A stretch of DNA of 34,099 bases, taken from positions 1 to 34,099 of the forward strand of contig JAJRRC010000051.1 in the NCBI GenBank assembly GCA_024279865.1. Direction: 5' to 3'. The translations under genes were made by a program, and so were the position numbers. Shown in pieces: positions 1 through 34,099 of this stretch. The first letter of the stretch is position 1, and each line of letters opens with the position of its first letter. Under the pieces are notes generated by a model, which searched no databases, was not told where the DNA came from, and saw only the letters and a program-made list of their open reading frames with translations. Origin of the DNA: Planctomycetota bacterium. Its GTDB lineage: Bacteria > Planctomycetota > Phycisphaerae > Phycisphaerales > Phycisphaeraceae.

Positions 1-1
1 A

Positions 2-148
2 CGGCGACGTGGTGCCTCAGGAGGCGACAAGTTGCGGGAGGCCTGGGATGAATTAGAAGTTGATTCGGTCATAATGGATTCCTTTCTGCCGGGCATTATC
101 CCGGTTCGGTTTGGAATCCGCTATTCGTGGGCTACCGCACGCTTTTAA
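2..148 (+). CDS. possible 3' end of an unidentified protein, cut by the window edge
   Basis: Frame 2 is open from the left edge to a TAA at 146-148 and would encode about 48 residues, including the stretch LREAWDELEVDSVIMDSF. I do not recognise the family. It would converge on the LacI gene. The open stretch is short enough to be chance, and a competing minus-strand ORF (53-277) overlaps it. Confidence 0.2.
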   Translation, partial: RRRGASGGDKLREAWDELEVDSVIMDSFLPGIIPVRFGIRYSWATARF

Positions 149-227
149 AACTTTCGTCGTGGAAATTCGCATACCCGATGGGTCTAAATGGTTACAAGGG
201 TCTACTGGGATGATTCGCGAAGAACCA

Positions 228-1214
228 TCAGGTACTTTTTCGAATGACCAGCCCGGTGGGGAGGCAACATTCGGCACCGAGCATTAATTTTTTTTGTTCA
301 GTCATCTGGATCAGCCAACTCAGAGCGGTTGTCACCATCGTGTTTCGGTCCCGGGTGATGGTGGTCAGAGAGGGGTTGATGAATCGGGCCATCCGAATAT
401 CATCCGAGCCAACCACTGCCACATCCTTGGGGACGGACAAGCCTTCTTCAGTTAATCCTTGCATAAAAATAGTGGCGACCATGTCTGAGACGACAATGAC
501 CGCATCAGGTCGATCTGGGTTGTTCGCAAAGGCACGCCCTGCTTCTAGGATCAAGTCCGGGTCGATGTCGCAAGGCCATGAACTGGCTTTGAGGCCATGG
601 AGCTGGCAGGCTTGTTCAAAGCTGGGGATTCGTTTTTGACTCGTAGGCCAGTGGCCCACATAGCCGACACTGCGATAACCCCTGTTTTTCAAGTGTTCCA
701 CCGCCTGCATCATGCCCGGCTGCAAATCTTCGTAAATCAGAGGCAAGTCACCACTTTTCTGTCCCAGAATCACGGTGGGAAATTGGTGGCGATGAATGTA
801 ACGGTATGGGGCTGAGTCAGGGGCCACCGCATTGGAAAACATCATGATGCCATCGACGCCCCGAGCGAGCAGCATTTCAAAGGCATCAAGTTCAGTCTTG
901 AATTCCCAGTCCGTGGCCGCCAACAGCAGGTGATAGTTGTGTTGCTGAGCTTGGCGCATCGCCAAGGCGGTCATTTCTGCAAAAAATGGGTTGCCGATGG
1001 AGCCACAGACAAACCCGAACGAAGCGGTTTTCCCTTTGGCCAAAGCCTGAGCGGAAAAAGAAGGGCGATAGTCTAAGTCTTTGGCTACTTGGCGAACCCG
1101 ATCACAAGTATTTTCGGAGATTCGCTTTTCCTTGTGGCGATTGTTGAGAACCCACGAAACGGTGGTCGTGGTCACGCCAACCTGCTGAGCAATGTCATTT
1201 AAAGTAGTTGCCAA
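228..1214 (-). CDS. LacI/GalR-family transcriptional regulator
   Basis: A DNA-binding repressor or activator of the LacI/GalR family with a sugar-type effector domain. The N-terminus holds the LacI helix-turn-helix (TLNDIAQQVGVTTTTVSWVL) and the hinge-helix region (DYRPSFSAQALAKGKT). The periplasmic-binding-protein-like effector domain follows, with GFVCGSIGNPFFAEM, the GVDGIMMFSN region and GSDDIRMARFINPSLTTI near the end. A longer reading from a TTG at 1232 is possible. I prefer the TTG at 1214 (protein MATTLNDIAQQ, 328 aa) because GGAG lies 7 nt upstream and LacI proteins usually begin a few residues before the HTH. Length is normal for the family. The gene has its own sigma70-type promoter overlapped by a palindromic operator, so autoregulation is likely. 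The effector cannot be read from the sequence. Confidence 0.93.
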   Translation of the reverse strand: MATTLNDIAQQVGVTTTTVSWVLNNRHKEKRISENTCDRVRQVAKDLDYRPSFSAQALAKGKTASFGFVCGSIGNPFFAEMTALAMRQAQQHNYHLLLAATDWEFKTELDAFEMLLARGVDGIMMFSNAVAPDSAPYRYIHRHQFPTVILGQKSGDLPLIYEDLQPGMMQAVEHLKNRGYRSVGYVGHWPTSQKRIPSFEQACQLHGLKASSWPCDIDPDLILEAGRAFANNPDRPDAVIVVSDMVATIFMQGLTEEGLSVPKDVAVVGSDDIRMARFINPSLTTITRDRNTMVTTALSWLIQMTEQKKLMLGAECCLPTGLVIRKST

Positions 1215-1261
1215 GATATTTCTCCATGCCAACGGCCTGTTTGGACACCGGTTTAAATAAA

Positions 1262-1290
1262 AGTATAGGCAATGTTGCTTAAACGTTCAA
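1262..1290 (-). promoter_or_regulatory. sigma70-type promoter of the LacI gene
   Basis: On the minus strand TTGAAC (1290-1285) and TATACT (1267-1262) are separated by exactly 17 nt, close to the sigma70 consensus. The -10 box lies about 48 nt upstream of the proposed TTG start. The -35 box lies inside the palindrome at 1276-1293. Confidence 0.75.
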
Positions 1291-1293
1291 GCA
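1276..1293. promoter_or_regulatory. LacI-family operator (site 1, autoregulatory)
   Basis: TGCTTAAACGTTCAAGCA is an 18-bp palindrome with one mismatch and the central CG typical of LacI/GalR operators. It covers the -35 box of the LacI promoter, so binding should block transcription. It matches the second site at 2658-2675 in 16 of 18 positions. That the LacI protein next door binds it is inferred. Confidence 0.75.
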
Positions 1294-1352
1294 GGCAAGG
1301 TCTTTTCCTGTGCTATCGCCAGGGCAAGCGCATATGACATTTCGCAAGTGAC

Positions 1353-1513
1353 GTAACGGGCCGGTCAATGCGGGATTTACTTGGATTAACGTAACGGGCC
1401 AATCAATGTGGGATTAAGCTGGATTAAGCTGGATTTACTTGGAACGCTCGGGGTATTCGAGACTTACGGGCGAATATCAATATGGGATTTGGGATTTTCA
1501 ATGTGGGATTTTT
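1353..1513. repeat. short irregular direct repeats (TCAATRYGGGATT) and a 38-bp tandem unit
   Basis: TCAAT-NN-GGGATT occurs at 1365, 1403, 1477 and 1498. The first two belong to a larger 38-bp unit that begins GTAACGGGCC at 1353 and at 1391. AGCTGGATTA is also repeated at 1418-1434. A related TCAATATGGGATCG lies at 6510, just before the cyclase gene. The block fills the gap between the LacI promoter and the terminator of the prepilin-like gene. No coding potential or known function was seen. Confidence 0.6.
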
Positions 1514-1540
1514 ACCACAAAAATTGACGATCCAAAAAAC

Positions 1541-1570
1541 AGATGGCTGCTCCGGTTGAAACAGCCATCT
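1541..1570 (-). terminator. rho-independent terminator of the prepilin-like gene
   Basis: AGATGGCTG (1541-1549) and CAGCCATCT (1562-1570) form a perfect 9-bp stem. Read on the minus strand the stem is followed at once by GTTTTTT. It lies 27 nt beyond the stop codon of the gene at 1597-2346. Confidence 0.85.
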
Positions 1571-1596
1571 GTGCTTTGATAAAAATCACGAGGGAT

Positions 1597-2346
1597 TTAG
1601 TCGATTTCAGCGATGTTCGTATCTCCCTTGATGATCATAAAAACATCATCCTGGCCAAGACTCGCGAACAGATTATCGTTGTTTGTGCGGGCTGAACCAG
1701 ACGTGAGGTCCAACTGGTCGTGGGTGGCTTCAAAGGTGACATGGTTGTCATTGAAGCCCACACTGCCACGCCATTCGTTGGTTCCAATTGCAGTGGGGTT
1801 GGTGTGGATAGACTTGATCCTATGTGGCGTGATGCCCACGCCTCCGGCGGCTCTAACGGTGCCATCATTATCCACGGGCCGATCAGAGATCACAACCGCT
1901 TCGCTGTTGGAAGTGTCACGCCATTCAGCGGGGCGCTGGGAGTTATTGGTGCCGGCATTCCTGATCTGAAGCAAAGAATAGGAGTAATTGGCTGTGGTCA
2001 GTGCCCCGACGGTCCACGGGTCCTTCGTTTCCGAAGGGCTGATCGCATAAGCACCGGTAAAGTAGTTATCGTCAAGCAATTCCTGGTAACGACCTTCAAC
2101 ATAAGCACCGGAAAGGCTGTTGATATCCTGCAACTGGCCTGTGGTACTACGACCGGGGTAGTAGGTGTTGTTGCCTTGGGAGAACAGGATCAGTCCGGTG
2201 TGGATGCCTCGAACCTGTGTGGAGTTCTGCATTTGGCGGGCTGTGCGACGAGCCGCTCCCAGCGCGGGCAGTAAGATTCCGATTAATAAGGCAATAATCG
2301 AAATTACAACCAATAATTCAATCAGGGTAAACGCATGCTTTTTCAT
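1597..2346 (-). CDS. prepilin-type (type II secretion pseudopilin-like) protein
   Basis: A 249-aa protein that begins with a class III prepilin signal: a short basic leader (MKKHA), then FTLIELLVVISIIALLIGIL with the conserved Glu at +5 of the mature protein. It should be cleaved and N-methylated by a prepilin peptidase and anchored by its hydrophobic helix. The segment after the helix (LPALGAARRTARQMQNSTQVRGIHTGL) and a C-terminal domain of about 200 residues match the large PulG/GspG-like prepilin families of Planctomycetes and Lentisphaerae. The exact role, whether pilus, secretion or polymer handling, is unknown. AGAGGAG lies 9 nt before the ATG. It stands alone, with its own promoter, an approximately 290-nt leader and a terminator. 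The LacI operator in its promoter suggests control by the neighbouring repressor. Confidence 0.85.
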   Translation of the reverse strand: MKKHAFTLIELLVVISIIALLIGILLPALGAARRTARQMQNSTQVRGIHTGLILFSQGNNTYYPGRSTTGQLQDINSLSGAYVEGRYQELLDDNYFTGAYAISPSETKDPWTVGALTTANYSYSLLQIRNAGTNNSQRPAEWRDTSNSEAVVISDRPVDNDGTVRAAGGVGITPHRIKSIHTNPTAIGTNEWRGSVGFNDNHVTFEATHDQLDLTSGSARTNNDNLFASLGQDDVFMIIKGDTNIAEID

Positions 2347-2643
2347 AGAAAAGCTCCTCTAAAAAAGAGAGACTGAAACAGCGGGTGTCATTCTTGGCCC
2401 AGCAATTTGACCAGATTGGATTTGTTCTAAAACAAGACTATTGTGCATGTGTAACCCAAATAGGCTACTTACTATTAAAATAGACGAATAATTCCTGGCT
2501 TAGAAATGCCTAGTAAATCATGCAGTTTGGGTCTGCTTCAAAAAAACCAGAATCTGTTCTTCTTGCCGAGGGCACAATAACATCCCTTAACTTGCAGATG
2601 AACATTCACCCGCAGACAAAATTTTCTCTACTAACGCCTATCA

Positions 2644-2672
2644 ATTGTAGGTGCCGTTGCTTAATCGGTCAA
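2644..2672 (-). promoter_or_regulatory. sigma70-type promoter directed at the prepilin-like gene
   Basis: On the minus strand TTGACC (2672-2667) and TACAAT (2649-2644) are 17 nt apart. Layout and operator overlap are the same as at the LacI promoter. The predicted transcript would have an untranslated leader of about 290 nt before the ATG at 2346. A 31-codon ORF beginning at the ATG near 2604 in this leader lacks a convincing ribosome binding site. Confidence 0.65.
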
Positions 2673-2676
2673 GCAA
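2657..2676. promoter_or_regulatory. LacI-family operator (site 2)
   Basis: TTGCTTAATCGGTCAAGCAA is a 20-bp palindrome with two mismatched pairs and a central CG. It overlaps the -35 box of the minus-strand promoter. The core agrees with site 1 at 16 of 18 positions. Confidence 0.75.
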
Positions 2677-2776
2677 TTTGACGGTACTGATTTGAAAAAA
2701 GCCAGTGTCGGAAGATATTTGAAGGAAAATGGGTCATCCGGTTATTGCGTACTTGCTTGGAAATAGAGCCTCATTG

Positions 2777-2931
2777 TTGCCCCCTCGCCTTGCGATTGTG
2801 GGCGAGAGGCCAAGGGGGCAAAAATGCTTGTCGCCTGTCATTAAACGCAGTAAACGATGCTGCTGGTAGCCTTTACTGTTTTTTCACCTTGCCGACCCTC
2901 GCCCGGCCGCTGGGGTCGGCAGGGCGAAAAA
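2777..2931. other. hairpin-rich intergenic segment
   Basis: Three consecutive inverted repeats lie in the gap (2347-3089) before the barrel gene. TTGCCCCCT 2777-2785 pairs with 2813-2821, with an inner CGCC/GGCG stem. CAGTAAA 2848-2854 pairs with TTTACTG 2872-2878 and is followed by six T. A 19-bp stem joins 2880-2898 and 2913-2931, with one mismatch and one G-T pair. The middle one has the form of a plus-strand terminator, although no gene is visible before it. A small RNA or an immobile repeat are possibilities only. Confidence 0.5.
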
Positions 2932-3089
2932 GAGTGCGACCGGAAAACTTAACTACGGCGCACGCATTCTCCGGATGAACCAGAAAAACTCCCTATTTGC
3001 TTGTCTTGACGGTCCTTAAACAATCGTGCATTTGGAATAAAGCTGTTACAATTCTCACTTGGATTCAATTGGCGTCAGGAGTGACTTAC

Positions 3090-4541
3090 ATGGCATGGCA
3101 ATCTTGTTTACAGTCGATCTTGGGGGTTTTGTTACTCACTGGGACGGTCTTGGCCCAAAGCAACACTTCGTTGGAACGGTTTGATCGTCAGCTCGAACAA
3201 ATTCGTCGAGAGACCCGTGTCGAGGTGAACCTTGAGGTTCCGATGGATCAACGCTTGTCGTTGGACTATGGCGCATCGTTTACCTATAGCTTTGGGGCGA
3301 TTGATGATTCAACCTTTCATACGCATCTTCTTCAGCAATACCAAGTGGTCGCTTTTGCGAGATTAGACCTTGACGGCGTGCATCAATTCTTTGTGCGAGG
3401 AAGCAGTACCTATCGGGACTTTATGCCTGGGTCTGATTCATTTGATGCTCATGGGGATGATTGGGAGCAGATCAAGCTTGACCGAGCGGTTTATCGGTTT
3501 GACTTGAATCGTGCTCTCGGTGCGTATGGGGAACAGGTGAGTCCGGTGAATGTGATTGTTGAAGGCGGCCGTCAGTTTGTGCACTGGTTCAATGGATTGA
3601 CGTTAAGTGAAACACTCGACGGGGCTCAAATCACGGTGACCTATGAAAAGTTTTCTTTGAAGACTTTGATCGCTAAGACCATCGCAGATTCGTTTGATAT
3701 TGATCCTTCGCGGCCGAACTATGACGGCGATACCAAACGCAATTTCTATGGCGGCATTCTTTCGGTGAATCTCAATGAACGCCACACGCCTTATGTCTAT
3801 GGCCTTGTCCAACGCGACAACAACAACAGTGATCCACTGGTGTCCACCGTGTCTGGCACCGTGATTACCCAATTCCAATATGACAGTTGGTACGTCGGCA
3901 CAGGTTCAACGGGCTCGCTAAGCGATAAAATTCTTTATGGCCTGGAAATGGTCTACGAAGGTGGACGCGGGCTGAGCAACAGCTTTGACAGCACAGGCGT
4001 ACAAATCACACAAACCAAAGAAGCGATTCACGCTTACGCCATCAACGCACGGCTAGACTATCTCTTCAACGGACAAAACCACAGCCGCGTGGGAGCAGAA
4101 GTTTTACTGGCGTCTGGCGATTCAGATCGACTCTCGACGACGGATACCTTTGGGGGCAATAAAACAGGGACTTCTGACCGGGCGTTTAATGCGTTTGGAT
4201 TAGTCAATACGGGACTGGCCTTTTCGCCAACCGTGTCCAACTTATTGATGGTCCGTTTGGGGGCTTCGACGTTTCCGCTTCCCAATGCCCAGCAGTTCAA
4301 ACGAATGCAGGTTGGCACCAACTTGTTCTTCTATAACAAACTCAACAAAAACGGTCCGATTGCGGAAAGTTCGACGAATCGTACTTTTTTGGGATTTGAG
4401 TCAGATATGTTTGTGAACTGGCAGTTGACCAGTGATTTATCTTGGGCGGCACGTTACGGCATCTTTTTTGGTGGTGACGCATTGACGACCAATTCCAACC
4501 CACGAAACTTCTTCTTTACCAGTTTGACTTTGGCGTTTTAG
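3090..4541 (+). CDS. outer-membrane beta-barrel (porin/alginate-export-like) protein
   Basis: A 483-aa exported protein with signal peptide MAWQSCLQSILGVLLLTGTVLAQS, cut near LAQ. A short charged segment (ERFDRQLEQIRRETRVEV) follows. The rest is a long run of alternating hydrophobic and polar strands (LSLDYGASFTYSFGAI, VYRFDL, TVTYEKFSLKTLI, YVYGLVQRDNNN, DLSWAARYGIFFGG) ending in phenylalanine (FFFTSLTLAF), as in outer-membrane barrels. The general style recalls the alginate-export/porin group; no substrate can be assigned. An in-frame upstream start exists at 2997. I chose the ATG at 3090 because AGGAG lies 8 nt before it and the signal peptide begins there. It is the first gene of a probable operon with the lipoprotein, FecR and cyclase genes (gaps of 67, 2 and 52 nt). 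Confidence 0.75.
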   Translation: MAWQSCLQSILGVLLLTGTVLAQSNTSLERFDRQLEQIRRETRVEVNLEVPMDQRLSLDYGASFTYSFGAIDDSTFHTHLLQQYQVVAFARLDLDGVHQFFVRGSSTYRDFMPGSDSFDAHGDDWEQIKLDRAVYRFDLNRALGAYGEQVSPVNVIVEGGRQFVHWFNGLTLSETLDGAQITVTYEKFSLKTLIAKTIADSFDIDPSRPNYDGDTKRNFYGGILSVNLNERHTPYVYGLVQRDNNNSDPLVSTVSGTVITQFQYDSWYVGTGSTGSLSDKILYGLEMVYEGGRGLSNSFDSTGVQITQTKEAIHAYAINARLDYLFNGQNHSRVGAEVLLASGDSDRLSTTDTFGGNKTGTSDRAFNAFGLVNTGLAFSPTVSNLLMVRLGASTFPLPNAQQFKRMQVGTNLFFYNKLNKNGPIAESSTNRTFLGFESDMFVNWQLTSDLSWAARYGIFFGGDALTTNSNPRNFFFTSLTLAF

Positions 4542-4608
4542 AGCCAGTTGAAATCGTTTCAAGTCGATTCAATTCGGGGTGTTGCAGGTTGCATGAGAGG
4601 ATAGGAAT

Positions 4609-5220
4609 ATGAACCGTTGGTGGATTCAAAAAATAGTGTTGGTTGCCGCATTGTGCTTGGTGGGGGGGTGTCAGGTCGCGCAAGTCAAGGATTCATTGAT
4701 GGATCAATACGCAGGGAATGATTTGGATTCCCAGATGGAATTTTGGCATACGTTGGCCGAAAAAAAATTAGTCAGCAATAACGAAGCGTTTCATGCGTTG
4801 GTCCTTTTGTATTGCGGCGAAGATCATGCCCAGGACTACGGTCAGCGGGTTGCTCGTCTGGTGGAAAGCAATTTTTTACCAGCCTCGTTTGATTTGCCTG
4901 CCGACCATGCGGTGACACGAGGCACCGTGGGCATCGTTTTATCAAAGATGTTAAAAGTTCGGGGGGGGCTGCTCATGCAGTTGTTCCGCCCTGATGGATT
5001 TTCCACGCAGCGTTATGCAGTGAAAGAAATGGTACATTTAAAATTGTTTCCCGCCAGCAGTCCGCATCAGATTTTCACAGGCCCGCAGTTAATTGAAGTG
5101 ATTGGGCGGGCTGAAGATTATCAGCTTTCGGTGGATCGCAAAGCATCGGCCGAGGTGTTTGAAGAAGCAGAATCATCGGCTCACGATCAGGGCACGCCCA
5201 CAGACACCCAGGAGAAATAA
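4609..5220 (+). CDS. hypothetical lipoprotein
   Basis: A 203-aa predicted lipoprotein with signal peptide and lipobox LVGGC, the lipidated Cys being residue 21. The mature part is alpha-helical and charged, with no domain I can name. One stretch (FDLPADHAVTRGTVGIVLSKMLKVRGGL) recalls small helical domains. The C-terminal tail is acidic and probably disordered. AGGATAGGAAT precedes the ATG. It sits between an outer-membrane barrel and, after only 2 nt, a FecR protein, so it is probably an envelope partner of that signalling unit. Function is unknown. Confidence 0.75.
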   Translation: MNRWWIQKIVLVAALCLVGGCQVAQVKDSLMDQYAGNDLDSQMEFWHTLAEKKLVSNNEAFHALVLLYCGEDHAQDYGQRVARLVESNFLPASFDLPADHAVTRGTVGIVLSKMLKVRGGLLMQLFRPDGFSTQRYAVKEMVHLKLFPASSPHQIFTGPQLIEVIGRAEDYQLSVDRKASAEVFEEAESSAHDQGTPTDTQEK

Positions 5221-5222
5221 TC

Positions 5223-6491
5223 ATGAACATAAAAGGCTTTTTAACATTGGCGTTGTCCGTATTGTTGATCGCTGGGGTGATGCCCGTGGGGGCGGCCAAT
5301 CCAAACGACACCGTTGTAACATCCAAGCCCGCGAGCTCTGAAGTTATTCCGGGGGCGGATCAGATTCTTGAAGCGATGGTGACGGGGGTGCGAGGTTTGG
5401 TGCAGGTACGTGGTGCCGATGACCAGCCGTGGCAGAAGGCCACCATTGGGATGAAGATCACACAGGGTGCTTCCTTTCGCACGGGACTTCGCAGCGCGGT
5501 GCAGTTTAAGATTCAGCCGGACCAGACGGTGACGTTGGATCGTCTTGGGACGATCACGTTGCTTCGGGCGGTGGCTGAGGCAGGGAAGATCAAGACGGAC
5601 TTGGGCATGAAATATGGTCGCACGCGGTATGACATTCGCAAGGCAGGCTTTGAACATGAATCGACCATTCGCAGTCCCAGTGCCACATTGTCGGTGCGTG
5701 GGACGCGGGTTGGGATTCAAGACGGCGCGTCTGGGTTTGTGGCATGGTGCACTGAAAGCCGGGCGTACCTGACGGATCAGTCCAGTCGGCGGAACTTGAC
5801 GTTTGGTGATCGTGGCCAGGTTCACGAGGGTTCAGAACATGTCGCAGGAGAATCCAAGCGACGCGGGACCATTGACCCCGGCGACGACCGTTCAAGGCAG
5901 GGACCTGAGCGGTTGTTGTTGACTGAGCGTCCCGGTGGCGACTTTAATCCGGGTCGTGGGCAGGGTCGTTTTGGTTTGCCACGCTTGCCGTTGCCGCCTC
6001 GTGGTTTTTTGCCGAAGTCGAGGTTGGTTGAGGGCTCATTGCGTTTTGAGCTGATATGGCAATCACCTTATTTTAGTACAGACTTGGACTTGTATGTGAT
6101 ATCTCCATCTTACACAGGGGACAATCCCATTAGTGTGGCAGTCGGTACGGTTCCGGGCGATGCGCTGACGGCACCCAGTGGCGGGCATGTGAATTCACAA
6201 TTTGGTGATGACACCGATGGCAGTCGTCCAATGACAGGCCCTGCTGCTTTTGGTCGTGAAGTGATTGAATGGGAAGGGAAGTTCCCTACGGGGAGGTTTA
6301 AGGTGGGGGTGTTGCCGTTTGATCTTGATGGCAAAAGCTCGCAACCCTATCATATTCACGTCAATGCCAAAGCACCCGGGCAGCAGGAATTTGCCACGAT
6401 ACAACACATTGACGGCACAGCCATTGATGGCGTGACTCATGAGCATGACGTGGTGGTGGGAGTGAACCTGCCACCGCAGGGCGATCACTAG
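5223..6491 (+). CDS. FecR-domain exported protein with a C-terminal YfaP-like domain
   Basis: A 422-aa exported protein with signal peptide MNIKGFLTLALSVLLIAGVMPVGAA. Residues about 55-165 form a FecR domain: VRGLVQVRGADDQPWQKA, GMKITQGASFRTGLRSAVQF, then STIRSPSATLSVRGTRVGI, the typical end motif. A low-complexity Gly/Arg/Pro linker (about 195-265) leads to a beta-sandwich-like module (FSTDLDLYVISPS, FGDDTDGSRPMTGPAAFGREVIEW, FKVGVLPFDLDG). That module resembles the YfaP/DUF2135-type domain; the resemblance is a judgement by eye. FecR domains of this kind act in the periplasm and often sit beside CHASE2 proteins. Here the next gene is a CHASE2-adenylate cyclase, so it may relay an envelope signal to that sensor. 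Confidence 0.85.
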   Translation: MNIKGFLTLALSVLLIAGVMPVGAANPNDTVVTSKPASSEVIPGADQILEAMVTGVRGLVQVRGADDQPWQKATIGMKITQGASFRTGLRSAVQFKIQPDQTVTLDRLGTITLLRAVAEAGKIKTDLGMKYGRTRYDIRKAGFEHESTIRSPSATLSVRGTRVGIQDGASGFVAWCTESRAYLTDQSSRRNLTFGDRGQVHEGSEHVAGESKRRGTIDPGDDRSRQGPERLLLTERPGGDFNPGRGQGRFGLPRLPLPPRGFLPKSRLVEGSLRFELIWQSPYFSTDLDLYVISPSYTGDNPISVAVGTVPGDALTAPSGGHVNSQFGDDTDGSRPMTGPAAFGREVIEWEGKFPTGRFKVGVLPFDLDGKSSQPYHIHVNAKAPGQQEFATIQHIDGTAIDGVTHEHDVVVGVNLPPQGDH

Positions 6492-6543
6492 TGGGTTGCC
6501 GTGAGCAGGTCAATATGGGATCGATTGGGAACCCCCTCTTATA

Positions 6544-9354
6544 ATGATGCCGATTGAACGCAAGATGTGGGTGTTGGGCTTGGCGGTTGGCTTGCTGGTC
6601 GCCGGGGTCCATGTGACCGGTTGGCTAGATGCGCCACAGCGATGGTTGCATGATCAGCAGGTTGCGTTTTGTCAGTATTTTTCGCCTGAGCCCACAGAAT
6701 CTTTGATTCATTTGGATATTGACGATTCAACGCTTGAAGCGGTGGGTGCGTGGCCTTGGCCTCGTTCGGTGATGGCGGGGGTGTTGGATGAAATTCATTT
6801 GGCGGGCGCCAAAGCGGTGGGGCTAGACGTGGTATTTTCTGAGCCACAGGCACCTCGGTTTGTTCTGCAGCAAGCAAGCTCTATCTATGAACAAATTGAT
6901 GACGATCAAGAGCTTGCCACGGCGTTAGCGCAAAGTCAAAACGTGCTTTTGGCGGTGGCGGTCACCATTCAAAAACCCGTCACAGATTTACAAACCCAGG
7001 CCCGTGATTTGTTACGCCAGCAGATTGATTTGTCCCGCGAAGATTTTGAAACTCAACTGACTGACATTCCCGTTGCAACGAATATGGATTCATTGTTTGT
7101 GCGTTCGCGTCGTTGGGTGTTGCTGGAAAAAACCCAAGCTCTCATGGACCAGGGGGTGGTGGGTTTTGAGGCCATTCGTCGGGCAGTGTTGCCTCACCTT
7201 GATCCACACTTGGTGGGCGGGTCGCCGATGTTGAACATGCTTCGTCGCGGCCATGATCAGTTGTTAGCGATTGAAGCATCGCGTCAATATAGTCATGAGT
7301 TGATAGGTGGGGCGTTGGGTGTTCGGACGGATTTGCCGCCGATTGCTCGTTTGGCCAAGGCTGCAGGGGGCGTGGGGTTTGTGAGTTATTTGCCTGATGG
7401 GGATGGGGTGGTGCGAACGGTTCCGTTGTGGGTGGATGATGGGCGGGTTCTATTGCCTCAATTGGGATTGGCTCTGGCGTGTCGTTATTTGAATGTTCAT
7501 CCACGGGACGTTCGGATTTTTTCATATCGTCTGGAAATTCCGTTGGCTGATGGCACCGTCAAAACGTTGCAGCTGCGTCGTCAATGGGTTGATCAAGCTC
7601 AGCGATCCGCGACGATGTTCTTTGATATTCCCTGGGTTGGCCGTCGGGATCAATGGGAAACAATGTACGACCCCGCCCATGAACAATCACGCCAGCACTT
7701 GCCGCTGAGCATGGTCTATCAAATTCAACATGGCTTTGATCAAATTCAGCAAAACAATCGGCAATTCGACAAAGCTGTTTCCATCTTGCTTGATAATGAT
7801 CAGCCTCAGAAGCTGACGCTGAATCCCTCTATGGGCAAAGCCTATCGCCAAGCAGCCACGGACCTGTCTGATACGGCAATCCGTGAACAATGGGCTTCGA
7901 AAATTCGGGCTGATGAATTTATCAATTCGATCCACAAACAGTTTGTCTCAATGGACCCCGCCACGCTAAGCGAGCAGAATCAGTTCTCTCGCACGACACT
8001 CTTAGATGCCTTTAAAGCAATAAAGGCCAGCCTCAAGCGGAATGCCCAGTGGTCCGAAAAAATCGTGCAGGCCCGTGCAATGCTTCGTGAACAAATCAAA
8101 GGCAAAGCCGTTTTAATTGGGTGGACCGCCACGGGGGTGATGGCGGATTTTGTTCCCACTAGTTTGCACCATCAATGCCCTGGCGTGGTGGTGCATGGCG
8201 CGGTGTTTAATGCGGTCATGACCGGCGAAAGTTGGCGTTTGGCATCAAGCTCGGTCAGTGTGGTAACGATTGTTTTGATGGGCATGGCATGTGCGTGGCT
8301 ACTTGGTGCAGCTGGCCCGATGGGGGCCGCAGCAGGGTCTTTTTTGTTAGTGATCAGTTATCTGTTTTTGAACAGTTTTGTTTTATTTGATTATGCCAAT
8401 GTGGTTGTTGCCTCGGCTTCGCCGATGTTGGCGGTGGGTTTGGTTTGGTCATTGGGAACGTTGGGGCGTTTTCTCGCTGAGCGTGCAGAACGCGCGCGGA
8501 TTACCAAGCGGTTTCGTAGTTATGTCGATCCCGCCTTGGTGAACTATGTCATTGCTCATCCAGAAGAAGCTCAACTGCAAGGTCAGCAAAAAGAACTGAC
8601 CGTGGTATTTACCGACTTGGCGGGATTTACGACTTTATCGGAAAAACTGGGGCCTCAGACGGTCTCGATTTTGAATGAGTATATGGAACGGATGGTGCCG
8701 ATTGTTCGCTGCAACCGTGGGTATGTGAATAAATTTTTAGGCGATGGCATCATGTTTTTCTATGGCGCTCCTCAGGCCAATGAACTGCACGCAGTCGATG
8801 CAGTGACGACCGCTTTGCAGATGCAACAAGCGATGGTGGCGTTTAATGCAAGTTTACGTACCCGTGATTTGCCTTCGGTGGCGATGCGAATTGGGATTAG
8901 TAGTGGCATGATGGTGGTGGGGGACGCAGGCAGTGCCGATGCCAGTGACTATACCGTGCTAGGGGATGCGGTGAATCTGGGCGCTCGTTTGGAATCCGCG
9001 AACAAGTACACCGGAACTTGGATTCTCGTCAACGAACGTGTTTGTGAATTGGTGGGCGACCAATTTCTCATGCGTCCCGTCGGTAAATTACAAGTCGTGG
9101 GTAAAACCCAAGGCATCAAAACTTTTGAACCGTTGGCCTTGATGTCCTCGGCTACCGAAGAACAACGCAGCACCGTAAAACTCAGTACCCAACTCGTCGA
9201 ACACTACGCAGCAGGCCAGTTTGTTCAAGGCCAACAATTGGCCACAGCCATGCAAGGCGATGCGTTTGGAGCGTTCTATCAACGTCAGTGCCAGCGAAGA
9301 ATCGAACACCCCCCACAAATGTTTGATGGCAGTATTGTGCTGGAAGATAAGTAG
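6544..9354 (+). CDS. CHASE2-domain class III adenylate cyclase
   Basis: A 936-aa membrane protein. After an N-terminal membrane helix (LGLAVGLLVAGVHV), an extracytoplasmic CHASE2 sensor fills about residues 35-560, with the marks LIHLDIDDSTLEAVGAWPWPR, AGAKAVGLDVVFSEP and, near its end, KAVLIGWTATGVMADFVPTSL. It is longer than usual through a helical insert. Three membrane helices (about 570-645) lead to a class III cyclase domain (about 684-860). Visible there are metal-binding Asp in VVFTDLAGFT and FLGDG, the Lys of YVNKFLGDG, the Asp of YTVLGDAVN and the N...R pair of VNLGARLE, a set typical of adenylate rather than guanylate cyclases. The product should be cAMP. It starts ATGATG at 6544 with only a weak ribosome binding site. 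It is the last gene of the operon, with a terminator 20 nt downstream. Confidence 0.93.
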   Translation: MMPIERKMWVLGLAVGLLVAGVHVTGWLDAPQRWLHDQQVAFCQYFSPEPTESLIHLDIDDSTLEAVGAWPWPRSVMAGVLDEIHLAGAKAVGLDVVFSEPQAPRFVLQQASSIYEQIDDDQELATALAQSQNVLLAVAVTIQKPVTDLQTQARDLLRQQIDLSREDFETQLTDIPVATNMDSLFVRSRRWVLLEKTQALMDQGVVGFEAIRRAVLPHLDPHLVGGSPMLNMLRRGHDQLLAIEASRQYSHELIGGALGVRTDLPPIARLAKAAGGVGFVSYLPDGDGVVRTVPLWVDDGRVLLPQLGLALACRYLNVHPRDVRIFSYRLEIPLADGTVKTLQLRRQWVDQAQRSATMFFDIPWVGRRDQWETMYDPAHEQSRQHLPLSMVYQIQHGFDQIQQNNRQFDKAVSILLDNDQPQKLTLNPSMGKAYRQAATDLSDTAIREQWASKIRADEFINSIHKQFVSMDPATLSEQNQFSRTTLLDAFKAIKASLKRNAQWSEKIVQARAMLREQIKGKAVLIGWTATGVMADFVPTSLHHQCPGVVVHGAVFNAVMTGESWRLASSSVSVVTIVLMGMACAWLLGAAGPMGAAAGSFLLVISYLFLNSFVLFDYANVVVASASPMLAVGLVWSLGTLGRFLAERAERARITKRFRSYVDPALVNYVIAHPEEAQLQGQQKELTVVFTDLAGFTTLSEKLGPQTVSILNEYMERMVPIVRCNRGYVNKFLGDGIMFFYGAPQANELHAVDAVTTALQMQQAMVAFNASLRTRDLPSVAMRIGISSGMMVVGDAGSADASDYTVLGDAVNLGARLESANKYTGTWILVNERVCELVGDQFLMRPVGKLQVVGKTQGIKTFEPLALMSSATEEQRSTVKLSTQLVEHYAAGQFVQGQQLATAMQGDAFGAFYQRQCQRRIEHPPQMFDGSIVLEDK

Positions 9355-9373
9355 CCCCCCGGAAGCCCCCCGG

Positions 9374-9409
9374 AAGCCCCGGGTTTTTGCCGGGTTTTCC
9401 GGGGCTTTT
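9374..9409 (+). terminator. terminator of the FecR-cyclase operon
   Basis: AAGCCCCGG (9374-9382) pairs perfectly with CCGGGGCTT (9399-9407) and is followed by TT. The loop contains a second CCGGG. It begins 20 nt after the cyclase stop codon. Confidence 0.7.
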
Positions 9410-9420
9410 CCCGACCCTGA

Positions 9421-9456
9421 CGCCCCCGGGCGTAAGTATGCATGCGGCTATTTTTA
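9421..9456 (+). repeat. hairpin plus T-run element, shared with 28353-28389
   Basis: A CGCCC/GGGCG hairpin (9421-9432) is followed by a 21-bp stretch (9436-9456) of the form AGTATGCATGCGGCTA plus five T. The same stretch recurs at 28369-28389 with two changes. Both copies lie beyond the 3' end of a plus-strand gene, so they may be backup terminators or copies of one small element. Confidence 0.5.
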
Positions 9457-9545
9457 TCATGGCAAAACAGACCCTCAGTGAAGATGATTGACGCGAAGTG
9501 CTCTTGATTCTCTTTTCTGACTGACAACTGATAGCTGCCAGATTT

Positions 9546-11243
9546 TTAATATTTTTTATTTCGATGGTCTTTGCCATGACAGAGCAATGTGCATGACCCA
9601 CGTCGGGTTCCTCGGTCTACAAAGGTGGGGCCTGTGCCTGCTTTAGGTGAAGGGAAAACTTGATTGCGGTCAAAGTTGATCAGGTGTGTATAATTGGTCA
9701 CGCCATGGGAATCATGACAGGCTGAACATGAGGAATCTTCTCCACGAATGTGTTCGTCATGTTCCTTGAAGCTCTCATCGTTCAGAATGCTGTTGCGGTC
9801 ATGACATTGGTAGCACAGTGCGTAAGCTGCGGGGCTTTCAACGACGATGGTGTTTGTCGAATAATTTGCTTTGAGCATGGGTTTGGAACTTGAACCATGG
9901 GGGCCCGCTGCGGCGCTGGGCTGGTCGGTGCCGTGGCAATCGGTGCAGCGAATAATTGAAGAGGTGTTGTAGGCTTGTTTAAGGCTTGGGACATCGGTGC
10001 TGCGTCCTTGTGTTTGGACGGGATGAAAGCTTTGGTTGGTCGGGTTGAATTCGTCAGCAATATTGTCTGTCCCCAAAAAACGATTGACGACGGGTTGGGC
10101 AAAATTATTTTGTGAATGGCATTTGTAACAGACTTGATATTCATAGGTGGCTGGGTTGACCATGATACCTGAAGCCGTTTTGCCGCTGACACCAAGCATG
10201 GCTGAGCGAACCGCTGGGGCGGGTGCGTCGGCAGTTGATTGAACCCGATGGGGATTGTGACAATCGGTACATTCAACATGGGCGGCCATGCTGGTGGGGT
10301 TTTCTGTGGGGTCATGTACGCCTGTGTACAGCCGAGAGTCATGGCTGCTGATCATGTTCATGGATGCGACCAGATTGGTTTGAGCGACGGTTCCGTCGTG
10401 GCAGTTAAGACAGTTGTTTTCTTCTGCTGCATGTCGTCGCAAGCGTTGACGGCCGCCTGCGTTGTGCGGTCGATGGCAACTTTCACAGGCGGCATCCTTC
10501 ACGGTATTTACCGTCAAATTGTCCCAGCTATCTCGGACTGACGCGCTGAGGCTGGCGGTGCTGTTGGCATGAACACTTTGAGTCCAGTCGGGGACATTGT
10601 GACAGGATAGACACATCGCAGAGCCGGTATTGTCCATGCGTAAAAAGTGTCCAAAGGTATTGTCATGCGCATCGTGACAAGTGGTGCATTGCAGTTTTTG
10701 CTGATGGTCTAGAGGCAATTGCGCAGGTAAATTCGCAGGGTCATGCAGTTGTCCGGTTTGCAGGGTCAGGGCACTGTCATAGGTAAAAGAGATCGGGTGG
10801 TCGTCGGTGAGATCGGTGCCGAGGTGGCCTCGGTCTGTGGAGCTGATATAGATTGTGCCTGGACTGTTCATGGCATTGTATGTTTGGGCGAGCGCAATCG
10901 TGCCATCATGACAACTTAGACAAAGCCGCGAACTTCCGGTGGGTTGTCCCACGACAGCCTTGAGCGTGGTGCTGTCATACGTTTGGTACTGGGTTCCGGG
11001 GTCATTGCGATTCCATAACGGCGCAGTAGGTCTCGTTTGGTGAGGTGTGTGGCAGAACCGACAGACGTTGTCAGTGGAAGTGGTTTTAACCACGCCAGGC
11101 CCCGTCGAAGTGAGGTTGTGGAGCGTCGAGGCCACGTCCGTACCCGTTTGTGCATGAACCGGGAGCATGGCAAAACTTCCAGCCATGACAATGGCCACAC
11201 ACCAAAGAGAGATTGCATTAAGGTTGTATCGAGGATCCCTCAT
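9546..11243 (-). CDS. 12-heme c-type cytochrome with an OmcE-like N-terminal domain
   Basis: A 565-aa exported cytochrome. Signal peptide about 1-31 (ends PVHAQ). It has eleven CXXCH motifs and a final CX3CH (CTLLCH). The first four (Cys 61, 108, 186, 211) lie in a domain almost parallel to the small tetraheme protein at 19672-20238: CHTPH, APLWN, SSRLCLSCHDG, HPISF-Y, QCTTCHDAH, FLRM, CLSCH. The remaining eight follow in a doubled-CXXCH style (CRPH, CTDCHNPH, CYKCH, CSACHDSH). The start at 11243 is preceded by GGAGGTGATT, a strong ribosome binding site, so the longer open frame to 11378 is not used. The start overlaps the end of the NHL gene by 26 nt, suggesting coupled translation. It is the last gene of the conduit operon. 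It is probably periplasmic or extracellular; the partner is inferred from context. Confidence 0.9.
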   Translation of the reverse strand: MRDPRYNLNAISLWCVAIVMAGSFAMLPVHAQTGTDVASTLHNLTSTGPGVVKTTSTDNVCRFCHTPHQTRPTAPLWNRNDPGTQYQTYDSTTLKAVVGQPTGSSRLCLSCHDGTIALAQTYNAMNSPGTIYISSTDRGHLGTDLTDDHPISFTYDSALTLQTGQLHDPANLPAQLPLDHQQKLQCTTCHDAHDNTFGHFLRMDNTGSAMCLSCHNVPDWTQSVHANSTASLSASVRDSWDNLTVNTVKDAACESCHRPHNAGGRQRLRRHAAEENNCLNCHDGTVAQTNLVASMNMISSHDSRLYTGVHDPTENPTSMAAHVECTDCHNPHRVQSTADAPAPAVRSAMLGVSGKTASGIMVNPATYEYQVCYKCHSQNNFAQPVVNRFLGTDNIADEFNPTNQSFHPVQTQGRSTDVPSLKQAYNTSSIIRCTDCHGTDQPSAAAGPHGSSSKPMLKANYSTNTIVVESPAAYALCYQCHDRNSILNDESFKEHDEHIRGEDSSCSACHDSHGVTNYTHLINFDRNQVFPSPKAGTGPTFVDRGTRRGSCTLLCHGKDHRNKKY

Positions 11244-12282
11244 CAGAATCACCTCCAATGTATTGAAAAATCTGAATTCGATGGTTAAAGCTATCGCAGA
11301 CATAAATCCGATTTTGATCATCAATGACCAGACCCGTGGGAACTTGAAACTCTCCGAGTTGATTGCCAGGCGAACCAAAATTTAAAAGCAGTCTGCCTTG
11401 ACGATCAAAAATCTGGATATTGGAAAAATAGGAATCAATGACATAGATATGTCCCATTTGGTCGACTGCAACGCCTTTGGGGACGGCTAAAAATCCTGAA
11501 GCGTCGCCAGGCTCTCCCAGTGCAAAAAGAAATTGGCCTGTGGGGTCAAACACTTGGATGCGGAAGTTCAGTGAGTCGGTGACGTAAAGTTTTTTCTGTG
11601 CGTCCAAACACAAGTGTGTTGGATAATTGAACATGCCGACACCGGTACCCGCGCTCCCAATTTTTTTAATGACCTTGCCTTGCTGATCAAACACATAGAT
11701 ACAGTGTGCGATGGTATCAACCACATATAAAGATTCAGAGTCTGGGTCATAGGCCAATCCGGTGGGGCGTTGGAATCCTTCGGGGGGCGAATAAGACCGA
11801 ACTAATTTTCCTTTTTGCGTGATTTCCTGGACGGTTTTGTGAGCACTGTCCGAGACGATCAGGTTCGATCCGCGATAGATGATTCCCACCGGTGAGGTAA
11901 AATAGGTTTTGTTGACGCGGTCGATTAATCGGTGTTGGCCGTTTTTTAAATTAAACAGATGGACTGCTTGTAGTTCCTGATCGGTGACGGCAATTTGGCC
12001 GTCGGGCCCAATGGCCAAGCTGTTGGGGCGGTATAGAACTTGATCATGCTGACCGATGATGATTTGGCTGAGTTTGTCGAAAAACTTGGGTTGAGCAAGA
12101 TCACCGATGCCTTGGATTTGTTTGAGATAGATAATGCGTGGTTGGGCAGGGGGATCAGGCCACACCAAATTGACGGGGGATTCTTGGGGGGGCGTGGTAC
12201 AACTCGTCAGCATGGCAAGAAGTAGAAGTAATCCGCTTTTTGGGTGAGCAAAACAGTTGATTCTGTTGAAAAGTTGGTACAT
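11218..12282 (-). CDS. NHL-repeat lipoprotein (conduit operon)
   Basis: A 354-aa predicted lipoprotein, lipobox LTSC with Cys 28. The mature protein begins with a conserved lead-in (WPDPPAQPRIIYLKQIQG). It then holds about six NHL/beta-propeller repeats: RPNSLAIGPDGQIAVTD, SPVGIIYRGSNLIVSD, RPTGLAYDPDSESLYVVD, YPTHLCLDAQKKLYVTD, VPKGVAVDQMGHIYVIDS, VPTGLVIDDQNRIYVCDS. Such propellers bind proteins or ligands; no catalytic residues are evident. AAGGGAT precedes the ATG. It lies 10 nt after the barrel gene and overlaps the 12-heme gene, so it is a fixed part of the operon. It is a paralogue of the protein at 16009-17319, which shares the lead-in and propeller. Confidence 0.88.
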   Translation of the reverse strand: MYQLFNRINCFAHPKSGLLLLLAMLTSCTTPPQESPVNLVWPDPPAQPRIIYLKQIQGIGDLAQPKFFDKLSQIIIGQHDQVLYRPNSLAIGPDGQIAVTDQELQAVHLFNLKNGQHRLIDRVNKTYFTSPVGIIYRGSNLIVSDSAHKTVQEITQKGKLVRSYSPPEGFQRPTGLAYDPDSESLYVVDTIAHCIYVFDQQGKVIKKIGSAGTGVGMFNYPTHLCLDAQKKLYVTDSLNFRIQVFDPTGQFLFALGEPGDASGFLAVPKGVAVDQMGHIYVIDSYFSNIQIFDRQGRLLLNFGSPGNQLGEFQVPTGLVIDDQNRIYVCDSFNHRIQIFQYIGGDSDEGSSIQP

Positions 12283-12292
12283 CGTAGATCCC

Positions 12293-14302
12293 TTAAAAAG
12301 TGCGTTGTATATGAAAAGAAATCATCATGTCATCACCCTGGTTGTCTTGCTGGGTAAAAATGGAATAGGACGCATTGAGTATGATATCCATAAGCCCTTT
12401 ACGAAAAACAAGCTCGGCAGCAAGGCTCGTGAGGTCATCAATTTGACGGCCCTTGGATGTGCGGTAGCTTCCATTGATTCGGAGCAGTAGAGATTGATTG
12501 GCTTTGAAGGTGGTGCTGATGTCGGCATATAAAACTTTCTGAAAATCAGCGATATCATTGGCGCCTAAACTTTGAGCATATTGAATGTTTTCGTAGCCGC
12601 TGTTGGCGACCAGTGTAATGTCGCCGCGAAGAGGCAAGGTATAGCTTGACCACAGGCGTATCGCTTGCATGTTGGGCAAAAGGCGTTGCTGGCGTTTTTC
12701 AATTTCTCCGCCAAGTAGTAAGCTTCCCAGTGTCATATCCGCTCCCACGACCAAGATATTCAGTTGTTCGAGATTTTCGGGGTCTGTGCCAGCGGTGAGT
12801 TTTTGGTTTTGCGTACGATAATTCAGATAAACCGAGACGGGGTAATACAAGTTGTCGAACATCAAGCGATGGGTCCAGTATAGTGAGTTGGTGGTATGTT
12901 CGTTGTTGCTGGATTCTTTGGCGATGTAATCAATAAAGACAGTTTGGCCGTCTGCGATAGAGCCTGTGGCCATGCGGGCAATTTGAGTGAATTGTCCCAG
13001 TGTGCTTAGAAGGTAGTCGATGCCTTGGATGTAGGTGATGGTCCGGGTGGTATCGGTGACTACCAAACTGCCTAGTTGGATGTTGGGTTGGGTGAGCGTG
13101 GAGGCACTGAGTCCGGTGAGCGTGACGCTTTCATCGCGGACGTTTCGAGCAGAATTATTAAAAGATTTTTGCTCCATGGTGCGACTGATTTTGAGGGTGG
13201 AACGGTATTTCCCGACGGGAACATTTTTTCGATAATTGATATCCGCATAGGCACCTAGGAGTTTTTCAGTTCCATTTTCTAGCTTCCTATCGCTACTTTT
13301 TAGATAGGCGTCAATATCCATGCTGTCATAAATACGCCAGTTCAGACCTGTTTGTGCGGCAAAATTTTGATCTTGCTGGGTGTTGGTGGTATCGCGGCTC
13401 AATTGGCAGTCATAGTATGTTTTGAAATCGTTTGTGTGGTGAAGGGTGATTCGTTGGCTGATGGCGAGTAGGTCGTTCTCGAAAAATCCTTGTTGCTTGA
13501 CCATTCTGATGGTTCCGATCAAGTTTGGCCTCATCGGAAGTTGGCTCATGGTCCAGATATTTTGAAATGTAACTTGATCCCGCGTACTGGGTAGCTCCAG
13601 CACGCTTGCGGTTGATCCATTGCTATTGAGCGAAGTGGAGGTGTGGTCTGTTTGTTCCCGTTCAATACGCAAGACACTGTTCCAGTTGGGGTTTCGATTG
13701 TCTTGCATTTGTAGCGATGCAAACCAGGTATTCTTTTTATCGATGCGGATATCACTGGTTTCTTTCAAGGCTTGTCGTTCGAACCGCAAAGAGGTTGCAA
13801 TGGCTTTTTTCCAAGATAATTCAATCGCTTGGTTTTGTTGGTCAATGCCAATGGGACGTGCGAAACTTCGTGTGATGGTTTGTTTGGTTTGGCTGGCAGT
13901 GGCGTGAAGGGTCAGGATTTTTTTCTGGAACATTAATGCGTATAGCGAATAATCCATCACCATGCCGTCGCTGTCTTGCTGACGTCCGTCAATTTGGGTT
14001 CGGTTTTGATCTAGCCCCAGTTGCATGATGGCACCCCAGTCGATGAGGTTGGGGTGATAGGCATAGCCCAATAGATTCAAGGTGATTGATTCTTGGAGGC
14101 TTAAGCTTTTTTCTTCGTTTTCTGAGCCAGCGCGTTGGTGGTTTTCGGTTCGATGTTTTCCTTCTAGGACCCATTGGCCCGATATCTTTGTGATGGCCAT
14201 GGGCTTGACGGGATAGGACGGCTGCGCGAACGCGGGAGACGAGAACCCTGCGAGCAACATCCCCAAAGACAAGATTCTGATGCTTGTTTGTTTGAGGTTC
14301 AT
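12293..14302 (-). CDS. outer-membrane beta-barrel of a porin-cytochrome conduit
   Basis: A 669-aa exported protein with signal peptide MNLKQTSIRILSLGMLLAGF, cut after AFAQ. The mature chain is rich in alternating strands (VMDYSLYALMFQKKILTLHATAS, LYYPVSVYLNYRTQNQ, LLRINGSYRTSKG) and ends HIQRTF, with the terminal Phe of outer-membrane barrels. No Cys-heme motif is present. The ATG overlaps the TGA of the decaheme lipoprotein gene by 4 nt. A barrel encoded between multiheme lipoproteins is the layout of porin-cytochrome conduits (MtrAB-type, and the Geobacter Omb/Oma/Omc-type), so it probably sheathes a heme chain across the outer membrane. The sequence itself is not recognisably MtrB. Confidence 0.75.
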   Translation of the reverse strand: MNLKQTSIRILSLGMLLAGFSSPAFAQPSYPVKPMAITKISGQWVLEGKHRTENHQRAGSENEEKSLSLQESITLNLLGYAYHPNLIDWGAIMQLGLDQNRTQIDGRQQDSDGMVMDYSLYALMFQKKILTLHATASQTKQTITRSFARPIGIDQQNQAIELSWKKAIATSLRFERQALKETSDIRIDKKNTWFASLQMQDNRNPNWNSVLRIEREQTDHTSTSLNSNGSTASVLELPSTRDQVTFQNIWTMSQLPMRPNLIGTIRMVKQQGFFENDLLAISQRITLHHTNDFKTYYDCQLSRDTTNTQQDQNFAAQTGLNWRIYDSMDIDAYLKSSDRKLENGTEKLLGAYADINYRKNVPVGKYRSTLKISRTMEQKSFNNSARNVRDESVTLTGLSASTLTQPNIQLGSLVVTDTTRTITYIQGIDYLLSTLGQFTQIARMATGSIADGQTVFIDYIAKESSNNEHTTNSLYWTHRLMFDNLYYPVSVYLNYRTQNQKLTAGTDPENLEQLNILVVGADMTLGSLLLGGEIEKRQQRLLPNMQAIRLWSSYTLPLRGDITLVANSGYENIQYAQSLGANDIADFQKVLYADISTTFKANQSLLLRINGSYRTSKGRQIDDLTSLAAELVFRKGLMDIILNASYSIFTQQDNQGDDMMISFHIQRTF

Positions 14303-15492
14303 TTGACTGCTCCTTCGGGGGGCACAGTCAAGGCAGATTCTGCCTTTTGCTCGTCAGTAGGCGGTTTGGGTTGGGCCGGGGGGACCGGGGGAACCGGGGG
14401 AACCGGGGGTTGGGGGTTGAAGTTGGGCTTGGGACTAGGTTCGGCAGCAATGGTTTCGATAAGATTGGGCTTAAGCATGTGCGGGCGATCCATGTGATGG
14501 CCCTGATGACAGATCAGACAATCCACACGCGTGACTTTGGGATGACGCTCGCTGGCCCAGCTTTTTTCTTCATGACAGCCCAAGCACAACTTCTCTGCCT
14601 CGGGCTTAATGAGATGTTCCCGCGGCGAACGGTGAGGCGTGTGGCATTGGGTACATTGCCCTTTTTGTACCGGCGAATGCAACTTTCGACCATCTGTGGG
14701 AACGGTTTGCTTCTGATGACAGATCACACAAGCCTTGTCCACTTCATCCATCAATTTGTAGGATTGCTCAATAAGATGGCAGCGAGCGCAATCTTCACGT
14801 TTCCATTCAGGATGCTTAAACAGTTTGTCCGGATGGGTCTTGCGGCGTTGATAGGTTTGCGAATCCGCCAACAACAGACGGTTCCCCGCAGCATGAGGTT
14901 CGTGACAATTGCTGCAACGTAAGTTTTCCAATTGACTATGAAATGGGTCTTCTTTGAAAAATGCACCATCGTGGCATTGAAGACACAATTGGGGCTGGGC
15001 TTGGTGGAGCAATTTGGCGTGCTTGGATTTATGAGGCAGATGGCACAACGCGCACTGATTGAAAATCACCGGCCCATGAACCCAATCATCGGACGCAGTC
15101 TTATAATACGATTCGTGACAGCGACGGCATAACAAGGGGTCCGAAACCTTGGGCTCAAAAGATCCTTCGACACTATGACACGCTCGGCACTTACGATTCT
15201 CATAAGGACGATGGAGAAAAAACGCAGGTGTGTCGGACGCTTCCTTCTCTGCTTGAGCTTCCTTTTGAGCGAGTTCTTGTTTGAGCTGCTCGACTTCGCC
15301 GGGCTTGGGAACACCATCAAAGAAAAAACTTAAAACCCGGTATCGGTTTTCCTCGCCACATCCGCCCAAGCACACCACGAACCAGACCAAAACCAGGATC
15401 ACCCCCGTTGAACCACGTGTCGAAGACCCCACGCGATGGGTCGTGTTGACGCTAGGTCTAGGTGTAAAAAAAGTGACGAACCAGTCCCACAT
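14299..15492 (-). CDS. decaheme c-type cytochrome lipoprotein
   Basis: A 397-aa lipoprotein with a long basic N-region, a hydrophobic stretch (VILVLVWFVV) and lipobox CLGGC, Cys 45. A short charged coiled segment (about 65-87) precedes ten CXXCH sites between about residues 102 and 330 (CRACH, CRRCH, CALCH, CLQCH, CSNCH, CARCH, CVICH, CTQCH, CLGCH, CLICH). Many are followed by a nearby His (CHLPHK, CHEPHA, CHTPHRS, CHQGHH) able to serve as second ligand. The tail is proline-rich (PPVPPVPPVPPAQPKPP), encoded by a short tandem DNA repeat near 14375-14415. AAGGAG lies 11 nt before the ATG. It is first in the conduit operon, behind a sigma54-type promoter. Ten hemes and an anchor fit the periplasmic or surface electron carrier of an outer-membrane conduit. 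Confidence 0.9.
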   Translation of the reverse strand: MWDWFVTFFTPRPSVNTTHRVGSSTRGSTGVILVLVWFVVCLGGCGEENRYRVLSFFFDGVPKPGEVEQLKQELAQKEAQAEKEASDTPAFFLHRPYENRKCRACHSVEGSFEPKVSDPLLCRRCHESYYKTASDDWVHGPVIFNQCALCHLPHKSKHAKLLHQAQPQLCLQCHDGAFFKEDPFHSQLENLRCSNCHEPHAAGNRLLLADSQTYQRRKTHPDKLFKHPEWKREDCARCHLIEQSYKLMDEVDKACVICHQKQTVPTDGRKLHSPVQKGQCTQCHTPHRSPREHLIKPEAEKLCLGCHEEKSWASERHPKVTRVDCLICHQGHHMDRPHMLKPNLIETIAAEPSPKPNFNPQPPVPPVPPVPPAQPKPPTDEQKAESALTVPPEGAVK

Positions 15493-15518
15493 ACCTTCAA
15501 ACTCCTTGATAGAGGTAT

Positions 15519-15534
15519 TGCAAGTTACATGCCT
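15519..15534 (-). promoter_or_regulatory. sigma54-type (-24/-12) promoter of the conduit operon
   Basis: On the minus strand AGGCAT-N5-TTGCA has GG and GC exactly 10 nt apart, as in the consensus TGGCAC-N5-TTGCW. The -12 element lies 27 nt before the ATG at 15492. The dyad at 15639-15654 is centred 113.5 bp upstream of the GG. Confidence 0.7.
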
Positions 15535-15638
15535 CGGCCAAACAATACGGGATAGATTTTAAATTGTTTATTAAGTTGTTTGTTTGCAACGTTTTGTAAA
15601 TTTATTCGATTTTAATTTTATTTTGGCCAAGTTACGGT

Positions 15639-15654
15639 TTCTTAAATTTGAGAA
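15639..15654. promoter_or_regulatory. upstream activator dyad TTCTT-N6-GAGAA
   Basis: TTCTTAAATTTGAGAA is one of four primary copies of TTCTY-N6-GAGAA in this island. It lies 113.5 bp from the minus-strand promoter. It is also about 240 bp from the plus-strand sigma54-like promoter at 15885-15900, so it might serve both directions. Confidence 0.65.
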
Positions 15655-15884
15655 TTTTTATCCTGCTGTGAATTTTTTCATTTGAAGTGCGGGCTGTGAT
15701 GATACTGTTTTTTAAAAAAACAATCTGGGCCAAACGTCTGTTTGTGGGAATGTTTCAAGAGCCTATTTGTGACTTAAGGTGTGTTTGGTTCGTTGATTAA
15801 AAGATGTCGAAAAAAGTGACCTGCCAATTGAGCTGTCAAGTTGAATGGTTTGTGATTCGATTCAAGAGAGTTGGTCAGGGCTGG

Positions 15885-15900
15885 TGGAATGACTTTTGCA
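15885..15900 (+). promoter_or_regulatory. sigma54-type promoter of the second NHL gene
   Basis: TGGAAT-N5-TTGCA with GG and GC 10 nt apart, about 109 nt before the ATG at 16009. No TTCTY-N6-GAGAA dyad is found at the usual 113 bp. The nearest is the divergent one, about 240 bp away. In the rest of the 15493-16008 gap I see only AT-rich sequence. Confidence 0.55.
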
Positions 15901-16008
15901 TATTCCTTGTGTAGGTGAATCATCCCGATGGCAAGTGGGGCAATTGATTCATTTTTTTAAGGGCGATTGGCCCTCAACATTGAACCTGAAATTAGAGGAG
16001 CGTATGCA

Positions 16009-17319
16009 ATGAACAAGCGTGGCAAACAGAACAGGGCGGTGGGGCAGATCATTTTGGCGTGTCTGGTTGTGGGGGCGGGGTTTGGGATCATGGGTTGTGG
16101 AACCACGCCCAAGTCGACTGACAAGTCGAACGCCAAGGCAGAGTCGGTGTTTTATCCTGCTGCGCCGGACACGCCTCGCCTCCAATTTTTGGTGAGTTTT
16201 AGTGATGATAGTCTTTGGAAAGAGAAGGAAAGCTCTTCATTTTCCAAGTGGGTGGTGGGTGAGCCCGATACCGAATCTCCGACCTATTTTGACAGTCCTT
16301 ATGGGCTGGAGGTACATGAAGGCAAGCTCTATATCTGTGATATCGGCCGAAAGATCGTACATGTTCTGGACTTGATCAATCGCCAGTATAAGATTCTTGG
16401 GACCGAAAAAACCTTTAAAAACCCGGTAAATATTACCATTGACGAAAATGGGATGAAGTATGTGTGCGACACCATTCATCGGAAAATTCTGGTGTACGAT
16501 CAGAACGATCAATATGTTGGCGCTCTGGGAGACCCAGAGAAGTGCTTGCCCATGGATGTGGTCCCGATTGATGGCAAGTTGGTGGTCGCTAATGTCGAAA
16601 AAGGCCAATTGGAGCTTTGGTCTAAAACTGGAGAGCTGCTTAAGATTCTTGCGACCAAAGGGGACGATCCGGATCAGTTGGGGATGCCGACCAATCTGGA
16701 TGTGACGAAAGAGGGGAATATTCTCGTTACCGATACGATGCTCCAAATGGTCAAGGTCTTTGATATCGAAGGTCGTCTTGTGGGAACCATTGGCAATCCT
16801 GGAATTGTCCCTGGCTTTTTTGCTCGTCCCAAAGGCGTGGCTGTTGCACCCGGCGGCGTGGTCTATGTGGCAGATGCGCAATGGGAAGTGATCGAGGTCT
16901 TTCGTGAGGATGGCAAGCTTCTGATGTTCTTCGGCGGGGCGAGTAGCAAGCCCCAAGGCATGGGAATGCCCGCGGGGGTGGTGGTTGATAAAACTGCCTT
17001 GCCAGCTTTTGCTAAATATGTAGATCCCCGATTTGACGCTCAATATCTATTGTTTGTCGCCAACCAATTCGGCAAGAATAAAATTGCAGTGTTTGCCTAC
17101 GGCGTACCCAAGGTCAAAATTGATAGACCTCTGCCCGAAACGGCCCTGATTCAAGGAAAGTCTAAACCTAAACCTAAAGCCATGCCTGATCTGAACATCA
17201 CGCCGAAGTCTGACGCAGCGTCTGCCGCCTCGGCAACGCCGGCGGTTCTGGAAACCTCGCCCAGCGTGGTAGAAGAGGCTTCGGACAAGGCATCGAAAAG
17301 CACGCCTGTGGCACCCTAA
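16009..17319 (+). CDS. NHL-repeat lipoprotein (stand-alone paralogue)
   Basis: A 436-aa predicted lipoprotein, lipobox IMGC with Cys 30. After the lead-in (APDTPRLQFLVSFSDD), NHL propeller repeats follow: SPYGLEVHEGKLYICDI, NPVNITIDENGMKYVCDT, MPTNLDVTKEGNILVTDT, RPKGVAVAPGGVVYVADA, and a divergent last one. A flexible Lys/Pro/Ala-rich tail of about 70 residues is absent from its paralogue at 11218-12282. AGAGGAG lies 8 nt before the ATG at 16009, which also gives a clean lipoprotein signal, so the open frame from 15967 is too long. It is transcribed divergently from the conduit operon, with its own sigma54-like promoter. Probably a surface or periplasmic scaffold that works with the cytochromes; function is inferred from context. 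Confidence 0.87.
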   Translation: MNKRGKQNRAVGQIILACLVVGAGFGIMGCGTTPKSTDKSNAKAESVFYPAAPDTPRLQFLVSFSDDSLWKEKESSSFSKWVVGEPDTESPTYFDSPYGLEVHEGKLYICDIGRKIVHVLDLINRQYKILGTEKTFKNPVNITIDENGMKYVCDTIHRKILVYDQNDQYVGALGDPEKCLPMDVVPIDGKLVVANVEKGQLELWSKTGELLKILATKGDDPDQLGMPTNLDVTKEGNILVTDTMLQMVKVFDIEGRLVGTIGNPGIVPGFFARPKGVAVAPGGVVYVADAQWEVIEVFREDGKLLMFFGGASSKPQGMGMPAGVVVDKTALPAFAKYVDPRFDAQYLLFVANQFGKNKIAVFAYGVPKVKIDRPLPETALIQGKSKPKPKAMPDLNITPKSDAASAASATPAVLETSPSVVEEASDKASKSTPVAP

Positions 17320-17330
17320 TGCCCATCCCA

Positions 17331-17422
17331 TTTAAAACGCGTGCGAATGGTGATTCGCAGAGACTGAATTGATAAGGCTTTATGAAAGTCTCAACGCATA
17401 CATAGTATATGCGATGCATATA
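17331..17422 (+). repeat. structured intergenic repeat, copy A
   Basis: One of four related ~90-bp copies. It contains the perfect hairpin GCGAAT-GGTG-ATTCGC (17343-17358), a GAGACT/AGTCTC stem (17360-17365 with 17387-17392) and an ATATGC/GCATAT-like end. It lies 11 nt after the NHL stop codon, between convergent genes. Confidence 0.7.
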
Positions 17423-17440
17423 ATCAATCGTTTGGCGAGC

Positions 17441-18310
17441 TTATTTGGTTTCGTGGCAGGCACGACAGAGTTGCTGGGATCGGTTGTCCATGACCAGCAT
17501 TTTGGAGTGGTCTGAAAAGGGGCTGTGGCAACTGAGGCATTGGACTTTGCCATCAAAGAGGCGAATGCGGGGGTCCAGTTGGGATTTTGCCTTGAGTCCC
17601 ATGTGTCGAATGCCGGTGAGTCCTGCGAACTTGTTGGTGTAGGGGACGTTGTAGGAGTGGCCGTGTCCGATGTCTGGACCGCCGGTTCCTTGATGACAAT
17701 CCATACAAGTTTGGCTCGTGACGGGGCGTTGGGTGAAAGCGTTTTCAGAAGAGGCCGCAGTCGAGGCAAAACCGATTTCTGCAGCCATGGGGTTATTTGA
17801 CCCGTGGACTTGTCCTAACACCATGCCATGCATTGCTTGGGTGTCAGAGGCGGCATGGCAATTGAGGCAAAAGTCGCGGCCCCTACGTGAGCCTCGCAGC
17901 AATTTGTCATGGTTTTGACGACTGGCTGCATGTTCCAACGCAGATTCGCCACGATGACAGGTAATGCACGACAGACGGCCATCTTTGAGCTTGAACCCTT
18001 TGGGCATGAGCATCGAAGGACGGATGTCCACCGGATGTGAGAGCTCACTGACCTGGGAGTGGCAATCTTCGCATCGTTCGTATTGCCAGTACCCTGAATA
18101 TTCCACGGGTAAGGGGGCTAGCGAGGGTTGGGCTGCGGCTCGCTTGGCGGCGGCATCCACATCCGACAGATTTTGTCCAAAAAACAGAACGCTTAGCAAC
18201 AGACAGACGACACCTGTAAAAATTTCCCATCGTTTTCGATAGTTCGTCCAAAATCTGGAAGTCTTCTTTTGGAAATTGGGGGAATTAGGCGTGCTCATTA
18301 AAATAGTCAT
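17441..18310 (-). CDS. hexaheme c-type cytochrome with an N-terminal membrane segment
   Basis: A c-type cytochrome of about 289 aa with six CXXCH sites (CEDCH, CITCH, CLNCH, CMDCH, CLSCH, CRACH). The N-terminus has a basic, probably cytoplasmic stretch and one hydrophobic segment (FTGVVCLLLSVLFFG), followed by Ala-rich sequence. It could be an uncleaved anchor or a long signal peptide. It is not a NapC/NrfH-type sequence. The start is uncertain: ATG at 18310 or 18298, neither with a strong ribosome binding site; the open frame to a GTG at 18472 would run into the regulatory region. It is transcribed divergently from the pentaheme gene. I infer an inner-membrane or periplasmic carrier that could link the quinone pool or periplasm to the outer-membrane conduit. 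Confidence 0.83.
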   Translation of the reverse strand: MTILMSTPNSPNFQKKTSRFWTNYRKRWEIFTGVVCLLLSVLFFGQNLSDVDAAAKRAAAQPSLAPLPVEYSGYWQYERCEDCHSQVSELSHPVDIRPSMLMPKGFKLKDGRLSCITCHRGESALEHAASRQNHDKLLRGSRRGRDFCLNCHAASDTQAMHGMVLGQVHGSNNPMAAEIGFASTAASSENAFTQRPVTSQTCMDCHQGTGGPDIGHGHSYNVPYTNKFAGLTGIRHMGLKAKSQLDPRIRLFDGKVQCLSCHSPFSDHSKMLVMDNRSQQLCRACHETK

Positions 18311-18414
18311 TCGGCCCGCTGTAAGCCTTGCTGGAGATGACTTTAGGCTATTTGAGAGGATTCTGTGATGGTTGTAGGTGCTGTTGGTTCTGGTCTGATT
18401 AAACCATATGCCAA

Positions 18415-18481
18415 ACTCCCAGATTGCCAGATTTCTCTTTATTGAGAAGAGATTGACAGGCTTATTTCTCACGGTTGGTTT
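18415..18481. promoter_or_regulatory. activator region of the pentaheme gene with dyad TTCTC-N6-GAGAA
   Basis: The dyad is at 18433-18448 and is centred 115.5 bp before the -24 GG. A half-site TTCTC (18466-18470) lies one 33-bp step nearer the promoter. The whole block, from ACTCCCAGAT at 18415, aligns with 19279-19344, including an identical 18-bp offset to the dyad. Confidence 0.65.
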
Positions 18482-18554
18482 TACAGCCAGACTTTAGGCT
18501 GGCGGTACCCCTCCTTAACAATGAAAAAAGACTGTTTTGTCCTAATTCCTTCTT

Positions 18555-18570
18555 TGGTATGTGAATTGCT
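18555..18570 (+). promoter_or_regulatory. sigma54-type promoter of the pentaheme gene
   Basis: TGGTAT-N5-TTGCT, with GG (18556-18557) and GC (18568-18569) 10 nt apart. The ATG is 36 nt downstream of the element. Confidence 0.65.
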
Positions 18571-18605
18571 TTTTATTTTTTTGAGAAAGGCGGCTGGGGA
18601 TTAAA

Positions 18606-19232
18606 ATGAAAACGATATTGACTGTAGTTGCGATAGTGGTCATCGTTGGCTTAAAAATGAGTTTGACTGCACAAGCGCATACATCGAATACTGCGTGTAT
18701 GAATTGCCATAACTTGCATGGTACCGGTGGTGTGGGGCATTCGAACTTTGGGTGCGCACTTTGCCATGTGCCTCACAACGCCAAAGCGGGCGATGTTCCT
18801 TTGTGGAACCCGTCTGTGCCCGATGGCAGTATTAACTTTTCCACGGGGTATTCCAGTACCACGATGGATGCTGCGGTGGGGGCGCCCAACGGAAGTAGCA
18901 AGCTTTGTTTAGGGTGTCATGATGGCGCATACACAGGGGCCCATGCTCCAAGTACGATCAATACCTTTAGTAGTTCTGGAGGGAGCGGCGGGATGGGGGC
19001 GTTTACCTCGAGCCATCCGATTTCTTTTGTTTATGACACCGCTTTGGCCAACGCTGATGGTGAGTTGCAAGACCCCACGGCAAGTCCTTCGGTTCGGGTG
19101 TTGCTTGATTCTGGGAGCAGAATGCAATGTGTGTCTTGCCACGAGGCTCATATTTCACCACATAGCCGATTTTTGCGAATGGAATACAAGGGAACTTCTC
19201 AAACTTTTTGTCGCACCTGCCATATTAAATAA
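18606..19232 (+). CDS. pentaheme c-type cytochrome, OmcE-like
   Basis: A 208-aa exported cytochrome with a signal peptide ending TAQA. CXXCH sites are at Cys 31, 50, 101, 175 and 202. The last four, with their spacing and surroundings (CHVPHN, VPLWNP, SSKLCLGCHDG, HPISFVYDTAL, MQCVSCHEAH, FLRMEY, FCRTCHIK at the very end), match the tetraheme protein encoded 440 nt downstream. The extra N-terminal heme (CMNCHNLHG) is the main difference. The layout matches what I recall of OmcE, the Geobacter tetraheme cytochrome that polymerises into extracellular filaments. GGCTGGGG precedes the ATG. It has its own sigma54-type promoter and activator region. Confidence 0.9.
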   Translation: MKTILTVVAIVVIVGLKMSLTAQAHTSNTACMNCHNLHGTGGVGHSNFGCALCHVPHNAKAGDVPLWNPSVPDGSINFSTGYSSTTMDAAVGAPNGSSKLCLGCHDGAYTGAHAPSTINTFSSSGGSGGMGAFTSSHPISFVYDTALANADGELQDPTASPSVRVLLDSGSRMQCVSCHEAHISPHSRFLRMEYKGTSQTFCRTCHIK

Positions 19233-19278
19233 AGTCCGTAGGCAGCGAGGGAACTGGTTTGATTGAGTCATGTGTCAG

Positions 19279-19344
19279 ACTCCCAGATCCTCTGATTTCT
19301 TCATGCTGAGAAGAGTTGAAAGAGAAAATTCCCACAGTTGATAG
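19279..19344. promoter_or_regulatory. activator region of the tetraheme gene with dyad TTCTT-N6-GAGAA
   Basis: The dyad is at 19297-19312 and is centred 113.5 bp before the -24 GG. ACTCCCAGAT begins 18 bp before it, as in the pentaheme region. A degenerate half-site, TTCCCACAGTTGAT, lies about one 32-bp step downstream. Confidence 0.65.
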
Positions 19345-19416
19345 CGCCGAGTGGCAGAAGGGAGGAAAACAGTCTTGAAGAAGCTAAAAAACGCCTTTTT
19401 AATTTTTTTAGGGGTT

Positions 19417-19432
19417 TGGCACAGTAATTGCA
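19417..19432 (+). promoter_or_regulatory. sigma54 promoter of the tetraheme gene
   Basis: TGGCAC-AGTAA-TTGCA fits the sigma54 consensus at every defined position. It is the best such match in the window. Confidence 0.8.
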
Positions 19433-19444
19433 ACTACCTTAAAT

Positions 19445-19671
19445 ATAGTCATGGCAGGTAAAAGAGAAATGCTATGATAAGTAGGGAAAAACTTTTAAGC
19501 GTGAAGAAGAAAAACAAATGTACGAATCACCTAAAAGTAAAAAAAAGCAATTGTCTGTTCGGGCTCCGCCAACATGATCAGGCCAGAAACGCTTTTTAAT
19601 GACAAGACGCAAATATGATAATTAGAACTTTGGAATTGACTTTTTTTTAACATTCCTTGAAAGGGAAAAAA
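19445..19671 (+). other. long untranslated leader of the tetraheme cytochrome
   Basis: Transcription from the sigma54 promoter would give a leader of about 230 nt. It is A-rich and holds a possible 19-codon ORF at 19518-19577 (MYESPKSKKKQLSVRAPPT) and an overlapping GTG-started basic frame from 19501. Neither has convincing translation signals. No known riboswitch fold was recognised. Confidence 0.4.
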
Positions 19672-20238
19672 ATGAAAACTATCATTACATCACTTATGAT
19701 TGTTGCCATGCTCGGGCTGGGACTCAGTTCCGTTGTGCAGGCTGCGGGTCACTCCGATCGCGGTTGCGACCTTTGTCACGTCCCCCATAATGCCGCTGCG
19801 GGCGATGTTCCTCTGTGGAATCCTGCTGTGCCAGACGGCAGCGTGAACTTCGCAACTGATTTCTACACCAGCAACACGCTGGACGCCACCACGGGCGCAC
19901 CAGACGGAGCCAGCAAGCTTTGTCTCGGTTGTCATGACGGAACCTATGGCGGTGCCCATAACCCTGGAACCGGCAAGTCCTTCGGTGTTGGTGCGGGTAT
20001 GGGAACGCTTTCGGCAACTCATCCCATCTCCTTTGTTTATGACACTGCTTTGGCAACCGCTGATGGTGAATTGCTCGACCCATCTGGAACGCCTACAGTG
20101 GCAGCTCTTCTTGATCCCAACAGCAAAGTGCAATGCACCTCTTGCCACGAAGTTCATCAGAGTAACAACAACAGCTACCTGCGAATGGCTTACAGCGGAA
20201 CGTCCGAAACCTTCTGCCGAACTTGCCATGTCAAATAA
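19672..20238 (+). CDS. tetraheme c-type cytochrome, OmcE-like nanowire candidate
   Basis: A 188-aa exported cytochrome with a signal peptide ending VVQA, leaving a mature chain of about 164 residues. CXXCH sites are at Cys 32, 84, 155 and 182, the last four residues from the C-terminus region. Additional His in CHVPHN, YGGAHNP, THPISF and CHEVHQ, plus AAGHS, give five candidates for the four distal heme ligands. The order and spacing of CXXCHxPH, SKLCLGCHDG, HPISF-Y, QCTSCHEVH and FCRTCH resemble Geobacter OmcE. The start is ATG at 19672, with AAAGGG upstream; an in-frame TTG at 19657 would precede the signal peptide. A strong terminator follows. Polymerisation into filaments is an inference. 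Confidence 0.9.
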   Translation: MKTIITSLMIVAMLGLGLSSVVQAAGHSDRGCDLCHVPHNAAAGDVPLWNPAVPDGSVNFATDFYTSNTLDATTGAPDGASKLCLGCHDGTYGGAHNPGTGKSFGVGAGMGTLSATHPISFVYDTALATADGELLDPSGTPTVAALLDPNSKVQCTSCHEVHQSNNNSYLRMAYSGTSETFCRTCHVK

Positions 20239-20285
20239 ACTGGCATGATCAAGACAGGGGTTTGTTCAACCTTGTCAGTATTTTC

Positions 20286-20322
20286 AAGAGCGGTACAGCT
20301 AAGGCTGTGCCGCTCTTTTTTT
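20286..20322 (+). terminator. rho-independent terminator after the tetraheme cytochrome
   Basis: AAGAGCGGTACAGC (20286-20299) pairs with GCTGTGCCGCTCTT (20304-20317) through 14 bp with one G-T pair and a 4-nt loop. A run of seven T follows the stem's last C. Confidence 0.92.
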
Positions 20323-20392
20323 ATACTTGCTCTGTTGTCTGCTCATTGGCAAAAGTGAGAAAACCGGATCATCCAAGCGTATCTTTTTATAT

Positions 20393-20441
20393 TTCTCAAT
20401 AATAAGAATCGCCAAGATTGTCTACTTCTCAATACTGAGAA
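20393..20441. promoter_or_regulatory. paired activator dyads before the ccm operon
   Basis: TTCTC-AATACT-GAGAA (20426-20441) is centred 112.5 bp before the -24 GG of the ccm promoter. A second copy, TTCTC-AATAAT-AAGAA (20393-20408), lies exactly 33 bp (about three helical turns) upstream, as expected for two dimers of an activator on one face of the DNA. Confidence 0.65.
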
Positions 20442-20544
20442 AGCTAAAGGGGGTTTTGAGGACATGTGTTTTTTGCAAGAACGTAAGCTGTTTTGAATAC
20501 ATGGTTTGAAAACGATTTTTCAGTAGCTTGAATCTGGCGTGCTT

Positions 20545-20560
20545 TGGCATAGGTCTTGTT
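20545..20560 (+). promoter_or_regulatory. sigma54-type promoter of the ccm operon
   Basis: TGGCAT-N5-TTGTT. The -24 half is near consensus and the -12 half has GT in place of GC, so this is the weakest of the four in the dyad set. It lies 38 nt before the ccmE ATG. Confidence 0.55.
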
Positions 20561-20598
20561 GTTCTTCTTTTTGGATGACAGAGGCCTCACCTCACTGA

Positions 20599-21060
20599 AT
20601 GAAAGACAATGCCATGACGCATGCACGTATCAAAATTTTAATCGCTGCGATTGCTCTTATTGGATCGGTGACTTATCTCTCCGTCGCAGGCGTTAAAAAA
20701 GGGTGGGTCTACTACCTGAAGGTTGATCAGTTCTTAGAACAGGACACCTATCAAGGCCAGCGTGTGCGTTTGCATGGCAAAGTGGGGGCGGAATCGTTGA
20801 TCATTGATCGCGTCAATTTTCTGACAGACTTTCAACTCGTGGGCATCGAGGGTCAAGTTCATGTGATTTACGAAGGTTCAATCCCAGACATGTTCGAGGC
20901 CGGCCGCGAGGTGGTCGTCGAAGGCAAGCTCGATGAAGCAGGCATCTTCCGTGCCGACCAACTCATGACCAAGTGTGCCAGTAAATACAAAGCCGAAGAA
21001 GAAACCCAGAACAACACTGATACTGGTACCGATCTTGATCAACTGGAGACAGGACAATGA
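20599..21060 (+). CDS. ccmE: cytochrome c maturation heme chaperone CcmE, Cys (CXXXY) type
   Basis: A 153-aa periplasmic heme chaperone with an N-terminal membrane anchor (IKILIAAIALIGSVTYL) and an OB-fold core (YYLKVDQFLEQDTYQGQRVRLHGKV, IEGQVHVIYEGSIPDMFEAGREVVVEGKL, GIFRADQLMTKC). The heme-attaching residue is usually His in an HxxxY motif; here it is Cys 126 in C-A-S-K-Y130. This Cys variant is known from Desulfovibrio and archaea, in Ccm systems that lack CcmG and CcmH. The C-terminal tail is acidic and probably disordered. A second in-frame ATG at 20614 is possible. Its TGA overlaps the ccmF ATG by 4 nt. It is first in the ccm operon, behind a sigma54-type promoter. Confidence 0.92.
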   Translation: MKDNAMTHARIKILIAAIALIGSVTYLSVAGVKKGWVYYLKVDQFLEQDTYQGQRVRLHGKVGAESLIIDRVNFLTDFQLVGIEGQVHVIYEGSIPDMFEAGREVVVEGKLDEAGIFRADQLMTKCASKYKAEEETQNNTDTGTDLDQLETGQ

Positions 21061-23105
21061 ATATACTGATTGGCCAATACAGTCTAGCTTTTGCTGCAGT
21101 CGTGGCCGTGATCGTCATACTCTGCAGTGCGATTCATTTAGCCAAGCCTGCGTGGCCCACCTTGAAATTAGCGCGTTGGCTGGTGGGTTTGTTTTTTCTT
21201 TTGCTTTGTGTCTGCAGCGGGTCTTTGTGGATTGCGTTTTTGAGCGATGATTTTACGGTGGCATACGTTGCGGGCTACTCTGAACATGCGTTGCCGACGG
21301 CTTATAAAATGGCAGCCTTCTGGGCGGGTCAAGAAGGAAGCCTCTTGTTGTGGGCGGTATTGCTTGGGGGCATGAGTGCGGTGGCTGTGTTTCAATGGCG
21401 TCATCATACCGGTCGCCAGGCAGTGGGCGAGTTGTTTGGGTTGATGCTGGTGAGCGGTTTTTTTGCGGTGTTGATGGTCTTTGCCGCCAATCCTTTTAAA
21501 CTGATGGAACAAGTGGTCACCGATGGGAACGGCCTCAATCCCATGCTGCAAGATCCTGCGATGATTGCCCATCCACCTCTTTTATTCATCGGCTACGCAG
21601 GCTACACCATTCCCTTTGCAGCGATGATTGGAGCTCTTTTTGCTGGTGGAAAGGATTTTCACTGGATATTGGCCATGCGTCGATGGTTGATATTTTCATG
21701 GCTATTTTTGACCATGGGGATCATGTTGGGCGCTTGGTGGGCTTACATCGAACTGGGCTGGGGAGGCTACTGGGCCCGGGACCCTGTTGAAAACGCATCG
21801 TTACTTCCTTGGTTAACGGGTACGGCATTGCTGCACTCGATTGTGATTCCACAACTCAAACGATGGAATGTTTTTCTGGTCACGCTCTCCTTTTTACTAT
21901 GCTTGTTTGGAACCTATATCACACGCAGCGGCGTGATTCAATCAGTCCATGCGTTTGGTGAATCATTGGTCGGGACTTTTTTCCTGATCTTCTTAGGCGT
22001 TTGTGCCGTGCTGAGTTTGGTCTTGATTTTCTGGCGGTTTCGAAGCCTGCAGTCCGGGCAGTGTATTGACCATGTATTCAGTAAGCCGGGATTATTTTTG
22101 ATCACCAATATCCTGTTGACCTTGATGATGTTGATCACGTTGGTGGGAACGATTTTTCCCTTGATTAGCAGTTTGTTTATGCCTGAGCCTGTGAGTGTGG
22201 GGCCTGCGTTTTACAATCAAGTGATCTTGCCTTTGGCGATTGTGGTCTTTGCGATCATGTGTCTGGGTCCCATGTTGACGTTGGCTCCGGACGTGAGTGA
22301 TCGAATCAAACGGGGGATTCAATTGCCCAGCTTGTTGGCGGTGATTGCAGTGGGCGTGGCCTATTTTGTCGTAGGTATTGTGAACCCATGGTCCTTGGTT
22401 TGCACGGGTCTTGCCGTTTTCGGTTTTGCAGTGATCCTTGCGCAGTTGTATGTGGCCTGTGGTGAATATCGTCAGACTCATGATGTTTCTGGCCCCCAGG
22501 CGATCATCCTCATGATCGATGCCAATCATCGACGTTACGGCGGACAGACGATTCATTTGGGAATGCTCTTGTTCATGATCGGTGTGGTCGGGTCCGGCGT
22601 CTATGGCACAAGTGAAAATCATCGCATGGACTCCGGCGACGAAATTAAAATCGGCAACCAAACACTGACCTATTACAAACTCGCTGAAGCCAAACGGGGG
22701 AATTACACCGCCGTCGAAACAAAAATGACTTTGACCGATGCCAATGGAGCGGTTCGCCCCTTGCAGCCTGAACTGCGGTTTTATCCCAAGTCCGAAAAAG
22801 CCAACACCCATGTGGGACTGGACTGTTCTTTGAGCCGAGATATTTATGTGACCCTCTCTGGCTGGGAAGCTGGAGGGACCGTTGCTGCATTGGTGGTGCG
22901 GGTGAACCCCTTGGTGACGTGGATATGGATTGGTAGCGTGATCGCCACGCTCGGAGCCATGTTCAGTATGCTTCCTGCCTTGCTCAAACCTGCTGGGGTG
23001 TGTCGCCCTCATGTCGCGAGGCCTCTTCAAACAGAACAAACCAATTTGGCGGTGGCAACCACGCCCTTGACTTCCAAATCTGAAAAAGGAAATTGTGAAT
23101 CATGA
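21057..23105 (+). CDS. ccmF: cytochrome c heme lyase subunit CcmF
   Basis: A 682-aa polytopic inner-membrane protein that joins heme from CcmE to apocytochrome CXXCH motifs. The family landmarks are present: GQEGSLLLWA, AHPPLLFIGYAG (His 172), the tryptophan-rich periplasmic loop GWGGYWARDPVENASLLPW, LLHS (His 260), SVHAFGE (His 298) and GGQTIHLGM (His 500), corresponding to the four conserved CcmF histidines. In the W-rich motif the usual W-D before PVEN reads R-D (WARDPVEN). The periplasmic C-terminal domain (about 515-640) is present. It overlaps ccmE and the next gene by 4 nt each, so translation is coupled. Confidence 0.96.
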   Translation: MNILIGQYSLAFAAVVAVIVILCSAIHLAKPAWPTLKLARWLVGLFFLLLCVCSGSLWIAFLSDDFTVAYVAGYSEHALPTAYKMAAFWAGQEGSLLLWAVLLGGMSAVAVFQWRHHTGRQAVGELFGLMLVSGFFAVLMVFAANPFKLMEQVVTDGNGLNPMLQDPAMIAHPPLLFIGYAGYTIPFAAMIGALFAGGKDFHWILAMRRWLIFSWLFLTMGIMLGAWWAYIELGWGGYWARDPVENASLLPWLTGTALLHSIVIPQLKRWNVFLVTLSFLLCLFGTYITRSGVIQSVHAFGESLVGTFFLIFLGVCAVLSLVLIFWRFRSLQSGQCIDHVFSKPGLFLITNILLTLMMLITLVGTIFPLISSLFMPEPVSVGPAFYNQVILPLAIVVFAIMCLGPMLTLAPDVSDRIKRGIQLPSLLAVIAVGVAYFVVGIVNPWSLVCTGLAVFGFAVILAQLYVACGEYRQTHDVSGPQAIILMIDANHRRYGGQTIHLGMLLFMIGVVGSGVYGTSENHRMDSGDEIKIGNQTLTYYKLAEAKRGNYTAVETKMTLTDANGAVRPLQPELRFYPKSEKANTHVGLDCSLSRDIYVTLSGWEAGGTVAALVVRVNPLVTWIWIGSVIATLGAMFSMLPALLKPAGVCRPHVARPLQTEQTNLAVATTPLTSKSEKGNCES

Positions 23106-24256
23106 AAATCACCTCGTCCATTTCAATGAGCATGGTTGTGTTACTGGTCAGCATGGGCTGGAGCTTGCAGGTTCCGACTTCTGTTTATGCCGTCTCAGAA
23201 GTGAAAACGCCCACGCCCAAATCGCATCCCGTGATTCAACACGCCGCCACGCAGCCGGCAGCAATCCAGTCCGCAACGACCCCGCCTAGCAGCAAAGATG
23301 TGTTGCCCAGCGGCCATCCGGCTTTGCCTGGCAGTGGACAAAAACTCGGTGCAAAACCTCCAGCCAATGCAGGTCATACTTATAACTTTCACGCGAATGT
23401 CACCTTGCAGGTCAATCGCCCGGGGACCGCAGGGCCACCTCTGAAAGGCTTGCCCGTGACGGTTTGGTTGATTCATCAAAATGAACCCTTGCGGGAATAC
23501 AAACGCCAACTGGGCGCGTCTGCAAGTTTACAAATCAAGGATGTGAAACTTTCTGTTCCGGTGATGCCATTGGTTCGGGTGACTTATGATGGCGTGGATT
23601 ACGAAGTACGTGGCCCGATTCTCAATACGCGTCAGCCTTCAGCAAAAATTGAGGTTCAAGTTTATCCCACCACGACCAGTAAGCCTCCTTTGCATGTGGC
23701 GATGCGGCATGTCATGCTTCGCCGTGGGGCTCAAGGTATTTGGGTTCATGAAGTGATTACGCTGGAAAATCCCACGCAACGCGCATGGATCAATGCTGCA
23801 AAGAAAACGCAAAATACGCCAGGCACGTTTAGTCTGAAGTTGCCTCAGGATGTGGGAGAAATCCGATTGGGGAAAGGGTTTTCCAGTCAGTACACCCGCT
23901 ATGAGGGAGGGGTGCTTAAGTTAGACAATCCGGTGAATCCGGGTACGAATTCTTTTGAAATTGACTATGCGGTGAAGGTTGTGAATGGGAAATGTGTTTT
24001 GACGCTTCAAACATCTGAGTCGGTGAAGCATTTGATGGTCTTTGTGCCAGAAGATTTGGTGGTGCTCAAAACCACAGGCTTTGCCGAGGAATCTGAGGCC
24101 AGTCTTTCAGAAAAGAAAGTTAATGTGTATCAAAGTAAAAATTTGCCAAGCCAAGTGGTCGCTCGCTTGGAAATCCAAGCACCTACACCTCAAGTTGCAG
24201 TGCCCAAACAAACCGGCCCCAAAGCAATCATTCCTACCAGCAAAGGACGACCATGA
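23102..24256 (+). CDS. uncharacterised exported protein inside the ccm operon
   Basis: A 384-aa protein with signal peptide (about 1-30, ending VYA). A Pro/Thr/Ala-rich stretch with the motif LPSGHPALPG (about 68-77) follows. Next comes a beta-rich domain (FHANVTLQVNRPG, LPVTVWLIHQNEPLREY, PLVRVTYDGVDYEVRG), a second domain (MRHVMLRRGAQGIWVHEVITLENPTQRAWI), and a Pro-rich tail. There is no CXXC thioredoxin motif, so it is not CcmG or CcmH. It overlaps both ccmF and ccmA by 4 nt (ATGA), so it is an integral operon member, in the place where other bacteria often carry ccmG/ccmH. A GHP-x-LP motif occurs, as I recall, in exported proteins beside cytochrome genes in other phyla. Its function is unknown; handling of apocytochrome or heme is a guess from position. 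Confidence 0.8.
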   Translation: MKITSSISMSMVVLLVSMGWSLQVPTSVYAVSEVKTPTPKSHPVIQHAATQPAAIQSATTPPSSKDVLPSGHPALPGSGQKLGAKPPANAGHTYNFHANVTLQVNRPGTAGPPLKGLPVTVWLIHQNEPLREYKRQLGASASLQIKDVKLSVPVMPLVRVTYDGVDYEVRGPILNTRQPSAKIEVQVYPTTTSKPPLHVAMRHVMLRRGAQGIWVHEVITLENPTQRAWINAAKKTQNTPGTFSLKLPQDVGEIRLGKGFSSQYTRYEGGVLKLDNPVNPGTNSFEIDYAVKVVNGKCVLTLQTSESVKHLMVFVPEDLVVLKTTGFAEESEASLSEKKVNVYQSKNLPSQVVARLEIQAPTPQVAVPKQTGPKAIIPTSKGRP

Positions 24257-25035
24257 CTGTCCAGGCTACAACCATCATGCCCTCTGATACCACAACGGAT
24301 GAATTGGGTACGCAATCGATTCCTGCGATCAAGGCAATTGATTTGTGTAAAATAATTGATGATCGACCGATTCTCAACGGCCTGACTTTTCAGATTGAAA
24401 CAGGGAAATGCACCGCTTTGCTCGGTGCCAACGGTGCAGGCAAAACCACCTTGATGCATATTCTTGCAACACTCAGCTCGCCCACCGCAGGCCAGCTGAA
24501 TATATTCGGCAAACCAATAACCCGATCTTCCGTGGCCACGCGACGTGAGATCGGCATGATCGGCCATCAGTCGATGCTGTATCGGGATTTGTCCGCTCTG
24601 GAAAACCTGATCTTTTTCGGCAGGTTGTACAGCGTGGATAAGCCGGCAGTGCGGGCGATGGATTTACTTCATCGCGTGGGATTGGCAGATCGCGCGCCCG
24701 ATGCCGTGCGAACGTTCAGTCGAGGCATGACCCAGCGTTTGTCGATTGCGAGAGCTTTGATGCATCATCCCAAGTTATTACTGGCGGATGAACCGTTTGC
24801 GGGATTGGATGTCCCATCGGTTTTGGCGGTGGAGCAGTTACTCGCGGATTTGGTTGAAGAAGGTTGTACCGTGGTTCTTTCGAACCATGATGTGGGGCGA
24901 ACCCTTCAAATTACGGATCATGTTCTGGTGTTACATCATGGGCAGGTTGTTTTGGATACCCCTTCGGGGTCGATCACCGAATTGCAGATTACAGAGCAAA
25001 TGTGCCGCGGCCCTGAGGGGATGGGGTCAACATGA
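24253..25035 (+). CDS. ccmA: ABC transporter ATP-binding protein CcmA
   Basis: A 260-aa cytoplasmic ATPase of the CcmABC complex, which releases holo-CcmE. Walker A (GANGAGKTT), Q-loop region (GMIGHQSMLYRDL), signature (FSRGMTQRLSIARAL), Walker B (LLLADEP) and switch His (LSNHD) are all present and intact. About 30 extra N-terminal residues precede the usual start of the fold. It begins at an ATG overlapping the preceding TGA and ends overlapping ccmB, both by 4 nt. Confidence 0.93.
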   Translation: MTVQATTIMPSDTTTDELGTQSIPAIKAIDLCKIIDDRPILNGLTFQIETGKCTALLGANGAGKTTLMHILATLSSPTAGQLNIFGKPITRSSVATRREIGMIGHQSMLYRDLSALENLIFFGRLYSVDKPAVRAMDLLHRVGLADRAPDAVRTFSRGMTQRLSIARALMHHPKLLLADEPFAGLDVPSVLAVEQLLADLVEEGCTVVLSNHDVGRTLQITDHVLVLHHGQVVLDTPSGSITELQITEQMCRGPEGMGST

Positions 25036-25709
25036 AAACCGTTTTAAGACAACTTTGGTTTCTCGTTGCCAAGGACCTTCAAATCGAAGCCCGCAGTCAT
25101 CAGACGCTGGGCTTGGTGACGGTCTTGGGTATTTTGATTTTGGTGGTCTTGGGTTTGGGGCTCGGCCGTCAAGAGTTGGCGTCGGGTTCATCGGCCACGG
25201 CCGTCTTATGGGTAGCTTATTTATTCAGCGGCGTTCTCTGCTTTGAGAAAACCATGTCCGTCGAACGCCAGGATGGCGCATTGGCTGGCCTGATGCTGGC
25301 ACCGGTGGATTGGGGACTTTTGTTTGTTGCCAAATTAATTGGCAACCTGGTTTTGCTTGGAACGCTTGTCATCATTATCACGGCAGCCGGCGTGTTGTTT
25401 TTAGGTTTCAATGTGATGGCAGGCTTTTGGCCGTTTGTGATTATTACATCACTTGGAATGTTGGGTTTTGCGGCTGTGGGGACGCTTTTTTCGGCAGCCG
25501 TGAGTTCCTCACGTTTGGCGGGGGGGTTGTTGGCGTTGTTGATTTTCCCCATTTGTTTGCCTTTGGTCATTACGTCGATCCAGATGTTGCTTTCTGTGTT
25601 TCGAGATGCCAATGAAATAGATTCTTCTGGATTGGCGATTTTAATTGCTTTTGACTGTATTTATTTGGTAATCAGCTGGTTGGTATTTGAATTGCTACTA
25701 GAACCGTAA
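25032..25709 (+). CDS. ccmB: heme exporter subunit CcmB
   Basis: A 225-aa protein with about six membrane helices. It matches CcmB in the N-terminal cytoplasmic stretch (LVAKDLQIEARSHQTL), the conserved helix and loop (ALWVAYLFSGVLCFEKTM-like, then ERQDGALAGLMLAPVDW) and the later GLLALLIFPICLPLVI. It is the membrane subunit of CcmABC. It is coupled to ccmA by a 4-nt overlap. After it the coupled chain is interrupted by 140 nt carrying repeat copy B before ccmC. Confidence 0.93.
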   Translation: MKTVLRQLWFLVAKDLQIEARSHQTLGLVTVLGILILVVLGLGLGRQELASGSSATAVLWVAYLFSGVLCFEKTMSVERQDGALAGLMLAPVDWGLLFVAKLIGNLVLLGTLVIIITAAGVLFLGFNVMAGFWPFVIITSLGMLGFAAVGTLFSAAVSSSRLAGGLLALLIFPICLPLVITSIQMLLSVFRDANEIDSSGLAILIAFDCIYLVISWLVFELLLEP

Positions 25710-25740
25710 GCATCATTGATTTCGCATGTGATACCACTCA

Positions 25741-25834
25741 CGTTTAAAACGGGTGTATTCCGTGATTCGCCGAGACTGAATTGACAAGACTTGATGAAAT
25801 TCTCAACGCGCAATAAAAATACGCAATGTGTATT
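25741..25834 (+). repeat. structured intergenic repeat, copy B
   Basis: It aligns with copy A over its length: TTTAAAACG, GTGATTCGC, GAGACTGAATTG, TTGATGAAAT, TCTCAACGC, ATACGCAATG. It splits the otherwise overlapping ccm operon between ccmB and ccmC, in the same orientation as the genes. Confidence 0.75.
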
Positions 25835-25849
25835 AGATGGGACTGAAAT

Positions 25850-26563
25850 ATGAATAAAACATTTTTTCAAAACTGGGGTTCCTTGGTTTATTGGTTTTTG
25901 ACGTTGATCGCTTTTGCGGTGGGAGTCTGGCTGGTCTTTGCAGTGGTTCCGACGGAAGAGACGATGGGGCCGATTCAAAAGATTTTTTATCTGCATTTGC
26001 CCATTGCGTTCAACGCGTTTCTCGTATGCACGGTGACGTTTGTTTGCAGTGTGGGTTACCTCTGGAAAAAGCAGGGTTATTGGGATGACTTGGCAGTGGC
26101 CTCGGCCCGTGTGGCAGTGCTGTTGTGTTCGATAGTTTTATTGACTGGGATGATCTGGGGGCACAGTGCCTGGGGCGTCTGGTGGACCTGGAGCCCACGA
26201 TTGACTTTTAGCTTGGTCTTGTGGTTACTGTATGTGGTGTATCTGGTGATTCGACCGTCGATTGAGGAAAAGGGGCGTCGCTCCTTGGTTTGTGCGGTGT
26301 ATGGCATCGTGGCGTACTTGGATGTGCCTTTGGTTTATCTTTCGGTACGGTTGATGCCTGACATTCATCCTCGGTCCATTGAATTGGCTCCAGAAATGAC
26401 ATGGGTTTTGTTGTACTGGATGTTGCCGGTGGTCATGATGACAGTGGGTCTTTTGTGTGAAGGTTATAGTGTGCAACGGCGTGTGTCTGAACAACAAAAT
26501 CAAACCCAATATGCCACGCGACAAACAGCGACATCGATACATCCAACAGGGGAATTAACATGA
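25850..26563 (+). CDS. ccmC: heme exporter/handling protein CcmC
   Basis: A 237-aa polytopic inner-membrane protein that loads heme onto CcmE. Conserved features: KIFYLHLPIA with the first heme-ligand His, the tryptophan-rich loop WGHSAWGVWWTWSPRLT, and LMPDIHPRS with the second His. In the W-rich loop the common WD-x-RLT reads WS-P-RLT. Six membrane helices are evident. GGGA lies 7-8 nt before the ATG. The stop overlaps the small ccmD-like ORF by 4 nt. Confidence 0.94.
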   Translation: MNKTFFQNWGSLVYWFLTLIAFAVGVWLVFAVVPTEETMGPIQKIFYLHLPIAFNAFLVCTVTFVCSVGYLWKKQGYWDDLAVASARVAVLLCSIVLLTGMIWGHSAWGVWWTWSPRLTFSLVLWLLYVVYLVIRPSIEEKGRRSLVCAVYGIVAYLDVPLVYLSVRLMPDIHPRSIELAPEMTWVLLYWMLPVVMMTVGLLCEGYSVQRRVSEQQNQTQYATRQTATSIHPTGELT

Positions 26564-26679
26564 ACGGCCAAACAGACCTTATTTGGGGATACGTCTTGGG
26601 ACTGGCATTGCTTTGGGGATATCTCTTGCGACTTTGGGTGCAAAAACGCCAACTCAAACGCAATAGAAGTTTTCAGTAA
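26560..26679 (+). CDS. ccmD: CcmD-like small membrane protein
   Basis: A 39-aa ORF that starts ATGA-overlapped with the ccmC stop. CAGGGGAAT serves as ribosome binding site. It has one membrane helix (LIWGYVLGLALLWGYLL) followed by a very basic tail (QKRQLKRNR). Size, topology, basic C-terminus and position directly after ccmC are those of CcmD, which helps release holo-CcmE from CcmABC. The family is too short and variable for sequence proof. Confidence 0.75.
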   Translation: MNGQTDLIWGYVLGLALLWGYLLRLWVQKRQLKRNRSFQ

Positions 26680-26804
26680 CAAGCCTTCGTAATCGCGGGT
26701 GTTTAGAGAACAAAGCAACAGCCTTGCCGATTCCCAAAAGTAAAATATTGGAGTCTAAATACAGTGTGTATAAACAATAGGACCAAATCATTTACAATTG
26801 GAAT

Positions 26805-28223
26805 ATGGAGGCTGTGTCCAACCACCAATCTGTGTCACAGGGAAAGAGCCAACCCATGAGCGGGAAAACTATTTTAATCGCTGAAGATGAAGAATGTCTC
26901 AGAGAGTCCCTCGCTGAATTGCTAACCGATAAAGGTTACACCATCATTCAAGCAGCGGATGGTCAAGAGGCCTACGAACTAATTTTAGACCGCACGTTTG
27001 ATCTGGTGCTCAGTGATATTCGGATGCCTCAGATGGACGGCATCACGCTGCTGGGACACCTCCAACAAATTCAGCCTCAGACACCTGTTATCATCGCGAC
27101 CGCATACGGGACCATTGAAAATGCCGTTCACGCCATGGCCCATGGGGCGAGGGATTATCTGCTCAAACCCGTGAACTTTGATGACCTGCTCATCAAGATC
27201 CAACGCGCGATGGATTATGGTGATATGCAAACCACGCATCGGGTGGTCACCGAACAATTGGCATCCCAGCATACATTCCACAATCTCATCGGTTCTTCCC
27301 CCTGTATGCTTCAACTGTTTGAGATGGTGCGTAAACTTTCCCAAGTGAAAAGTTCGGTCCTGATCAGTGGTGAATCAGGCACAGGCAAAGAACTCTTCGC
27401 CCGAGCGATTCATTACAACGGCCCCTTAAAGTCCAAACCCTTTATCGCAGTCAACTGCGGGGCAATCCCAGACAGTCTTATCGAGTCAGAATTGTTCGGC
27501 CATCGACGCGGGTCCTTCACCGGAGCCCATCGTGACAAAATTGGCTACTTTGAAGCCGCCAACGGCGGATCACTGTTCCTCGATGAAATCTCCACGTTGC
27601 CACTGGCTGTGCAAAGCACCCTCTTGCGTGTGCTTGAAGATCGAACGGTCACGCCCGTCGGCGACACCAATGCCAGACCTGTGGATTTACGCGTGATCGC
27701 AGCCTCGAACAAAGACCTTGAGCAAATGGTCGATGACAACGAGTTTCGTGAGGATCTGATGTATCGGCTCAATGTCGTCAAACTTCAGTTGCCTCCGCTA
27801 AGACAACGCAAAGAAGACATCCCTGCATTGGTCCACTATTTTCTGAAAAAGTATGCCAGTGAAATGAATCACAAGGTGGATTCTATTACCAACGATGCCA
27901 TGCACGCCATGTTGACCCATTCGTGGCGAGGGAATGTGCGTGAGCTGGAAAATGTGATTGAACGGGCCGTTATTTTTGCTGAAAATGGGCAAATTACCAC
28001 CGAGGAACTTCCCTTTGCCGAAGGCGCCCCCGTGACGTACCTAGCCAATGAAAACCTCAAGGAAACCATGAGGCAATTTGAACGCCAGCACATCCTCGCT
28101 TGCCTCAGTCAACATGGCTATGACAAAGCAATGGCGGCAGAGTGTCTGGGCATTGGGGTTTCGAGTCTTTATCGAAAAATTGACGAGTTGGAAATTCCCA
28201 AAGAGATGGTCAATGCAGAGTAA
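26805..28223 (+). CDS. NtrC-family sigma54-dependent response regulator
   Basis: A 472-aa activator. Receiver domain about 20-135, with acidic pocket (AEDEE), phospho-acceptor Asp 71 in LSDIRMPQMDG and Lys of DYLLKPVN. AAA+ domain about 155-385: Walker A GESGTGKE, sigma54-contacting loop GSFTGA (consensus GAFTGA, one Ala-to-Ser change), Walker B GGSLFLDEI, and arginine-finger region FREDLMYRLNVV. C-terminal Fis-type helix-turn-helix about 430-465 (DKAMAAECLGIGVSSLYRKI). It may start at 26805 or at the ATG at 26856 (MSGKTILIAED); neither has a strong ribosome binding site. No histidine kinase gene is adjacent. Its position beside the ccm operon makes it the best candidate to bind the TTCTY-N6-GAGAA dyads. 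Confidence 0.93.
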   Translation: MEAVSNHQSVSQGKSQPMSGKTILIAEDEECLRESLAELLTDKGYTIIQAADGQEAYELILDRTFDLVLSDIRMPQMDGITLLGHLQQIQPQTPVIIATAYGTIENAVHAMAHGARDYLLKPVNFDDLLIKIQRAMDYGDMQTTHRVVTEQLASQHTFHNLIGSSPCMLQLFEMVRKLSQVKSSVLISGESGTGKELFARAIHYNGPLKSKPFIAVNCGAIPDSLIESELFGHRRGSFTGAHRDKIGYFEAANGGSLFLDEISTLPLAVQSTLLRVLEDRTVTPVGDTNARPVDLRVIAASNKDLEQMVDDNEFREDLMYRLNVVKLQLPPLRQRKEDIPALVHYFLKKYASEMNHKVDSITNDAMHAMLTHSWRGNVRELENVIERAVIFAENGQITTEELPFAEGAPVTYLANENLKETMRQFERQHILACLSQHGYDKAMAAECLGIGVSSLYRKIDELEIPKEMVNAE

Positions 28224-28258
28224 AATATGCGGAGATGCAACGTTTTTTTGCATGCAAC

Positions 28259-28304
28259 AAAATAGCGCCCGGCGAGCGAGTCTGGATTGACGCGGGCTAT
28301 TTTT
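28259..28304 (+). terminator. terminator of the response regulator gene
   Basis: AAAATAGC (28259-28266) pairs with GCTATTTT (28296-28303), with an inner CCG/CGG pairing, and ends in a T-run. It lies 36 nt after the stop codon. Confidence 0.7.
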
Positions 28305-28361
28305 ACGCAACCAATTTGATCAAATAGAGCGTTTTGCGTCATTGTTTGCCGCTCCCGGACG

Positions 28362-28389
28362 CGCACGCAGTATGCGTGCGGCTGTTTTT
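28362..28389 (+). terminator. hairpin plus T-run, copy of the element at 9436-9456
   Basis: The perfect stem CGCACGC-AGTAT-GCGTGCG (28362-28380) is followed by GCTGTTTTT. Positions 28369-28389 match 9436-9456 in 19 of 21 bases. Confidence 0.6.
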
Positions 28390-28487
28390 CAAACGAATCA
28401 TTCAAGCAAAGGCGGCAAGTATTGATGCAAAATGCTCTAGATAAAAACAAGGTGTAATAGACTCTATAGCGATCAACCATACGCCTC

Positions 28488-28539
28488 AAAAAACCGAACC
28501 ACGCAAGGCAATTCATGCCAGTGCGTGGTTCGGTTTTTT
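28488..28539. terminator. strong bidirectional terminator between convergent operons
   Basis: A perfect 18-bp stem (28488-28505 with 28522-28539) starts with six A and ends with six T, so it works on both strands. The 16-nt loop contains a nested GGCA/TGCC stem. It separates the response regulator gene from atpA. Confidence 0.92.
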
Positions 28540-28565
28540 CAGTCAGTTCTTTAATTGTGGTTCAG

Positions 28566-28664
28566 AGCTTAGACGCATTGCGTATTTTAGTTGCGTGCTG
28601 AGAGTTTCATCATGCCTTGCCAATTCAGTCTCGGCGAATAACCATTCGCACGAGTTTTTTTAAA
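28566..28664 (-). repeat. structured intergenic repeat, copy C
   Basis: Read on the minus strand it contains GTGCGAATGGTTATTCGC (perfect hairpin), GAGACTGAATTG, GATGAAACTCTC and ATACGCAATGCGT, matching copies A and B. It begins 20 nt beyond the atpA stop codon and is oriented with atpA. Confidence 0.75.
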
Positions 28665-28684
28665 ATTGGCATGAATCCAAGCGA

Positions 28685-30246
<1,562 letters not shown>

Positions 30247-30250
<4 letters not shown>

Positions 30251-30855
30251 GCGTTTTCCTCGATCAATTGGGATAATTGGGTTTTCGCTTTTTCACGCCC
30301 CTCGGCGATCATTTTGCGTTTCATGATTTGAAGTTGTGTCGCCACCGAGCCATCGATGAGTCGGTCACCCACCCGCAGCTTGAGGCCGCCGATGAGGGAT
30401 TCATCGACAATTTGGTTAAGCACGACGTTTTTATCGATGGCGATACCGATTTTTGCCGCCAAGTCTTCAAGGCGTTCAGCGTCAAGTTCAGATGCCACAT
30501 AAGCATCTACTTCGACGGTGCCTTGGCGTTGGTCGACAAATTGGCCAAAGGATTTGATGATTTCCGGGAGCAAGTCCAAACGTTCCTTTTGGTTGACCAC
30601 CTGCAAAAAGCGGTAGGTCAGGTCGCTGATATTGTCCTTGAAAATCTTTTGGATACTGTCCGCTCGTTGATCGGTGGACAAGATGCGATTCGATAAGAGT
30701 CTCATGATGTCCGGCTGTTCGCCCAGCAGGGCAGTCAGTTCATTGAGTTCTTCGCCGACGGCATCGAGCTGTTCTGCTTTTTCAGCAAGTTCGATGAACG
30801 CCAGAGCGTAGACCTCTGGAACTGAGCGTGTGATTGGTTCAATGTGTTCTGGCAC
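30247..30855 (-). CDS. atpH: F-type ATP synthase subunit delta
   Basis: A 202-aa subunit that links F1 to the peripheral stalk. The helical N-terminal domain ([35 protein letters not shown]) and the C-terminal segment with the family motif ([28 protein letters not shown]) are clear. It starts with GTG at 30855; GGGAG lies about 10 nt upstream. It overlaps atpA by 4 nt. Confidence 0.95.
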
Positions 30856-30904
30856 TGATAAAATCTCCCGTCGTCTGGTTCGAATTGCGAGTGGGTTGTT
30901 CGCT

Positions 30905-30983
30905 AATGTTTATTCGCGGGTATTGAACTGATGAGTTTTGCATCAAATTCTTAACGCGTCAAAAGGATACTCATTTGAGTATC
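30905..30983 (+). repeat. structured intergenic repeat, copy D (diverged)
   Basis: It aligns with copy B: TTATTCGC, TATTGAACTGA, GCATCAAATTCTTAACGCG and a TACTCATTTGAGTA palindrome at the end. It fills the gap between atpF and atpH and is oriented against those genes, unlike copies A-C, which follow their upstream gene. Confidence 0.55.
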
Positions 30984-31563
30984 AGTTATTGTTTGCCTGA
31001 CGCAGCTCGTTGAGTGATTCGTCCACAATGGTCTGCTGATCAGCAGGGTTCAGTTCACGTTTAAGAATACGGCCGGCAATGTCGGTCGAAAGTGTCGCAG
31101 CCTGCGAGTACAGCTCATTCACAGCCTGTTCCTTGGCGGCATGAATGTCACGCTGGGCACGTTCTTGAATCTTGCCCACATCGGTCTGGGCCTGATCTTT
31201 AATCTGAGCGGAGAGGCGTTCTGCCTCGGCACGACTTTCTTCGATCAACTGACGGGTCTGCTCTTGAGCGTCCGCCAGTTTCTGTTGATACTCAGCCAAG
31301 GTCTTTTGAGCATCTTCAGCCGATTGCTGAGCTTGTGCCAGGTCGCCTGCGATCTTTTCTTCACGGTCTTGCAAGCCGGAGAGGATCGGGCCCCATGCCT
31401 TTTTGTACAGAACACCAAAGAGGATCGAAAACGCGAGGATCGCGGCAATGGATTGTGCAATCGTGCCAGCGAAAAGCGTTTCCTCCGCAGCACCTTCAGC
31501 CGCAAGTGCGAGCGAACTGGTGAGCAGGGTGATCATAACCGTCAGGGACAAAGTTTTTTTCAT
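30982..31563 (-). CDS. atpF: F-type ATP synthase subunit b
   Basis: A peripheral-stalk subunit of about 193 aa. It begins with a signal-peptide-like segment (MKKTLSLTVMITLLTSSLALAAEG), then the real membrane anchor (SIAAILAFSILFGVLYKKAWGPI). A long coiled-coil rich in Glu, Gln, Ala and Lys follows (about 65-170). I chose the ATG at 31563. The open frame continues to 31764, but that part translates GC-rich hairpin sequence into an unlikely Pro-rich leader. An ATG at 31581 is the alternative. Ribosome binding sites are weak for both. Confidence 0.9.
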   Translation of the reverse strand: MKKTLSLTVMITLLTSSLALAAEGAAEETLFAGTIAQSIAAILAFSILFGVLYKKAWGPILSGLQDREEKIAGDLAQAQQSAEDAQKTLAEYQQKLADAQEQTRQLIEESRAEAERLSAQIKDQAQTDVGKIQERAQRDIHAAKEQAVNELYSQAATLSTDIAGRILKRELNPADQQTIVDESLNELRQANNN

Positions 31564-31617
31564 GGTTGCTGTCCGTTTCATTTCTTCAAAAAATGGGCCG
31601 AATGCTCGAAGGTCCCC

Positions 31618-31640
31618 CCCCCGGAAGTTTTTACCGGGGG
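31618..31640. other. GC-rich hairpin in the atpE-atpF gap
   Basis: CCCCCGG (31618-31624) and CCGGGGG (31634-31640) form a 7-bp stem with a 9-nt loop, next to a run of nine C. It belongs to a C/G-rich gap of about 230 nt between atpE and atpF that also holds the hairpin at 31760-31779 and a GAGCA/TGCTC stem at 31669-31682. Confidence 0.55.
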
Positions 31641-31759
31641 TCTGATCCGGGGGTCTGAAAGTCGCCCTGAGCATTTTTGCTCGTGGGTCCTGAAAGTTTT
31701 CGGGGAGGCTTGGGGTCGCCAAGGGAAAACTTCCGGGTGGGGGCCGGGGGGCCTTGGAG

Positions 31760-31779
31760 CACACGGCCCGTGCCGTGTG
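31760..31779 (-). other. 3' hairpin directly after atpE
   Basis: CACACGGC (31760-31767) and GCCGTGTG (31772-31779) pair perfectly around a 4-nt loop, 13 nt after the atpE stop codon. No T-run follows on the minus strand, so a 3' mRNA stabiliser or partial terminator is more likely than full termination. Confidence 0.6.
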
Positions 31780-31792
31780 TGGATAAATCCGA

Positions 31793-32122
31793 TTATTTGC
31801 TGAGGAAAGGAATCAGCAGCGCGAAGAAGGTAAAACCTTCGATCAAAGCAGCCGCCAACAGCATAGAGGTGAAGATGCGACCGCCGGCTTCAGGCTGGCG
31901 AGCGATGGATTCAACAGCAGAGCTGCCGATGTTGCCAATGCCTTTGGCAGCACCAATCACGATCAGGCCAGCACCAAGGCTAACGCCCAGAGCCACACCA
32001 GCTTGGCCACCAGGGAGAACCCAAGAGCTACCCGCAGACACGCTAGCGTCAGCATCTTGAGCCATGACGGGAACAGCAGCAAACAACACTGCCAGGACAC
32101 TAAGGATTGCAAATTTCTTCAT
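31793..32122 (-). CDS. atpE: F-type ATP synthase subunit c, with signal peptide
   Basis: A 109-aa rotor-ring subunit. It has a cleavable-looking signal peptide (MKKFAILSVLAVLFAAVPVMAQ), then two membrane helices. The first is Gly-rich (GVALGVSLGAGLIVIGAAKGIG). The polar loop ARQPEA follows, and the second helix carries the ion-binding Glu (LLAAALIEGFTFFALLI). Signatures of Na+-binding rings (Gln in helix 1, Glu-Ser in helix 2) are not seen, so protons are the likely ion. GGAG lies 8 nt before the ATG. It is flanked on both sides by strong hairpins. Confidence 0.96.
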   Translation of the reverse strand: MKKFAILSVLAVLFAAVPVMAQDADASVSAGSSWVLPGGQAGVALGVSLGAGLIVIGAAKGIGNIGSSAVESIARQPEAGGRIFTSMLLAAALIEGFTFFALLIPFLSK

Positions 32123-32172
32123 AACACGGTCTCCAAAAATTTTTCTGATACGGCAAGGTCATATCGGTTTTT

Positions 32173-32226
32173 ACTCCCCGCCCTCGCGGGACGTCCACCT
32201 GCCTTACTCAAACGGCACCGGGGAGT
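32173..32226. other. 5' hairpin between atpB and atpE
   Basis: ACTCCCCG (32173-32180) pairs with CGGGGAGT (32219-32226), with further GC-rich inner pairing (CCCTCGCGGG). On the atp transcript it lies about 50 nt before the atpE ribosome binding site. Confidence 0.6.
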
Positions 32227-32248
32227 GATCTACTATATAAGTCTGCTT

Positions 32249-33151
32249 TTACGCGGTCTGTGCTGAACCATGTGAATGGTCTTCGTCATGTTCCTCGTGT
32301 TCTTCATGTTCATGAACCACCAATTGGCCTAGGAACAAACAGGTCAGGAAGGTAAAGACATACGCCTGAATAAAGCCCACCAGGACTTCAAGCATGTTGA
32401 TGCCCGCAGCACCCAAAATCGACACCGCTGCCACACCGCCGCCTGCAGCCGGTCCCAGAGCATGGATCACGGGTCCGACGAATGAAAGCAGAACCGCAAT
32501 CACCAGATGGCCTCCAGTCATATTCGCAAAAAGACGAATCGCCAAGGCAAAAGGTTTAATCAGTGTGCCCATGATTTCCACAGGAACCATGATCGGCCAC
32601 ATGAAAATCGGAGCGCCACCTGTCATGTGCAAGAGATAGCTCTTGGGGTCTTTGATAAAAGCAGTCACGTTGTAAAAGAGGAAGGCAATGATCGCCAACG
32701 CGCCAGTGACCCAGATGGATTGGGTGGCAGTGCCACCGATGCCGTGGCCATGATGACCTAGGCCGAACATCGCGGTGATATCCAAAATCGGGATCAAGCC
32801 CACGAGGTTGCACACGAGGATATACCAGAAAAAGGTCCAGAGAATCGGGCAAAAACGGTCTGTCTGGTCGCCGAGTACATCACGAAAAACATCTTCACGC
32901 ATGTACACGCAAACCGATTCGACCAAGTTGGCGGAGATGCCTTGAGCCCGAAAATCTTCCAGCGAGCGAGCCGGTCCGGTTTGGATGCGGCGGGCAGCAG
33001 GGATAATCAGCAGCATGGTCAAAATAGCATTGACCACCAACATGACCGTCACGTTACTGATATACCACAGCGAACCATCAGCATTGGTCAGGAGAGGCTT
33101 GTCTGTGATATGTCCAACTGGGCTAGCCAACACCATGAGCAAATCAATCAC
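32249..33151 (-). CDS. atpB: F-type ATP synthase subunit a
   Basis: The 300-aa proton-channel subunit of Fo. It has a lumenal N-terminus, then membrane helices. The essential Arg is in helix 4 (PFALAIRLFANMTGGH), with the later QAYVFTFLTCLFLGQ helix also conserved. The C-terminus ends in an unusual His/Glu-rich tail (HEHEEHEEHDEDHSHG). It starts with GTG at 33151, preceded by GGAGGT at 6 nt, and overlaps the upstream gene by 4 nt (GTGA). Confidence 0.96.
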   Translation of the reverse strand: MIDLLMVLASPVGHITDKPLLTNADGSLWYISNVTVMLVVNAILTMLLIIPAARRIQTGPARSLEDFRAQGISANLVESVCVYMREDVFRDVLGDQTDRFCPILWTFFWYILVCNLVGLIPILDITAMFGLGHHGHGIGGTATQSIWVTGALAIIAFLFYNVTAFIKDPKSYLLHMTGGAPIFMWPIMVPVEIMGTLIKPFALAIRLFANMTGGHLVIAVLLSFVGPVIHALGPAAGGGVAAVSILGAAGINMLEVLVGFIQAYVFTFLTCLFLGQLVVHEHEEHEEHDEDHSHGSAQTA

Positions 33152-33594
33152 GCGATTACCTCCGAGTTACCAGGCTGAGGAATGAAATCTTTTTGCCACA
33201 CGTATCGTCCGATACTGGCCATTTCAATCAACATCAACGGCAAATAAAACCACATTAACGATGCAACCAACACCACGCGAGGCATTTCCAACACACGGTT
33301 GGCATAAATAGCTCCGCCTAGACAAATGCCCATTCGGACCGCCATCGATCCAAACACGCCATACATCGTTGGCATCAAACCCATCGGCCCGAGTATGGCC
33401 ACCGGGATCATGGTCAGCATACTAATCACGGACACCAAAATGCCTGCAAAAAGGATACATGATCGTGTGGCAGGCTCATCGGTGACGGTGGGAAACACTG
33501 TCCACGCCAAAACAAACAAAATCACCGACGCGCCCAGCAGGGCAGCCAGTGTTGTAAACAAAGGAAATCGAGGTTGAAGTGTGTTGCCAGACAT
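33148..33594 (-). CDS. ATP synthase subunit I-like membrane protein
   Basis: A 148-aa protein with four predicted membrane helices (LFTTLAALLGASVILFVLAW, CILFAGILVSVISMLTMIPV, MAVRMGICLGGAIYANRVL, VVLVASLMWFYLPLMLIEM). Position between the small AtpZ-like gene and atpB, and topology, fit the AtpI family, which assists assembly of the c-ring. Sequence support is weak by eye. Its stop overlaps the atpB GTG. Confidence 0.75.
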   Translation of the reverse strand: MSGNTLQPRFPLFTTLAALLGASVILFVLAWTVFPTVTDEPATRSCILFAGILVSVISMLTMIPVAILGPMGLMPTMYGVFGSMAVRMGICLGGAIYANRVLEMPRVVLVASLMWFYLPLMLIEMASIGRYVWQKDFIPQPGNSEVIA

Positions 33595-33629
33595 GAAATT
33601 GCTGTTACGCGTTCATTTCCTAAAAAAAC

Positions 33630-33860
33630 CTAAAAAAAACGACGGCCCAGCCGCCAAATTTTATACGTTCCGCCAATCACGCCCACTGCCAGCCCCAAAC
33701 ACATCAACCAAGGCTCCGTGGACCACTTACTATCAAGCCACCATCCGACAAAGGTCAACCCCCCCGTCGCTCCAGCAAATTCAAGACCTGCTCCAAAAAG
33801 GCTTAATGGGTTAGGTTCACTTGCTTTATGACTACGAGGCGCTGGTTTGTCCGATGGCAT
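33630..33860 (-). CDS. AtpZ/AtpI-type small F0F1 ATPase-associated protein
   Basis: A 76-aa protein with a disordered basic N-terminus, two membrane helices (LFGAGLEFAGATGGLTFVGWWLD and LMCLGLAVGVIGGTYKIW) and a basic end. The Gly-rich helix, the WWLD turn and GxxxG near the end are typical of the first small gene of F0F1 operons (AtpZ/AtpI, ATPase_gene1 family). I chose the ATG at 33860 because GGAGG lies 5-6 nt upstream; an in-frame ATG at 33872 would place that ribosome binding site inside the gene. First gene of the operon. Confidence 0.85.
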   Translation of the reverse strand: MPSDKPAPRSHKASEPNPLSLFGAGLEFAGATGGLTFVGWWLDSKWSTEPWLMCLGLAVGVIGGTYKIWRLGRRFF

Positions 33861-33901
33861 AAAAACCTCCATTGCCCAAAGGCATGCAAGGTAGACGCAA
33901 A

Positions 33902-33930
33902 AGGGTACAAGCCCCGTTTTTAAGTGTCAA
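33902..33930 (-). promoter_or_regulatory. sigma70-type promoter of the atp operon
   Basis: On the minus strand a perfect TTGACA (33930-33925) and TACCCT (33907-33902) are 17 nt apart. The -10 box is about 40 nt before the first start codon. Confidence 0.65.
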
Positions 33931-34008
33931 ATTTCAAGGCCAAAAGATGGGTATAAAACCAGGGCCAACGCATATGACTTAGCCTGCGAGGAGTTGTAAC
34001 AAAAACTG

Positions 34009-34099
34009 ATGATCCCACCCCGCGATCTTTCGACGGCCCTTGATGCTTTTGCGTCGCGTGTGTGCGTCAGCGTTCTTCAACAAATTCAAGGCCATTCGA
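34009..34099 (+). CDS. possible 5' end of an unidentified gene, cut by the window edge
   Basis: An open frame from ATG at 34009 (MIPPRDLSTALDAFASRVCV...) runs off the right edge. An AGGAG lies about 15 nt upstream, which is rather far. It would be divergent from the atp operon. Only 30 residues are visible and I do not recognise the family. Confidence 0.4.
   Translation, partial: MIPPRDLSTALDAFASRVCVSVLQQIQGHS

Follow-up and report, generated by a model that had tools for sequence, protein, structure and literature searches.

The window analysed here, a stretch of 34,099 nucleotides from a Planctomycetota bacterium of the family Phycisphaeraceae, encodes multi-heme proteins with a presumed role in exporting electrons from the cell, and it raises the question of whether these genes and those for heme attachment are switched on together and by which regulator. 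On the minus strand, a conduit operon starts with a decaheme cytochrome gene (14299-15492; 10 CXXCH), whose product partially matches chain 6r2q_A (E 3.3e-9, residues 253-311 only), an entry labelled 'Cystathionine beta-synthase' in the PDB table and which we take to be the MtrCAB structure. It continues with genes for a presumed outer-membrane barrel of 669 residues (12293-14302), an NHL-repeat protein (11218-12282) and a cytochrome with 11 CXXCH and an MtrC/MtrF-like domain (9546-11378), of which residues 68-261 match 7tfs and residues 76-261 match 9yuq. MtrCAB-type porin-cytochrome conduits consist of a decaheme cytochrome, a barrel and an outer cytochrome, and three proteins of presumably similar kind are likewise encoded together here; unlike in MtrCAB, the presumed barrel has no match in Pfam or, at E values up to 1, among the solved structures of the PDB, and an NHL protein lies within the operon. 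The barrel gene is conserved in 12 genomes, this one included, and the 11 other family genomes with an orthologue all possess the response regulator discussed below. The plus strand carries genes for a pentaheme cytochrome (18606-19232; five CXXCH) and a tetraheme cytochrome (19672-20238; four CXXCH) as well as a cytochrome c maturation (ccm) operon (20599-26563) encoding CcmE (Pfam match, NCBIfam score just below cut-off), an NrfE/CcmF-type lyase, a 384-residue protein with no match in NCBIfam, and CcmA-, CcmB- and CcmC-like proteins that score under the NCBIfam cut-offs.

An earlier note, made from the sequence of the window, had proposed that these four units share a TTCTY-N6-GAGAA dyad and a -24/-12 element, and locating the sites and scoring the elements confirmed this arrangement. 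Sigma54 promoters follow the consensus TGGCACG-N4-TTGCW, with GG-N10-GC/GT at its core. Against its 12 specified positions, the elements of the conduit operon (AGGCATGTAACTTGCA, 15534-15519, minus strand) and of the pentaheme gene (TGGTATGTGAATTGCT, 18555-18570) score 11, and those of the tetraheme gene (TGGCACAGTAATTGCA, 19417-19432) and of the ccm operon (TGGCATAGGTCTTGTT, 20545-20560) score 12. Each is preceded by an exact dyad, a predicted operator, whose centre lies, as recalculated from the coordinates, 113.5 bp (conduit, TTCTCAAATTTAAGAA, 15639-15654, minus strand), 115.5 bp (pentaheme, TTCTCTTTATTGAGAA, 18433-18448), 113.5 bp (tetraheme, TTCTTCATGCTGAGAA, 19297-19312) or 112.5 bp (ccm, TTCTCAATACTGAGAA, 20426-20441) upstream of the first G of GG, either strand being counted in the search for dyads. 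The ccm region indeed has a second exact dyad, also a predicted operator, exactly 33 bp further upstream (TTCTCAATAATAAGAA, 20393-20408), and the pentaheme region a half-site TTCTC one 33-bp step downstream of its dyad (18466-18470); to these can be added a weak second site in the tetraheme region (TTCCCACAGTTGATAG, 19329-19344), 32 bp further on, which was absent from the earlier note.

An exact dyad with an element scoring at least 11 at 105-120 bp occurs four times in the window and in none of 300 dinucleotide shuffles, and dyads with at most one mismatch give 18 strand-matches versus 3.83 expected, a number reached in none of 100 shuffles. Over the whole genome (3.42 Mb), there are 15 distinct exact-dyad sites, six of them inside the 34-kb window, and the strand-counted total is 21 versus 14 for a reversed control. 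Genome-wide, the dyad by itself thus barely exceeds background, and it is its placement that holds the information. One of the six window dyads (25234) falls within the ccmB-like gene and is not accompanied by any element scoring at least 9 at 57.5 or 112-116 bp. A dyad matrix ranks the six exact window dyads 1 to 6, a result that is partly by construction (its training set being 20 sites pre-picked with at most one mismatch to the same pattern) and is not counted as evidence. An Rfam search at gathering scores gave no match.

Membership of the regulon, supported for the four window units, is not confined to them: on contig 79 of the same genome, a CbcL-like quinol-oxidase operon with dyads 57.5 and 90.5 bp from its promoter also belongs to it. 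Its CbcL-like protein has 10 CXXCH and joins a multiheme N-terminal half to a b-type, HydC/FdnI-like C-terminal half (PF01292 at residues 420-549; a formate dehydrogenase gamma match at 470-658, below cut-off). This is the same two-half fusion as described for the CbcL/MtrH/MtoC quinol oxidases, for which a table of homologues lists two in Planctomycetes (PMC6295460); the contig-79 protein differs in having 10 CXXCH, and regulation is not treated in the part of that account considered here. Another dyad on this contig (41786) has no convincing sigma54 element downstream. Among eight contig-79 proteins scanned, there were two kinases and no PhnD-like match, and a PilS-like histidine kinase beside the operon would be the partner kinase of the regulator.

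Comparison of homologous loci, carried out for the conduit and CbcL-like operons, revealed that dyad and promoter footprints are kept in other genera of Phycisphaerae, in support of the proposal that a new activator site and sigma54 jointly control the genes for cytochromes and cytochrome maturation as one regulon. The CbcL-like operon keeps the 57.5-bp distance in 9 of 13 genomes, this one included, and the conduit operon keeps 112.5-113.5 bp in 6 of 12, two of which were not testable; these counts are not independent, six genomes belonging to one genus (g9). Convincing sites were not found at the CbcL-like operons of two genomes (G021 and G015), and two others (G033 and G028) have degenerate sites only. 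In L142 and L145, the spacer has diverged over much of its length and dyad and promoter are largely retained. The stretches of the relatives have 57-68% G+C, a composition at which this A+T-rich dyad is rare. The layout at about 110 bp, described earlier as the normal one, holds for the window units and is not the sole one, 57.5 bp being commoner in a set of examined regions that is weighted by the operons fetched.

That the motif is real is indicated by a held-out set of 40 sigma54-type promoter regions of multiheme-cytochrome genes from several families, chosen regardless of the dyad, since TTCTC-N6-GAGAA is the top palindrome in these promoter regions of other genomes among 13 spacers and 1024 half-sites, occurring in 17 of the 40 regions. 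Of the 21 dyads with at most one mismatch in these regions, 12 lie at 56.5-58.5 bp (nine at exactly 57.5 bp) and four at 112.5-113.5 bp; a swapped-arm control yields a single match. Half of the regions (20/40) are without a dyad at this threshold, and a number of their elements probably do not represent genuine promoters. Two motif tests that preceded this promoter-anchored one were not anchored on promoters and gave weak results, TTCTC-N6 ranking 121 of 9216 with a crude non-coding mask and, over whole loci and in comparison with other half-sites containing two G/C, 84 of 3520.

Several candidates were set aside. Sigma54-like matches of the form TGGG(G/A)CA(G/A)TG(C/T)TTGCA, which L141, L143, L145 and L154 carry at a distance of about 150 bp from dyads, were discounted because the match in L145 is read as falling within a cysteine-rich part of the coding sequence of a small ORF, the version of which in our own genome matches YgbA_NO (PF11756); similar matches in L149, L196 and L354 were discounted too, the reading frame having been examined in L145 only. 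Dyads just before the regulator gene in L141, L142 and L147 (TTCCCGATAATGAGAA) are located in the 3'-terminal part of a radical-SAM gene, may reflect coding conservation and were not used as evidence. The L146 dyad before the regulator shows one further change relative to these three, and L150 keeps a dyad at the radical-SAM position with residues read as different.

Regarding the regulator, the window encodes an NtrC-type protein (26805-28223, plus strand) with REC, sigma54 AAA+ and Fis helix-turn-helix domains (PF00158, E 1.9e-68; PF00072 and PF02954 also matched), in a genome with one RpoN gene and seven strong sigma54-activator matches. Its loop reads GSFTGA, counted as a permitted variant (PMC4641369, in the part considered here); among 28 aligned regulator sequences, 22 have GAFTGA, five GSFTGA and one neither. 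Asp71, present in all 28, would from its place be the phospho-acceptor, and the recognition region is nearly invariant. The regulator is present in 14 of 51 family genomes; 12 of these have a CbcL-like gene, and the conduit barrel is likewise found in 12 of them (both, regulator only, partner only, neither: 12/2/1/36, p 7e-9, and 12/2/0/37, p 6e-10, respectively), while a control activator, also of response-regulator type, is found in 47 of the 51, this comparison covering two of the seven activators. In 17 of the 37 regulator-less family genomes, all 58 exact dyads are without an ORF of at least three CXXCH within 3 kb, versus 7 of 56 near such an ORF in the 13 other regulator-bearing genomes (Fisher p 0.006), and these seven have a sigma54 element at 57.5 (six) or 112.5 bp (one). 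In G033 (L151), the regulator gene immediately follows the conduit operon, and in G026 (L144) the cluster to which it belongs is transcribed divergently from the CbcL-like operon; of 13 family stretches surrounding the regulator, six show no ORF with at least four CXXCH. G024 has the regulator, with neither operon found, and G074 a CbcL-like operon with its dyad at 57.5 bp, the regulator not being found in this genome, which is 78% complete. No dyad with fewer than three mismatches precedes the regulator's own gene (26301-26805). An AioXSR-type system, in which a PhnD-like sensor protein, a kinase and an NtrC-type regulator are encoded together, was also considered: L046 encodes a PhnD-like protein in the vicinity of the regulator and L141, on the same contig, kinases, but with no PhnD-like match among the contig-79 proteins scanned the present system was not assigned to this type. 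The link from this protein to the sites, drawn earlier as an inference, is supported by co-occurrence, partial gene neighbourhood, the near-invariant recognition region and the near-ubiquitous control, and the regulator is the best candidate activator of the dyad promoters.

We therefore favour, with a probability of roughly 85%, a reading in which TTCTCA-N4-TGAGAA is the predicted operator of this regulator, which would switch an electron-transfer pathway via sigma54. A dimer would bind the dyad, at some promoters together with a second dimer at a site 32-33 bp away on the same face of the DNA, and the bound regulator would assemble an AAA+ ring activating RNA polymerase-sigma54 at the -24/-12 element 57.5 or about 113 bp downstream. 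One pathway would thereby be switched as a unit, including the contig-79 CbcL-like and NapC/NirT-type quinol-linked cytochromes, the periplasmic tetra- and pentaheme carriers, the outer-membrane conduit of decaheme cytochrome, barrel and 11-heme cytochrome, and heme attachment by Ccm. We infer binding, activation, start sites, the signal, the electron-transfer function and the direction of electron flow, and the ccm, tetraheme and pentaheme units may be members beyond this genome as well.

The dyad could instead serve another sigma54 activator of this genome, the window regulator being only a neighbour, as the seven activator matches and the 57.5-bp layout retained in G074 would allow; yet across the 51 genomes the regulator tracks the cytochrome operons, and in several of these genomes its gene is adjacent to or within them, whereas the one other activator tested is near ubiquitous, and we consider this unlikely. 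A regulator independent of sigma54, be it a repressor or a redox sensor sharing these promoters, would account for conserved dyads such as those just upstream of AhbD-like genes in L141, L143 and L154, where no convincing sigma54 element points toward the next gene. It is, however, very unlikely in view of the fixed distance from dyad to GG and of the second sites 32-33 bp away, a repressor being expected closer to the start site. Chance, or the shared ancestry of AT-rich spacers, finds some room in the relatedness of the comparison genomes and in the near-background frequency of the bare dyad, but it is scarcely credible given the diverged spacers of L142 and L145, the first rank of the motif in the held-out set from several families, the empty shuffles and the rarity of so A+T-rich a site in the relatives. 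With the window regulator retained as the activator, one may speculate, tentatively and with more doubt than conviction, that throughout the class Phycisphaerae this one response regulator would act as the master switch of extracellular electron transfer. Its two fixed distances would separate in time the expression of the quinol-oxidase module of the inner membrane (57.5 bp) from that of the outer-membrane conduit and maturation module (about 113 bp), with the level of phosphorylated regulator determining the sequence of assembly of the electron path, and in relatives the switch would also reach AhbC/AhbD-like heme-synthesis genes in an apparent operon with the regulator.

This kind of system is already known. 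NtrC-type enhancers of the glnA-like layout combine a regulator of REC-AAA+-Fis architecture with a -24/-12 promoter and with palindromic sites that lie about 100-140 bp upstream of it, in tandem at a spacing of about three helical turns. All these elements recur here, with differences in the half-site, the regulon, the phylum (Planctomycetota) and a second distance class of 57.5 bp. In Desulfovibrio, the sigma54 activator DVU3142 adjoins the ohc octaheme-cytochrome operon, and comparative genomics likewise tied it to predicted sites and -24/-12 promoters; as far as that source is considered here, it is a single-component activator of one operon (PMC4641369), whereas the regulator proposed here is of two-component type and its targets, at two loci, comprise the quinol oxidase, the carriers, the conduit and the Ccm machinery. 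The RpoN regulon of Geobacter sulfurreducens links sigma54 to cytochromes of extracellular electron transfer, in the part considered here as a sigma-factor regulon without one dedicated operator such as that predicted here, and with no occurrence of 'maturation' in its main text (PMC2725144); 'cytochrome' is likewise absent from the main text of a sigma54 survey (PMC12316311). A literature search, including the dyad string, found no record of this operator.

Phycisphaerae are mostly uncultured and their respiration is largely inferred from gene lists. For Planctomycetota, the genes described here would constitute a defined sigma54 regulon of multiheme cytochromes, whose common operator joins the unlinked operons for the quinol oxidase, the carriers, the conduit and Ccm as one physiological unit and provides a searchable DNA signature for the pathway. 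With the candidate regulator and its probable kinase named, their signal would tell when these bacteria use the pathway.

Both a predicted operator, the TTCTY-N6-GAGAA dyad, and a -24/-12 sigma54 promoter element are present in the window sequence at all four transcription units for which the earlier note described a shared control region, i.e., the leftward (-) conduit operon, running from a decaheme cytochrome gene (15492-14299) to those of a 669-aa presumed outer-membrane barrel, an NHL protein and an 11-CXXCH cytochrome, and the rightward (+) pentaheme gene, tetraheme gene and ccm (cytochrome c maturation) operon. Indeed, in the window scan the elements score 11 or 12 of 12 specified positions at all four units, the centre of an exact dyad stands 112.5-115.5 bp before the GG of each, and dyad-element pairs at 105-120 bp were observed four times versus none in 300 dinucleotide shuffles of the window.

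The A-rich leader of the tetraheme gene (19445-19671), spanning ~228 nt from the predicted transcription start to the ATG, has no Rfam match. Regarding the 6-CXXCH cytochrome gene divergent from the pentaheme gene (17441-18472, minus strand, its listed ORF start being probably too early), the dyad at 18433 lies within the upstream region common to both genes, where the element scan found no element scoring >=10 directed at the 6-CXXCH gene. A -24/-12-like element without dyad (score 11, 15885-15900, plus strand) precedes an NHL-type gene (15967-17319), a modest -24/-12-like site (score 10) is located at 25681 ahead of a ccmC-like gene, and the ccmB-like gene contains an exact dyad, TTCTCTGCTTTGAGAA (25234-25249), that lacks an element at the usual spacings.

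Across the organism's own genome (3.42 Mb, 122 contigs), exact dyads occur at 15 distinct sites, six of them inside the window, and the context of all nine others was inspected. One, at contig 79:45056, has an excellent element, TGGCACGGCATGTGCT, at 57.5 bp from its centre, and the pair precedes a quinol-oxidase-type operon encoding a CbcL-like protein (10 CXXCH, b561-type C-terminal half), a NapC/NirT-type 11-CXXCH cytochrome and 13-CXXCH and 12-CXXCH cytochromes; a second dyad (one mismatch) lies 33 bp further upstream, the same step as in the ccm region. The stretches displayed around the other eight contain no multiheme ORF. The coordinated cytochrome regulon proposed in the earlier note is thus right in kind but not limited to four units: the observation is right, and the regulon is wider than first described.

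Two kinase-like genes precede the contig-79 operon, HisKA and ATPase domains being both present in one of them. Both in this locus (L196) and in a relative (L141), a full kinase, PilS-like in L196, has as its neighbour a kinase-like protein (L196 5987-7084, L141 3849-5051) for which HAMP and HisKA were detected but an ATPase domain was not, the two being either a degenerate or a split sensor pair. In addition, a strong dyad is retained between a small ORF, which it closely follows, and the gene after it at contig 79:41786-41801 (L196 5287-5302) and in three relatives (L141 6501, L143 6818, L154 3391). In the own genome the small ORF matches YgbA_NO (PF11756); in relatives the gene after the dyad is an AhbD-like radical SAM gene. 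At none of the four sites was a convincing sigma54 element found toward the following gene, and the dyad might serve autoregulation or be a terminator-like hairpin.

Homologous loci were compared after being fetched around regulator orthologues, the CbcL-like gene and the barrel by protein homology, irrespective of the dyad. Upstream of the CbcL-like operon, a dyad with <=1 mismatch stands 57.5 bp from the GG in 9/13 genomes, own included; G033 has one at 56.5 bp (two mismatches), G028 at 69.5 bp (two) and 102.5 bp (one), and G021 and G015 have no convincing dyad. For the conduit operon, such a dyad is found at 112.5-113.5 bp in six genomes (own, G067, G068, G069, G070 and G028, whose element scores 9) out of 12, a count including G015 and G021, whose stretches start in or near the first gene. 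Others are placed at 123.5 bp (G006) and 98.5 bp (G033) or, with two mismatches, at 112.5 bp (G008) and 107.5 bp (G026); a thirteenth, distant barrel match (G067, 22% identity) has no dyad. In L142 and L145, dyad and promoter are largely kept and the spacer has diverged. Outside the family, 4/19 loci (L357, L361, L368 and L370) have a dyad (<=1 mismatch) 56.5-58.5 bp before an element preceding 11- or 13-CXXCH genes, L363 and L365 have dyads ahead of multiheme genes at 89.5 and 100.5 bp, and the remaining 13 have none in that position.

Among 40 non-redundant promoter regions from other genomes only (ORF with >=4 CXXCH, element score >=10), TTCTC-N6-GAGAA is the commonest palindrome across 13 spacers and 1024 half-sites (17/40), equalled by nothing but its register-shifted form TCTCA-N4, after which the count falls to 8. 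Allowing Y/R at the inner arm base and <=1 mismatch, half of the regions (20/40) have a dyad and half do not; the 21 dyads lie at 56.5-58.5 bp (n=12), 112.5-113.5 bp (n=4) or elsewhere (n=5), and a swapped-arm control pattern matched once in the 40 regions. The consensus from other genomes' sites is TTCTCA-N4-TGAGAA, and their matrix puts the six exact window dyads first, partly by construction since the dyad pattern itself had served to select these sites.

The 37 family genomes that lack the regulator mostly also lack these cytochrome operons; as a negative control, we took the 58 exact dyads listed for 17 of them, one being G001, 66% complete and congeneric with regulator-bearing G033. No ORF with >=3 CXXCH lies within 3 kb of any of the 58, or before the contig end if nearer; three of the dyads have an element scoring >=10 at 40-180 bp (59.5, 65.5 and 135.5 bp), and none at 57.5 or 112-116 bp. 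In 13 other regulator-bearing genomes, a multiheme gene is near 7/56 exact dyads, all seven with an element (57.5 bp, n=6; 112.5 bp, n=1). Since 40 of the remaining 49 fall within coding sequence (crude ORF caller), the bare dyad is mostly background. Genome-wide, the dyad is therefore informative through its placement, but not as such.

The candidate activator is the NtrC-type response regulator encoded at 26805-28223 (+), whose nearest named relatives (65-71% identity) are from four Phycisphaeraceae/Phycisphaera metagenome-assembled genomes, which places the window in the planctomycete class Phycisphaerae. For RpoN the own genome has one match, and for sigma54 activators it has seven strong ones; another three PF00158 matches, all weak, are taken to be other AAA+ proteins. 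Regulator orthologues (E <=1e-120) occur in 14/51 family genomes, including 12 of the 13 with the CbcL-like gene and all 12 with the barrel; class-wide, 21 of 397 genomes have the regulator at E <=1e-150. Such co-occurrence, compared for two of the seven activators, is not general to activators, because the control, another response-regulator-type activator, is present in 47/51. The regulator gene follows ccm in the window and directly follows the conduit operon in G033, and in G026 its cluster and the CbcL-like operon are arranged divergently. Family stretches around it contain an ORF with >=4 CXXCH in 7/13 cases and none in 6/13; outside the family, 17/19 stretches have an ORF with >=3 CXXCH, none being found in those fetched for L355 and L356. 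A conserved operator calls for a recognition region that hardly varies, and in an alignment of the window's protein with 27 more (28 sequences) this C-terminal region is nearly invariant. Change of GAFTGA to GSFTGA is counted as a permitted variant in the available text of a Desulfovibrio study (PMC4641369).

In L141, the regulator appears to share an operon with radical SAM genes of AhbD-like and AhbC-like type, which score 440 and 483 bits and so stay under the NCBIfam cut-offs of 500 and 650. This arrangement suggests that heme supply is part of the regulon in such relatives. The own genome's closest AhbD-like matches lie away from the regulator gene, on contig 35 (<=41% identity), where the genome-wide scan found no exact dyad and the fetched stretches contain one with one mismatch.

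Sigma54 control of cytochromes is already known as a kind, as described for Geobacter in excerpts of PMC2725144 and predicted for the Desulfovibrio ohc operon (PMC4641369); the regulon itself is new. In the portions available, two CbcL-type homologues have been reported in Planctomycetes (PMC6295460), the legend of a figure in a tunnel-biofilm study mentions porin-cytochrome complexes along with sigma54 regions (PMC10732223), and a Phycisphaerae genome survey searched mtrBC and treats nitrogen and sulfur respiration, 'sigma' occurring 0 times in its main text (PMC11266412). The matches listed from the open-access literature include none that deals with this dyad or with a regulon of cytochromes in a planctomycete. 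Placement at 57.5 or 113 bp fits known activator-site distances in Desulfovibrio vulgaris, where accessible sections of PMC4641369 give ~100 nucleotides from promoter to closest activator site.

In the mechanism we propose, the regulator would become phosphorylated and bind the dyad as a dimer, second sites 32-33 bp away would favour ring assembly, and the DNA would loop, with ATP driving opening at -24/-12. Quinol oxidase, periplasmic carriers, outer-membrane conduit and heme attachment would then be produced coordinately. The N-terminal part (residues 68-261) of the conduit 11-CXXCH cytochrome (9546-11378) resembles 7tfs_A (E 1.1e-26) and 9yuq_N (E 2.9e-22); 7tfs is the OmcE cytochrome filament of Geobacter, and this conduit protein would accordingly carry a filament-type domain.
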